DNA from: Microglena sp. YARC
Lineage: Eukaryota > Chlorophyta > Chlorophyceae > Chlamydomonadales > Chlamydomonadaceae
Reading direction: 5' to 3'
Length of the DNA stretch: 64,000 nucleotides
Assembly (NCBI GenBank): GCA_022414725.1
Contig: CM039462.1
Coordinates: 181,885,906-181,949,905, forward strand
The number at the start of each line of letters is the position of its first letter. The stretch's first letter is position 1. The notes under the pieces are model-generated. The model was not told where the DNA came from, did not search any database, and was given only the letters and a program-made list of their open reading frames with translations. A program made the translations under genes and the position numbers. Shown piece by piece: positions 1 to 64,000 of the stretch.

Positions 1-2781
1 CCACCACCACAGCCCACCACCAACTAACCCAACACACACCCCATCCCAGGCCCATTGTCCAACCATTAGACTTGAAAGAGATGCCCTGTGTTACTTCTCC
101 CCCCCCCCCCCCCCCCCCCACACACACACACATCTATAACACACACGTCGTGCAACCCATTAGACTTGAAAAGAGATGCCTGTGTTACTTCCCCCCCCCC
201 CCCCCCCCCCCCCCCACCCACCACACACACCGTTGAGAGGTCCAGACCATTAGAACTTGAAAACAGATGCCGACTGTTGTTACTCTCTCGCTCCCCCCCC
301 CCCACCCCCAAACCCAACACACACACACACATGTCGTCCACCCATTTGACTTGAAGAGATGGCCCTGTGTTAGCTTCTTCCCCCTCCCCCTCCCCCCCCC
401 CCCGCACACACACACACACACGTCGTCCCACCCATTAGACTTGTACAGAGAATGCCCTGTGTTAGCTTGTCCCCCCCCCCCCCCCCCCCCATCACACACA
501 GGACACACACACGGCAAACTCGTCCCCCCCACCCCATTAGAATTGGAAGATATGTCTGTGTTAACCACATCCACACACACTTGAAAGAGATGTCGTTCCA
601 CGCCTTGAAAGAGATCCCTGAAATTTGAACTCGACCACCCATTGGAAGAGATGCCCTGTGTACTTCCGACCACAGCACACACACCACACACAAGATCACG
701 TCGTCCCAGCCCCTTCTTGAAAGAGATGCCACTTATGTATAACTAATCTCCCCCCCACCCCACCACCACCACGCAACACACCCACCAACACACACCACCA
801 CCCAACCCGCCTGGGTTACTTCTCCCCCCCCACCCCACCACCACCACCACCACCACCACCAACCCCGACCCACATCCCAACCCATATAGACTTAAAAGAG
901 ATGCCCTGTGTAACATCCCAACCCACCACCACCACCAACAACAACAACACACCCACACACACATTGTCCCAGCCCATTAGACTTGAAAGAGACGTTACTT
1001 CTTCCCCCCTAACCCGCCACCACAACAACCAGCACCTAACCAACGCACACACACACCCACCGTCCCACCCATAGAACATTAGACTACCACCGACCCACCC
1101 AACACACCACCCACACACGTCGTGCCATTAGACTTATGCCATTTGTTAAGATGCCCTGTTTACTGAAAAGGTGCCTGTGTCCTCCCCCCCCCCCCCCCCC
1201 CCCCCCCCCCACAACACACACGCACTACACGTCGTCCCACCATTTAGAATTGGAAGAGATGTCCTGTGTTACTTTCCCCCCCCCACCTCACCCCACCCTA
1301 CCCACACACACACACCACAGCACAGCGTCGTCACATCCCATTTGAATTTGAAAGAGATGCCTGTGTACTATCCCCACAACAGCACAAACACACGCGTCGT
1401 CCACCCATTAGACTTGAAAGGATGCCCTGTGTTACTTCCCCAGCCACGACCACCACACACACACACACAACGTCGTCCCACCCATTAGACTTTTGAAAGA
1501 GATGCCCTGTGTAACTTCTCCCCCCCCCCCACCCCCAACACACACACACACACACGTCGTCCACATAAACTTGAAAGAGATGTCCTTTGTATCTTCTCCC
1601 CCCCACCACCACCAGCCACCACACACCACAACACACCCAAACACACGTGTCCACCATTAGGCTTGAAAGAGATGCCTGTGTTACTTCTTCCCCCCCACCC
1701 ACCACCACCACACCACACACCAACAACAACACGAAACACCAACAACCATTGTCCCACCCATTAAGACTTAAAAGAGAATGCCCGTGTAACTTCAACTCCC
1801 CAGCCACCACCACCACAACAACACAACACAACCCACAACTTACTTGTCCACCCATAGATTGAATAGAGATGCCCTGTGTTACTTCTTCCCCTAACACCAA
1901 ACAATCCACCAACACGCACAACACACCCACGTCGTCCCCATTAGACTTGAAAGAGATGCCTGTGTTACTTCTCCCCCCCCACCACCACACCACCACACCG
2001 AACAACACCACAAGACACGTCGTCCACCATTAGACTTGAAAAGATGCCATTTGTTACTTCTCCCCCCCCAGCCAAACAACCACCGACCACTCAAAAACAA
2101 AACACCCACCACCACATTGTCCCAACATTAAGACTTGAAAGAGATGCCCTGTGTTACCTTCCCCCCCCCCACACACACACAACAGTCGTCTACACCATTA
2201 GACTTGAAAGAGATGCTCTCTGTGTTATCTTCCCCTCCACCCCCACACCGGCACCACAACACACACACGTCGTCCCTCCACTTAGACTGAAAGAGATGCT
2301 TTTTACTTCTCCCAGCCCGCCCCCCCCCAAACCCGACACACACATCACCATGTCGTCCCACCCATAGACTTGAAAGAGATGCATGTGTTACTTTGCCCCC
2401 TCCCCCGCCCATTTGCACACACACACACTAACTCGTCAACAGCCATTAGACTGAAAGAGATGCCTGTGTTTATCCTCCCCCCCACCCCCCCCAACACACC
2501 CCAGCACCGTCGTCCCAACCCATTAGAATTGGAAGAGATGGTCTGTTATTCTCCCCCCCCCCCGCCCCACCCCAAACACACCACACATGTGTCCACCCAT
2601 TTGAATTGAAAGAGATGCCCTGTGTGTACTACTCCCCCCCCCACACACACACACACAATGTCGTCCAAGCATTAGACTTGAAAGAGATGGCCCTGGTTAC
2701 TTCTCCCCCCCCCACAACACCTACACATGTCGTCACCATTACACTTGACAGAGATGCCTCTGTGTTGACTTCTCCCCCACA
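1..2781 (-). repeat. Minisatellite of about 30 microexon-like units
   Basis: A degenerate tandem array with unit about 65-110 bp runs up to the first gap. On the plus strand the conserved core is CATTAGACTTGAAAGAGATG, followed by CCCTGTGTTACTT, a poly-C run and a CA run. Read on the minus strand each unit has an acceptor-like ACACAG, 33 nt that translate as GISFKSNGWDD, and then GTGTGTGT, which can act as a donor. Long open frames across the array come only from its simple composition. I see no normal gene here; the link to a real exon is inferred because the array runs into the gap. Confidence 0.75.
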
Positions 2782-3781
2782 NNNNNNNNNNNNNNNNNNN
2801 NNNNNNNNNNNNNNNNNNNNNNNNNNNNNNNNNNNNNNNNNNNNNNNNNNNNNNNNNNNNNNNNNNNNNNNNNNNNNNNNNNNNNNNNNNNNNNNNNNNN
2901 NNNNNNNNNNNNNNNNNNNNNNNNNNNNNNNNNNNNNNNNNNNNNNNNNNNNNNNNNNNNNNNNNNNNNNNNNNNNNNNNNNNNNNNNNNNNNNNNNNNN
3001 NNNNNNNNNNNNNNNNNNNNNNNNNNNNNNNNNNNNNNNNNNNNNNNNNNNNNNNNNNNNNNNNNNNNNNNNNNNNNNNNNNNNNNNNNNNNNNNNNNNN
3101 NNNNNNNNNNNNNNNNNNNNNNNNNNNNNNNNNNNNNNNNNNNNNNNNNNNNNNNNNNNNNNNNNNNNNNNNNNNNNNNNNNNNNNNNNNNNNNNNNNNN
3201 NNNNNNNNNNNNNNNNNNNNNNNNNNNNNNNNNNNNNNNNNNNNNNNNNNNNNNNNNNNNNNNNNNNNNNNNNNNNNNNNNNNNNNNNNNNNNNNNNNNN
3301 NNNNNNNNNNNNNNNNNNNNNNNNNNNNNNNNNNNNNNNNNNNNNNNNNNNNNNNNNNNNNNNNNNNNNNNNNNNNNNNNNNNNNNNNNNNNNNNNNNNN
3401 NNNNNNNNNNNNNNNNNNNNNNNNNNNNNNNNNNNNNNNNNNNNNNNNNNNNNNNNNNNNNNNNNNNNNNNNNNNNNNNNNNNNNNNNNNNNNNNNNNNN
3501 NNNNNNNNNNNNNNNNNNNNNNNNNNNNNNNNNNNNNNNNNNNNNNNNNNNNNNNNNNNNNNNNNNNNNNNNNNNNNNNNNNNNNNNNNNNNNNNNNNNN
3601 NNNNNNNNNNNNNNNNNNNNNNNNNNNNNNNNNNNNNNNNNNNNNNNNNNNNNNNNNNNNNNNNNNNNNNNNNNNNNNNNNNNNNNNNNNNNNNNNNNNN
3701 NNNNNNNNNNNNNNNNNNNNNNNNNNNNNNNNNNNNNNNNNNNNNNNNNNNNNNNNNNNNNNNNNNNNNNNNNNNNNNNNN
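2782..3781. other. Assembly gap (1,000 N)
   Basis: Exactly 1,000 N, a nominal scaffold gap. It separates the poly-C/CA minisatellite from the GT-rich repeat; the true distance is unknown. Confidence 0.99.
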
Positions 3782-4320
3782 TGGTGTGGGTGGTAGTGGT
3801 TTGGTGATGTTAGTGCTGTGGTGTGGTGGTAGTGGTCGGTGGTGGTGGTGCGGTATGGTGTGGTTGGTTGGTGGTAGTTGGTGTGGTGTGGTAGTGGTAG
3901 TGGTGGTGGTGGTGGTGGTGGTGGTGTGTGTGTGGTGTGGTGTGGTCGTGGTGGTGGTGGTGGTGTGGGAGGGTGGTGTGTGGTGGTGGTGTGGTAATGG
4001 TAGTGGTGCGGTGTGTGTGTGTGTGGTGGTATGGTGGTGGTGGGTCGGTGTGTGGTGGTTGTGGTGGTGGTGTGGTAATGCGCTTTAGTGGTGGTGGTGT
4101 GGGTAGTAGTAGTTGGTGGTGGTGTGTGTTGGTGTGGTAGGGTTAGTGGTGTGGTGGGTGGTGTGTGTGGTGGTGGTAGTTTGGGTGTGGGTGTGTGGTG
4201 GATAGTAGATGGGTGGTGGTGGTGGTGGTGGTGTGGTGGTGGGTGTAGTGTGGTGGGGTGGTGGTGGTGGTATGGTCCGTGGTGTGTATCGTGTATGGGA
4301 GTATGGATGATGTGGGATGG
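3782..4320. repeat. GGT/GTGGT low-complexity tract
   Basis: Almost pure G/T sequence built of GGT, GTGGT and GTGTG runs, ending at about 4300. No gene is supported; open frames here are compositional. Confidence 0.9.
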
Positions 4321-4341
4321 AATGTCTGTTTTGACATCTAT

Positions 4342-4556
4342 GCAGCGTCGCAAGCGACGCTAAAAAATGGGGGCTAGAAAGTGCTCGCAACGGAGCAAAG
4401 CGACAGGAGTCAAGGGAGGCGAGTTAATTATGGACCGTTGGCTGTCGAGTCAGGCTTTGTTTCAGGGGGCGACGGTACGGCGGTGGACAAACGGACACGG
4501 GGTAACCCTGGGGGCATCCCCCGCTCCTTGAAGAGGGGGCTCTGCCCAAAAACATA
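4342..4556 (+). mobile_element. Dispersed element S1, diverged copy
   Basis: Starts with an inverted motif (GCGTCGCAAGCGACGC) and ends in a G-rich segment followed by CTCTGCCCAAAAA. The middle carries GACCGTTGGCTGTCGAGTC and a GGACAAACGGACAC motif. The same order of motifs occurs in the copies at 15.3-18.5 kb and 58 kb. No coding capacity is seen. It may be a SINE-like or other short non-autonomous element; the class is unknown. Confidence 0.6.
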
Positions 4557-4663
4557 GTGATGTTGAGAACACTAACACAGTGTTTGGGAAGGCTGGTGAT
4601 ATACCCTTGTCCTGCAGGGGATGTGTCTGTAACGGTGTGTCATTGCTGGCGAGGAGCACCACA

Positions 4664-4797
4664 ACCAGAACTTCAAACCAACACCAGACACTCAAACCAA
4701 CCACCAGCACTTCAAACAACACCAGACACTCAAACCAACACCAGACACTCTAACCAACACCAGGACACTCAAACCAAACACCACAACACACGGACAC
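4664..4797. repeat. 18-19 bp minisatellite
   Basis: About seven units of ACACTCAAACCAACACCAG with small indels. No gene is supported. Confidence 0.8.
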
Positions 4798-4864
4798 CAA
4801 CAACAACATATTGCCAAACAAACACTTACATCAACACTAGTAATGGGTGGCCTGTCCATACACA

Positions 4865-5260
4865 CACAACAGAGGAGCACTCATGTCTCATCCATCATCT
4901 CGCGCATCACTTGCTGTGTTATCAGGATCATGCTAGACACGTGACACAGATACCCCACACCACACTTAGCCTGGGTACTAATAGTAACAGTAACAGTAAC
5001 AGTTAGCACACCACACCAACAGAGGAGCACTCACGTCTCATCCATACAACTCGCGGCACAGTGCTGTGCTTATCAGGATCATGTAGACACTGACACTGAT
5101 ACCCCACACCCACCACTTGTAGCCTGGTAAATATTACGTAACAGTAACAGTAATAACCAGGGAGCAGCAAGCCATAACGAGCAGCAAACAACACACACCA
5201 CGAGGATCACTCACTTCTCATCCATCAACTCCCGCATCAGTTGTGACTAGCTGAGAGGAT
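4865..5260 (-). repeat. Three copies of an exon end with donor site
   Basis: Three direct copies (about 4870, 5017 and 5205; period 145-190 bp). On the minus strand each contains a short coding-like stretch (for example LMRELMDEK, VMREMMDET) followed by a splice donor: GTGAGT in two copies and ATGAGT in the third. Spacers carry (AGTAAC)n. The copy nearest 5.2 kb has the cleanest reading frame and may be the parent exon of a minus-strand gene I cannot identify. Confidence 0.6.
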
Positions 5261-5295
5261 CATGCAAAGACCTTCTCAATTTCGGGCGACACTAG

Positions 5296-5690
5296 GTTTA
5301 GCGATCCCGTCCATGAATCCAATCAAGGGCGTTCGGGCCTGTTGGAATCACCACAATAGTTGAATTCAGTTGGACACACAACATTTCCTTTGAGTATGTT
5401 AACTCATCTCACCCTTTTTACTTCCTTTTAACGTTTTCTTTTATACTGTTTTTGCTAGGGTTGTTAAGTATTTGCCTGCGTGGCAGAGAATCGTCTATTT
5501 TAATGATGATAAACCCCCCCCCCCCCCCCCCCCCTGCCGACCCGCCCACGGCCAGGCGGAACACTGTAGATCCCCCGTCCTGAATCCAATCAACGGGGTT
5601 CGGGCCTGTTGGATGGAATCACACAATAGTTGAATTCAGTTGGACACACAACCTTTCTTTCGATGTGCTAACTTGGACACCCCTTTTTTT
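5296..5690 (+). repeat. Direct repeat pair, about 120 bp
   Basis: 5296-5420 and 5566-5690 share a long near-identical stretch (gaatccaatcaa ... gttgaattcagttggacacacaac) and continue similarly up to a T-rich end. The spacer holds a poly-C run at 5514-5534. No gene is seen in this stretch. Confidence 0.8.
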
Positions 5691-5719
5691 CTCCCTAGAA
5701 ATTTATTACAAATTGTAAC

Positions 5720-5920
5720 AGTCATCTTATCATCATCATCATCTCATCATCACCATCATCATATCATCATATCTCATCATCACATCATCATCATCATCAT
5801 CATCTTCATTCATCATCACCAACACCACCATCATCATCATCATCATCATCATCACCATCATTCACATCTCATCATCATTCATTCATCTCATTCATCATCA
5901 TCATCACCATCCCCATAGCC
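5720..5920 (+). repeat. (ATC)n microsatellite
   Basis: Imperfect CATCAT array of about 200 bp. A second shorter one is at 6866-6905. Both are followed by CCCATAGCCCTTAG or CCTATAGCCCTTAG, so they belong to the same dispersed unit. Confidence 0.9.
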
Positions 5921-6352
5921 CTTAGTCACATAGTAGGGTTGCCCTGGCGGGTCCTCTGGAGCGCCCCGGGCAGGTTTTTTTTTCTCAAATCTGAAAGTGA
6001 CTTTTTGCTGCTTTTTGGTTTTAGTCCCTCCTCCAAGAACAGTCCTCCCATTCATAGCTATTTCTGGCGGCCAACGGGGTGCCCAGGCAGCGCCTTGAGC
6101 TGGGGGGGGGGGGACTGTGGGGGTGGGGGGGGGGCGGGGGGGTCATGGGGAATCATACATGATACATCTTCGCATTGTGTACAGCTTACTTGCTTCCATT
6201 ATGAAAAAAAAATCACTGCCCCGGTGGTTTGTAATGTTCAGGCTCAGCAGCAGTGGCAGCCTCTGGTGATTAATGCAGTTGCTTAACTTATCCGTTACAT
6301 TTAATATTGGGGGAGGTCAAGAATCAATTAATGGCATGGCATTATATTCAAC
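5921..6352. other. No gene seen; shared non-coding fragment
   Basis: Contains a T-tract followed by CTCAAATCTGAAAGTG. A similar segment (TTTTCAAATCTGAAAGTGG) occurs at about 12595. A G-run lies at 6099-6140. I see no convincing coding exon. Confidence 0.4.
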
Positions 6353-6705
6353 TTGGTGGGCCCTGTAAGGCTAATGACTTATTGCTCACTTGACTTTCTG
6401 AAGTTCCATGGAGGAGGTTGCAGCAACTCCGAGGCCCTACCAGTCGCCCTGCAGGAACTAGTGCGAAGAGCAGATTTCCTTGTCAAGCACAATGCGCTGA
6501 TGCAAATGAGCTCGAGAGTCACAAGAAGCGAATTCTTTCAAGGGAAATCGTAGACATGGTCCAGGTCCCCAAGATTGAGTACACAGGCCTGGAGGGAACG
6601 ACAAAGAAAACGCGCGTCCCACCAGTCCGCAACCCTGAATACTACGCGAAAAAGTGCCCTCCGAGTAATTCCGCCCCCGACGGGGAATCGAACACGAGTC
6701 GCTAA
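6353..6705 (+). pseudogene. Coding-like fragment with probable frameshift
   Basis: After a TTGCAG acceptor-like site at about 6421, one frame reads SEALPVALQELVRRADFLVK, which looks like real amphipathic helical protein. Around 6500 the sensible reading moves to another frame: NELESHKKRILSREIVDMVQ, then VPKIEYTGLEG, with an end at about 6703. Together this suggests one exon broken by a small indel (or sequence error). The family is not recognised. Confidence 0.35.
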
Positions 6706-6730
6706 GATTCGGTCAGTCCAGATAAACGGC
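6650..6730 (-). other. tRNA-like B-box sequence
   Basis: On the minus strand the sequence GTGTTCGATTCCCCG fits a pol III B box (GGTTCGANTCC) with one mismatch, and is followed by GTCGGGGGCGG. I cannot fold a complete cloverleaf, so this may be a tRNA fragment, a tRNA-derived SINE head, or chance. Confidence 0.2.
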
Positions 6731-7039
6731 AATTTGACTGGCGTTCTTAAGAAAAATGATAAGATTTGAATTTGAAGCTTGTGAAGATTGGCGATTTCGC
6801 GGGAAAGTATCGCATAGGTCTGAAACCCCATAGTCGACCAACTAAGAAAATGCAACCACGTCATCTCATATCATCCATCATCATCATCATCATCATCATC
6901 ATCCCTATAGCCCTTAGCACAACCACTCACCATCAGACGTGCATAGGTTTCGGAGCTGGTTGTCGGTGGGGAGCGGTGGGACCAGATCTGCATAGAAGCA
7001 TAGACAGGATATTTAATTTTTACATATAGATGTGTAGTA

Positions 7040-7435
7040 ACTTGTGTTCAGGTGGGGAAGGTGGGTGGTTGATGGTGGGGTGGATGGGTGGTGGGGATGG
7101 GTGGGGATGGGTGGTTGGGGTGGCTTTTGGGTGAAGGTTGGTGGGGTTTGGGTGGTTGGGTTGGGTGGGTGGGTTGGGTTGGGTTGGGGTTGCGGGTTGG
7201 GTTGGGTTGGGTTGGGTGGTGGTGGGTTGGGTTGGGGTGGGTGGATGTTGCGGCATGGGTGGGTTGGGTTGGGTTGGTGGGTGGGTTGGTGTGGGTTGGT
7301 GGTTGGGTGGTTGGGTTGGTGGTGGTTGGGTTGGGGTTGGTGGTGGGGTGGGGTTGGGTGGTGGTGGGTGGGTGAGGTTGGGTTGGGTTGGTTGGGTTGG
7401 GTCTGGGGTGGGGGGTGGTGTTGATAGTAAAGCTA
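7040..7435 (+). repeat. GGGTTG/GGTGG minisatellite
   Basis: G/T-rich tandem tract dominated by GGGTTG hexamers. Reading frames on both strands are compositional (W/G/V or T/P/N/H only). Confidence 0.9.
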
Positions 7436-7559
7436 TGGAATGGCAGCATAGAGAGCATAGCCAGGATATTTAATTATTATTTGCGATGCGTCACACCCAA
7501 AATAACAGGGTGTTCTTACCTTAGGTTCGTGATGGATTATATAAAAAATATAATATATG

Positions 7560-8035
7560 TACTTGTGTCATTGTGGGGAGTGGTGGGTGGTAGTTGGTTG
7601 GGGTGGAGTAGGGGGGGGGGGGGTTGAATGGGTTGGGGTGAGTAGGTTGGGTGGAGTAGGGGGTTGGGGTGGGAGGGGTGGGGTGTAGTAGGGGTGTATT
7701 AGTGGGGGGGTTTTGTAGTAGGGGGGAGTAGGGGGGTGGAAGTGGGGGAGGGGAGTAGGAGGGGCATTAGTATACGGGCTTCGAGAATCAGTTACGGGTT
7801 GGGTGGATTGGGTCTAGGGGAGGTTGGTAGGCGGGCGCGCGGGGCGTGGGAGCGGGGCCCGTGAAGTAGGGTTGGTGGAGTAGGGGTGTGGAGTAGGGGG
7901 TTGGTGGAGTGGTGTGGGCGGGGGGAAGTATGGGGGGGGGGATTAGGGTAGTTTACCGTTATTGTATGAACATTATACTGTGTTGTTACTGAGGTCATGT
8001 GGGGATGGTGAGGGTTGGGGGATTACGGGTGGTGT
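7560..8035 (+). repeat. GGGGTAGTAG-type G-rich repeats
   Basis: Irregular G-rich repeats of GGAGTAGGGGG and TGGGTTGGG. No gene is supported. Confidence 0.75.
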
Positions 8036-8040
8036 AGTAG

Positions 8041-8215
8041 GTACTTTTAAACTGGTCGATTCCCCAGGATTGTCCAGTTCAGAACCCAACAGGAATTCAA
8101 ATTTGCTCAGTTCGGATACAACCTAAACAGGGAGATTCAAATTTGCTCAGTTCAGTCCGAAAATTGAAACAGGGAGATTCAAATTCGCCAGTTTAAGCCC
8201 AGAAACCCGAATAGG
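8041..8215 (+). repeat. Three-unit tandem repeat, about 49 bp
   Basis: Units share GATTCAAATTTGCTCAGTTC and ACAGGGA. The last unit has diverged. A short poly-A (8222-8233) follows. Confidence 0.7.
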
Positions 8216-8318
8216 AGATAATAAAAAAAAAAAAATCTCATAATACTAATACTTATACTATACTAATACTACTATTGATATGCGTGTCTAACACACACAC
8301 AAACACACACACACACAC

Positions 8319-8437
8319 CTTCATCTCCGTCCTAGACAGCACCTCCCGCACAAGCATCAGGTCAAGCTTACACTGCCCGTGCACCTCCATGATGTTGAAG
8401 AAATTGCTCGTGTGTGAAATCACTTTGTCCAAGAGAT
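8319..8437 (-). CDS. Internal exon of an unidentified minus-strand gene
   Basis: The exon is bounded by acceptor ACATTTTCAG and donor GTGTGTGT and is 119 nt long. It encodes LLDKVISHTSNFFNIMEVHG, then QCKLDLMLVREVLSRTEMK, a composition typical of a helical globular protein rather than repeat noise. Upstream on the same strand (higher coordinates) are several copies of the acceptor plus the first codons, encoding LLDKVLSHT-like peptides. The CA/GT runs on either side belong to the introns. The family is not recognised and the other exons are not identified. Confidence 0.6.
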
Positions 8438-8529
8438 CTGAAAATGTGTTTGCAACATTTTCAATAGATGTTACACAACATCGAGAAGTGATGTGTGTGT
8501 GACTTGAAAATGTGTGTGTGTGTTGTGTG

Positions 8530-8720
8530 TGTGTGAAAGCACCTTTGTCCAAGAGGCCTTGTAAATAGCATGCAACATGTTGCCATACATGTGACACATT
8601 AATTGTGTATGTGGGTGGTGGCCGCTGGTGGGTGGGGGGGGTGTATGTGGTGTGTGTGTGTGCATGTCTGAAGCTACCCTTGTCCTAAAGGCCTGTAAAT
8701 ATGCATGCAACATGTGTCAT
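8530..8720 (-). repeat. Copies of acceptor plus exon start
   Basis: Two copies of the 5' edge of the 8319-8437 exon, each introduced on the minus strand by TATTTACAG or TATTTACAAG and followed by CTCTTGGACAAAGGTGC or a variant. A further copy lies at about 9915-9950 (TATTTACAGGCTCTTGGACAAGG). All keep the splice acceptor but lose exon similarity within about 30 bp. Confidence 0.65.
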
Positions 8721-8807
8721 ACATGTTTACACATTTATTGTTGTATGTGTGTGTGTGTGTGTGTGTGTGTTGTGTGTGTGTTGGGGGTGGGGGGGGGGAT
8801 GGGGCGA

Positions 8808-9910
8808 GGGGTACTCGCGTGTGGTAGTAGTAGTTCGGAGATAGTCTTTTTAATTCCTATTACAAATATATTATACGTACTCAATAAGCATTGTGTACTC
8901 CTATATGCTATATTAAAGTGTAAGTGTTATGGAAATTCGCCCATGAATTCTTTGCCAATATCCATAATTGGGTGAGTGTTAAGGGGGGGGGAGACCAGGC
9001 AAATTTACATATGTCGCAGGACTTATTGGTGATTTATATAGTGATTTCTGATTTCGTTTTTCTATAGGTTATTTTGAATATAGTGGTAAATAGTTCTCAA
9101 TGCGCGTAATGTAAACTCTATTAAGCGTTTGTTAGGCATATTTGCCAACGCATATTTGCCGATGCCCAAAGTAAGGATGAGATTTAGAGGGTGCAGGCAG
9201 GCAATTTTGCAGATGCAAATTTGCAATTGCAATTATTGCATGTGCACAGCCTCGGCCTGTACACACGCAACTTCGCCGGCCGTTGCCTGTAAACAACACA
9301 CGGAATATTCGCCGTGTGTGTGTGTGTGTGCTGGTGTGTGTGTGTGTGTGGGGGGGGGGATGGGGGGGGGGTACTCGCGTAGTGGTAGTAGTAGTTCGGA
9401 GATAGTCTTTTTTAATTCCTTTTACAAATATATTAGTCTCAATAAGCATTGTGTACTCCTATATGCTATATTAAAGTGTTAGTGTTATGGAATTCGCCCA
9501 TGCAATTCTTGCCAATAATCCATAATTAGGGTGGTTAAGGGTGGGGGAGACCCAGCAAATTTACATATGTGCAGACTTAGGGTGATTTTATATAGTGATT
9601 TCTGATTTCGTTTTTTATAGTTATTTTGAAGATAGTGGTTAAATAGTCTCAATGCGCTTTAATGGCTTAAACCTCTATTGAACGTTGTGTTAGCATATTT
9701 GCCAACGCATATTTGCCGATGGCCCAAAGTAAGGATGAGATTTAGGGGGGTGCAGGCCAGGCAATTTTGCAGATGCAAATTTGCAATTGCAAATTTGCAT
9801 GTGCACAGGCCTTCGGCCTGTACACACGCAACTTTCGCCGGCCGTTGGCCTGTAAACACACACGGAATATCGCCGTTCTTGTGTGTGTGTGTGTGTGTGT
9901 GCGTTTGTGT
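8808..9910 (+). repeat. 560-bp tandem duplication
   Basis: Two adjacent copies (about 8808-9368 and 9369-9910). They share ACTCGCGT, GTAGTAGTTCGGAGATAG, TAAGCATTGTGTACTCC, GAAATTCGCCCATG-like and GCATATTTGCCAACGCATAT blocks in the same order with about 560 bp spacing. Each ends in a GT run. No protein-coding signal is evident. Confidence 0.85.
9773..9821. other. Perfect 28-bp palindrome next to a hairpin
   Basis: 9773-9800 is a perfect inverted palindrome built from ATGCAAATTTGCA arms. 9805-9821 is a 7-bp stem (ACAGGCC/GGCCTGT) with a TTC loop. In the other copy of the 560-bp duplication (about 9215-9265) both structures are partly degraded. Confidence 0.8.
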
Positions 9911-10084
9911 GTGAAAAAGCACCTTGTCCAAGAGCCTGTAAATACGTATGCAGACACGGTCAATAGATGAGTGCAAATTCAAAAGTGAGTAATACATTCT
10001 AAGTGTGCAGTTAATCAGATATTGTTATAAGAGTATATAATTCCTATATTGTGTAAAGCACACTATTCGCAACTCAAACTGGTT

Positions 10085-10205
10085 TCAGTACGTGTTTCGA
10101 AGTAGTAGTGGACACATCTGTTACTGTATGTGTTTCAAAGTAGTGGACACATCTGTTACTGCATGTACTTTCAAAGTAGTGGACACATCTGTTACTGTAT
10201 TTAAT
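10085..10205 (+). repeat. 38-bp tandem repeat, about 3.5 units
   Basis: Units contain AGTAGTGGACACATCTGTTA and a TGTTTCAAAGT spacer. A related single unit lies at about 12253-12310 inside the AT-rich satellite, so the sequence is dispersed. Confidence 0.8.
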
Positions 10206-10365
10206 AGTAGGCTTAGCGGGGGGCGGGCGGGGCCGGGGGGGGGGGGGGGGGGGGGCTATAGTGGCTTCGCTACTAGAGCTTACTACGCTATAGTAAATCC
10301 GGGGAAAAATAGCGCTAGGTGAAGGTGAAGACAAGAGAAATAGGACGTCCGTCGTGGCTGGTCGC

Positions 10366-10692
10366 ATGGCTGCGAAACGCAACGTGACGGTCGCACAGAA
10401 TGAGGGTACGAGCACCAGGCTCCCCCAGGCTCAGCCAGGCTGGCAGGACCCGTGCGCCGACAGTGACACGTGGCATACAGTGATCTCCTTGTATTCCTCT
10501 GCGAGTACCTCGTAGTATAAGCCCCTGAATTAAGCGTTCAATAAATTTCGCATTGCGTCGTTCAGTAATTATCATTCTCGAATGGCAGCCGCAACCGTTT
10601 ACAGTCCGCCCAAGTCTTGGTTCGTGAAAAACGGCAAAGAGACGTTCACGAGTGCGCAGCTGACGCCTAACCAGCTTTTTCACGGCTGGTAA
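10366..10692 (+). other. Two short open frames with leader-like sequence
   Basis: An ATG at 10366 opens 49 codons (MAAKRNVTVAQNEG start). After a segment with TATAAGCC and TTCAATAAA, a second ATG at 10582 opens 36 codons (MAAATVYSPPKSWFVKNGKE start) ending at 10692 in a double stop. The layout resembles an LTR end plus a truncated gag start, but I cannot find a paired LTR. It may also be unrelated sequence. Confidence 0.25.
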
Positions 10693-10894
10693 TAGCCGTG
10701 AAGGGAAAGTGAAGAAGATATTGCGACCTGAGATGCAAGGTTTCTAAAGATGGGACTGGACTCGCTATGGGTCGCGGGAGCAGAGTGTCGTCTCTTGCAC
10801 GAAGTGCACTCGGGTATTTCAGCCCTGCCAACCCCATGGGCGTCCATACAATACGCATTCCGACGCGACCAAAATTCCGACCGCGACAAAAAAT

Positions 10895-11235
10895 CGTACT
10901 GCAAAAGGCTTCAGGCTGAGACAAAAAGAATTACTGCAAAGCTTCAGGCTGAGGACAAAAAGATTGCCTACATGCAAAAAGCTTCAGGCTGAGGACAAAA
11001 AGATTGCACTGCCAAAAGGCTTCAGCTGAGGACAAAAAGATTGTACTGCAAAAGGCTTCAGGCTGAAGCAAAAAGATTGTACTGCCAAAAGGCTCAGGCT
11101 GAGGACAAAAAGATTGTACTGCAATTGCTTCAGGCTGAGACAAAAAGATTGTACTGCAAAAGGCTTCAGGCTGAGGACAAGAAGAAGGCAGTTGCAGCAC
11201 TGAATGAGCTGCTGCATGTTGAAAGTGATGATTGA
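10895..11235 (+). CDS. Coiled-coil repeat coding fragment
   Basis: Eight or so tandem units of CTTCAGGCTGAGGACAAAAA plus GATTGTACTGCAAAAG encode LQAEDKKIVLQ-type peptides, rich in K/E/L as in a coiled coil. The last three units stay open from 11041 and end with KKAVAALNELLHVESDD and a stop at 11233-11235. Earlier units drift through frames because unit lengths vary between 36 and 39 nt. This looks like the C-terminal exon of a gene with an expanded repeat, or an array grown from its last exon. The family is not recognised. Confidence 0.4.
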
Positions 11236-11589
11236 GGATTTGGTGGGTTGGAAAAACGGTGGCATTGAGGAGTAGCCCACGCCATTGCCAAGCAGCGCAT
11301 TCAATGCCACCACAAGCAGGGGGGGGGGGGGGGGGGGGGCACGCGCCAGTAATGAGTATACTTCATCATGAAACTCATGATGGGAAGATCATACACAATC
11401 GCCAAAAAATGTTGGCATGATGCATGGCAACACTCTCCTTCACACATGGCGCTTTTTCTGGGTTCTTTTGGCCTAGTTTGGCTAGGTTTGGCTAAATTAG
11501 TTGTGCACTATTAGGGCTAACTTAGGTAATAGCCCTATTAGGGCTAATTATGTCCACCGTTAGCCCTATAGGCCGAAGCCTATGTATAT
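11236..11589. other. No gene seen
   Basis: Contains a poly-G run (11321-11339) and short direct repeats of GGCTAGTTTGGCTAGGTT and TAGCCCTATTAGGGCTAA type. Nothing coding is supported. Confidence 0.5.
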
Positions 11590-12214
11590 GATATTTGTAG
11601 GGTTGGGCCGACATATAAACGTATAATATACGTTTATACGTTAATACGTATAAATACGCCGTATATTTTTTCTCAAATCGACCTTGTATACGTCGTATAC
11701 CAAAACGTATAGTCTTACTTCAAGAAGTACAGCACACGTCCCGGGCACTTAACTTTCTTGGTTTTACTATATTTTTGATTAGATAGCTCATTGGAAAGCT
11801 TTTGACCTCCTCTATCACAATATGCAATAGAAATCACCATTCACGGCATTATTTTATAAAACATTTGCCTAATGGATTGATCTAGATAGCCAGGATGGCA
11901 CACATTTCTGAGCGCCACCTAGCCTTCCATTCCACAAGCTGTGCTCCTTCCTACGTGGGCTTGAAGGATTGATGGTGCAAGCCGAGAGCATTGTGAACAT
12001 GGACAAAATTGCAATACCGTTATGTACTTAGATTATTATACACTCATACAGTTATAATAGACCAACTGGCATTTAATGGCTCCCTTAGATTGGCACCGCG
12101 CTTTCTGGTCGTTATTTCTTTTCTGAGATTTGGACAACCTAAACTTGCCAGATTATTTTTCTGAGAGTTGATATGTGATGCCAATGAAATTAGCTTCCCA
12201 ACCCTAGATATTTG
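11590..12214 (+). mobile_element. hAT-like MITE, copy 1
   Basis: The element runs from TAGGGTTGGGCCGAC at 11598 to CTTCCCAACCCTA at 12206, giving terminal inverted repeats TAGGGTTGGG/CCCAACCCTA. It is flanked on both sides by GATATTTG (11590-11597 and 12207-12214), an 8-bp target duplication as made by hAT transposases. The right flank lies in a GATATTTGATATAT satellite, which weakens but does not remove this evidence. Near both ends are ACGTATA-rich stretches. No transposase is present, so it is non-autonomous. A second copy in reverse orientation lies at 58776-59671. Confidence 0.75.
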
Positions 12215-12580
12215 ATATATGATATTTTACAATGATATTTGATATATGATTCAATTTACAACTCAACTAGTTTCAGTAGAGTATTTCAATGTAGTGCACA
12301 CACCTGTTATTTGATATATGATATTTTATATATGATATTTGATATATGATATTTTATACATGATATTTTACATATGATATTTGATATATGATATTTGATA
12401 TATGTTATTTGATATATGATATTTGATATATGATATTTGATAAATGATATTTTACACATGATATTTGATATATGATATTTGATATGTGTTATTTGATATA
12501 TGATATTTTGCTTATCATATTTGACATATGATATTTTACATATGATGTTCGAAATATGATATTGTTTATATGATTCAAGC
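12215..12580 (+). repeat. AT-rich satellite, 14-bp unit
   Basis: Tandem GATATTTGATATAT units with variants, interrupted at 12250-12310 by a piece related to the 38-bp repeat at 10.1 kb. Frames on the minus strand (YHISNI repeats) are compositional. Confidence 0.9.
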
Positions 12581-12879
12581 AACTCCCCAGGGCTTTTTTC
12601 AAATCTGAAAGTGGTTTTTTCTAGCTTAATGGGTCTATGCCTCTTCCAGGGACAGCGTTTTAGTGTTTACGGTGTTGTTTTAGCTATATATAGCTTTTAT
12701 AGCTTTTTTTCATTATATAGCTGTTTATCGCGATAATTTTGCCAACATGGGGTATCTATCGCTATAAATGGTGTGAAAAAAAGCCCTGCAACTCCCCCCA
12801 AATGCACAAATATGTACTGTACTGACATGGAAATGTAACGGTTTGTTAAGATAACGTTTTCACAGCGACAGGGGCGGAA

Positions 12880-13270
12880 GGGGGTAGAGGACGAATCTGT
12901 TTTATGTATGATTTGTAACTCGCAACCTCACCCAAAAGTACCAAACACAATGCAGGGGTTCAGGTCACCCACTGTGGAAAGACAGCTCCCCCCCTCCCCC
13001 CCCCCCCCACCCCCCCCCCCCCCGTTGTTAGGCACATGGTAGAGGACAAATCTGTTCTATGTATGATTTGTAAGTCGCAAACTCACCCAAAAGTACAAAT
13101 ATGCACAGTATGCAACATGTTCAAACTGAACATAAACAAACTGACCAGCAGCATACCTGGATCCATGGCGGCATTATGTATGATTTGTAACTCGCAACTC
13201 CCCCCAAATATACAAATATGTACAAATATGTACAAATATGTACAGTATGCAACATGTTCAAACTGAACTG
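12880..13270 (-). repeat. Three units, one holding an exon end plus donor
   Basis: Three copies share TATGTATGATTTGTAACTCG and a CAAATATG stretch (about 12893, 13058 and 13175). At 13150-13172 the plus-strand sequence is a copy of the end of the exon at 13877: on the minus strand, CGCCATGGATCCAG then donor GTATGC. A poly-C tract lies at 12988-13023. Confidence 0.65.
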
Positions 13271-13279
13271 AACCGCTGC

Positions 13280-13865
13280 ATACATGGTTTGTGTTGTGTT
13301 GTGTTGTGTTGTGTTGGATGGGTTGGGTGGGATGTTGTGTTGTGTTGTGTTGTGTTGTGTTGTGTTGGGATGGGTTGTGTTGTGTTATGTTGTGTTGTGT
13401 TGGTTTGCTTTGGTTGTGTTGTGTTGTGTTGTGTTATGTTGTGTTGGTGTTTTGTTGGGATGGGTTGTGTTGTGTTTGTGTTGTGTTGTGTCGTTGTGAG
13501 TTGTTGTTGTGTTGTGTTGTGTTTGCGTTGGGATGGCGTTGTGTTGTGTTGTGTTGTTTTGTTTGTGTTGTGTTGTGTTGTGTTTTGCTTTGGTTGTGTT
13601 GTGTTTGTTGTTGTGTTGTGTTGTGTTGTGTTTGTGTTGTGTTGTTTGGCTGTTGGTTGTGTGTTGTGTTGGTTTTGCTTTGGTTGTGTTGTGTTGTGTT
13701 GTGTTGGTTTGCTTTGGTTGTGTTGTGTTGGGATGTGTTGTGTTGTGTGTGTTGTGTTGGCTGGGTTGTGTTTTGTTGTGTTGTGTTGTTTGCTTTGGTT
13801 GTGTGTTGTGTTGTGTTGTTTGCTTTGTTGTGTTTGCGTTGGGATGGGTTGGGTTGGGTTGCTAA
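13280..13865 (+). repeat. (TTGTG)n minisatellite in an intron
   Basis: TTGTG pentamers broken by GGGATGGG and TTTGCTTTGG pieces. It begins directly after the donor of the minus-strand exon at 13877-14096, so it is intronic. Long C/V/L open frames are compositional. Confidence 0.9.
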
Positions 13866-13876
13866 CAGCAGCCTAC

Positions 13877-14096
13877 CTGGATCCATGGCGGCTCTGCCTT
13901 GGTGCACTCCCACGTACAACACAACAGCCACTGGGCCCGTGTAGGACATACACAACGCCTTTAGTTGCCACAAACGGGAGGCTGACATTTGTGTGGTGAT
14001 CGTTAGAGGGACTGAGGCGTTCCTCTTAGACCACCAGATGCCAACCACACGCACAGATGCTGCTTGTGAGCTGAAGGCAGAGGTCAAGGTGGTGAC
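13877..14096 (-). CDS. Exon of a LARGE/GT49-like glycosyltransferase
   Basis: The exon lies between acceptor CTTCAG and donor GTAGGC, 220 nt, starting in phase 0. It encodes SVRVVGIWWSKRNASVPLTI, TTQMSASRLWQLKALCMSYT and GPVAVVLYVGVHQGRAAMDP. The pattern (T-x-x-T-Q-x-S-x-x-R-L-x-x-L, then W/Y-x-G-P-[IV]-x-[VL]-x-[VL][FY]) matches the start of the Glyco_transf_49 domain of LARGE and B4GAT1 proteins, Golgi enzymes that add sugars to glycans; this is from memory of the family. The DxD and later motifs lie on other exons not seen here. Exon-edge copies surround it on both sides. Confidence 0.6.
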
Positions 14097-14099
14097 CTG

Positions 14100-14890
14100 A
14101 AGGAGAGGGGTGGCTCGAGGTTGGGTGGTGGAGTGTGGATGTGTGTCCATTAATTGAAAATGCCTGATGCAACAGATGCTGCTTGTGAGCTGGCGATTGA
14201 GGTCAAGGTGGTAACCTGAAGGGGAGGGGTGGCTTGAGGTTGGGTGGTGGAGTGTGGATGTGTGTTGGAGGTTGGGTGGAGGTGGAGGTGGAGGGGTAGC
14301 TTGAGGTTGGGTTGGAGTGTGATGTGTGTTGGAGGTTGAGGTTGGATGTTGGGTGGAGGTTGGTTGGAGGTGGAGGTGGAGGGATAGCTTGAGGTTTGGT
14401 GATGGAGTGTGTGCGTGGTGGTTTTGTAGTATGGATGTGTGTTGGTTAACTGAAAACGCCTAATGAAACCACACGCACAGATGCTGCTTGTGAGATAAAG
14501 GCAGAGGTCAAGGTGGTGACCTGAAGGTGTGGAAAGCTTGAGGTTGGGTGGTGGAGTGTGTGCATGGTGGTTTTGTAGTGTGGATGTGTGTTGGTTAACT
14601 GAAGACGCCCAATGCAACGTATGCTGCTTGCGAGCTGGCAGTTGAGGTCGAGGTAGTGACCTGAAGTGGTGGGGGCTTGAGGTGGAGTGGTGGAGTGTGG
14701 ATGTGTGTTGAAGATTGGAGGTTGGGTGGAGGTGGAGGTGGAGGTGGAGGGGTAGCTTGATGTTGGATGGCGGAGTGTGTGCATGGTGGTTCGTAGTGTG
14801 GATGTGTGTAACTGGATGTGTGTGACTGAAGACGTCTTATGCAACGTATGCTGCTTGCAAATGGCGGTTGAGGTCAAGGTGGCGCCATAT
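14100..14890 (-). repeat. Four copies of the GT49 exon start plus minisatellite
   Basis: At about 14160-14215, 14465-14525, 14610-14665 and 14835-14885 the minus strand repeats the acceptor-side edge of the 13877-14096 exon, encoding VTTLTSIASSQAASV-like peptides. Between them lie GTGGAGGTGGAGGGGTAGC and GTGTGGATGTGTGTTGG repeats. A (GGTT)n run at 14896-14955 closes the array. Confidence 0.7.
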
Positions 14891-14959
14891 GGGTTGGTTG
14901 GTTGGTTGGTTGGTTGGTTGGTGGTTGGTTGGTTGGTTGGTTTGGTTGGTTGGTTGTAT

Positions 14960-17900
14960 GCCCTAAGCATTACATGCATTGACACCCATTGCTCTTCCAG
15001 CTGAACTTCAGTTTATGCTGTACCCACTAAGCCAGAGTGTTGCCATTGTGAGCACTAGCGGTACATGCATTGCCACCCTTTGTTCTTACAGCTGAACTGC
15101 AGTTTATGCTGTACCCACATAAACATGGTATTGCCATTGTATGCCCTAGCGTTACATGCATTGCCACCCATTGTTCATACAGCTGAACTTCAGTTTATGC
15201 TGTACCCACTGATACATGCGTCTTGACATTTATGCACCTAGCATTACATGCATTGCCCACCCATTGTTCTTACAGCTGAACTGCAGCTTATGCTGTACCC
15301 ACTGATAAATGGTATTGCCATTTTTTTGCGGAGCCCCCCCTTTCTGGGTGCAGGAGCCCCCAGATTCACCCTGGTGTCCGTCTGTCCGCCAAACCGACAA
15401 AGCCAACCGTCAGCCAACCGTCTCGTAACCAACTGGCTTCGGTAGGTTCCATTCTGTTGCCACCTGTCTGTCATTAGCAAACACTCTCCGCAAACTCAAG
15501 CATCCCATTGCCAATTGCAGATTCCGCGTCGCTTACATGTTGACGCTTGCCTAGGAATTGCAGATTATGCCCTAGCGCATTACATGCATTGCCACCCAAT
15601 GCTCTTACAGCTGACCTGCAGCTTTGCTGTAGGTTCCAATGAATCCATTGTTGCCATTGCCCTAGCATTACATGCATTGCCACGCATTGCATTGCTACAA
15701 CTGAATTGCATTGCCATTTGCTGTACCCACTAAGCCACAACAATTGTGTTGCCATTGCCATATGCCCTAGCATTACATGCATTGCCACCCATTGTTCTTA
15801 CAGCTGAACTGCAGCTTATGCTGTACCCACTGATACATGGTGTTGCCATTATTTTGCGGAGCCCCCCCCTTTCTGGTGCAGGAGCCCCCAGATCACCCTG
15901 GTGTCCGTCCTGTCCGCCAGACCTACAAAGCCAACCGTCTCGTAACCAACTGGCTTCGGTAGGTTCCATTCTGTTGCCATCTGTCATTCCAATAGCAAAC
16001 TCAATCCGCCAATTTTCCGCGTCGCTTGTGACGCTGCCTAGGACTTGTATGCCCTAGCGTTACATGCATTGCCACCCAATGCTCTTACAGCTGACCTGCA
16101 GCTTATGCTTACCAATGAATCCATAGTGTTGCCATTGTATGCCCTAGCATTACATGCATTGCCACGCATTTGCGCGTACAACTGAATTGCAGATTATGCT
16201 GTACCCACTAAGCCACAGTGTTGCCATTGTATGCCCTAGCATTACATGCATTGCCACCCATTGTTCTTACAGCTGAACTGCAGCTTATGCTGTACCCACT
16301 GATACATGGTGTTGCCATTATTTTGCGGAGCCCCCCCTTTCTGGGTGCAGGAGCCCCCAGATTCACCCTGGTGTCCGTCTGTCCGCCAGACCTACAAAGC
16401 CAACCGTCTCGTAACCAACTGGCTTCGGTAGGTTCCATTCTGTTGCCATCTGTCATTCCAATAGCAAACTCAATCCGCCAATTTTCCGCGTCGCTTGTGA
16501 CGCTGCCTAGGACTTGTATGCCCTAGCGTTACATGCATTGCCACCCCAATGCTCTTACAGCTGACCTGCAGCTTATGCTGTACCAATGAATCCATAGTGT
16601 TGCCATTGTATGCCCTAGCATTACATGCATTGCCACGCATTGCGCGTACAACTGAATTGCAGATTATGCTGTACCCACTAAGCCACAGTGTTGCCATTGT
16701 ATGCCCTAGCATTACATGCATTGCCACCCATTGTTCTTACAGCTGAACTGCAGCTTATGCTGTACCCACTGATACATGGTGTTGCCATTATTTTGCGGAG
16801 CCCCCCCTTTCTGGGTGCAGGAGCCCCCAGATTCACCCTGGTGTCCGTCTGTCCGCCAGACCTACAAAGCCAAACCGTCTCGTAACCAACTGGCTTCGGT
16901 AGGTTCCATTCTGTTGCCATCTGTCATTCCAATAGCAAACTCAATCCGCCCAATTTTCCGCGTCGCTTGTGACGCTGCCTAGGACTTGTATGCCCTAGCG
17001 TTACATGCATTGCCACCCAATGCTCTTACAGCTGACCTGCAGCTTATGCTGTACCAATGAATCCATAGTGTTGCCATTGTATGCCCTAGCATTACATGCA
17101 TTGCCACGCATTGCGCGTACAACTGAATTGCAGATTATGCTGTACCCACTAAGCCACAGTGTTGCCATTGTATGCCCTAGCATTACATGCATTGCCACCC
17201 ATTGTTCTTACAGCTGAACTGCAGCTTATGCTGTACCCACTGATACATGGTGTTGCCATTATTTTGCGGAGCCCCCCCTTTCTGGGTGCAGGAGCCCCCA
17301 GATTCACCCTGGTGTCCGTCTGTCCGCCAGACCTACAAAGCCAACCGTCTCGTAACCAACTGGCTTCGGTAGGTTCCATTCTGTTGCCATCTGTCATTCC
17401 AATAGCAAACTCAATCCGCCAATTTTCCGCGTCGCTTGTGACGCTGCCTAGGACTTGTATGCCCTAGCGTTACATGCATTGCCACCAATGCTCTTACAGC
17501 TGACCTGCAGCTTATGCTGTACCAATGAATCCATAGTGTTGCCATTGTATGCCCTAGCATTACATGCATTGCCACGCATTGCGCGTACAACTGAATTGCA
17601 GATTATGCTGTACCCACTAAGCCACAGTGTTGCCATTGTATGCCCTAGCATTACATGCATTGCCACCCATTGTTCTTACAGCTGAACTGCAGCTTATGCT
17701 GTACCCACTGATACATGGTGTTGCCATTATTTTGCGGAGCCCCCCCTTTCTGGGTGCAGGAGCCCCCAGATTCACCCCGGTGTCCGTCTGTCCGCCAGAC
17801 CTACAAAGCCAACCGTCTCGTAACCAACTGGCTTCGGTAGGTTCCATTCTGTTGCCATCTGTCATTCCAATAGCAAACTCAATCCGCCAATTTTCCGCGT

Positions 17901-18130
17901 CGCTTGTGACGCTGCCTAGGACTTGTATGCCCTAGCGTTACATGCATTGCCACCCAATGCTCTTACAGCTGACCTGCAGCTTATGCTGTACCAATGAATC
18001 CATAGTGTTGCCATTGTATGCCCTAGCATTACATGCATTGCCACGCATTGCGCGTACAGCTGTACCGCAGTTTGTGCTGCACGAATGAATCAAAGAGTTG
18101 CCATTTTATGCTCTGGCTGTTCCAGTGTTT
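14960..18130 (+). repeat. Higher-order satellite, period about 470 bp
   Basis: The basic unit (85-95 bp) contains GCCCTAGCATTACATGCATT, a pyrimidine-rich stretch ending TTCTTACAG, and CTGAACTGCAGCTTATGCTG. From about 15.85 to 17.95 kb, three such units plus one S1 element repeat as a block with spacing 468-472 bp, at least four times and nearly identical. The CAG boundary in each basic unit resembles the acceptor of the exon at 18141. Short reading frames on both strands repeat with the same period and are not separate genes. Confidence 0.9.
15321..17922 (-). mobile_element. Six S1 element copies inside the satellite
   Basis: Copies at 15321-15556, 15852-16044, 16320-16513, 16790-16984, 17262-17455 and 17730-17922. 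On the minus strand each runs from CCTAGGCAGCGTCACAAGCG through GAAGCCAGTTGGTTACGAGA to GGGGGGGCTCCGCAAAA. The first is more diverged; the last five are almost identical because they were amplified with the satellite block after insertion. No coding capacity is seen. Confidence 0.85.
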
Positions 18131-18140
18131 TTCTTTTCAG

Positions 18141-18303
18141 CTACGAGCAGCAGCTTCTAGGCAGCTCCCCTGACTGGCTATTCAGCCAAACCTGGCGCAA
18201 CATCGAGCACCTTGAAGCTGGCATAATCAGCTGTCTAGAACTGCTGAAATTGTTTGGTGCAACCCAGTGGCCGGCTCAGGGAGCTGCCAAGAAGCTGCTA
18301 TAA
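18141..18303 (+). CDS. Terminal exon of an unidentified gene
   Basis: A strong acceptor (TTTTTCTTTTCAG, ending at 18140) leads into 163 nt encoding YEQQLLGSSPDWLFSQTWRN, IEHLEAGIISCLELLKLFGA and TQWPAQGAAKKLL, with stop TAA at 18301. The composition is that of a normal folded protein. The preceding 3 kb intron consists of copies of a similar acceptor plus exon start. The S1 element at 18318 lies just after the stop, in the 3' UTR. The family is not recognised. Confidence 0.6.
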
Positions 18304-18317
18304 AAAGCCGACAAGTC

Positions 18318-18540
18318 CTAGGCAGTGTCTCAAGCAAAACGGGAAATTGGAGGAGAGTGCTATATCGATGGCAACAGAATCGAGGGGACTGAAGCCAGTT
18401 AGTTACGAGACAGTCGGCTTACGTGTGAGGCTTCTTGTCGGTCGAACGTCGGTTGTCAGAGGCACAAATGGACAACGGGGTGACCCCCCGAGGTGAGCCT
18501 GGGGGATACAGCCTCCCAGAAGGGCGGCTCCGCCAAAAAG
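18318..18540 (+). mobile_element. S1 element copy
   Basis: Starts CCTAGGCAGTGTCTCAAGC and contains GAAGCCAGTTAGTTACGAGA, ending GGGCGGCTCCGCCAAAAA. It is plus-oriented, opposite to the copies in the satellite. A (TTCAAGCGG)n run follows at 18548-18578. Confidence 0.8.
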
Positions 18541-18599
18541 AAAAAGCGGTTCAAGCGGTTCAAGCGGTTCAAGCGGTTCCGTCAGTTGCTTAGCTTGCC

Positions 18600-19186
18600 A
18601 GTGCATGGAACTGCATAGAGATAAATAACCCATAAACAAGTGCACTACATGCATTGCATGCCAAGTGCCGCATGGGCCTCCTGATTATTATTGATGCAGT
18701 TATTTATGTCAAATTTGCTGTCTGGCATCTTCTAAAAATGCATAAGCAGCTACCCATTACATTGTCAGCCAGTGCATGGAACTACACAGCTATAAATAAT
18801 ACTGTATACGACTGCACTACATGCATTACATGACAAGTACTGTAGGGGCCTCCTGCTTATTATTGATGCAGTTATTTATGACGCATTTGCTGTCTGGCAT
18901 CTTCAAAAAAATACATTAGCAGCTACCCATTGCATTGCCAGCCAGTGCATGGAACTACACAGCAATTAATAATACTGTATACGACTGCACTACATGCATG
19001 ACATGACAAGTACTGCATGGGCCTCCTGCTTATTATTGATGCAGTTATTTATGACAAATTTGCTGTCTGGCATCTTCAAAAAAATACATTAGCAGCTACC
19101 CATTGCATTGTCAGCCAGTGCATGGAACTATACAGCAATAAATAAATTTACATACAACTGCATTACATGCATTGCGTGATAAGTAC
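18600..19186 (-). repeat. 172-bp tandem copies of an exon end plus donor
   Basis: Copies start at about 18601, 18772, 18944 and 19118 (spacing 171-174 bp). On the minus strand each holds a version of the last 54 nt of the exon at 19187-19477 (INNCINNKQEAHA against IKKCINDNQEAYE) and then GTACTTGT-like donor sequence and about 100 bp of intron. Copy quality falls with distance from the exon. Confidence 0.8.
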
Positions 19187-19477
19187 CTCGTAGGCCTCCT
19201 GATTATCATTGATGCATTTCTTTATGTCCATTTTGCTCCCAGGCAACTCGTAAGCATTGCCAGGATTGTCGACGACTCCCACATCTGTGTCTTCCTCGGA
19301 TGAAGCACGTCTCATGAGATCTTCAGATGTAGCTCCTTTAGCGAGATCGGAGGATGCAACTAGAGAGGCCAGATCAAGGGCCAGGAAAAGGACTATAGCT
19401 ATTGTGAGCTTGCATGGAGAAAGGAAGGGAGGAGCCCCACTATGCTGAGTAGGAGGGGGGGATAACCGGCTCCTCAT
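19187..19477 (-). CDS. First exon of a secreted or membrane protein gene
   Basis: The ATG at 19477 (minus strand) opens 97 codons up to a donor GTACTT at 19186. Residues about 22-41 (KLTIAIVLFLALDLASLVAS) form a hydrophobic signal peptide or anchor. Then follows an acidic, Ser-rich stretch (SEDLMRRASSEEDTDVGVVD) and the segment MDIKKCINDNQEAYE at the exon end. Downstream exons would lie at lower coordinates, but there only tandem copies of the exon end are visible. The family is not recognised. Confidence 0.55.
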
Positions 19478-19479
19478 TA

Positions 19480-20309
19480 GTGCCGTGAATGGAAAAAAGT
19501 GAGAGATGAGGAGGTGATCAGGAGGGGAGTCACGCGGGCTCAGGTAATCATGCCCCTCACGGGGACTTGCTGCATGACTAAGAATCGCTGATATTATCGG
19601 ACCAAGGGGTCAGTAGCTAGATCCCTTGCATTGTTTACCATTGCGTTGCATATTTACGCCAGGGATATTTGAGCGAGGAGGAGGAAGGTGCGCGGCAATG
19701 TTGGAAGCTACACAGTATGTCAGGAACTATTGGAAGAACCTGGATCTCGCGGGCGAGCGCAGCTATAAGCGAACGATCAGAGCGAAGCGGGATGCTATGC
19801 ATGGATGCTGGTTGCCACTTGGCATCCCTGAAGCCGCAAGCGCAAGCCCGGGCTTCAGTACTTCGTACTGCCGGAACAGGGGGTGGGGGGTAACTTCCGG
19901 GAAGTTAGCCCCAACCAGGAACAGGCCATGGTGTCATAGTAGTCTACCTGTAACTTGCACTATCAAATAAGGCGTCCCTCGGGAATGAGGACAGGTTCGA
20001 AAGTAATTAACTACCTAGAGGCGGGCCACTGTTTACCCAAGACAAGCCCACTCCACAGCATCCTTTCTGTATGCAAGGAATTTCACCCCAGGGGGTGGTT
20101 CTCCTGACACAAATTAGCGGCCCCGAGGATTCAGTTCAACTGGTGTTGCCACTCCTACAAGAGATTAGGCGCACTAGGGTTTGGGAAGGAGATACCGACC
20201 CACTAGCCAACAAACGTGCACCACTACCCTTATTGGCCACGGCAGACGGGCAGACAAGATCCCTGCCATGGTCTTTAGAAGCGGAACCAAGGAGCAAGGG
20301 GGGGGCAAC
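19480..20309. other. Unrecognised stretch with short open frames
   Basis: Open frames at 19626-19970 (plus) and 20071-20355 (plus; LLTQISGPEDSVQLVLPLL) have ordinary composition but no splice or start evidence I can rely on. They may be exons, diverged repeats or chance. Confidence 0.25.
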
Positions 20310-20510
20310 TTCAAACCAAAATGACCCCATCATCAAACCTTGTAGATATCATTGAGATGATGAAGAATCCGGTCTTATTTCTTAATTTGGCCCAGTAGAA
20401 AAAAGTGCCGGTCCTCCAATTTTGGAGCTGCGAGGGGGCATGGGGGGGGGCGGGGGTAAGCAAACAATCCGACGTTTTCAAAAAATTAGGTACTCTTCAG
20501 CTGCCAAGGA
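20310..20510 (+). repeat. Dispersed 200-bp repeat, copy 1
   Basis: Shares with 53420-53620 the ordered blocks TTTGGCCCAGTAGAAAAAAG, GTCCTCCAA, a G-run, and TTTTCAAAAAATTAGGTACT. Both copies are on the plus strand. No coding capacity is seen. The following 20511-20735 holds nothing recognisable. Confidence 0.8.
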
Positions 20511-20735
20511 GATAAAAAATCTCAACTTCCAAGATGTCACAATGACACTTCTAAGGACGTGGTCTTGAGGGAACCGGCTCGTAAGTATGCGATAGACGGG
20601 CTTACCTCACACAACCAAGGAGGTATAATAACTAGACAAGCACCAAGAGAGAGATCCTACAGTATTTCCCGACAAAGTTTGCTTGTGGCCAAGGTGCCAA
20701 CAAGTTAAGGAATCAAAGCTGCTGTGATCAAGCAC

Positions 20736-21021
20736 GTAATGTAATGTAATGTAATGTAATGTAATGTAATGTAATGTAATGTAATGTAATGTAATGTAAT
20801 GTAATGTAATGTAATGTAATGTAATGTAATGTAATGTAATTTAATGTAATGTAATGTAATGTAATGTAATGTAATGTAATGTAATGTAATGTAATGTAAT
20901 GTAATATAATGTAATGTAATGTAATATAATGTAATGTAATGTAATGTAATGTAATGTAATGTAATGTAATGTAATGTAATGTAATGTAATGTAATGTAAT
21001 GTAATGTAATGTAATGTAATG
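20736..21021 (+). repeat. (TAATG)n satellite, left block
   Basis: About 57 near-perfect pentamers ending exactly where an LTR begins. The same pentamer resumes after the outer element at 38012, showing that the outer element inserted into this satellite. Confidence 0.95.
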
Positions 21022-21218
21022 TGTTATAGACGACTTATATGTCTCTATCTGAGTAGGCAATGAGCGGACCGGTTACTACCCGTCCCGAGTTTCCTGCCGT
21101 CAGCAGTACTGCGTACTGCAGACTGCCTTAGTACCGGTATATCATTGACTAATTGCGAGTATCTCGCTCTCTTCTATAACTCTTGTCAACGATTGAGTCT
21201 TGCAGTTCCCGATTATCA
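21022..21218 (+). repeat. LTR-4 5' LTR
   Basis: 197 bp, starts TGTTATAGAC and ends near ATCA. It contains a pyrimidine-rich start-site region (TCTCGCTCTCTTCTATAAC). Confidence 0.85.
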
Positions 21219-21674
21219 CCGGTTATGCCGCCCATCCGAGCGCTCAAGAAGAACTAACCGCTGCATCCACTATTTGGATCAGTCCACTTTGCCGCGCGCT
21301 GCTGACTTATTACTCGCCCGCTCGCCGTTGATTCAGTTCCCGCCTGCCGCTGCTGAGCTTCGCCCGCATCGTATTCAATGACGTGTAAGGAGATCTCCAT
21401 CTGCCTTTTCACCAGAAACAAGGAGTCAGTACGATCTCCCATTGTGAGCAGATCGTGCACCAGCTATTGCGTGATAGCTCCTGCCGACTGGAAGGTGACA
21501 ATCCAGCCACCGCACTGTAGTCCAATTGCCCGACTGCTTTCATCCTCTCATCCGCTGGATTCTTTCGGCTCACCCTTCGTGGTGCCATCCCCCTCCATCC
21601 CCAGCTCCTACTCCCCAATCTCCCTCATCCCCGCTTAGTACATCTCCAAATTCCCACCCCTCCACTCCGAACCA

Positions 21675-22304
21675 TTGCAACTCATATTTTACCTCTCCCC
21701 GCAAGCCGTCATGTACGCCAAACACACCCCAAGAATGCCCATCTATGGTGGTGGCCCAGGTGTCGCGAAACACTGCCGCGTCCTCATCCTGCAGATCAAA
21801 TCTACGCCAGGCTGCTTCCTCGTCGGCATTGATGCGGAGCTCGACGTTGCCCCCAACGGCGAGCCGGCAACACGCAGTGAGTACCCCATCTTGGCAACTA
21901 CTAATAATCCGGACGCTGCTCTGGCTGCTGTTGTTACTCCTACTAGGATTACCTGCCAGCAGAACTACCAGGCGTTCATGATTGTTCTCCACTCCCTATC
22001 GAAGCCTATCTAAACTGCACTCATGACGTCTACTGACATGGCCACTAAAGGCATCAGATTTCTAAGACGCCAGTATGGTGCTTTCCCTGGAGATCAAGAG
22101 TTCTCCTCCTTCACTGCCATGTACGGTGCCACCATTGGCATTGAGGAAGGCCTCACTTCCTACCTGGCCAGATGCCAGGAACTGTACTCACAGATCCCAA
22201 ACAGTGCAGCAGGTGTGTCCAACATGTCCAAGGAGACTTTCCACACTATCCTCATCAAGGGTTTGAAGACCAGGCCTGAGTTTGCTGGATTTGTGCAGTC
22301 ATAA
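21675..22304 (+). pseudogene. LTR-4 gag remnant
   Basis: Two open pieces in different frames. 21675-22013 contains MPIYGGGPGVAKHC and a long hydrophilic stretch. 22023-22304 contains TKGIRFLRRQYGAFPGDQEF, CQELYSQIPNSAAG and SKETFHTILIKGLKTRPEF, typical of the helical copia gag (UBN2-like) region that packs element RNA into particles. The break between them and the stop at 22302 show decay. Confidence 0.6.
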
Positions 22305-22419
22305 TACACTTTGAACATAACTGATTTCCTGGGCCTTTCATCAGCCCTCATGCAGTATGCCCAGGTAACGCCCCTCGCTCCCTAAGTCATCCATCACTGG
22401 AGGCACCCCCCAACTGGAG

Positions 22420-22674
22420 TTGGCAGCTGGTGCCTACAGAGATGAGTCAACCATGACCTGCTACAACTGTGGTGGGTACGGCCACTCATCAACCCACTGC
22501 CCAAGTGCAAAGACAAGAGGAGCCTACAAGCCCAAGGACTCTGACAACGATGGTCCCGCCTCCACATCTGCTACCAACGGATCCAAGTCCCCAAGGAGAA
22601 GAAGTGGATCCAGGTCCACCACCAAAGACAGGTATGGAAAGAAGTCTGGTCCAGGTGGAGACAGAGGGCGGTAA
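22420..22674 (+). pseudogene. LTR-4 gag zinc knuckle
   Basis: Contains TCYNCGGYGHSSTHCPSAKT, a full C-x2-C-x4-H-x4-C retroviral-type zinc knuckle, followed by a basic Ser/Arg-rich tail ending at 22672. In copia elements this is the C-terminal RNA-binding part of gag. Confidence 0.8.
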
Positions 22675-22785
22675 AAGGCCAAGCCCAGATCAAGGTCAAG
22701 GCCCCGCCATACCAACCTTGCAGATGGACAGGCATCTAGCTCCGACTACTCTGACTGTGAAGATGACAATGTAGAACACAACTTC

Positions 22786-23235
22786 ATGGCCATGACCCTT
22801 GCACCTGAGACTGACACCTGCTGCCCCGTCAGATTTGCTGATGACAATAAAAGAGGCAAGTTTGAGAATGATGTCCCAGACGGTCCCGTGTCCTATGCTT
22901 CCTTTGCCCAAATGAGTTACCATGATGCTGTCACCATAGAGGAAGATGACCTGCCTCAACTTGTCCAGGACTCTGATGACGATGATGAAGCCCTTGCAAC
23001 CACAGACTGGCTACCACTAGCTTTTGATGATGTCCTCACCCAAAACTGGCTAGTGGATTCTAGTGCAACTGAACATGCCACCAGTGAAATCAACAACCTC
23101 TCTCATGTTCAGGAGCTTGAAGAGCCATTGACCCTCAAGCTTGCATCTGCAGATGCCATCCCCATCATCTGCTACATACAAGAAAGGCGGAGGCTACCTC
23201 AAAGGCCTAGATGCACAACTGATTATCTTGAATGA
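22786..23235 (+). pseudogene. LTR-4 aspartic protease remnant
   Basis: Contains TQNWLVDSSATEHATSEINN, which corresponds to the WLxDSGATxH active-site region of copia protease, here with Ser in place of the usual Gly of the D-S/T-G triad, so activity is doubtful. Downstream frames (NGLYMTKVL-like at about 23400) recall the gag-pre-integrase region. Confidence 0.7.
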
Positions 23236-23761
23236 CGTCCTACGTGCTCCTCCCAAGACCACTTGCAACATCCTCAGTGTCTCAGCTGCCCTCAGAAGGG
23301 CACCACACCTCACCACCAGCTTTACACGACAGGCTGCAACCTTTGTTTCCAACATACAGCACCTCAAAACCCAAGAACATCCTGTCATGCCCCAAGAAAA
23401 ATGGCCTGTACATGACCAAGGTCCTCAGGCCATCCCCAGCATGTTCAGTCCTGCCCAGTGGCACAGACCCCACACTGTGGGAAACCCAACATACCACTGG
23501 AGGACAAGAGTACTGGCAATCAAGAATAATGCCCTCCTCACATGCAAGCCTCGTGATGCTCTCCAACACCTCTCCCTCTCCCCTCCAGACACCTCCTCCT
23601 CCTCCAACTCCTCCGTCCCCCTCCTCCCCCTCCTCCTCCCCTTCCCCCTCCCATTCCCTGTAACCCTTCCCCTCCCCTTTCCCCACAGCCCAGGCCCTCC
23701 ACATCAGACACCTTCCTACAGGTGCCATATAGCCTGACCAGGTCAGAGCCACCTGACCAAG

Positions 23762-24430
23762 TTGAAGGAAGGCGAGCCCTACCTAGATGCATTGAGATAC
23801 CAGTTCAGGAGGGTATATGAATCTTCTGATGGATCAGAAGATGGAGATGGACTCTTCCAGACGAACCTCCCCTACTCCATGTACAACGGCCAGGCCTCCA
23901 TGAAGTACTCTGCGTGGATACAGTCTGACAACCCGGTCCCTGCGGGAGATGTCCCCTTCAGTGAGATGAACTCCAACTTGCCCCCTGATGTACCTCTCAC
24001 TGTCAAGTTCACTAACAACTCTGGGGACTCTCGTTCCAGGTTTGCAGTTAGCCTCGATGGACTCAACCTCTACCCAACTGCTCCACTCATCAACACTGCC
24101 CTGAGAAAACGTATGGACTGGATCATCACAGACCTCCTGACCAAGTTCCCCACTCTCCTGCAAGATGAGCTCCTCCTGCACCCAGACAGAGACATGCACT
24201 CTGACCCATCCACAGTGTGTGCACCCCTCATCAAGCACACCATGAAGCTGAGGGAACTAGTCACTGCCCTTCCAGACGTGTCCAGAGCCCTTGCAGTGGG
24301 CCATATGCCTCCAAGCAGCCATGGTTCACTCCCACTACATTGCCCTGGACCTGTACCCTGCCATGCTCATGCACCCACGCATAGAGCTGTGCACACCCTG
24401 GAGGCAACATCATCTGCATCAACAACCTGA
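23762..24430 (+). CDS. Unrecognised 222-aa frame inside LTR-4
   Basis: A continuous open frame (LKEGEPYLDALRYQFRRVYE, then SDGSEDGDGLFQTN, VPLTVKFTNNSGDSRSRFAV, LNLYPTAPLINTALRKRMDW and ITDLLTKFPTLLQDELLLH). It sits where a copia element should have integrase, yet shows none of the D-D-E or H-H-C-C signatures. It may be captured host or viral sequence, or a diverged element gene. The end is in a low-quality, frame-changing stretch. Confidence 0.4.
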   Translation: MKEGEPYLDALRYQFRRVYESSDGSEDGDGLFQTNLPYSMYNGQASMKYSAWIQSDNPVPAGDVPFSEMNSNLPPDVPLTVKFTNNSGDSRSRFAVSLDGLNLYPTAPLINTALRKRMDWIITDLLTKFPTLLQDELLLHPDRDMHSDPSTVCAPLIKHTMKLRELVTALPDVSRALAVGHMPPSSHGSLPLHCPGPVPCHAHAPTHRAVHTLEATSSASTT

Positions 24431-24599
24431 GCATGAGCTGGACACCTATGGACTACATCTTGATCCAACTGTTCCCACCAGTCCTCCCATCAAGGGCTAA
24501 ATCTTTTGCCAACTTCATGAACAGAGTGACCACCCAGCTGGCCCAGGATGGGTACCCCTGCAATGGATCCTAGAAGACTGATAACTAGATCTGACAAAC

Positions 24600-24858
24600 T
24601 TTTAGCAATGAACATTTTAGAACTATAGATGACTACCTGCCCCTTGTACCATGACAGAATGACACCAATGGGTGGAGAGATGGACAGAGATAGTTTAACT
24701 CAGGCAATGATTAAAGCAAGGGGCGCCGCTAATAAGGCACCCCTGGAAGGTTCTCACATATGAGGTTACGGCTAAGACCTGCGGCTGTGTCCACGTGTTC
24801 ACAAGCGTGGACACGCCACAGACAGTGAGACTGACCTACTGGTTACTCAACTCTGACA
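24600..24858 (-). repeat. Truncated element (LTR-3), 3' LTR piece
   Basis: On the minus strand, TGTCAGAGTTGAGTAACC starts at 24858, directly after a polypurine tract AGGTGGAG. That tract is now split from it by the insertion at 24862-35821 (its other part is at 35822-35830). The junction matches that of the innermost element (AGGTGGAG|TGTCAGC). The inner end of this LTR is not defined, and no partner LTR is visible. Confidence 0.55.
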
Positions 24859-24861
24859 CTC

Positions 24862-25191
24862 TATCAGCTTTAATACACTCCGTGGAGTGGACAGAGATGA
24901 AAGCAGCGGAACAGACGCGCCAATCTATACACGGAGACGAGAATAACGTTACAAGCACAGGCGGACGCCAAAGGACACCAGCGGTGGGAGAGGCGGATGC
25001 CTGTAACCTGACTAGAACCTAAGCCAGGAATCTTAAGCCGGGCACAGGCAATACAGAGCGTGTCAGTGAGAGACCGGTGACGCAGCCAACAGGAAGCTGT
25101 CACAGTACTGTCAGGACCGATAGTTCTAAGGGAGTACACAAGGAGTCACCAAGACATAAAACAAGTGAGAGCACCGCTATTCATGCTGATA
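24862..25191 (-). repeat. LTR-2 3' LTR
   Basis: 330 bp with TATCAGC/GCTGATA ends. The minus-strand neighbour (25192 upward) carries AGGTGGAGT motifs of the polypurine tract. Confidence 0.9.
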
Positions 25192-26640
25192 CTCCACCTA
25201 TGACGCAGGTGACATACAATACTAGTACTCCACCTATGGCACTGGGGACATATAACCATAAACTGGTAGCAAACAAAAATTATTAAGGAACGGCGGAAAA
25301 ACAGGAAACCAGAAGAAAGCCTTGTCTAAAATATAAGGATGAGAAAGGATGAACCAAAAACCAATGTAGTACTCCGAAAATGTATTAGCAAAAAACTTGG
25401 GTCATACCGAGCTGAGCTGAGACCAAAAATGGAAATGTAACTATCCATGGTAAGCGCAAAAATACTATTCATCAAGAATAGTAGGCACCAAACCAGAAAA
25501 TCACAGGGAGGCCAAACAGAAATCAATCCTAATACCAAAGGAAGGGGAACAACGGTGACTGAAAGAACCGAGAACTTAACCTAAAGAGAAGACTGAAAAA
25601 ATCGTGTGGGAGCAGCACACGAGAGAATCAAAGCCTAAAGGACGCAAACAAGGGGACACTAAAGTCTACTATGGAAAAAGAAAGTCGATGGAAAAATCCA
25701 CTACCTTAAAAACTATTCTTAGCATAGAATTCATGACTAGGTTGGGATGAAAAAAACATGATGAACTGGTTTCTTACTCAAAGATGGAAGTAAGAAAATT
25801 TATAAAAGTTAATTATCATAAATCCCCAGCTACGGCACTAACCAAAAACAGTCTAGGAGGTGGGTATCGCACCGCAAAGAACTCGTGCACTCAAGACAAA
25901 CCAAGCGCCTAACCACAAGCAAACCAAACCTGCAGCAACTGAAAAAATCCAAAGGATGCGAAGTTAAATTTCAAGAAACTTGTAACCAACAAAGGAAACA
26001 CAGTTCAATGATCAATAGAAGGTAAGATGTACAACCATAGTACATAAAACTTATTGTCCACCTGAAAAATAGGAAACACAGAAAAAAGGACTTCAAAGAA
26101 TTTACTGCAAAGGAAGGAATGAAAGGGCGCTTGAAATACACTCGGAAGAATAAGAAAGAGGTGAGCGGCGGTACATCTGCAAGTACAACTGCAAGTACAT
26201 CTGCAAGTACAACTGCAAGATGACCCAGCCCACCAAATTACAGTAAAATCCAAAGGGAAACAACTACTACACTCCACAAAAAGTTCTAATCACGTGAGGG
26301 GCTGGTGATTTAAAAACAGTGTGGAGTAAAAAAAATAGCTAATCTATGATGAGCTCCACCGAATGAACCATCTGCCTATGGAACTAAGAGCCAGAAACCA
26401 TCAAGACGCTATAACGGTGGTCTGAATTAATTACCACCTTCCACCAAAACCAAGAAAGACAGCCGAAAGGAAGCTGCCTAAACAAAGCGTCGTTACGCTC
26501 CACCAATCTAGACTACCCTATAAGACAGTCTAGGAGGTGCTGAGGAATAGGCACCCACACATAGGGCCATGTTAACCTACGTATGAGAACCAGCAGCACC
26601 TAAAAACAATGAATCCTGGGTTGACTGTAACACCCCAGCC
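25192..26640 (-). other. LTR-2 3' internal region, non-coding
   Basis: A-rich on the plus strand, with no RT or RNase H similarity that I can find. It includes a 12-bp repeat (ACATCTGCAAGT/ACAACTGCAAGT, 26170-26220). It probably replaces the RT region of the parent element by deletion plus acquired sequence. Confidence 0.55.
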
Positions 26641-27160
26641 ATACGCAGTATCAGAGCCAGACTAGTGTTCAAGATCATCACTCACTCCACGTGACGGCCA
26701 CATCGTTACAAAGCCTTGTCCGGTGTAAACCACCAGGGACAGCAGGAGGCGAAGGGATCAACAACGCCCGCGAGCCATTCGAACAGGTGGACGGGGGGTG
26801 GCAACTAGTGGACAGTGGACCTATATCAGGCTCCACTATGACCTGAGGCTGTCTTAATCCTAGAGCTTCACCGATAAAACATGGCACAGAGGAGGGCCTG
26901 GCGACCCCCTGAGATTCGGCTAAATTATTGCTCGGAAATACAACTCCCACCCGCCCTAAAACTTCACACACAATACAGCATGATCAGTCCCTGACCTGGG
27001 ATGCAATCTGGATACACCCCACCCAGGACAGCCATCAACAATTGGGGTTGCTAAAGGGCGTAGGGAATTACCGGCTACACTAACATATCACCGTTTGATG
27101 ACAGGAGGGATGCAAGCGGGCACGGGGACCCATACTAATGGGAGAGCCCAGGAAGACAGT
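26641..27160 (-). pseudogene. LTR-2 integrase-RT linker remnant
   Basis: On the minus strand it encodes NNLAESQGVARPSSVPC and ALGLRQPQVIVEPDIGPLS, matching the innermost element (ILAESQGVARPSSASN, ALGLRQSQIIVEPLIGPLS). It ends exactly at the ACAGT target duplication of that element. Confidence 0.85.
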
Positions 27161-27544
27161 TGTCAGCATGAATTGCGGTGCTCTCACGCGTTTTATGACT
27201 TGGTGACTACTTATGTACTTCCTTAGAACTATCGGCCCAGACAGTGTTTCTGTCTGTACTGTGTCAGCTTCCCGTAGACTGTGTCATCCTTCATGACACG
27301 GTGACAGCTTCCTGTTGACTGCGTCATCGGTCTCTCACTGACACACTCTGTATAGCCGGTGCCTGGCTTAAGATTCCTGACTTAGGGTCTAGTCAGGTTA
27401 CAGACGTCCGCCTCTCCCACCGCTGGTGTTCTTTGGCGTCCGCCTGTCCTTGTAACGCTATTTCTTGTCTCCGTGTATAGATTGGCGCGTCTGTCTCCGC
27501 TGCATACATCTCTGTCCACTCTTCGAAGTGCTTTCTAGCTGATA
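27161..27544 (+). repeat. LTR-1 5' LTR
   Basis: Starts TGTCAGCATGAATTG and ends AGTGCTTTCTAGCTGATA. The ends TGTCAGC/GCTGATA form a 7-bp inverted repeat with one mismatch, so the LTR ends TG...TA rather than TG...CA. Confidence 0.95.
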
Positions 27545-27560
27545 GGTTACGGGCTTATTA
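27545..27560 (+). promoter_or_regulatory. Putative primer binding site of LTR-1
   Basis: GGTTACGGGCTTATTA directly follows the LTR. The sister element reads GGTTATCGGGCTC at the same place. This resembles the copia/Ty5 type of site, which pairs with the anticodon region of a cut tRNA rather than with the CCA end; no TGG start is present. The tRNA partner is not identified. Confidence 0.5.
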
Positions 27561-27579
27561 CTTCTACCACTGCTTTACA

Positions 27580-29483
27580 ATGCAACTTCCGCGTGGGCCT
27601 CCTGCCGGCTTCGAGAAACTTACCCCACAGAATGGTATTTCCTGGTCGCGCGGTATGGAGAGCGTCATTATCAGTAATGGATGCGACCGAATTCTTCCTC
27701 TAAAGATTCGTGTTCCCACTGATTGGCTAGATGATTGCGCGCCAGCGGCCTCTGCTGCCGGAGATGAGTCTCCTTCCGCCATCATGGAAGCCACCCCCCC
27801 CTCCAATACCTCCACTGTCTCTCCGGTGTATGAGCCTCAATTGGCACCTTCTCCTGCGGTCTTCAAGCCTCCGTCTGCCGCTCTGCTTGCGCCGCTTCCA
27901 CCGGACCTACCTGAGGTGGTCAAGCCGTCTTTGCTGCGGAGTTCGTCTCTTGGTCCTTTGGGTCCTCTACTCAACCTTGCAGAGCAGGCTCGCAACCCTG
28001 CAGAGCGGGCTCTTGGTGCTTACCATACTCGGGCTCGCGAGGCTGCTGCCACGAGTGTCCACAGATCTGCTGCTGGCACCTCGCAGGAGCCCCTTCCACC
28101 TCCACCGGTGGATCTGCCACCTGCGCCTGGCCCTCCGCCGTCTATGAATCCTACGCTGTCCGGCATATCCTGGGAACATCTGCTTGATGGCACACCACCT
28201 GTGCGGCTGGCTGTGCGGGACTGCCGGCTTATTCGCCAAGCCCAGTATGCTGGAGATTCTCTTGATCGCACTTTGTACGGTAGGCTGGATGAGGCAGCCA
28301 CTCGGGCTAATCTAGATAGAAAGGGTCGCCCTAAGCGTGTGATGGCTTACTCTGAGCTGGGTCATGAGTGTCGTGCTTTTCTAGGACCTGTGAAGGCAGG
28401 GATTAACTACCCTTCCCCTGGAGGTGTTACCTTTGGTGGGATTGGGCGTAGAAACAATGATCTCCGAGGGTATCAGTATGTGAAGGTCCCTCTCAGTTTT
28501 GTTCCTGTTAGGCCTGATTTCGAGCTCGTTGCGAGTGTTGCGCGTTCCTTAGATCTCATTAGGAACTTAGATGATCAGCGCGCATATGATGCTGGCATTG
28601 CTGCCGAGTATTTTATGTCGGTTCGTGCCTCGTATGCTCCTGTGCCTGATCCTCTTGCTGCTGGACCCTCGGCCTCTCATGGTGAGTCTCGTGTAGATCC
28701 TGCACTGTTGGGTTTTAGTGCCCTGCCCTGGAACGTCAGGAGTTCATGTGTCTCACTATGATGCTTGCGAACATGACGGATGCGGTGGTCAATGTGTATC
28801 AGGATTTTGCCACTCCTCGGGATATCTTCTTGCATATCCGAAGACAGCGTTCTGATGCTCTTGCTGCTCGTGTCCCTCTCATGCTTGTTGAGCTTCGGCG
28901 TGCAACCATGGACAACTCTGAACCTGTGGATGTGTTCTTTCGCAGGGTCCGGGGCTTGTGCACTGACCTCCGCAGTGCGGGATACCCACAGCCTCAGCGC
29001 CATGCCATGCATACTATTATTAATGGCATCATGCACCCCCGCTTCGACTCTCTGCGGCTACAGTTTGGTCTCGCACTGCATCAGAACCAGCCTGTTGATT
29101 ACTGGACCTGTCTGGCAGCATATAGATCATTAGATTTCTTGAACGTGTCTCTCCCTAAGTCTGATCCGAGGCATCCTGGTTGGTCCCGCGATCCTCCCCA
29201 AGTCCCTGCCAATGCTGCTTTTCAGCGTGGCAGGGGACCTGGTCCTCAGGGTTCCGGGACTACCAAGAGGCGCTTGGATTGCACTTGGGGCCCCTGTCTT
29301 TCCAAAACGAGCCACTCGGAGGACCGTTGCTGGACGAAACATCCGCACCTGCGAAAGGCCAAGGCTGGTGCACCGGGCATTGAACCCGTGCCCGTTGCCT
29401 TGGCCCTTCCAGGTTCGCTGACTCGCAAGCAGTTGTCCTCCTTGCAGGCTCAGATTGATGGGTACGCCATGTCCAAGAACTAG
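27580..29483 (+). pseudogene. LTR-1 gag, broken by a 5-bp duplication
   Basis: 27580-28761 encodes a 393-aa N-terminal part (TDWLDDCAPAASAAGDESPS; Pro-rich middle; LDRTLYGRLDEAATRANLDR). A tandem CCCTG CCCTG at 28721-28730 shifts the frame. Reading resumes in the other frame (ALERQEFMCLTMM) and runs to TAG at 29481 through VNVYQDFATPRDIFLHIRRQ, a helical gag core, and a Cys/His cluster (CTWGPCLSKTSHSEDRC) that may replace the usual CCHC knuckle. Gag forms the particle in which the RNA is copied. Without the extra 5 bases the two parts would be one frame. Confidence 0.8.
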
Positions 29484-31343
29484 GAGGTACGCTCTGTCCT
29501 ATTCTCTTGCACTACGAAGTTCTCTAACGTGTGTAGCCCTAGTCTTTCTGAGGGTGTCTGGCATGTGGACTCTGGAGCTGGAATGTCAATCACGGGTGAT
29601 AAGTCTTTGTTCACTGTGTTTGAATCTTCTGCTGTTGGGCCTACGGTTCGATTTGGTGACGGGGTGATTCAACGGTCAGAGGGTAAGGGATCCATTGTGT
29701 TATGTAGTGATTGGTTACCAACATCAATCACTCTAACCAATGTTCTTTATATCCCTCACTGTCCGGTGAATCTCCTGTCAGTAAATGCTGTGGCTCATTC
29801 TCTCCACTGCCAGGTTTCTTTTGATAGTCTTAGTTGCACTGCCACTCAGGGCTCTTCTGTTCTCTGGTCCTTCCCTGCCTCCAGTGATGGTGTGTACAAG
29901 TTTGCATGTAGGCCTTGTCACACCTCCAGTCGTTGTTTAAGAGTTGCTGACAATTATCCAGCGTTTGCACTTGATGTTGATGAGGACGGTGGAGTTGTTC
30001 TCCCTACCACTCCTGCATGGTTGTGGCATAGGCGGTTGGGTCATCCCGGCTATAGTGCCTTACACAAACTTGTCAAGAGTAGTATGGTTAAGAACTTACC
30101 CCTCAGTCTGGGTCAAGTGCAAAAGTTGGGTAAGATCCCATGTGATGCTTGTCACAAGGCTAAGGGCAAACGTCTCCCTTTTCCTAAAGAAAGCAAAACT
30201 GAGATCCGTGCACCTCTCCAACGACTTCACTTGGATATAATGGGACCAGTTCATATTAGGGGTCTGCGTGGGGAGTTTTACATCCTGTGCCTCATAGACC
30301 AATTCTCTGGCTTTGCTGAAGTATTGTGCTTGAGGACCAGGGATGAAGCTCCCTTAGCAGTCCAAACTATCATCCTCAGATGGTCAAATCAGCTGCAGGG
30401 GTTTGCCTTTAAGTGTCTGAGATCTGACAGGGCCAAGGAGTTTATAGTTAAATGGTTCGAGGATTGGCTGATATCGGTTGGGGCAGTACATGAGTTATCG
30501 TTGGTGTACACTGCCCAGCAGAACGCAACTGTGGAAAGGTATAATGGGGTCTTGCAGTCTATAGCTAGGAGTATCCACCTGGAATCAAAGCTAGCTAAGT
30601 CTTTCTGGCCTTATGCCTTCCTAGCTGCTTGTTACCTTCGTAACCGACTGCCCAATCAGGGACGCAAGACACCTTATGAGTTGTTTTATGGGGTGATGCC
30701 TGATGTGTCGTTGTTACGTGTGTTTGGATGCCCCTGCTATGTCACGTTAGTCAATGGGAAGAAACGTAACAAGCTGGACGAAAGGGCGTTATCTGGTAGA
30801 CTGGTTGGGTATTCTCTGGTGAGTAAGGGTTATTTTATTTGGGTTCCTAAGTTGCGCCAGGTAGTAGAGAGTCGTGATGTACTCTTCTATGAACAGTTTA
30901 GCTATAACTGTATTCCTGGGCTTCCTCCCTATGACGGGTCGCCGTATGTTTCTAGCATCCCTGCCGCTATCAACGGACACATGCCTGAGGCTGCGGTCCA
31001 TTCCTTAGATCCTTTGCTTTCCCCAATTGTTGACCACTGTCCTGGCCATAGGATGATTCTGCGTCCCAGGTCAGGGGCTGCTGGTACTGTATTGCGTGAG
31101 AATGCACTGGGCGGGCGAGGTTCTGCAGTTCCTACGGATAAAATCTTAGCCGAATCTCAGGGGGTCGCCAGGCCCTCCTCTGCGTCAAATTCCGTCGGTG
31201 AAGCTCTAGGATTACGACAATCTCAGATCATAGTGGAGCCTCTTATAGGTCCATTGTCTAATAGTCACCCTGCTCCAATCATCTTGGATGGCTCGAAGGG
31301 GTTGGTGAGCGCTTTTTTCCTCCTGCCGTTCCTGATAGATTAA
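29484..31343 (+). CDS. LTR-1 pol part 1: protease and integrase
   Basis: In the same frame as the second gag part, separated only by TAG at 29481-29483. From the first ATG at 29529 it runs 604 codons. Protease: WHVDSGAGMSI (active-site D-S-G). Gag-pre-integrase zinc region: LWHRRLGHPGYSALH then CDACHKAKG (H-H-C-C). Integrase catalytic residues: D in LHLDIMGP, D in RSDRAKEF, E in ATVERYNG. The core continues with FWPYAFLAACYLRNRLPNQG and LRVFGCPCYV. Integrase inserts the cDNA. The frame is lost near 31315 at a T6 run, ending early at 31341. Confidence 0.92.
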   Translation, partial: EVRSVLFSCTTKFSNVCSPSLSEGVWHVDSGAGMSITGDKSLFTVFESSAVGPTVRFGDGVIQRSEGKGSIVLCSDWLPTSITLTNVLYIPHCPVNLLSVNAVAHSLHCQVSFDSLSCTATQGSSVLWSFPASSDGVYKFACRPCHTSSRCLRVADNYPAFALDVDEDGGVVLPTTPAWLWHRRLGHPGYSALHKLVKSSMVKNLPLSLGQVQKLGKIPCDACHKAKGKRLPFPKESKTEIRAPLQRLHLDIMGPVHIRGLRGEFYILCLIDQFSGFAEVLCLRTRDEAPLAVQTIILRWSNQLQGFAFKCLRSDRAKEFIVKWFEDWLISVGAVHELSLVYTAQQNATVERYNGVLQSIARSIHLESKLAKSFWPYAFLAACYLRNRLPNQGRKTPYELFYGVMPDVSLLRVFGCPCYVTLVNGKKRNKLDERALSGRLVGYSLVSKGYFIWVPKLRQVVESRDVLFYEQFSYNCIPGLPPYDGSPYVSSIPAAINGHMPEAAVHSLDPLLSPIVDHCPGHRMILRPRSGAAGTVLRENALGGRGSAVPTDKILAESQGVARPSSASNSVGEALGLRQSQIIVEPLIGPLSNSHPAPIILDGSKGLVSAFFLLPFLID

Positions 31344-32671
31344 TCGGGAGCCCGGGTGATGATGTAGCCTTTGCCGATAGTGCAAGTGATGATCTTGATC
31401 ATTGGTCAGGCTCCGATACTGCGTATGGCTGGGGTGTTCCGGTCGACCCAGGCTTCGTTGAATTAGAGGCAAATAAGGCCGGCCCTGTTCAACCAGGCAG
31501 TAGTTCTGCACTGGGGGCTCTACTACCGGTTACTGCTGATACTGCTGATATCCCCGCTGCTCATGTACAAGTAAACTGCTTGTACGTGGGAGCATCTGTT
31601 GCCCCCTCCACTGAACTAACCTATAAAGCTGCCATGCTCCCTACCAACCCTGACAGGGATCAATGGCTTCTTGCTATGAAGGATGAGATGGCTTCCCTAC
31701 ATGCCCATGGTACTTGGGTACTCACTCCACAGCCTCGTAAGCAAAAGATCCTGTCAGGCAGGTGGTTATTTGTGAAGAAGATTGGGGTTGATGGTTCTAT
31801 ACGCTTCAAGGCACGTTTTGTGGTACGTGGCTTTCTGCAACGTCCTGGGCTGGATTTTCATGACGTATATGCCCCTGTCTCCTCTAAAGCAGGTCTTCGG
31901 GTGCTCCTGGCTGCCATCACTCATAGAAAGATGTTTGTTCGGCAGCTGGACATCAAAACTGCATTTCTGAACGCTAAGCTGGAACCTGGTCTGGACCTGT
32001 ACTGCCGCCAGCCTGAGGGCTTTCAGCACCTTGGTCCTAACGGTGTTCCCCTTGTGTGCAAGCTGCTCAAGTCTCTTTATGGATTGAAGCAGGCACCCAG
32101 GGCTTGGAGTAGGGATGTCAAGCGGGTTCTGGTTGCACACGGCTTCACTATGTGCAAGGCTGAACCTGCTCTGTATTTTAGGAAGGGTTCTGATGGTGGG
32201 TGGAGCTATGTTCTGACCTATGTTGATGATTTTATCTGTGCTTTTAGTGAGCTGGATAGGTATGTGTTGCTTATCCAGGCTATGGAAAAGGCTGGCTGGG
32301 AGGTCAAAGAGATGGGTGTTCCGGTTCAGTTCCTCTCTTTGGACATGCATGTTACACTTGATTCTGAAGGCAGGTGTGTTCAGATCAACATCTCTCAGCA
32401 CACCTACATTGTTGATCTGGTGGAGCAGTTTGGTCTTACTGATGCTGCCCCACCCAGGTTTGCTGCCCCCATGGCCAAGTCCACCGTTTCTGACGCCCCT
32501 GGAGAACCCCTGCCGTCTAATAGCCAGTACCTCTCTCTTGTGGGTGCTTTGCTATACCTGGCTACTTGCACCAGGCCTGATATTTCTTTTGCTGTGAGCT
32601 ACCTGTCCAGGTTTTCTGCTCACCCTACCGTCCCTCTCTGGGGGCTGCCAAGCGGTTGCTCTTGTATTTGA
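31265..32671 (+). CDS. LTR-1 pol part 2: reverse transcriptase
   Basis: After the shift the frame is open from about 31265. The RT proper begins near 31660 (DQWLLAMKDEMASLHAHGTW) and has WLFVKKIGVDGSIRFKARFV, FDVYAPVS-like HDVYAPVSSKAGLR, LDIKTAFLNAKLE, SLYGLKQAPRAW and the catalytic YVDD (about 32220-32230), all standard Ty1/copia RT motifs. It makes cDNA in the particle. The frame breaks at 32640, where G5 (TGGGGGCTGCC) needs one more G to continue as WGAAKRLLLYLR. Confidence 0.93.
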   Translation, partial: SPCSNHLGWLEGVGERFFPPAVPDRLIGSPGDDVAFADSASDDLDHWSGSDTAYGWGVPVDPGFVELEANKAGPVQPGSSSALGALLPVTADTADIPAAHVQVNCLYVGASVAPSTELTYKAAMLPTNPDRDQWLLAMKDEMASLHAHGTWVLTPQPRKQKILSGRWLFVKKIGVDGSIRFKARFVVRGFLQRPGLDFHDVYAPVSSKAGLRVLLAAITHRKMFVRQLDIKTAFLNAKLEPGLDLYCRQPEGFQHLGPNGVPLVCKLLKSLYGLKQAPRAWSRDVKRVLVAHGFTMCKAEPALYFRKGSDGGWSYVLTYVDDFICAFSELDRYVLLIQAMEKAGWEVKEMGVPVQFLSLDMHVTLDSEGRCVQINISQHTYIVDLVEQFGLTDAAPPRFAAPMAKSTVSDAPGEPLPSNSQYLSLVGALLYLATCTRPDISFAVSYLSRFSAHPTVPLWGLPSGCSCI

Positions 32672-33189
32672 GAACACATTCCCACCTGGGTCTCACTTAC
32701 ACCCACAACCCTGAGTTCTCTTTTACTGTCTTTAGTGACTCATCCTTTGCTGATGATGGGTCTGACAGGCGGTCTCAGACTGGCTTTGCTGTGCTAGCTG
32801 GGGGGTGCATAGTGAACTGGATGAGCAAGAGGCAGCCTACTGTTGCCATTAGCTCTAGTGAGGCTGAGTATCAGGCCCTGTCCCAGGCTGCCAGGGAGGT
32901 ACAATGGTTGAAGAAATTGAGGGTGGATCTGGGTCTGCCTTGTGCTTTGGTTACCATTCAGGGTGACAACTTAGGGTCTCTAAGTTGGGCCAAAGACTGG
33001 CAGCTCCTGCCTCGCAGCAAGCACATTGATGTTATTCATCACTACATCAAGGAGCTGGTGGAGGATGGTTCACTGGATGTTGCCTATGTTAACACCGTGG
33101 ATAACTGTGCTGACCCCTTCACCAAGCCCCTTGATCCTGCTGTGTTCTGGAGGTTTGTCCGCATGTTAGGTATGACCGCTTCTTCTTAG
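32656..33189 (+). CDS. LTR-1 pol part 3: RNase H
   Basis: Continues RT in the next frame: LLLYLRTHSHLGLTY, FSDSSFADDGSDRRSQTGFA (first catalytic D), WMSKRQPTVAISSSEAEYQA (catalytic E), IQGDNLGSLSWAKDWQ (second D) and SKHIDVIHHYIKELV with D in FTKPLD. It degrades the RNA strand during cDNA synthesis. Ends at TAG 33187. Confidence 0.93.
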   Translation: MLLYLRTHSHLGLTYTHNPEFSFTVFSDSSFADDGSDRRSQTGFAVLAGGCIVNWMSKRQPTVAISSSEAEYQALSQAAREVQWLKKLRVDLGLPCALVTIQGDNLGSLSWAKDWQLLPRSKHIDVIHHYIKELVEDGSLDVAYVNTVDNCADPFTKPLDPAVFWRFVRMLGMTASS

Positions 33190-33510
33190 GGTCATCCTTG
33201 CATTTGGTCATATTAGTTTCTTTTAGTTATCAAAGTTTGGCATTAGGTTCCTATTCCCGGATCGGTTTTCTATACCGTTGTTACCCATTTTTGATATTAG
33301 TTTTTCCTCTCTTTCTAGCTTGGCAAATTGTTTTAGAATTTTTTTGCCTTGTTTCATTCCTTCCTATAACCCTTTGGGTTCCATTTGAAGTTCTCTCGAT
33401 TTTTTCGGAGTTCTTTGATTTTTTTTTTTATATATGTTACATATAGTTCTATGTCCCCAGTGCCATAGGTGGAGAGGTAGTATTGTATGTCACCTGTGTC
33501 ATAGGTGGAG
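33190..33510 (+). other. LTR-1 3' untranslated region and polypurine tract
   Basis: T-rich segment with two near-repeats of CACCTGTGTCATAGGTGGAG type. The second AGGTGGAG abuts the 3' LTR at 33511 and is the likely primer for plus-strand synthesis. Confidence 0.75.
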
Positions 33511-33894
33511 TGTCAGCATGAATTGCGGTGCTCTCACGCGTTTTATGACTTGGTGACTACTTATGTACTTCCTTAGAACTATCGGCCCAGACAGTGTTTC
33601 TGTCTGTACTGTGTCAGCTTCCCGTAGACTGTGTCATCCTTCATGACACGGTGACAGCTTCCTGTTGACTGCGTCATCGGTCTCTCACTGACACACTCTG
33701 TATAGCCGGTGCCTGGCTTAAGATTCCTGACTTAGGGTCTAGTCAGGTTACAGACGTCCGCCTCTCCCACCGCTGGTGTTCTTTGGCGTCCGCCTGTCCT
33801 TGTAACGCTATTTCTTGTCTCCGTGTATAGATTGGCGCGTCTGTCTCCGCTGCATACATCTCTGTCCACTCTTCGAAGTGCTTTCTAGCTGATA
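33511..33894 (+). repeat. LTR-1 3' LTR
   Basis: 384 bp, identical by eye to the 5' LTR, followed by ACAGT. Confidence 0.95.
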
Positions 33895-34410
33895 ACAGTC
33901 TAGACTTAACTGGATATAGAGAGTACATCACTACTCTCTACTACCTGGCGCAACATCGGAAACCCAAATATAATAAACCTTACTCACCAGGGAATACCCA
34001 ACCAGTCTACCAAATAATGCCTTTTTAACTAGCTTGTTACGCAATATCCCATTTACTTCAGACGAGCAATGGCAACTATACACTCGTAACAACGACACAT
34101 TAGGTAGAACCCCAAAGAACAACTCGTATAGAGTCTTGTCACCCTGATTGGGCAGCCGGTTACGTAGGTAACAAGCACTGAGGAAGGCATAGGGCCAGAA
34201 AGACTTAGCTAGCCTAGACTCCAAGTGGATACTCCTAGCTATGTTCTGCAAGACCCCATTGTACCTCTCCACAGTCGCGTTCTGCTGAGCAGTGTATACC
34301 ATCAATAATTCATGCACAGCACCAACCGATTTCAACCATTACTCGATACCACTTAACTAAAAATTCCTAAGCCCTATCAGAACTCAAACACTTGAGCACA
34401 AAACCCATGT
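33895..34410 (-). pseudogene. LTR-2 integrase remnant
   Basis: On the minus strand it encodes TAQQNATVERYNGVLQNIAR, AKSFWPYAFLSACYLRNRLP and GRLVGYSLVSKVYYIWV, close to the integrase of LTR-1 and keeping the catalytic E. The first two catalytic aspartates lie in the part that is deleted or decayed (an in-frame stop is in the GLxFLV region). The piece ends at the LTR-1 insertion. Confidence 0.9.
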
Positions 34411-35196
34411 AGCTAAGGCATACACCTAAGGAGGGCACCCAGGGAAGGACCAGGGAACGGGAAGACAAAGAACGCGACCTCTGTCGAACCACGGAACGCA
34501 CCCAGGGGTCCCAAGGATCCTAAGAGAGAAAAAAAAATCCACCAAGATATCATGCCAAAGAACCGCTGGACTAGGGATCACAGAAGGTGGGGAAGCGTTA
34601 GGGCGAAGTCGAGATTTGAGGTATGGGAAAAAGGAGACGAGGATGAAAGTGCAGTCGCACCTGGTGCAGAAAATCGCACCAATGGCAGAAAATCGCAAAT
34701 CGCAAGGGAAAATTTATCGCTAGGATGCGAAGAGCAGAGCCGAGGCATGTAAAGGTCCTAATATCCCGCCGTCGATGATCAGTCAATCCCAAGTCCCCCC
34801 CTCTATCGCTCGACTCACCCGGTTGGGGGGTAGAGGGAGCAGCACCCGTAGTGGTGCCGACCATACCCCCCTGCTTCCTACCACCTCCAGAATCTCCAGG
34901 TCCAGACGCGTACGTCGTTCTCCTCTGGCGAACCCTACGGCAGTGCCGGCGATCCGCCAGCTTGATCGAAAAGATTCTCCAGAAGGTAGCACAGAGCCAC
35001 TAGAGCGCAAGCTCATGCCAGTAGCCGACCGTCGGCAGGGCAGAGCAAAGGGGGCACAGACGACGTAGACATCAGCTGGGAGCTTGGTCGGCTTGGCAAC
35101 CTCCGGTTTGCAGACAGAGCCGCAAACACCGGAGAAATGGTAGCGACGTCAAGGACGCGAGCAGACGAAGACGGGGAACCTCCACCGATGTCCAGG
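34411..35196 (-). other. LTR-2 insert not shared with LTR-1
   Basis: About 780 bp between gag N-terminus and integrase remnant with no counterpart in LTR-1. It has short frames rich in Ser/Arg/Pro (LDLEILEVVGSRGVWSAPLR) and GCGATTTTCTGC repeats at 34660-34700. It could be host sequence picked up by the element, or a diverged part of gag. Confidence 0.45.
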
Positions 35197-35388
35197 CTAG
35201 TCGCCGACTTCAGTCTGCACGTCACAGTCATCTACGACAGACGGGAGGAGGCGACAGACGGCAGGGGAGGAAAAAGAAGGGAAGATGGAGGAATGATTGG
35301 GGGGGGTTACTTCCACGATGGCGGAAGGATCCTCCTCTCCGGCAGCAAAGGCCGCTGGCGCGCAATCGTCTAGCCAATTTGTCGTCAT
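35197..35388 (-). pseudogene. LTR-2 gag N-terminal remnant
   Basis: Encodes TTNWLDDCAPAAFAAGEEDP and SAIVEVTPPNHS, aligned with TDWLDDCAPAASAAGDESPS in LTR-1. It ends soon afterwards. Confidence 0.85.
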
Positions 35389-35491
35389 GTCAGGACTTCG
35401 GAACTTCCAGAATGAAGCTCGTTGAAGCCAAGTAGAGGACGACGCATAAGATGCATTGCAAAGCAGTGGTACCGTGAGGAGCCCGATAACC

Positions 35492-35821
35492 TATCAGCTT
35501 TAATACACTCCGTGGAGTGGACAGAGATGAAAGCAGCGGAACAGACGCTCCAATCTATACACGGAGACGAGAATAACGTTACAAGCACAGGCGGACGCCA
35601 AAGGACACCAGCGGTGGGAGAGGCGGATGCCTGTAACCTGACTAGAACCTAAGCCAGGAATCTTAAGCCGGGCACAGGCAATACAGAGCGTGTCAGTGAG
35701 AGACCGGTGACGCAGCCAACAGGAAGCTGTCACAGTACTGTCAGGACCGATAGTTCTAAGGGAGTACACAAGGAGTCACCAAGACATAAAACAAGTGAGA
35801 GCACCGCTATTCATGCTGATA
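35492..35821 (-). repeat. LTR-2 5' LTR
   Basis: 330 bp, one base different by eye from the partner at 24862-25191. Confidence 0.9.
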
Positions 35822-37000
35822 CACTCCACCTGGTCAGGTGAACTGTAATAAAACTTAGATCCGTAACCGAAAACTAACTGAGAAAACGAAGAACTGTAAT
35901 ACTCCACCTGTTGAGGTAAAAGGAGAAATATACAAGAGAGCACTGTGGAATCCACGTCGGAAGTGAGGAAGGAATACACCATGTAACCACATATATGTTA
36001 TATTTAAATAACCAGACATCGTATCCAAGAGCTTCTACCAAACATTCCTCAGAATGAAGCGAAATAAAAACAAAACCTGAAAGATAGCAAGAACAAAAGA
36101 AATGTTCAGAAAAGCCAAGTTATGCCCAAGTGGGCATATCCAGACGGGCAAGTCAGAATCCAATATGTCCGCACGGTTAGGGGGGTTCAGATGGGCTACA
36201 CTTATAGGTAGCTCCACCTAATGAAAGGTACACCTACACAACCAAACAGAAAGGTGTAGGATGGAACAATCCGTCTCTCCCAGAGCATGTACGACAAAGA
36301 GACTTGCCCAATCAGAAAGGGAAAGATCCATGTCAACCAAAAAATCTCTGAATGCAAAAATCATAGCCAAATGATCAGCAAATGCAAATCATGCCAGTGC
36401 GAGAAATAGCAAAAGCCAGAAATATCAAAATCAGCTAAAGTAATCAAGATCTGCCACAGTGGCACCTCCCACGGTGGGACTAGGGGCAGACCTATAAGAC
36501 ACCAGGACTAGTAGCTCCCAATAGCTCTAGGGACAACCCAAACCGAAACCCAGACAGATCTCATTAAGGATAGCCTCTATCAGAAATCCCAGAAAGGGGG
36601 AAAACCAATACCCGGTACCCAAAACTGTAAGAAATTATATTCCTACTGTACACACAAATTATAATCGGTCTGTATTAATATCCCTCCAAATACCCGGGTT
36701 ACCCAATCTGTCTCCACCTAATTCACCAACAAGAGTGAATTAAGGGTAAACCAGAAAAGGAAAATCCCATTAAGAGCCCACATAGCAGTGCAATCCTGTG
36801 GAAGGGCTTAACCGGATTCCGACGCAAGTATAAGCAAACCTAGGACTGCTGGTCATAGCCATGGCAGCCATAGGCACACATAACTCAAACACAAAGAGTC
36901 CAGAAAGACTAGGAGGAAAAAATCCTAAATGTGCAGCCTATAAAACCCAAAGGGAAGAGCTAAGAGGAACGCTTGAGCGACGCCATGTAACCAAAGCTGT
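35822..37000 (-). mobile_element. Truncated element (LTR-3), 3' internal region
   Basis: Begins (minus strand, 3' end) with two copies of the polypurine motif (ACTCCACCTG at 35823 and 35911). The body is A-rich with no coding similarity, much like the 3' region of LTR-2. Direct copies of an 80-bp sequence lie at 35990-36072 and 37000-37073 (ATATTTAAATAACCAGACAT, CAAGAGCTTCTACCAAACAT) and may mark the limits of a duplication or of a further small element. Confidence 0.5.
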
Positions 37001-37089
37001 GTTATATTTAAATAACCAGACATCGTATCCAAGAGCTTCTACCAAACATTCCTCAGAATGAAGCGAAATAAAAAACGAACCAGAGGAAT

Positions 37090-37816
37090 AGCCAGAAGAA
37101 AGACCCAGGCAGATCAAGTCTTATCTACTCTTGAATTGCCCCCTTGCTGCAAAATGCCTGCCAGACTCTAATTTAAGTTTTTAGCCATATGCCTTCACCC
37201 CTAAATTATGGGGGGACTAGTACATACATCCTGTCAGAATTCTCTCTTTGCAGCCCTAGTAGTATTCCATGCAACTTCCTTGCAACCCTAGCAGTATACC
37301 CAGCAGCTTCCCCGCACCTTCTAGTAGAAACCCCTGCAACTCCCCTGCAGCCCCTAGCAGTATGCCCAGCGGCTTCCCTACTCCTCCCAGTAGTTTTACC
37401 AAAAGCCCCTCAACAGCTTTCCTGCAGCCCCTAGCAGTATATCCAGCGGCTACCCTACAGCTCCCAGGAGTTTCCCCTGAAGCCCCTTCCTAACAACCTC
37501 TATAGCTAGCCATAGCCTAAGTTTCTCCTAGATCTGCTGAAGTCTTCCCTTCTGACTAAGCAGCAAATGTTGACTCTGCATTCCCTCTGCAGTTCCATCA
37601 GACAGACACTCTAAAGTTACATATTGCCTTTGTGACCCTGCAGGCACCCCTTTTCCCCTGAATCTTGATCTGAATAATTTATTATCTAGATTCTTCACTC
37701 AAGCAGATTACACCTCAGACTCTAGTACCTTTTCTTTATCTTCATAATATTTTCCTTATCCCCTCAGTTAATTCCAGGAATTCTTGATCCCAAGAATACC
37801 TTGAATTGGGGGGGGA
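37090..37816 (+). other. LTR-4 3' internal region and polypurine tract
   Basis: Contains four or five loose repeats of CCTGCAGCCCCTAGCAGTAT (37250-37500) and ends with AATTGGGGGGGGA directly before the 3' LTR. No coding sequence is recognised. Confidence 0.65.
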
Positions 37817-38007
37817 TGTTATAGACGACTTAAATGTCTCTATCTGAGTAGGCAATGAGCGGACCGGTTACTACCTGTCCCGAGTTTCCTGCCGTCAGCA
37901 GTACTGCGTACTGCAGACTGCCTTAGTATATCATTGACTCATTGCGAGTATCTCGCTCTCTTCTATAACTCTTGTAAACGATTGAGTCTTGCAGTTCCCG
38001 ATTTTCA
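37817..38007 (+). repeat. LTR-4 3' LTR
   Basis: Same sequence as 21022-21218 apart from a short deletion and a few substitutions. Confidence 0.9.
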
Positions 38008-38011
38008 CACA

Positions 38012-38172
38012 ATGTAATGTAATGTAATGTAATGTAATGTAATGTACGGTAAGGTAAGGTAAGGTAAGGTAAGGTAAGGTAAGGTAAGGTAAGGTAAGGT
38101 AAGGTAAGGTAAGGTAAGGTAAGGTAAGGTAAGGTAAGGTAAGGTAAGGTAAGGTAAGGTAAGGTAAGGTAA
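38012..38172 (+). repeat. (TAATG)n then (GGTAA)n satellite, right block
   Basis: About seven TAATG units run on from the LTR and then change to about 25 GGTAA units from 38047. The same satellite lies left of the outer element. Confidence 0.95.
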
Positions 38173-39583
38173 GGGAAGGGAATGGAGTGGAACGTAATAT
38201 TTAAAAGTCCACAGGGTCGTTCAAGGATGCTTCAAAGGCACGTGTTAAGGCGCAAATGTGTTCAACATACATTGTATGGAAAACATCTGTGACTAATGGG
38301 CAGAAATCTACGTTTCCAACTTATTGGACCCTCCAAAAACTGTGTTAGAGACGTGGACACCCCAGCAGCTTGGTAGGGCACACTTACCATCCTCAGTAAT
38401 GGCCTAATGGGAAAGCAAAACATAGGAAAGCTCAGAGGCAGAAAACTCGATTTGAAGCCTGCACCTGTTAAGGTTATGTTAAACAGGTGCCCTGGGTGTT
38501 AAACACCTGTTCAACAACTACGTGAAAAAAATGATGTACATAAACAGAGCCCCTTTCAGTGATATACAATGGTCTAGTGCTAGACCAGATCGCTTGATGA
38601 TGGGCTCCCTTAACACCACGCTCCACCAGGCGTTATCAATACATAAACAGGTGTTTAACACCCCGAGCACCTGTTTAACGTCAACATGGGGGCAATATAC
38701 GGGACCCACCCACCCACCCACCCAGGCCCAATAGTGAGGCTGCCCTGATGACGCGCTGAGACTAACTCGACAACAAAACTCGATGATGCAGATAATAACA
38801 GAACACAGTCTTCACAAGCGCTGCGACACAGCGCAGGACGGTGATCGCCCCCAGCGGGGTGGCGAACTCGTGCGGAAGCGAAAGGCCTTTAACGGCCTCC
38901 AGACTAGAGTTTGACTGCCCCTCCGTAGCGGATATGTAGCCACCGATATGTAGCTAAGTTGTAGCTAGTTATGACCCCACGCCAACTGTTCTCGCCTACC
39001 TCCTGTTAACTCCTCCCACACGAAACCGTGAACGCACTCTCTCCCGGGTATGCCACATTTTCACACCTCTACGAACACTCCTAAGGCGTGCAGCTCGCCC
39101 AATTTGTAAATCCAGCTACTACCGTTGCAAGTTCCATTCCTTTCTTCACCCCCCTCCCATCTAACTTGCGCTCGTCTCTCGCTTCCTAAACGCTCATTCA
39201 CAAAAATTATCAGAAACCCAAAGCTGCATACGACCACCATTGGCAGGGTCAACAGCTCTTGGTGCAATTCGCCCACCACTCCTCGGTATCAACGCTCCAG
39301 AGCCTGGCACTGGCTTTGTGGCATGCAAACAACTCGCTGCCCGACCAACTGTTACACTGCGCTTAGCGCGAGTCGAACGGCACAGTCGGATTGAACAGCA
39401 TTAGTTAGAAAGTTAGTTAGTTCCACGCAGCAAGTTCGAAAGCTCACTGACCCTGGCGCCCAGGCAGTGGGTATGTGGCAAGCTCGAAAATAGCCAGCCC
39501 TCTAACCCACATACCAAGTTCGAGGGTCCACTTACCCACCAGAAATCGACTGACAACCTGCCGGGGTCTCAGCAGTCAGCACC
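38173..39583 (+). other. Region upstream of the 39.6-kb gene
   Basis: No exon is supported. 38450-38700 carries scattered AACACCTGTTTAAC/GTTAAACAGGTG repeats, related to the array at 42.06-42.34 kb. The 39.0-39.58 kb part should contain the promoter and 5' UTR of the gene starting at 39584; I see no clear TATA box. Confidence 0.4.
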
Positions 39584-40740
39584 ATGAGCTATCCCAACTC
39601 CCAGGCACCATCTCCCAGGCCAGGCTCCAAAACCAATACGGTATACCCTCCCCCCCAGGTGCCCAACAACATCAACAGCCCCTCCCCTGGAACAACTGTT
39701 GGTATGATGCAACCCGCCGCAATGACAGCTAGCAACAACAGGGGGTACCCTCCCCCCCAGGTGCAGGACACCATGAACAACCCTCTACTTTGTATGCCAG
39801 ACTCCAGCATGATCCACCCCCCCCAGATGGCTCCAATCAACAGCACCGGATACCCGCCCCCCCATGAGCAAATCCCAAACATGAATAGCCCCCCTCCAGG
39901 ACCTATTGGTGGCACAAGCCAACCCGCACCCATAACAGGGAGTATCAACATGGCCCCCCCCACTCCCCAGCAGTACACCAACATGGGCCCCCCACTCCCC
40001 AGCAGTACACCAACACAAGAGCCCCCACTCCCCAGCAGTATGCCAATACGGAAGCCCCCACACCCCAGCAATACACCAACACAGGAGCCCCCACTCCCCA
40101 GCAGTACACAAACATGGGGTCCCCCACTTCCCAGCAGTACACCAACATGCAAGTCCCCTCTCCCAAGCAGTACACCAACATGTCAGCCCCCTCTCCCCAG
40201 CAGTACACCAACATGCAAGCCCCCTCTCCCCAGCAGTACACCAACTTGGCTCCCCCCTCTCCCCAGCAGTACACCAGCGTGAGCTACCCCTCCCCAATGG
40301 CAGCTGACACCATGGGTTACTCTTCCCCTCAGATGCCTAACCCCAGCCCTATGAGCCAAAACCCTAGTGGAGGCTTTCCCCCAGGATCTGCGATCCTAAA
40401 CAGGCTCCCCAACTCAAAACAAGTTGTCATTGAGTCCTACTTATCACAGCTTCTTACGCATGTGGGAGACGTGCAGGAACGAGTGTCAGCAGCAGCAGCT
40501 TTGGCCAACATCGGCAGCTTCCTGCCACCGGATCTGAGGTACGAAACCCCTCGTCTCATCTCTGAAGCCGGTATATGGGATGCCTTGGTAGAGGTGCTCA
40601 CGTATGTGCCCTTGGATGAGAATGGGAAGGAGGTGGAGATAGAGCTGTTGGAAGCTGTTGTGATGGCATCCTCCCAGCTACTCACCCAACTGAAGAGCAC
40701 TTCAACAACACAGGGCCAGCTGCGTGTGGCGGAGAATATG
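39584..40740 (+). CDS. Large gene, exon 1: PQQYTNM repeats and helical domain
   Basis: ATG at 39584 (context GCACCATGAG). The first 130 codons are P/S/N/Q-rich (GYPPPQV motifs). Then about ten 33-nt units encode APSPQQYTNMQ. In the middle units the frame is off by one: GGGCCCCCCACT at about 39982-39993 needs one more C to keep PQQYTN. The later frame continues to SAILNRLPNSKQVVIESYLS, then VGDVQERVSAAAALANIGSF and AGIWDALVEVLTYVPLDENG, an armadillo/HEAT-like helical region. It ends in donor GTATGTG. The first exon of an unidentified protein, phase 0 at its end. Confidence 0.75.
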
Positions 40741-42448
40741 GTATGTGTGTATGTATATGTTACACTGCAACAACTAAGGGCCAATTGCGTGTGGCGGAGA
40801 GTATGGTGTGTTTGTATGTATGTGTTTATGTACGTTACACTCCAGGGTTAGGCCGAATAGGCAAACGAGACTTGCCCAACCGTGACAGGAAGGGCTACAA
40901 AGAAAATGCATTGATGAACTGAAGCTGATCTATGATATAAGACACCACCACCACCACACCACCACCACCACCACCCTGAACCACCCTGAACCACCACCCT
41001 TGCACCCTTGCACTACACCACCACCACCACCGCCACCCTGCACCACCACCACTTGCACCACCTCCACCACCACCACACCACCCAGAACCACCACCACTTG
41101 CACCACTTTACCACCACCACCACCGCCACCCTGAACCACCACCACTTGCACCACTTGCACCACCACCACCACCGCCACCATGAGCCACCACAACTTGTAC
41201 CGCCACCACCACCGCCACCCGAACCACCACCACTTGCACCACCACACCACCGCCACCATGAGCCACACCACTTGCACCACACCACCACCACCCTGAACCA
41301 CCACCACTTGCACACTTGTACCACCACACACCACCACTGCCACCTGCACTGCCACCATTACACCACTTGTACCACCTCCACCACCACACCACCACTGCCA
41401 CCCTGAACCACCACCACTTGCACCACGCCACCACCACCGCCACCCTGAACCACCACCACTTGCACCACTTGTACCACCACCACCACCGCCACCCTGAACT
41501 GCCACCACTTACACCACTTGCACCACCAGCACCACCAGCACCACCACCACTGCCACCCTGAACCACTTGCACCACCGCCACCACCACCGCCACCCTGAAC
41601 CACCACCACTTGCACCACTTGTACCACACCACCACTGCCACATCTGAACTGCCACACTTACACCCACTTGCATCACCACCCACCACCACTACCACCCTGA
41701 ACCACTTGCACACCGCCACCACCGCCACCCTGAACCACCACCACACACCGCCACCCTGAACCACCACCGCTTGCACCACTTGTACCACCACCACCACTGC
41801 CACCCTGAACTGCCACCACTTACACCACTTGCACCACCACCACCACCACTGCCACCCTGAACCACCACCACTGCCACCCTGAACCACCACCACTGCCACC
41901 CTGAACCACCACCACTGCCACCACTTGTACCACCACCACCACCCTGAACCACAACCACCATTTACACCACCTCCACCATCACTACCTCCACCACCATAGT
42001 GCTTACAGCACACCAACAAATGTAACCCCGCATCAGGATCCCTCCCCATGGCAGCCAGCACCTTGTTCAGGCTGTTAAACGATTTTCACGGTGTTAAATA
42101 CCTGTCCAGGTTGTTAAACGGGATTTCACCGTGTTAAGTGCCTGTTCAGGTTTTATAACAGGTTTTCAGGGTTTAAAACACCTGTTTAGATTGTGAAACA
42201 GGTGGCCAGGGTGTAAAACACATGTTCAAATTATTAAACAGGTGTTCAGGTTGTTAAAAACCTGCTTGTGTACAAATTGGTTATGCATGTAGCTGTTGAA
42301 CAGGTATTTAACATCCTGGACACCCCTTTAGCACCCTGAACAGGTGCAGGCTGCCGTAGGGCCTACCACCCCCACACTCTTCCCCTCTCCCCCCTTAACC
42401 CCCCCATCCCTACCACTTTCACTTCCATATTTGTAATCATGTATGTAG
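40741..42448 (+). repeat. Intron 1: exon-end copy and minisatellites
   Basis: Copy of the exon 1 end at about 40770-40805 (CAATTGCGTGTGGCGGAGAG, donor GTGTGT). 40940-41990 is a CCACCACCACTTGCACCACT/GCCACCCTGAA minisatellite. 42060-42340 is a 38-40 bp repeat with GTTCAGGTTGTTAAACAGGT. Open frames in these are compositional. Confidence 0.8.
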
Positions 42449-42873
42449 GTACGTGCGATGAGCCTGAAGCTGATCGACCCAGTGGCCTTGGAACAGCTTT
42501 CCTACGTTCTCAAAGCGACGCCTTCCTCTCGCGTCGCCTTTGCCGTTGCTGCTGTGGCAGTAGCGGTGGCAGAGTCAAGCGACGCTTTTGACGACCGCAT
42601 CATTTTGGACGGCACCTTTCCTGAAACACTGCTGGGGGCTGTGGATCAGAGCTCTCAGGAGTACCACATCCGTGACAGCATGGCATGTGCTGTTGCCGCC
42701 ATGCATTTGGCTTGGTCCTCATCAGACAGCTTCACATCCATCTGGAAGCTAGGTTTCCTCCGCGCCTTGTGCATACTCTACGAGCGCAGCATTGACCCGG
42801 AAACTGAGTCGGACAACGTTTCTGGAGCTGATGTTATAAGCCTCATGCTCAGAGCCTTGAGGCTAGAGCCGTG
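42449..42873 (+). CDS. Large gene, exon 2
   Basis: Acceptor GTATGTAG, 425 nt, phase 0 start. Encodes MSLKLIDPVALEQLSYVLKA, VAFAVAAVAVAVAESSDAFD, HIRDSMACAVAAMHLAWSSS and DVISLMLRALRLEPW, again helical. Donor at CCGTG|GTACGG gives phase 2, which fits the first base of exon 3. A longer splice form using TACG|GTATCT would not fit exon 3. Confidence 0.8.
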
Positions 42874-42946
42874 GTACGGTATCTTTCTGTGTATGTATTC
42901 ATGTATGTATGTGTGCATGCATGCGTGTTTGTATGTTACAGTCCAG

Positions 42947-43082
42947 GGAGTAGTCGACCTGGCTTCCTCTGTGCCTTGTGCATGCTCTACCAGTGCAGCA
43001 TTAACCCGGAAACTGAGTCCGACAACGTTTTTGGAGCTGATGTTACAAGCCTCATGCTCAGAGCCTTGAGGCTAGAACCTTG
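42947..43082 (+). pseudogene. Duplicate of the end of exon 2
   Basis: Acceptor TTACAGTCCAG, then GFLCALCMLYQCSINPETES and GADVTSLMLRALRLEPW, about 85% like the end of exon 2 and with the same donor GTACGGTATC. Its entry phase seems not to fit, so it is likely not used, but it keeps an open frame. Confidence 0.75.
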
Positions 43083-44640
43083 GTACGGTATCTTTCTGTG
43101 TATGTATGTATGTATGTATGTATGTATGTATGTACTAGTACAGTAGCCCGTGTGGCCGGTGGCCACACCTACTCTCACTCTCAAGACCCCCCCCCCCCCC
43201 CCCCCCCCCCAATCATAGTACGGTGCCCGTTTGGCCTTTGGCCACACCTATTTGGGGCTGGTTACATAATGGTTTACACTTTGAAGCCCCCCCTCATTCA
43301 CACACCACCACCACAAACCATTATCCGCCCCTCCCCCCTCCCCTCCTGTTGGCCACATCTGTTTTGGGCTGGGTTGCAAAACGGTTTTCTCTGCAGTGCA
43401 TGCCACTTAAAACATTGAACGGACGCATATCCCTCCCCCCACCCCACCCCCAGTTATCTCCACCCCCCCACACACCCAACCATGTACCCCACCCACAAAC
43501 ATACTCCTTATTCTTCCTGATATATTTCCTGACTCCATCCTTTATTCCCTTCCCACCCAGCCATCCCACCCAGCCCCCACCCTCTCCCCACTCTCATCCT
43601 CCCTCCTCCCTCCTACACGCACCCACCAGCACACATACTCCATATCTGCCTCCCTCTACTTCAGCTGTGGGCTTTGCCATAGCTGAAAGGCAAACGGGAC
43701 GAAGAGCATCGACAACGTTTGCGCATCATCCGACTCCGCTAAAAGCATCGGACCTGCTTCCCTGCCACCTCAGCTGTGATCGATAGTCGACCCCACTGAA
43801 AAAGCTGAACCTGCGCAATCGCGACTGTACATAACTAAAGCTTCTTCTTAGCGAGCTTGTATTCAGTTCGGCCGAAGAACAATCCTGTTCACCGCAACTG
43901 CTCCCGAAGTCAACTCAACCTGAGACTTGGAAACATCGCTAGGTTCATCCATTCAACTTTGCCGCGTGCTCGCTATAGCAAAATGCACAGCAACGACATA
44001 ATTCTCGATGCAGTGGGAAGAAGTTGCAGTCAAGTTGCTGATTTGAGATGTTCAGTCAAGTTAGGGCGAGAATACTCAGCGAAATTTTTCATTCAATCAA
44101 CTTTGATGCGTACTTGCTATGGCACAAAGCGGAGCGACATGTTTCTCAATGCAGTGGGATGAATTTGCAGTCAAGTTTGTGACATGGGATGGATGCGATT
44201 CGGACATTTCTGAGAGGTCCGCTGACTCACCACGTCACCTCCCGTTGTGCGCAGCGACAGGTCTCTTGACGCAAGGGAAAGGTCTTGCAGAGATGCAGGG
44301 GGAAAAGCTTGTAGGGAGACGAACTGCAGCGCTACCGAAATCAGGTGGATGAACTCAGGCGGGAAAAGGAGAAATCGGGCGGGATGCGCAACAGGTAGAA
44401 TACGCAGGAGGCGAAGGTTGCATAAGGCAGAATTCGCAGGAGGCCAAATCAGGCAGAAGTTGAAGCAGGAGGGATTAAAAGCCGGAATTGGCTGAGTGGG
44501 AATTGGCTGGGCGGGAAGTCGGTTATAATAAGTCGGTTACGCGATGACACCACCACGACCGCGACCACGACCACAACCACGACCACCATGATTTCTTTAT
44601 ATATATAGATGTATGTATGTATGTTACAGTCCAGAGGGCA
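43083..44640 (+). repeat. Intron 2: TATG run and scattered duplicates
   Basis: (TATG)n at 43098-43135; three copies of GGCC(T/G)(T/G)TGGCCACACCTA (43150, 43229, 43350). A poly-C run lies at 43187-43210. A two-copy 130-bp repeat at 43945-44180 shares TTCATTCAATCAACTTTG-like and ATTCTCGATGCAGTGGGA-like blocks. 44360-44480 holds GGAGGCGAA and GGCAGAA repeats. No exon is supported. Confidence 0.6.
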
Positions 44641-45447
44641 GCCAACTACTCGATTTCAGGACAAAAAAAGGAGCCCATACCAAGATCAGCTCCAGTAAAT
44701 GCTTCCTTGAGGAGGCCACTATTCCTTCAACTCTCTGCAACCTGGTTGCGGGGGTCAATTCTCCTTGAAATCCCTGCAAACTGACCCCAATCCATTGTAT
44801 TCCCCTTTCAAAACCTCCAGGACAAAATGGATCCAAGTCAAGAAGGGCTCCTGTAACCCTTGGTTGCGGGGGTCAATTCTCCTTGAAATCCCTGCAAACT
44901 GACCCCAATCCATTGTATTCCCTTTTCAAAGCCTCCAAGACAATATGGGCCCAAGTCAAAAAGGGCTCCAGTAAACCCTTCGTTTTGGGGGGTAATTCTC
45001 CTTGAAATCCCTGCAAACTGACCCCGATCCATTGTATTCCCTTTTCAAAACCTCCAGGACAAAATGGGCCCAAGTCAAGAAGGGCTCCAGTACACCCTTC
45101 GTTGCGGGGGTCAATTCTCCTTGAAATCCCTGCAAACTGACCCCAATCCATTGTATTCCCTTTTCAAAACCTCCAGGACAAAAAAGGAGCCCAGGCCAAG
45201 GAGGACTCCAGTAACTGCTTCCTTGAGGACGCCACTATTTCTTCAACTCTCTGCAACCTTGAATCAACTTCCCCTCAATTTCCCCTTGAATTCTCCAAAT
45301 CTTCTTCACATATGAATGCTTGCTCCAGTAAACGCTTCCTTGAAGAGAACAATATTCCTTCAACTCTCTACAGCCTGCAACCTGTACCTTCCCCTCAACT
45401 CCTCCACATCTTCTTCACGCACTCATACTTGCGCACACAAATTCCAG
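44641..45447 (+). repeat. Intron 2 end: copies of the exon 3 acceptor edge
   Basis: Six or seven units of 110-140 bp (about 44665, 44821, 44936, 45057, 45177 and 45325). Each carries CAAAACCTCCAG, GACAAAATGGGCCCAAGTCA and AGAAGGGCTCCAGTAA, that is the acceptor and first 30-40 nt of exon 3, followed by GGGGGTCAATTCTCCTTGAA intron sequence. Confidence 0.85.
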
Positions 45448-45633
45448 GATAAAGTGGGCCCAAGTGAAAAAGGGCTCCAGTAAACGCTTTCTTGAGGAGG
45501 AGCTGTTGGCCAGCAATGTGATTGAGTGCCTTATGTCCTTCATGACAATCCAATCCACTTCTCTGAACCTGAGCATCACTGGGGTGGCAGAGCAGGCAGC
45601 TCGACTTGTGGACGCTATTGCTGATGATACCAA
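45448..45633 (+). CDS. Large gene, exon 3
   Basis: Acceptor AAATTCCAG, 186 nt. Encodes KWAQVKKGSSKRFLEEELLA, SNVIECLMSFMTIQSTSLNL and SITGVAEQAARLVDAIADDT. Donor AA|GTGCGT. Entry needs two bases from exon 2 (TG+G = Trp) and exit leaves two (AA), matching both neighbours. Confidence 0.8.
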
Positions 45634-46130
45634 GTGCGTTCTTCTGTATTATGTGTGTTTGCTTGTTGAATGCATGTTGTACATGAAATCATGAACATTC
45701 AGTCCGCATCTATGAACACGAGCATCAGTGGGGTGGCAGAGGAGACAGCTCTACTTGTGAACGCTATTGCTGATGATACCAAGTGCGTTCTCCTGTATTT
45801 TGCGTGTTTGCTTGTTTGTTGAGTGCCTCATGTTGTCGTTCAAGAGATCAGGACCATCCAATACACATCTCTGGACCTGAGCATCACTGGGGTTGCAGAA
45901 GAGGCAGCTTGACTTGTGGACGCTATTGCTGACAATACCAGGTGCGTTCTCCTGTATAATGTTTGTTTGCCTGTTGACTGCATGTTGTTCATGAAATCAT
46001 GAACATTCAGTCCGCATCTATGAACCTGAGCATCAGTGGGGTTGCAGAGCAGGCAGCTCGACTTGTGGACGCTGTTGCTGATGATACCAAGTGCGTTCTC
46101 CTGTATTATGTGTTTTTGCCTGTTGAGTGT
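45634..46130 (+). repeat. Intron 3: three copies of the exon 3 end plus donor
   Basis: Copies at 45701-45781, 45848-45938 and 46004-46092. Each encodes SGVAEQAARLVDAVADDT-like sequence and keeps AA|GTGCGTTCTCCTGTAT or close. One has an in-frame TGA. Spacing is about 150 bp. Confidence 0.85.
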
Positions 46131-46896
46131 CTGTCACACACACACTCTCACACATACACTCACACAAACACACTATCGCACACACACTCTCACACAAACA
46201 CTCACACACACACACTATCGCACACAGACTCTCACACACACACACACACTCTCTCACACACACTCTCGCACACACACTCACACACACACTCACACACACA
46301 CTCTTGCACACACTCTCACACACATGCTCTCTCACACACACACTCACACACTCTTGCACACACACTCTTTCTCATATGCTCTTACATACACACTCACACT
46401 CTCTCACACACACTCTCACACAGATGCTCTCTCACACACACACACTCTCTCTCACACACACTCTCACACACAAGCTCTCTCCCCCCCCCCCCCCACCCCC
46501 CCCCCACACACACACTCAAACACACACAGTCACACACACACACTCTCACGCACAGACTCAAACACACACACTCACACACATGCACTCAAACACACACTCT
46601 AACACAAACAAACTCTCACACACACACTCTCACACAAACTCACTCACACACACACTCAAACACTCAAACACAGACACACTCACACACACTCTCTCACACA
46701 CACACACACTCAAACACACACACTCTCACACACGCACTCAAACACACACATGCAAACACACACACACACACACGCTGTCACCCAAACACACTCTCACTGA
46801 CACACTCAAGCACACACACACACATACACACACACTAAAACACACACATTCAAACTCACGAATGCCCCCCCCCCCCCCCCCCCCCTCCCTCTCCAG
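46131..46896 (+). repeat. (ACACTC)n microsatellite and poly-C
   Basis: CA/CT repeats of about 730 bp with poly-C at 46482-46504 and 46865-46885, directly before the exon 4 acceptor. Thr/His/Ser frames here are compositional. Confidence 0.9.
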
Positions 46897-47025
46897 CACT
46901 GAGCTTGAGGACATTGACAAGAGCCTGTTGGATGTGCGCAAGGAGCTAATTCACACAAAGGAAGATGTGGAGCAAACAGTTCCACAGGAGGACGACACAT
47001 ACAGTGCACAGGCCAGCACATACAG
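46897..47025 (+). CDS. Large gene, exon 4 (coiled-coil-like)
   Basis: Acceptor CCCTCTCCAG, 129 nt. Encodes TELEDIDKSLLDVRKELIHT, KEDVEQTVPQEDDTYSAQAS and TY. Rich in charged residues and Leu, consistent with a coiled coil. Donor AG|GTGAAG, phase 2, fits exon 5 (AG+G = Arg). Confidence 0.8.
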
Positions 47026-47454
47026 GTGAAGGTAGCGTGTGGGTATGTTGGTGTGGGTGTGCCCCCCCCCCCCCCTCCCCCCCCCCCCCCCCCCACACAC
47101 ACACACTGTGACACATACAGTGCACATGCCAGCACATAAAGGTAGGGTGAAGCTAGCGTGTTGGTGTGGGTGTGGGCCCCCCCCCACGCACACACTGTAA
47201 CACATACAGTGCACATGCCAGCACCTACAGGTAGGGTGAAGCTAGCATGTGGGTGTGGGTGTGGGCACCCCACACACACACATACAGTGCACAGGCCAGC
47301 ACCTACAGGTAGGGTGAAGCTAGCGCGTGGGTGTGGGTGTGGGTGTGCTCCCCCCCCCCCCCTCCCTCCCCCTCCCCTCCCCCCACACACTGCGACACAT
47401 ACAGTGCACAGGCCAGCACCTATAGGTAGGGTGAAGCTAGCTTGTGGGTGTGGG

Positions 47455-47494
<40 letters not shown>

Positions 47495-47570
47495 CCTCCC
47501 CCCTCCCCCCTCCCCCCCACACACTGCGACACATACAGAGCACAGGCCATCACCTACAGGAAGGGTGAAG
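47026..47570 (+). repeat. Intron 4: five copies of the exon 4 end plus donor
   Basis: CACATACAGTGCACAGGCCA, GCACCTACAG and donor GTAGGGTGAAGCTAGC repeat at about 47110, 47203, 47280, 47395 and 47528, separated by poly-C/GTGTGGG tracts of varying length. Confidence 0.85.
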
Positions 47571-49057
47571 TTAGCCCCCACTTAAGTTAGCCCCCACTTA
47601 AGTTAGCCCCCACTTACCTAAACACTAAACCCACCTAGACCCTGAGCATGAAACCGGAAACCTGGGTCATTTCACTGCCACCAACAGGAAGGGTGAAGTT
47701 AGACCCCACTTAAGTTAGCCCCCACTTAACTAGACACTAAACCCACCTAGATCCTAAACCCTAAACCCCAAAACCTTTGAATCAAATCCTAAGCCACTAA
47801 ACCCTACCCCCCCTAAAGCACCTTATGCTAACTGGGGGCTAACTTAAGTGGAGGCTAACTTACCCCCACACGCAACTGGGCTGTGGATGATGTGGTGTGT
47901 GTGTTAGGATTTGTTGTGTGTGTGTGTGTGGGGTGGGGTGGGGGGGTGGGGGGGCACACACACTGCAACACATATAGTGCACAGGAAGGGAAAAGGTAGC
48001 TAACTTCCCCCCCCACCGCACCTACAGGGCTGTGGATGATGCAGTGGGTGGATAGTGGGTATGTGTGTTCATGGGGGGGGGGGGGGGGGGGGGCTAAGTT
48101 AGCTACCTTTTCCTTACCTATACTATATAAGTGTCGCAGTGTGTGTGGGGGTTGGTGCCCCACCCCCACCCACCCACTGCATCATCCACAGCCCTGTAGG
48201 TGCAGTGGGGGGGGGAAGTTAGCTACCTTTTCCTTACCTATACTATATATGTGTCGCAGTGTGTGCCCCCCCCCCCCCCCCCCCACTGCATCACAGGGCT
48301 GTGGATGATGCACTGGGTGGGTAGTGTGTGTTTGTGGGGGTGGGGTGGGTGGGTAGATGGGGGGGGGGCACCCACCCCCACATGCACTGCGGCACATATA
48401 TTGCACAAGTAGGTAAAAGGTAGCTAACTCCCCTCCCACCACATCTACATGGCTGTGGATGATGCAGAGATGAAGTGTACAGGTCTAACTTGAGTGGGGG
48501 CTGACTTCACCCCCACCCACCCACCCACCACACCCACCGCACCGACAACATCTACATGGCTGTGGATGATGAAGAGATGAAGTGTACAGGTCTAACTTGA
48601 GTGGGGGCTGACTTCACCCCCACCCACCCACCCACCGCACCACATCTACATGGCTGTGGATGATGCAGAGATGAAGTGTACAGGTCTAACTGGAGTGGGG
48701 GCTGACTTCACCCCCACCCACCCACCCACCGCACCACATCTACATGGCTGTGGATGATGCAGAGATGAAGTGTACAGGTCTAACTTGAGTTGGGGATACC
48801 CTCCCCCCACCACCCCCCCATCCCCACCCCACCCACCGCACTGCACCCACAGGGCTGTGGATGACGCAGGGATAAAGTGTACAGATCACACACGCACGCA
48901 CACACGCTTAATTCCTAGATCTTAGGGTTTAGGGTTTAGAATCAAATCCTTAACCACTGAACCCTAAACCCCTTAAACTGAAGTCCCCTAAACTTAACCC
49001 CCCTAAAACACCTTAACTTAATTCCCCCCTGCACCTAATTCCCAACCGCACCTACAG
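47571..49057 (+). repeat. Intron 4: copies of the exon 5 acceptor edge, TTTAGGG runs
   Basis: About nine units with (CTACAG|A)GGCTGTGGATGATGCAG and AGATGAAGTGTACAGGTCTA at about 47878, 48030, 48298, 48450, 48557, 48653, 48745, 48853, plus an inverted partial copy at 48178-48200. Between them lie GTTAGCCCCCACTTAA repeats and CCTAAACCCTAAACC/TTAGGGTTTAGGG stretches (47745-47775, 48920-48940). Confidence 0.85.
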
Positions 49058-49160
49058 GGCTGTGGATGATGCCGAGATGAAGTGTACAGGTCTACGCTTG
49101 GAAAGAACTATGCTGAAAAAAAGGAGGGAGGAACTTTGGGACCAGATGGACTTCTTAGAG
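49058..49160 (+). CDS. Large gene, exon 5
   Basis: Acceptor CGCACCTACAG, 103 nt. Encodes AVDDAEMKCTGLRLERTMLK and KRREELWDQMDFLE, coiled-coil-like. Donor GTAATAAT in phase 0, which fits exon 6. Confidence 0.8.
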
Positions 49161-50363
49161 GTAATAATTATGTTAGGGGGAAGCTAGTCCGGGGTTTAGG
49201 GTTTATGGGGTTTAGGGTTGAACAGTCTCCCCCGGACTGGCTCCCTCTGGACTAGCTTCCCCCTACCAATAATTCTGGGCCGTCAGTGCCACAATTAACT
49301 ATTGAGGAAATTTGGGACCAGATGGACTTCTTGGAGGTTATCATTATGGGCTGCCAGTGCCACCATTAACTATTGAGGAAATTTGGAACCAGAAGGACTT
49401 CTTGGAGGTAATAATTCTTGGCTGTCAGTGTCACTATAAACTATTGAGGAAATTTGGGACCAGATAGACTTCTTGGAGGTAATCATCCTGGGCTAGTTTT
49501 AGGGTTTTAGGGTTTAGGGTTCGTGTTTAGGGTATCTTCTTGGAGGTTCAGGGGAATATAAATCCCTGCCACCAACATAATGCATTAAACTGCCAAACCC
49601 CTACAGTTGACCCAGCACTGACTACATTGGGTACATTAGCTGGGTACTAAGACTGCCTACATACTGGGCACCCAGACATAGGCTACACTGGGTTCATTCT
49701 CCTTCATTTGACTTGACTTGACTTCAATTCAATTCAATTCGGCTTGACTTCACTTCACTTCGACTTGACTTGACTTCAACTTGACTTGACGTGGCTTGAT
49801 TTCCGCTTGACCCTTGGGCTTGGAGGATGCCTTTTAGGGTGATTCCCTTTTGATTAGTGACCTGGGTAAAAGTGTTCATATTATTTTCCATGTTTGACTA
49901 CCAGATGCAGCCAAAGCATGCAGACCACATTGGACTAAGTTGCTCACGCTAACCAACTGCCTTGTACCACCTAAACCACCTAAACCCCTGCATTCGGCCT
50001 GACACTGGGGCCCGGAAGAAATTCAAAGCATGCTGACCACATTGGACTAAGTTGCTCATGCTAACCAACTGCCTTGTACCTTCCATACCACCAACAGAAT
50101 GCTTTAAACCACCTAAAACCCTACATTCGGCCTGCCACTGGGGCTCGGAAGAAATTCAGAGCATGCTGACCACATTGGACTAGGTTGCTCACGCTAACCA
50201 ACTGCCTTGTACCTTCCATACCACCAACAGAATGCTTTAAACCACCTAAAACCCTACATTCGGCCTGCCACTGGGGCTCGGAAGAAATTCAGAGCATGCT
50301 GACCACATTGGACTAGGTTGCTCACGCTAACCAACTGCCTTGTACCTTCCATACCACCAACAG
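49161..50363 (+). repeat. Intron 5: exon 5 end copies, then exon 6 start copies
   Basis: 49300-49480 has three copies of ATTGAGGAAATTTGGGACCA plus GATGGACTTCTTGGAG and GTAATC/GTTATC donors. 49191-49220 and 49497-49535 have TTTAGGG runs. 49690-49800 has CAATTCAATTC and TTGACTTGACTT repeats. 49980-50363 has three 122-bp units with CATACCACCAACAG, AATGCTTTAAACCACCTAAA and GGAAGAAATTC, that is the acceptor and first 60 nt of exon 6. Confidence 0.85.
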
Positions 50364-50528
50364 AATGCTTTAAACCGTTTAAACCCCTACATCCGGCCTG
50401 ACACTGGGGCCCGGAAGAAAGTAAAGATCGGAAAGCCGAACCTGGAGACATTGAGTGAGGTGTTGCTGTTTACGCAACAGCTTGCTAAACCCAGTGCAGC
50501 TACACTGAAGGGTGATGAGACTGATCAG
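50364..50528 (+). CDS. Large gene, exon 6
   Basis: Acceptor ACCACCAACAG, 165 nt (55 codons, phase 0 both ends). Encodes NALNRLNPYIRPDTGARKKV, KIGKPNLETLSEVLLFTQQL and AKPSAATLKGDETDQ. Donor GTGAGG. Its last 48 nt are repeated as exons 7 and 8. Confidence 0.8.
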
Positions 50529-50599
50529 GTGAGGTGCTCAATTTGTTTTGGAAGTAATTATATTGCTATATGGTTTTGATTATATTGTTTTATCAACAG

Positions 50600-50647
50600 A
50601 TTGCTAAACCCAGTGCACATACACTAAACGGTGGCGAGACTGATCAG
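50600..50647 (+). CDS. Large gene, exon 7 (48-nt duplicate exon)
   Basis: Acceptor TTTATCAACAG and donor GTGAGG; 48 nt encode IAKPSAHTLNGGETDQ. It is a copy of the end of exon 6, phase 0 on both sides, so including it adds 16 residues without a frame change. Confidence 0.7.
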
Positions 50648-50732
50648 GTGAGGATCTCAATTTTTTTTTGTTGTGATTGCATTGTTATTCGATTTATAAT
50701 ATATTTTTTATATTATATTGTTTTGTCAACAG

Positions 50733-50780
50733 CTTGCAAAAACCAGTGCAGCTACACTAAAGGGTGACGAGACTGACAAG
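50733..50780 (+). CDS. Large gene, exon 8 (48-nt duplicate exon)
   Basis: Acceptor TTTTGTCAACAG and donor GTGAGG; 48 nt encode LAKTSAATLKGDETDK. Like exon 7 it is symmetrical and open. These two are the clearest cases where exon-end copies could be used as real exons. Confidence 0.7.
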
Positions 50781-51511
50781 GTGAGGATTTTTTATTATAT
50801 TGTTATGTGGTTTTGATTGTATTGTTATATTGTTTTGATTGTATTGTTCTTATTCTATTTATAAATTCCAACCTCAGACAATCAAGGTTAAAGAAGAAAA
50901 AAAGATAAATACATAATATGCCCTATTACGAGGCATGAAGTTGAAGGGGCCAGCCCGTTTGCTTGCACTGGGGCCAACACAAATCATCTTATTATCATTG
51001 TCCCATTTCATGCCTGGCTACGGCATAAAATCCACAGCCACATGCTGAACGGTGGTTTCATGTTTGAATACTCGAGATCAAAGTAAAAAAATACAAATTA
51101 AGTATCATCCTCTCTTTATGTCACATTTCAGGCCTGGAGATGCCGCAAAATACACCTCAAGTGGTTTGGTTTGGTTTGGTTGGGATGCCGCAAAATACAC
51201 AGCCGCATGCTGAACAGTGGCTTCATGCTTGCATTATCAAGGTCAAAGTTTAATATACTTAAACGTTTGTTTTTTTTGTCCCATTTCAAGCCTGGAGGCG
51301 CCATAAGATACACAGCCACATGCATAAGAGTAGTTTCATGTTTAAATGATTAAGTTCAAAGTTAAATGTAGTTACATCTTATATGTATGCCCCATTTCAG
51401 GCCTGGAGGTGCCGCAAGATATACAGCTGCATGTTGAACAGTGGCTTCATGTTTAAATGATTAAGGTCAAAGTTAAATGTAGTAAGATCTTGTATTTATG
51501 CCCCATTTCAG
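50781..51511 (+). repeat. Intron 8: copies of the exon 9 acceptor edge
   Basis: Four units spaced about 110 bp (51132, 51184, 51290 and 51401), each with ATTTCAG (or a variant), GCCTGGAGGTGCCGCAARAT, ACACAGC and a partial GCATGCTGAACAGTGGCTTC, then diverging. Confidence 0.85.
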
Positions 51512-51729
51512 GCCTGGAGGTGCCGCAAAATACACAGCCGCATGCTGAACAGCGGTTTCATGCTAGCTAACGTCCGTTTGCTATCCTCCCTTGCTGACCT
51601 GCGCCAGCTGTCTGTTGAGCTGGCATCCCTAGTGGCAGGCCTGCGCCTCGCATCTCACATCGGAGGCCTCATGACAGCATGCAAGTCCAGCCTGGCAGCT
51701 GACCTGTCAGACATGCGCAGGCAGTCTGG
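51512..51729 (+). CDS. Large gene, exon 9
   Basis: Acceptor CCCATTTCAG, 218 nt, phase 0. Encodes AWRCRKIHSRMLNSGFMLAN, VRLLSSLADLRQLSVELASL, VAGLRLASHIGGLMTACKSS and LAADLSDMRRQSG, strongly helical. Donor TCTGG|GTTTGT, phase 2, joins exon 10 (GG+G = Gly). Without splicing a stop follows ten bases later (51737), so this could also be a terminal exon. Confidence 0.75.
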
Positions 51730-51992
51730 GTTTGTTTAGTTTTTCAGTTGAGGAATCCATGAAGGAACAGGATCGGGCTTTCAAGGCTCTTTCCATCAGG
51801 TACTTATACTAAGGTGTTGTTGTCAACCACGAATGTAGCTTGTCCAGTTGAGGTAGAAGACCGCTCTCTACCCGCGTACGGCAGGTTCCCTTAACACCAC
51901 GCCCCACCAGTTATCATCACCTTTTTATACTAAGGTGTCACACAGGTCACACAGGAGATTTTTCACTGGTCACACATTGGTCCTTCCAAATT

Positions 51993-52215
51993 GGGTCTCA
52001 CACATTGGGTCTCACACATTGGGTCTCACACATTGGGTCTCACACATTGGGTCTCACACATTGGGTCTCACACATTGGGTCTCACACATTGGGTCTCACA
52101 CATTGGGTCTCACACATTGGGTCTCACACATTGGGTCTCACACATTGGGTCTCACACATTGGGTCTCACACATTGGGTCTCACACATTGGGTCTCACACA
52201 TTGGGTCTCACAATT
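51993..52215 (+). repeat. 14-bp tandem repeat TGGGTCTCACACAT
   Basis: About 15 perfect units. As 14 is not a multiple of three, all frames read the same 14-residue pattern. Diverged 45-60 bp repeats with AAGGTCTCACACAGATCACA continue to about 53150. All lie in intron 9. Confidence 0.95.
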
Positions 52216-53159
52216 GCATTGGGGTCTCACAAATTGGGTCTCACACATTGGGTCTCTTTCAAGGCTCTTTCCATTAGGTGAAGTATTAGGTTTTTAGTAT
52301 AAGGTGTCACCCTTGTATGTCAACTAGAAGGTCTCATACAGATTAAATTTCTTTCAAAGATCACATTTCTTTCAAGGCTCTTTCCAGAAGGTGCAGTATT
52401 AGGTCCCACACAGTTCACACAGGGCTTTCAAGGCTCTTACTATCAGGTGCAATATTAGGAAGAGGAATGAGGCACAGGTTGGGGTCTTGAGGTCACGCAT
52501 TGGGTCTCACACATATCACACATGAGGTGTTGCACAGGTCACACATTGGGTCTCACACATATCACACATGAGGTTTTACACAGGTCACACAGGGTTTTCA
52601 TGGCTCTTTTCATGAGGTGCAGTATTAAATGTCACACAGATCACACATGAGGTTTTCCACAGGTCACACATTGGCTCACAACACATTGGGTATCACCATC
52701 AGGTGCAGTAATAGGTCCTAAACTTGAACTTGGTTACTTAGCTTCAGCCAGCAATTTGGTTGCTTGCACTCTTAGGCAGTAAAATTTTCCAGGAAAATGT
52801 AAACGTGAACAATTTTTGTCTCCATGAGGTGCAGTATTAGGTGTCACACTTGAGGTTGAACTATAAGGTCTCACACAGATCACTCTTGAGGTTTTACACA
52901 GGTCACACAGGGCTTTCAAGACTCTTACGATCAGGTACAGTATAATATCTCACACTTGAACATGAACTATATGGTCTCACACAGATCACACTTGAACATG
53001 AACTATAAGGTCTCACACAGATCACACTTGAGGTTGAACTATAAGGTCTCACACAGATCACACTTGAACTTGGACTATAAAGTCTCACACAAATCACACA
53101 TTAGATTTTGCACAGGTCACACATTGGGTCTCACACAGATCACACACATCCTCCTTTAA

Positions 53160-55170
53160 GCCTAGCTAAATTCTCTCTCCCCTTATACTGCTCAATATTC
53201 TGTTTCTTAAAACCGAAAAAATATACTAACTCCGTGTGCAGGTCACCTGGACCTCTAAAATCTCTCTCCCCTTTTCTAGTCAATATTCTGTTTCTTAAAA
53301 ACGAAAAATATATACTAACTCCTTGTACAGGTCACCAAGACCTCTAAAATATTTCCCCCCTTTTCCTTTGTCAATATTCTGTTTCTTAAAAACGAAAAAT
53401 ATATACTAACTCCAGGGAACTTCGAAGCAAAAATACACCATCCCTCAACTTTGTAGATTTCATTGAGAGGATGAAGAATTAGGTTTTATTTTCTTGATTT
53501 GGCCCAGTAGAAAAAAAGTGTTGGTCCTCCAAAGTTTGGGCCGCGGGGGGAGGGGGAGGGGGGGGTCGAGGAGAAAATTCTGCATTTTCCAAAAAATTAG
53601 GTACTTTTCAGGCACTTTTTTTCTAGCCCTCAGAATGACATGGGGAGTTGGAACTAGGATGTTCCTGTACTAATACCAGTCCATATATGCTATTGGGGGA
53701 GAGATCCACCACATATTTATACCCAGGGCAGAGGGGGGAGGAGGTGGGTGGGGTGTGTGTGTGGGGGGGGGGGGGGGGGGGGGGGGTCCACACATGCAAT
53801 CTGTGCACCCAGGCCAGCAACTCAGCGAGGACGACATCAATCAATTATCTCTCTGAAGGTGGCTGAGTTTAAGGGGTGGTTGCCAAGGATGTCAATGTCA
53901 GAGGGCGTGAGCAGTGTGAGCAAAGGGAGCGAGCTTAAGTGCGGCTTGAGGCATTCCTAGCAGACGCGCCGGCTTTGTTCTGGAGAATGGTGGTCGATGA
54001 CGTCACCAACTAAGACCACATGTTGTAAAGGACAACATTGTGCCCTTCAGCCAAACATACATTAGTGATTATTGAAGACATGATTGTTTAATGCCTGATT
54101 GAAGCTTGGATTGAAGACCTGGTTATTGAATACCTGATTATTGGGTATTGAAGGTGGGCACATTAGGGGGCCAAGTGGCCCTGACCCCAAGCCAACCAAA
54201 CAATGGAACATTGATGATGATGATTTTCTATGCTTCACACATCCCCAATGGACTCGAGAACAACCTCAATGGATAGGCCTTTAAAAACCCTGTAATATGA
54301 GCATAATTAGACACCATAACCCTAGGTGATTGCTGAAATACTAGCTGTACAGTGGGTTCCGGAGCCGGGGGGGGGGGGTCTGCTGAAGGGTGCCTCAGCA
54401 CTTTTTGGGGATGGTGTATTTCACTTTTGTTTGCCCCCCCCCCTTGACTAACTCCTGGTGCAGGTCACCTAGACCTCTACAAACGCTCTCCCCTTTTTCT
54501 AGTCAATATTAAGTTTCTTAAAAACAAAATAATAAACTACCTCCTTGTACAGGTCACCAAGACCTCTAAAATTTCCCCCCCCTTTTCCTGGTCTATGTCC
54601 AGTTTCTTAAAAACAAAAAATACACTACCTACGGTAGTACAAGTCACCTAGGCCTCTAAAATCTCTCTTCCCTTTTCCCGGCCAATATTCAGTTTCATAA
54701 AAACAAATAATATACTATCTCCTGGTGTAGGTCACCTAGACCTCTAAAATCTCGCCCCTTTTCCTGGTCAATATTCTTTCTTAAAAACAAAGCATCAGAC
54801 TACCTAGCGCGAAAACACGTAGACCTCTAAAATCTCCCTCCCTTTTCCTGGTCAATATTCTGTTCCTTATAAACGAAAAATATACTACCTCCGTGTACAG
54901 GTCACCAAGAGGAAACAGAGACAACCATGTTGAGCTTACATTGGAGAACACTCTCTCTGCCTTTGTTCCATAACTTGAATTTGATCTTACATAGCTTCAG
55001 CCAGCAATTTGAACTTACATAGCTTGAATTTGAGCTTACATAACTTGAATTTGATCTTACATAGCTTCAGCCAGCAATTTGGCTGCTCACCATGTTCGGC
55101 AGTAAAAAAACAAATTATCAGGAAAATGTAAACGCGAGCAAATATTTGTTTTCTTCTTTTTCAATTTCAG
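53160..55170 (+). repeat. Intron 9: copies of the exon 10 acceptor edge
   Basis: Units of about 85-95 bp with AATATTCTGTTTCTTAAAAA, CGAAAAATATA, TACAG, GTCACC(A/T)AGACCTCTAAAA. At least seven copies lie at about 53240, 53330, 54465, 54560, 54647, 54729 and a longer one at 54898-54960 that extends 60 nt into exon 10. Also here are the second 200-bp dispersed repeat (53420-53620), a poly-G run (53763-53786) and a two-copy CTTCAGCCAGCAATTTG repeat. Confidence 0.8.
53420..53620 (+). repeat. Dispersed 200-bp repeat, copy 2
   Basis: Same ordered blocks as 20310-20510, including GGCCCAGTAGAAAAAAAGTG and TTCCAAAAAATTAGGTACTT. Confidence 0.8.
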
Positions 55171-55435
55171 GTCACCAAGAGGAAACAGAGACAACCACGT
55201 TGAGCTTACATCAGAGAACACTCTCTCTGCTTTTGTCCGAGCAGAGGACATCGAACACAGGCTACCTGCCTTGTCGGCTGAGCTCACCCTGTTGGCGCTA
55301 GCTAAGGAGGACATTAACCATACCTGTGTCATGCTGGGGCAGCAAAGTGCAGAAGCTGCAAAGAAAACTGGCGAGCTGAAGGAAGCTGGGAAGCGGTTTT
55401 GAAGGTGTTCCCTCTATCCTCTCTCAGGCCCCAAA
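55171..55435 (+). CDS. Large gene, exon 10 (coiled-coil-like)
   Basis: Acceptor TTTTCAATTTCAG. Encodes SPRGNRDNHVELTSENTLSA, FVRAEDIEHRLPALSAELTL, LALAKEDINHTCVMLGQQSA and EAAKKTGELKEAGKRF. Then a stop (TGA, 55400-55402) appears where two later copies suggest one more base (GGTTTGTGAAGG against GGTTTTGAAGG). The original exon probably ended near 55435 (AAGACG|GTACGT). Downstream copies at about 55620-55685 and 55865-55925 repeat GAAGCTGGGAAGCGGTTTG. Confidence 0.65.
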
Positions 55436-56394
55436 GACGGTACGTCTTTATATAAAGACTAGTTTAATATTTTTCTTATATATAAAGACCTAGTTTATAT
55501 ATTTTCCTTTATATATAAAGACTAGTTTATATATTTCTTTATATATAAAGACATAGTTTATATATTTCTTTATATAGACTGTTGCAAATATACAAAGCAA
55601 TAGGAGAGCCGTAGGAATCTGGGAAGCGGTTGGTATTTCTGAAGTGTGCTTCCCTCAACCTTCTCTCAGGCTTCAAGACGGTACTTTCTACAAGTACATG
55701 CCCCACATCATAGATGCCATTGATTATAGCTGGTCATCATAGAGACATAGGAGGGATTCCTATTTGACCTACCCCTGACTGTAAAATACATAATACATAC
55801 ATACATACATACCATAACATACATACATACATACATACATACATACATGGCAAAGAAATCAAAGCAGAATATGAGAGCTGAAGGAAGCTGGGAAAGCGGT
55901 TTGTGAAGGTGCTCCCCTCCACCCTTTCACAGCAGTAAAAAAACTGCACTTTTTAAAATTTACTCGGGTTCATGTACCACCATACACACACATAAATACT
56001 TTACATCACTGCTGACCTATCTCTTCCCCTGCAGGCCACGTCCACTCCCCCCTCACCTGCACCTACGGGTTCATGTACCATTCATACACACACATAATAC
56101 TTACAGTCACTGCTGACCTATCTCTTCCCCTGCAGGCCACGTCCACTCCCCCCTCACCTGCACCTACGGGTTCATGTACCATTCAACACCACGCAATAAA
56201 CTTACAGTCACTGTGACCTATCTCTTCCCCTGCAGGCCACGTCCACATACACCCTCACCTGCACCTACGGGGTTGTACCCACTTACATACACACATATAG
56301 TACTTACAGTCATGCTGACCCTATGCTCTTCCCGCTGCAGGCACGTCCACTCCCCCCTTCACTGCACCTACGGGTTATGTACATTCATACACAC
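55436..56394 (+). repeat. Intron 10: exon-edge copies and simple repeats
   Basis: 55445-55580 has four 30-bp TATATAAAGACTAGTTTATA units; 55790-55850 is (CATA)n. 56030-56394 has four 100-bp units with CTCTTCCCCTGCAG, GCCACGTCCACTCCCCCCTC, ACCTGCACCTACGGGTTCAT, probably acceptor-edge copies of the next exon (ATSTPPSPAPTG), which lies in or beyond the gap. Confidence 0.75.
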
Positions 56395-57394
56395 NNNNNN
56401 NNNNNNNNNNNNNNNNNNNNNNNNNNNNNNNNNNNNNNNNNNNNNNNNNNNNNNNNNNNNNNNNNNNNNNNNNNNNNNNNNNNNNNNNNNNNNNNNNNNN
56501 NNNNNNNNNNNNNNNNNNNNNNNNNNNNNNNNNNNNNNNNNNNNNNNNNNNNNNNNNNNNNNNNNNNNNNNNNNNNNNNNNNNNNNNNNNNNNNNNNNNN
56601 NNNNNNNNNNNNNNNNNNNNNNNNNNNNNNNNNNNNNNNNNNNNNNNNNNNNNNNNNNNNNNNNNNNNNNNNNNNNNNNNNNNNNNNNNNNNNNNNNNNN
56701 NNNNNNNNNNNNNNNNNNNNNNNNNNNNNNNNNNNNNNNNNNNNNNNNNNNNNNNNNNNNNNNNNNNNNNNNNNNNNNNNNNNNNNNNNNNNNNNNNNNN
56801 NNNNNNNNNNNNNNNNNNNNNNNNNNNNNNNNNNNNNNNNNNNNNNNNNNNNNNNNNNNNNNNNNNNNNNNNNNNNNNNNNNNNNNNNNNNNNNNNNNNN
56901 NNNNNNNNNNNNNNNNNNNNNNNNNNNNNNNNNNNNNNNNNNNNNNNNNNNNNNNNNNNNNNNNNNNNNNNNNNNNNNNNNNNNNNNNNNNNNNNNNNNN
57001 NNNNNNNNNNNNNNNNNNNNNNNNNNNNNNNNNNNNNNNNNNNNNNNNNNNNNNNNNNNNNNNNNNNNNNNNNNNNNNNNNNNNNNNNNNNNNNNNNNNN
57101 NNNNNNNNNNNNNNNNNNNNNNNNNNNNNNNNNNNNNNNNNNNNNNNNNNNNNNNNNNNNNNNNNNNNNNNNNNNNNNNNNNNNNNNNNNNNNNNNNNNN
57201 NNNNNNNNNNNNNNNNNNNNNNNNNNNNNNNNNNNNNNNNNNNNNNNNNNNNNNNNNNNNNNNNNNNNNNNNNNNNNNNNNNNNNNNNNNNNNNNNNNNN
57301 NNNNNNNNNNNNNNNNNNNNNNNNNNNNNNNNNNNNNNNNNNNNNNNNNNNNNNNNNNNNNNNNNNNNNNNNNNNNNNNNNNNNNNNNNNNNNN
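56395..57394. other. Assembly gap (1,000 N)
   Basis: Exactly 1,000 N. It interrupts the array before the next exon of the large gene, so the end of that gene is unknown. Confidence 0.99.
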
Positions 57395-58775
57395 CCTGCT
57401 GGGGTGCGGATGTATAATTCAGCAAGTTGGGGACGTTTCAGGAGGTGGCGCGATGGAGGGGGCAGTGGATTTCGGTAGGAGTGCACCACTGGTACGGCGA
57501 GCGACTTAAGCTGGTAGATGTAGGAGGAGCAGAGAGACGGGGGAGCATGTGGAACGTGTTTCGATGTTAAACGCCAGAAGATGGACAGCTAATTCCCGAT
57601 ATCTCCGATACGATATCGTCAGCTTAATTTGTGGATCGGAGGATGGATAAAAAGGGGAAAATGTTAGAAAGAATGGGTGGAGGAGCTTACAATTGCGAAG
57701 TCAAAGTCGAAAGCTGGACCCGGTGAAATGCGTGCAGCCGGGTGATTGCAACTGAGAAACAATCGGTTTTAGTTGGTTGGGAGATCTGAGCAGTGGTAAG
57801 TCCAGAGTTGGTTGCTATTGCAGTTGACAAAATTTGTCCACCTTGAGGGAAACGACAGGCTGTAATGTCGATGCTATTCTCTTTTGTATAACTGTATAGA
57901 CTCAGCCCGTTCGATACAATGATTGTTGAGGTTCAGTTCAGTAAGTGTTTGCGGAAACAGAGGCAAGTCATCCGAAGCGACGCGGAAAATTGCGGAGAGT
58001 GTTGGCTAATCGGAACGAAGCTGGGACGGAATGAGGGGACGAAGCCAGTTGGTTGTGAGACAGTTGGCTGACGTGTCGGGGCTTCATGTCAGTGCACAAA
58101 AACGTCGGTCAAACAGACACAGGCGTAATCTGGGGGTCCGTCGCAACAAACTCTGAACGCATAGTCTTCAAAACACATCTCATCTTAGCAACCCTTCAAC
58201 CTTGCGACTGCTAAGGGTAATTTGTACTGAAATTTGTTAATGTTATCTCACATTCTTTCAGTCTCAAGGATCTTAAAATAACAGACATAAACTGGCGATC
58301 CCTGAGTACCCCCAGGAATCTTGGTGAAGACAAGAATCGTATTCAAAACATGACGTATGCAGAATTGTAAATGATGTCAGAGGATATAAACCCTAAGTTC
58401 CACAGTTAATGATAATCAATAATAGGGGTGGTATTAATACATAGCAAGACTAGTCTTCGAGCTGACCACTTAATTTGATCAGAAAGGAGCCTCGGATCGT
58501 TCTGGCAATTTTACAGGTGTTTTGATTTGGTGGCTGAGGTATAAGTGAGTGGTGAAGATGAAATACATGATATAGTTAGAATGTCCGTTATACGCTGGAG
58601 GATAGAAAACGTATTTTGAGAAATGGGAAATTGGAACCTGAATTTTGTGGAATAAATACTAACACGAGATGCAGCTGGTGCATCCTGATTTATTTTGAAG
58701 GATGGAAATACATTGACTCATCATTTTACATAAATGCGATAAGAATATCACACATTAAATTATCGTCCAGATGAG
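57395..58775. other. Mostly unrecognised; one S1 copy
   Basis: 57395-57965 and 58160-58775 have no convincing exon, repeat or RNA. 57969-58155 is an S1 element (listed separately). Confidence 0.5.
57969..58155 (+). mobile_element. S1 element, diverged copy
   Basis: Contains GAAGCGACGCGGAAAATTGC, GAAGCCAGTTGGTTGTGAGA, and a GACACAGGCGTAATCTGGGG end, in the same order as other S1 copies. Confidence 0.75.
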
Positions 58776-59671
58776 TAGGGTTTGGTAAGCAACGTATACC
58801 GTATTTTTTCATTTTTATATGCCGTATAACGTATGACACGTATAAACGTATGCATTTAACATATAAAACGTATGATAAAATTATTGCCTTCTTGGGAAAA
58901 GATTTTTACATGGGTTTAAATGTATTGCGCGTTTGCTTAATTTATGGCTTCACATATACACTTTCAAAAATATTGGGCAATTTTAGGTTGTCCATATCTC
59001 AGAACAATATAAATTCGGCAAATCGTGTCGTCCAAGAAGCGGGTGCCAATCTAAGGGATCCATTCATGCCATAGTATTATATTTTCCATTTCACGATTCA
59101 TTATTTAAAAGCGCAGGGCTCCTAAGTCAGCTACTGGTTTCAGACCAAGTGTGCTGCAGCTTCTTGGCAGATCTGGTGATCTGTGAGTCAGCTCAGGTTT
59201 CATAGACCAAGTGTGCCAGCAGCTTCTAGCAGCTTGTGAGACAAGCTACAAGTTTATAATATGTAAAGTATAGTAACTATATTGCAATATTGTCATCTTC
59301 AACATGCAGCTAGGCTTGCACCTCAATCTTTCAAGCCACGTAGGAGCAAGCTGTGGAATGGAAGGCTAGATGGCGCTCTGATATGTGTGCATCCTGGTTA
59401 TCTTAAATCAAACTGTAGGCCACATTTAAGCAAATGGCGTTGAAATATTAATTGTTATTGCATATTGTGTTGAGGAGGTTCACGTTTTCAAAGAGGCTAT
59501 TAATGAAATGAAAATAAAAAACAAGAAGGTTTTGCGCGCGGGAACTTTTAAATGTACAACTCATATCGTTTGTATACGTTTATACTGTAGATCGAGAAAA
59601 AATATACGGCGTATATATGTAATGAGCTTTCTAACCGTATGAGTATACGTTCATACGTCGGCCCAACCCTA
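58776..59671 (-). mobile_element. hAT-like MITE, copy 2
   Basis: Starts TAGGGTTTGG and ends GTCGGCCCAACCCTA. In reverse complement it matches copy 1 (11598-12206) at both ends (GTTGGGCCGAC, CGTATA-rich stretches) and in the middle (GCCTTCCATTCCACA, CTACGTGG). Flanks CAGATGAG and CGATGAG look like an 8-bp target duplication with a one-base loss. About 290 bp longer than copy 1. No transposase. Confidence 0.7.
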
Positions 59672-60346
59672 CGATGAGATGATGATTAATTTATTGTATA
59701 ATCAAATGATCAGTGTGGCTCGACCGGGGCCCTGTCGGTAAAACGGATTGTTTGGATTCAGTTCATCGATCCTTTATTTTGAAGCACTCCTTCATTTTGG
59801 GCAAGTCCTTACGCCTATATGACATGCCATGGATGTTACATGCTTACATACATACACTCCAGGAGTCGAGATGATATAACCGCCTGCTCTTCTGCTGTTA
59901 CCCCTCCTTCCCCCCCTCTCACCCCAACCAACCCAACCCACCATCAGCCATTGCAGGACTGCAGGTGTCTGGCAATCTTCGCGCCTAAGGGTGTCTTACT
60001 CATCTATGTAGGAGTGACTCGCGATTCACAAGACGTAATCTGACTCTTTGTCTAAAGCTCGGAGACCACCCTTCGAGTTAAAACCAAATCCAACCAGCCC
60101 AAAACCAGGCTCGATTACCGTTAACATAGATCGTCATTACCCTTCCCAACAGCCATAATTCCTCGCAAGCTTAAACTCTGTACTCTACTAACTGCTGTGG
60201 TCATCTGGCTAGCACATCGCTTCCACCGAATTGCGAACCCACGAAGCTATCGGATATATTTCGGGGCTCTAATACAAATATATCGTGCCCAATCGGTCGA
60301 ATCCGACATGGACCGGAGGACGAGGGGGAGACATCGACCCTGTTAC
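59672..60346. other. No confident gene; 3' part may be coding on minus strand
   Basis: The minus-strand frame of the next exon stays open down to a stop at 60201 (GHDIFVLEPRNISDSFVGSQ), so the exon may extend to there. The rest has no recognised feature. Confidence 0.35.
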
Positions 60347-60538
60347 CTGTCAATGCCTCGTCCCAATCCGTCAAATCCGACAATGGGACTGATAACGATG
60401 AGAAGATATGTCGGCAGAGTGTGGCGACTGGCGATTTTTCTCGCTTTACCTCTTCCATATCTCTTCGCAACTCCGGTCGTGATGCGGTTTCAGCAGCTAG
60501 CACTTGCAAGTTTTGGAGACAGGCCTCTGTGGACTCCC
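60347..60538 (-). CDS. Exon of an unidentified minus-strand gene
   Basis: Acceptor TCACCTTCACAG at 60539. Encodes ESTEACLQNLQVLAAETASR, PELRRDMEEVKREKSPVATL and CRHIFSSLSVPLSDLTDWDE, then a possible donor GTAACA at 60346. Without that donor the frame runs to a stop at 60201. The mix of helical and charged residues looks like a real protein; the family is not recognised. Arrays of its acceptor edge lie upstream. Confidence 0.6.
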
Positions 60539-60539
60539 C

Positions 60540-61110
60540 TGTGAAGGTGAGGGGAGGGAGGGAGGGTGTGTGTGTCGTGGTGGTGGTGGTGGTGGTGGTG
60601 GTGGTGGGTGAGCAGTGTGGCATTTGGTGCACGTGGGGTAAATGTGGGGTTGCGAGTGCATGTGGTGCATGTGGGGTGTTTGCAGTGCAAGTTTTGGAGA
60701 CAGGCCTCTGTGGACTCCCCTGTGAAGGTGAGGGGAGGGAGGGAGGGAGGGTGTGTGGTGGTGGTGGTGGTGATGGTGGGTGACCAGTGTGCATTTGGTG
60801 CACGTGGGGTATGGGGTGTGGGGTGCATGGTGTGCATGTTGGGTGTTTGCAGTGCAGGTTTTGAAGGCAGGCCTCTGTGGACTCTCGCTGTGAAGGTGAG
60901 GGGAGGGAGGGAGGGAGGGAGGGAGGGAGGGAGGGAGTGTGGTGTGTGTGTGTGTGTGTGTGTGTGTTGGGGGGGGTGGGGGGGGGACAGTGTGCATTTG
61001 GTGCCGTGGGGTGTGTGGTGCATGTTGGGTGTGCAGTGGATGTGGTGCATGTGGGGTGTTTGCAGTGGCAGGTTTTGGAGACAGGCCTCTGTGGACTGTC
61101 CTTGTGAAGG
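60540..61110 (-). repeat. Copies of acceptor plus exon start
   Basis: Three copies (about 60686-60725, 60850-60895 and 61065-61110) of the first 37 nt of the 60347-60538 exon with its acceptor, encoding STEACLQNLHC. Spacers are GGGAGGGAGGG, GGTGGTGG and GTGCATGTGGGGTGTTTGCA repeats. Confidence 0.85.
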
Positions 61111-61311
61111 TGATTGGGAGGGAAGGAGTGTGTGTGTGTAATGTGTATTGTGTGTGTGTGTGTGGTGTGGGGGGGGGGGGGGGGGGGGGGGGGGACAGTG
61201 TGCAGTTGGTGCACGTGGGGGAAGGGGTGTGGGTGCAATGTGGGGTGTTTGCAATGCAAGTTTTAGGAAGGCGTATAACTGTGTGGTGGTGGGAGGAAGG
61301 AGGGAAGGATG

Positions 61312-61381
<70 letters not shown>

Positions 61382-61800
61382 TGCATGAGGTGCATGTGGT
61401 GTGGTGTGTGGTGGGGTTGGACATTGTGCATGTGGTGTGTTTGCATTGCATGTGTGGTTTGTTTTGCATGAGTTGTGTTGTGTGTTTTGTGTGTGATGTG
61501 TGTCTCGTGTGTGGTGGGGGTGAACAGTGTGCATGTGGTGTGTGCGGTGCAGGGGTGGTTTGTGGTGCATGTGTTGTGCTGTGTGTGATGTGTGTGTATT
61601 GTGTGTGGTGGGAGTGAACAGTGTGCATGTGTTGCATGTGGTGTGTTTGCAGTGCGTTTGTGGTTTGTGGTGCATGTGTTGTCTTGTGGTGTGTGTGTCG
61701 TGTTTGGTGCATGTGGTGTGTTTGCAGTGCATGTTTGGTTTGTGGTGCATGTGTTGTGTTTGCAGTGCATGTGTGGTTTGTGGTGCATGTGGTGTGTGCG
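61111..61800 (+). repeat. GT-rich tract with a 64-G homopolymer
   Basis: GTGTGTG, GTGGTGCATGTGTTGTG-type repeats. 61313-61376 is an unbroken run of 64 G. Frames on the minus strand (His/Thr/Pro) are compositional. Confidence 0.9.
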
Positions 61801-61804
61801 GAGC

Positions 61805-62240
<436 letters not shown>

Positions 62241-64000
62241 TAACTTTGCCATACCAGCTTGCCTTTTCTCGTGTCCTCATGCAGCGCACACTATGGAGTG
62301 CAAGCTTGTCTTTTCGCATGTCCTCATGCAGCACAAAAATTGCAGTTGGAACACGCAGCGCAAATTTTGCAGTCCAAACTTGCCTTTTCTCATGCAGTCC
62401 CTCATGCATTGCAAACTTTGCAGCTCAAACTCTGTTACGCAAACTTTGCAGTTTAATCATTGCAGTTCACACTCTGCAGTGCAAACTTTGCAGTACCAGC
62501 TTGCCTTTTCTCATTGCTCAATGCAGTGCACACTATGGAGTGCAAGCTTGTCTTTTGCGCATGTCCTCATGCAGCACAAAAAATGCAGTTTGAACACGCA
62601 GCGCAAATTTTGCAGTACCAGCTTGCCTTTTCTCATGTCCCTCATGCAGTGCATACTTAGCACTCCAAACTCTGTAACGCAAACTTTGCAGTTTAATCAT
62701 TGCAGTCACACTGCAGTGCTAAACTTTGCAGTACCGACCTTGCTTTTTATCATGTCCTCATGCAGCGCAAACTCCGCAGTTCAAACTCTGTCACGCAAAC
62801 TTTGCAGTTTAATCATTGCAGTTCACACTCTGCAGTGCAAACTTTACAGTACCACCTTGCTTTTTATCATGTCCTCATGCAGCGCAAACTCCGCAGTTCA
62901 AACTCTGTCACGCAAACTTTGCAGTTTAATCATTGCAGTTCACACTCTGCAGTGCAAACTGCCACTCGCAGTACCACTTGCTTTTTATCATGTCCTCATG
63001 CAGCGCAAACTTCGCAGTTCAAACTCTGTCACGCAAACTTTGCAGTTTAATCATTGCAGTTCACACTCTGCAGTGCAAACTTTGCAGTACCACCTTGCTT
63101 TTTATCATGTCCTCATGCAGCGCAAACTTCGCAGTTCAAAGTCTGTAACGCAAACTTTGCAGTTTAATCATTGCAGTTCACACTCTGCAGTGCAAACTTT
63201 GCAGTACTAGCTTGCCTTTTATCATGTCTCTGCAGTTGCAAAGCTCCGCAGTTTTTTCAAACTCTGTCACACAAACTTTGCAGTTTTCATCATTGTAGTA
63301 CATTTGGGCACTCTGTTCTGCAAATTTGCAGTCAACTTTCCTTCTCTCTTTGTCCACATCAGGGTACTACTAAGCGCGGTGCACGGCAGCGCTGGTGCCG
63401 CGCAGTTTTTCAAACCCCCTGTGGGCGCAGCGCGCAGTTTTTTGCGCTTTTGGCACTAAAAAGCGCTGAACCAATTTTGACGTTTGTGCGCTATAGAGCG
63501 CTGACCAATTTGGCAAGAAAGTAGACCCTGGTCACATGCAGTGCGAACTTGTGGTTTCTCGTTGTCCTCACGGCAATGAAAATGGGTCATGTCTAGTGTC
63601 CATGCAGTGCAAGGACGATGGAGTGCAGGCTTGTCTTTTTCTCATGTCCTCATGCAATTGAAATATGCTGTCCTCTGCCATTGCAGAGCACACTATTGAG
63701 TCTAAGTTTGCCTTTTCGCATGTCCTCATGCAGTCCAAACTTTGCAGTTGAATCATTGCAGTTCACACTCTGTAGTGCAAATTTTGCAGTCCAAACTTGC
63801 CCTTTCTCATGTCCCTCATGCAGTTCAAACTCTGTAAAGCAATCTTGCGGTTCAACTTTGTAACGCCACTTCGCAGTTTCATCACTGCAGCTCACACTCT
63901 GAAGTGCAAAGTTTTGCAGCCCAAACCTTGCCTTCTCTCATGTCCTCATGCAGCACAACAAACTGCTTTGCAAACTCGGCAGTGCAACTTGCAGTTCAAA

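Follow-up and report, generated by a model that had tools for sequence, protein, structure and literature searches.

Decayed tandem copies of exon edges at about half of the sampled splice junctions in the green alga Microglena sp. YARC

The window analysed here, a stretch of 64,000 nucleotides from contig CM039462.1 of Microglena sp. YARC (GCA_022414725.1, positions 181,885,906 to 181,949,905), carries a multi-exon gene at 39584-56394, referred to below as the focal gene, and an exon end of a second gene (Table 1). The genome measures 568 Mb and includes a plastid-type S20 gene, which supports a plastid-bearing host. The focal gene is described here by a model of 9 exons and 17 junctions, numbered slightly differently from the model of an earlier note on this DNA. 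As no Pfam family scored above cut-off and the protein collection held no relative, the case for its being coding consists of its open frames, its splice sites and a bias towards third positions among the differences between exon edges and their copies (P=1.2e-4, from sites that are not independent). The 17 nt between exons 7 and 8 (51731-51747) form a doubtful 'intron 7', and may instead reflect an indel.

Table 1. Exons of the focal gene, copies of their edges, and an exon end with its copies in the second gene of the window.
Feature	Position	Strand	Description	Remarks
Exon 1	39584..40740	+	Proline-rich N-terminus, then LNRLPNSKQVVIESYL...	Contains a 33-nt coding minisatellite; one-position shift of the open frame within the exon
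Exon 1 donor copy, n=1	40763..40826	+	Last 43 nt + donor + 21 nt of intron, 86% identity	Self-alignment
Exon 2	42449..42873	+		
Exon 2 donor copy, n=1	42961..43132	+	Last 122 nt + donor + 50 nt of intron, 90% identity	Self-alignment
119-nt array before exon 3	44745..45215	+	4 copies, of which 3 align as AG acceptor + 36-53 nt of exon 3	
Exon 3	45448..45633	+		
Exon 3 donor copies, n=3	45689..46129	+	Last 94 nt + donor, alignments of 80-89% identity	Self-alignment
Exon 4	46897..47025	+		
Exon 4 donor copies, 4 aligned	47110..47575	+	Last 31-33 nt + donor	Self-alignment
Exon 5 acceptor copies, n=6	48011..48887	+	Acceptor + first 15-37 nt	Self-alignment
Exon 5	49058..49160	+		
Exon 5 donor copies, n=3	49304..49521	+	Last 33 nt + donor	Self-alignment
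133-nt array before exon 6	49912..50420	+	Runs up to the acceptor and only 3 nt into the exon	Not a junction copy
Exon 6	50418..50528	+		
Exon 6 donor copies, n=2	50586..50859	+	Last 62 nt + donor	Self-alignment
Exon 7 acceptor copies, n=4	50985..51451	+	Acceptor + first 24-51 nt	Self-alignment
Exon 7	51512..51730	+		3' end and 17-nt gap to exon 8 uncertain
Exon 8	51748..51799	+		Acceptor uncertain
Exon 8 donor copy, weak	52422..52448	+	Last 25 nt + 2 nt of donor	Another at 52910-52938
89-nt array before exon 9	54447..54966	+	Contains CAG/GTCACC (slash, junction)	
End of 89-nt array	54898-54966	+	Acceptor + first 66 nt of exon 9, 94% identity	
Exon 9	55171..55395	+		
Exon 9 donor copies, n=2	55603..55932	+	Last 23-26 nt + donor	55603-55684, 55875-55932
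101-nt array running into gap	55965..56394	+	Units CTGCAG/GCCACGTCC... (slash, putative junction)	Acceptor-type by look only; putative exon lost in gap
Second gene, exon end and 3 copies	60505..61109	+	TGAAG/GTGAGG at 60546, copies downstream	Copy junctions 60727, 60895, 61109

Self-alignment of 39584-56394 revealed same-strand copies of an exon edge together with its splice site at 12 of the 17 junctions, namely donors 1, 2, 3, 4, 5, 6, 8 and 9 and acceptors 3, 5, 7 and 9; donor 7 and acceptors 2, 4, 6 and 8 gave none. Such copies occupy 8 of 9 introns when the stretch after exon 9 is counted as an intron, and no junction (0/17) was matched with reversed, reverse-complemented or one other locus's sequence. 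A stricter count, requiring either 8-10 aligned intron bases or 20 exon plus 5 intron bases, leaves 9 of 17. The exon stretches covered by copies all adjoin a junction, except at 39623-40296, where exon 1 has an internal block of repeats that contains the coding minisatellite. The arrays of exon edges that the earlier note had described along this gene are thus real, and they are, as it held, tandem, mostly furnished with the splice site, and prone to fade out inside the exon; the acceptor arrays are present before exons 3, 5, 7 and 9 of the current model, while the one claimed before exon 6 barely enters that exon.

The pattern extends beyond this gene. Thirteen loci were chosen by protein homology (6 chaperonin and 7 kinesin), as compact multi-exon clusters picked from hit tables (6 of about 11 chaperonin and 7 of many kinesin clusters); partial second hits were already visible in those tables for L026, L029, L032 and L033, a possible source of bias. 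Junctions whose edge could not be placed were left out before counting, among them those of a whole exon of L025 and of the first exon of L033, an acceptor in each of L028, L032, L034 and L035, and one donor in L035. A codon score over sequence stretches served for gene finding only. Exons 3 and 4 of L027 and exon 5 of L023 contain in-frame stops, which we read as indels or mis-set edges. Copies were found at 44 of the 88 junctions (donors 19/49, acceptors 25/39); reversed, reverse-complemented and other-locus sequence each gave none (0/88). The proportion in the focal gene does not differ clearly from this (Fisher P=0.18); what had been presented as a property of one gene also occurs elsewhere. 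In all 18 loci together, decayed copies accompany 68 of 132 junctions. Since SMC2 (L018), SppA (L013), L006 and L017 were picked up through their arrays or coding look, the test against intron background given below relies on the 13 family-chosen loci only.

The geometry of the copies is uniform. All 177 junction copies that same-strand searches detected in the 18 loci lie on the intron side of their parent, with 87/87 donor copies downstream and 90/90 acceptor copies upstream, and their orientation is direct (reverse-complement control, 0/105 junctions in 14 loci). The copied unit comprises, at the median, 50-60 nt of exon and 30-47 nt of intron, splice dinucleotide included, and neighbouring copies are spaced about 120-210 nt apart. 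Within complete exons (13 loci), copied bases make up 0.54 of the sequence at 0-20 nt from the nearest edge and 0.05 at 120 nt or more, and none of 53 complete exons has been copied whole. Among short exons, none of 16 copies reaches the far edge against 4.4 expected, a small and non-independent set to which the focal gene contributes 12. The reversed-sequence control reached as much as 0.20 of bases, at locus L032, but touched no junction.

Do duplications favour junctions? In the 13 loci, 44 copied junctions compare with 40.8 expected at random intron positions (P=0.27), or 47.1 when short-period repeats are excluded from those positions (P=0.79). The earlier note had proposed asking whether repeat units fall on junctions more often than chance, and the outcome lies close to the chance level it had named as counting against its claim. 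Duplications seeded at splice sites, for example by transcription- or splicing-linked breaks or R-loops, would copy exon edges preferentially, and some figures lean that way: circular shifts of the focal gene give P=0.025-0.032 at two of the three settings used with masking, 0.715 of its first 20 exon bases are copied compared with 0.50-0.64 in its introns, and pooling the 16 loci for which an intron background is available gives 65 against 53.1 at all intron positions (P=0.016; P=0.009 in an earlier 11-locus pass). The pooled expectation outside short-period repeats is, however, 62.5 (P=0.35), the unmasked focal test gives P=0.25-0.78, and copied bases in the 13 loci are as frequent 100-300 nt into the intron (0.48-0.51) as at the edge (0.47-0.51), despite a dip to 0.40-0.41 at 20-100 nt. 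Preference for junctions over intron background is therefore little or none in the loci tested; a slight excess is possible, but targeting is not needed to explain the copies, and we consider it unlikely.

The copies have diverged from their parents, with median identities of 84% (donor) and 86% (acceptor) and an upper decile of 93% over all retained self-matches. Differences between parents and copies, here called decoys, accumulate at third codon positions (0.10, 0.08 and 0.18 for positions 1 to 3 in CCT and kinesin loci; 0.10, 0.07 and 0.16 in the focal gene), an effect much weaker between decoys (0.16, 0.12 and 0.17; 0.12, 0.11 and 0.13), and copy offsets modulo 3 are spread over all phases (55, 51 and 45 of 151 copies, 16 loci). 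In the loci tested, decoys thus look like near-neutral sequence, with one departure: the lower decoy-decoy value at position 2 (0.117 versus 0.16-0.17) is not predicted by pure neutrality unless base composition accounts for it. Splice dinucleotides are intact in 64/79 GT and 63/72 AG copies (276 of 302 bases, 0.914), a tally biased upward by admitting only copies that align past the junction; a hand-calculated expectation in which only the decoy lineage may change is close, at 0.912. These intact dinucleotides would suit copies that serve as alternative or mutually exclusive exon parts in some transcripts, a role that is nevertheless very improbable, as the two splice sites of an exon never occur together in one copy (53 exons), offsets fall in all three phases, and decoys display little codon constraint among themselves.

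Collapse or false expansion of repeats around exons during assembly has an even slimmer chance of accounting for the pattern. The window does include long homopolymer runs and two 1000-base gaps, and the apparent indels in a few exon frames (L027, L023) indicate imperfect base quality, but copies with a median divergence of about 15% from their parents, lying invariably on the intron side and showing a third-position bias, are not what such errors would be expected to produce. Insertion of units into introns by mobile intron-like elements (introners, a known source of repeated intron sequence; PMC9860276) or by another dispersed repeat is contradicted for the loci tested and scarcely credible, as the units are locus-specific exon edges, similarity between loci covers 0.00-0.02 of bases and no junction (14 loci, each against one other), and a 251-base probe of the 119-nt array before exon 3 matched the genome at its own locus only, in a search that skips very common words.

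As far as sequence can tell, the pattern very probably reflects genome-wide local tandem duplication that is blind to genes and then subject to selection preserving one intact acceptor-exon-donor unit. Small, direct duplications would arise locally at a high rate, through polymerase slippage or unequal exchange, with positions and lengths largely unrelated to genes; those within an exon would be removed by selection, and those within introns would persist. A duplication across an exon edge would leave the real exon in place and deposit a decoy, consisting of exon edge and splice site, on its intron side, and this would be accepted about as readily as a duplication confined to the intron. Further rounds, together with unequal exchange, would then build arrays, whose decoys would be spliced out and decay as near-neutral DNA. 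Tolerance may stem from exon definition, under which a decoy site lacking a partner would be ignored and a copy of a whole exon recognised; the absence of whole-exon copies is a sequence-level hint at this mode of splicing.

Tandem duplication can also create introns, as the earlier note pointed out, and a signature of intron birth scoring 6 or more was obtained for 3 of 55 introns tested, with about 0.3 expected. It is strong in one (kinesin L031), weaker in two, and lacking in 52, indicating that the process mostly inflates introns already present. Candidates for intron gain are the kinesin L031 intron (C1:150602043 to 150600259, minus strand), L030 intron 2 and intron 4 of the focal gene.

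Junction-crossing duplications, published as notable single cases, here become countable in one genome as an apparent genome-wide background, making it feasible to ask how introns lengthen, how often new ones appear, how the spliceosome ignores copies of true sites and how fast decoys decay. Recognisable decoys share the exonic context of the true junction and usually retain GT or AG. This genome might serve as a natural saturation experiment on splice-site choice, with about half of the sampled junctions confronted by 1-7 decoys that seem neither purged nor kept, although we put this at somewhat short of an even chance. Should cDNA reveal that decoys are ignored, splicing in this lineage must depend on strict exon definition, and decoys would in addition provide exons with a neutral yardstick of constraint within the same genome, together with a record of intron growth and, rarely, intron origin. 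For annotation, homology searches can be expected to return partial false exons beside real ones, as inspection by eye shows for some of the kinesin and chaperonin hits.

Several known systems resemble these arrays in part. Intronic minisatellites are likewise arranged in tandem, with units of about 30-200 nt, whereas the units described here often include exon ends and splice sites, at about half of the junctions tested. Internal gene duplication, according to Gao and Lynch in 2009 (cited in PMC4974935), is reportedly common and gives rise to both introns and exons across genomes; both phenomena involve small within-gene duplications able to include splice sites, and what distinguishes the loci sampled here is decoy arrays at half of their junctions. 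Introners (PMC9860276) likewise leave many introns of a single genome with repeated sequence, but they insert in many genes, in contrast to units that are private to one locus in the cases tested here. Among the matches listed by one open-access library, no report of junction-spanning arrays on such a scale was found.

A further likeness is to tandem genomic duplication across an intron-exon boundary. In a potato RdRp gene, the duplicated sequence runs across the junction between intron 1 and exon 2; the same paper also notes an intronic duplication of 83 bp that had no effect, and genes of fission yeast in which a 24-bp exonic segment is present several times (PMC4974935). The boundary-crossing cases covered by the available parts of that paper and of a review (PMC3443670) are single genes, mostly picked because a new intron arose. 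What is shared is a direct tandem copy, with splice signals, that crosses the boundary; what differs from those cases is that decayed copies here affect 68 of 132 junctions (18 loci), that one real junction is kept while the intron grows, and that 3 of 55 introns look newly made.

Reading of the sequence, a Tandem Repeats Finder run and translation of the forward frames gave a nine-exon model for the focal gene (window 39584-56394; see table), whose protein matched no family above the cut-off in a Pfam search and no relative in a search of the protein collection. In self-alignment, 12 of its 17 junctions had local same-strand copies (9 of 17 at the strictest settings), a junction being counted as copied when the copy spanned the splice dinucleotide and extended 10-12 nt or more into the exon; the earlier claim that nearly every intron of this gene is filled with tandemly copied exon edges thus stands. 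Exon 3 has its terminal 94 nt plus the donor in three copies; the opening 15-37 nt of exon 5 recur six times together with the acceptor; and a single copy, at 94%, covers the initial 66 nt of exon 9. Apart from a block of internal repeats in exon 1, all copied exon stretches abut a junction, and no junction was covered when the comparison was run with reversed or reverse-complemented sequence or with that of one other locus. Exon 1 also contains a 33-nt coding minisatellite (window 39946-40276, about APTPQQYTNMG) within which the open frame moves by one; one 32-nt unit was counted by hand, and the shift reflects either an indel or a base error in a C run.

Exons of the focal gene and introns bounded by short direct repeats
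Feature	Position	Strand	Remark
Focal exon 1	39584-40740	+	exon model
Focal exon 2	42449-42873	+	exon model
Focal exon 3	45448-45633	+	exon model
Focal exon 4	46897-47025	+	exon model
Focal exon 5	49058-49160	+	exon model
Focal exon 6	50418-50528	+	exon model
Focal exon 7	51512-51730	+	exon model
Focal exon 8	51748-51799	+	exon model
Focal exon 9	55171-55395	+	exon model
Kinesin L031 intron	C1:150602043 to 150600259	minus	short direct repeats at bounds
L030 intron 2	oriented 2318-4056		short direct repeats at bounds; weaker signature
Focal intron 4	window 47026-49057		short direct repeats at bounds; weaker signature

The earlier note had treated this pattern as belonging to one gene, which proved too narrow. 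An exon end with its donor has three copies downstream in the window's second gene, and a stretch adjoining the window (L006) holds one exon with copies at both edges. Thirteen 10-kb stretches were sampled at round positions on five contigs; of four inspected closely, three contained exon-edge copies, at a GH127 exon (L017), an SppA exon (L013) and SMC2 (L018), the last confirmed by aligning it without gaps to solved SMC2 chains over one join between exons, and by best relatives 65-69% identical across 95-98% of the joined sequence. Whole-genome searches for chaperonin PF00118 and kinesin PF00225 returned 64 and 128 matches, and from the multi-exon clusters matched we took 6 chaperonin and 7 kinesin loci. 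Their exon edges were set by reading frame and splice consensus together with family positions, and for the most part no residue was gained or lost. In these 13 loci 44 of 88 junctions are copied (19/49 donors, 25/39 acceptors), a count in which, as everywhere outside the focal gene, exon edges depend on homology; base-level quality is imperfect throughout. Reversed, reverse-complemented and other-locus controls each covered 0/88 junctions; by bases, the reversed control covered a share of 0.00-0.05 in 12 loci and of 0.20 in the thirteenth, L032. Copied edges are visible by eye in the kinesin table itself, where a match to positions 191-296 is followed by 251-296 and 243-296 (C2:15919754), and one to 264-326 is preceded by 263-309 and 264-318 (C1:145291615, minus strand). 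Across the whole sample of 18 loci, 68/132 junctions are copied. One chaperonin locus (L024, C2:52780600-52789700) has a GC-AG intron at oriented donor 4429 (ATCAG|GCAAGT), the rest of the donor matching the full consensus and the reading frame supporting it.

The 177 junction copies in the 18 loci (87 donor, 90 acceptor; median exon part 50-60 nt, median intron part 30-47 nt; median offset of the nearest copy 172.5 nt) are placed without exception, donor copies downstream and acceptor copies upstream of the parent. Direct tandem duplication over the border necessarily produces such an arrangement, which would not follow from scattered insertion. In the 568-Mb genome, a 251-base probe from the array preceding focal exon 3 had no match outside its own locus. 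Among 53 complete exons, no copy spanned the whole exon with both splice sites, and in short exons 0/16 copies reached the far edge, versus 4.4 expected from long exons.

Are junctions preferred over the surrounding intron? In the 13 loci, the 44 covered junctions compare with 40.8 for random intron positions (P=0.27) and 47.1 for those outside short-period repeats (P=0.79); for the 16 of the 18 loci having an intron background, 65 compare with 53.1 (P=0.016) and 62.5 (P=0.35), respectively. Of three masked settings for circular shifts within the focal gene, two gave P=0.025-0.032 and one 0.25; unmasked shifts gave 0.25-0.78. An earlier 11-locus pass gave P=0.009 pooled, 0.054 with the focal gene left out and, for the chaperonins, 0.32. 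Less than 20 nt from the edge, the copied-base share in the 13 loci stands at 0.47-0.51; moving into the intron it drops to 0.40-0.41 between 20 and 100 nt and returns to 0.48-0.51 between 100 and 300 nt. In the focal gene it is 0.715 in the first 20 exon bases versus 0.50-0.64 in intron. Into complete exons of the 13 loci it falls by 20-nt steps from the nearest edge (0.54, 0.50, 0.45, 0.37, 0.23, 0.17), reaching 0.05 beyond 120 nt. Overall, copying touches exon edges at about the rate seen for other intron bases, exceeding it modestly at most.

Between parent edges and their diverged copies (decoys), first, second and third codon positions differ by 0.100, 0.084 and 0.178 in the 13 loci (chi-square P 9e-30) and, in the focal gene, by 0.099, 0.074 and 0.160 (P 1e-4), the sites in both tests not being independent; SMC2 and SppA show a like trend that is not significant (0.092, 0.069, 0.153; P=0.08). 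Decoys differ from one another by 0.159, 0.117 and 0.173 in the 13 loci and 0.124, 0.111 and 0.132 in the focal gene, and the parent exon is therefore constrained, the decoys largely not. Second positions of decoys in the 13 loci nevertheless differ less than first and third, a departure from a flat pattern. In 7 of the 9 focal exons it is the third position that differs most, a bias that supports their being protein-coding. Copy offsets modulo 3 (55, 51, 45) are spread, giving no sign of selection for frame. Copies keep splice dinucleotides at 0.914 per base versus 0.823 in intron flank, a survival biased upward by the requirement that counted copies align beyond the junction; about 0.91 is expected of neutral decoys if the parent dinucleotide is fixed (hand arithmetic).

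A high background of local tandem duplication, blind to genes, most likely produces this distribution; in the 13 stretches sampled at round positions, coverage by repeats of period 30 nt or more ranges from 0 to 66%. On this reading duplications within exons are lost, while one over an exon edge leaves the real junction in place with its decoy facing the intron and is tolerated, the simplest reason for which would be exon definition; whole-exon copies, of which none was seen, would bring a working pair of sites. Arrays are almost absent from two stretches with viral- or retroelement-like ORFs by eye (L011, L012; shares of 0.01 and 0.00). A slow accumulation of arrays would predict this, yet it is no more than a hint, since L016 and L022, also with element-like ORFs, run contrary (0.33 each).

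Other features were noted in passing. L012 (G000:C1:50000001-50010000) carries on its minus strand (515-1378 and 2642-4018) ORFs resembling, by eye, giant-virus RNA polymerase subunit 9 and helicase, and almost no minisatellites. A Copia-like retroelement by look, with stretches in several frames, occupies window 27481-33189, where Tandem Repeats Finder placed only one short array (27972-28012) at the printed threshold. In the window's upstream flank (L009 9513-10000, L008 37-247), 99-nt tandem arrays appear by eye to encode ankyrin-type repeats.

The further suggestion that tandem duplication creates introns along the gene survives in part. Among 55 introns with both ends placed, 3 have an exon-tail or exon-head repeat at the opposite intron end scoring 6 or more, versus about 0.3 expected from permuted pairs; the kinesin L031 intron is strong, with TGTGCCGTACAG on both sides. 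All three (see table) are candidates for birth by tandem duplication. Median intron length is 1157 nt, and duplication may now and then make an intron while mostly lengthening existing ones.

Decoy arrays at about half of a genome's junctions are reported in none of the matches listed from the open-access literature. The potato RdRp gene offers a case of tandem duplication across an intron-exon boundary (PMC4974935), and the AGGT model of such duplication is among the subjects reviewed in PMC3443670. Introners, as described in PMC9860276, insert in many genes; they differ in this from the arrays reported here, whose probed unit is confined to its own locus.
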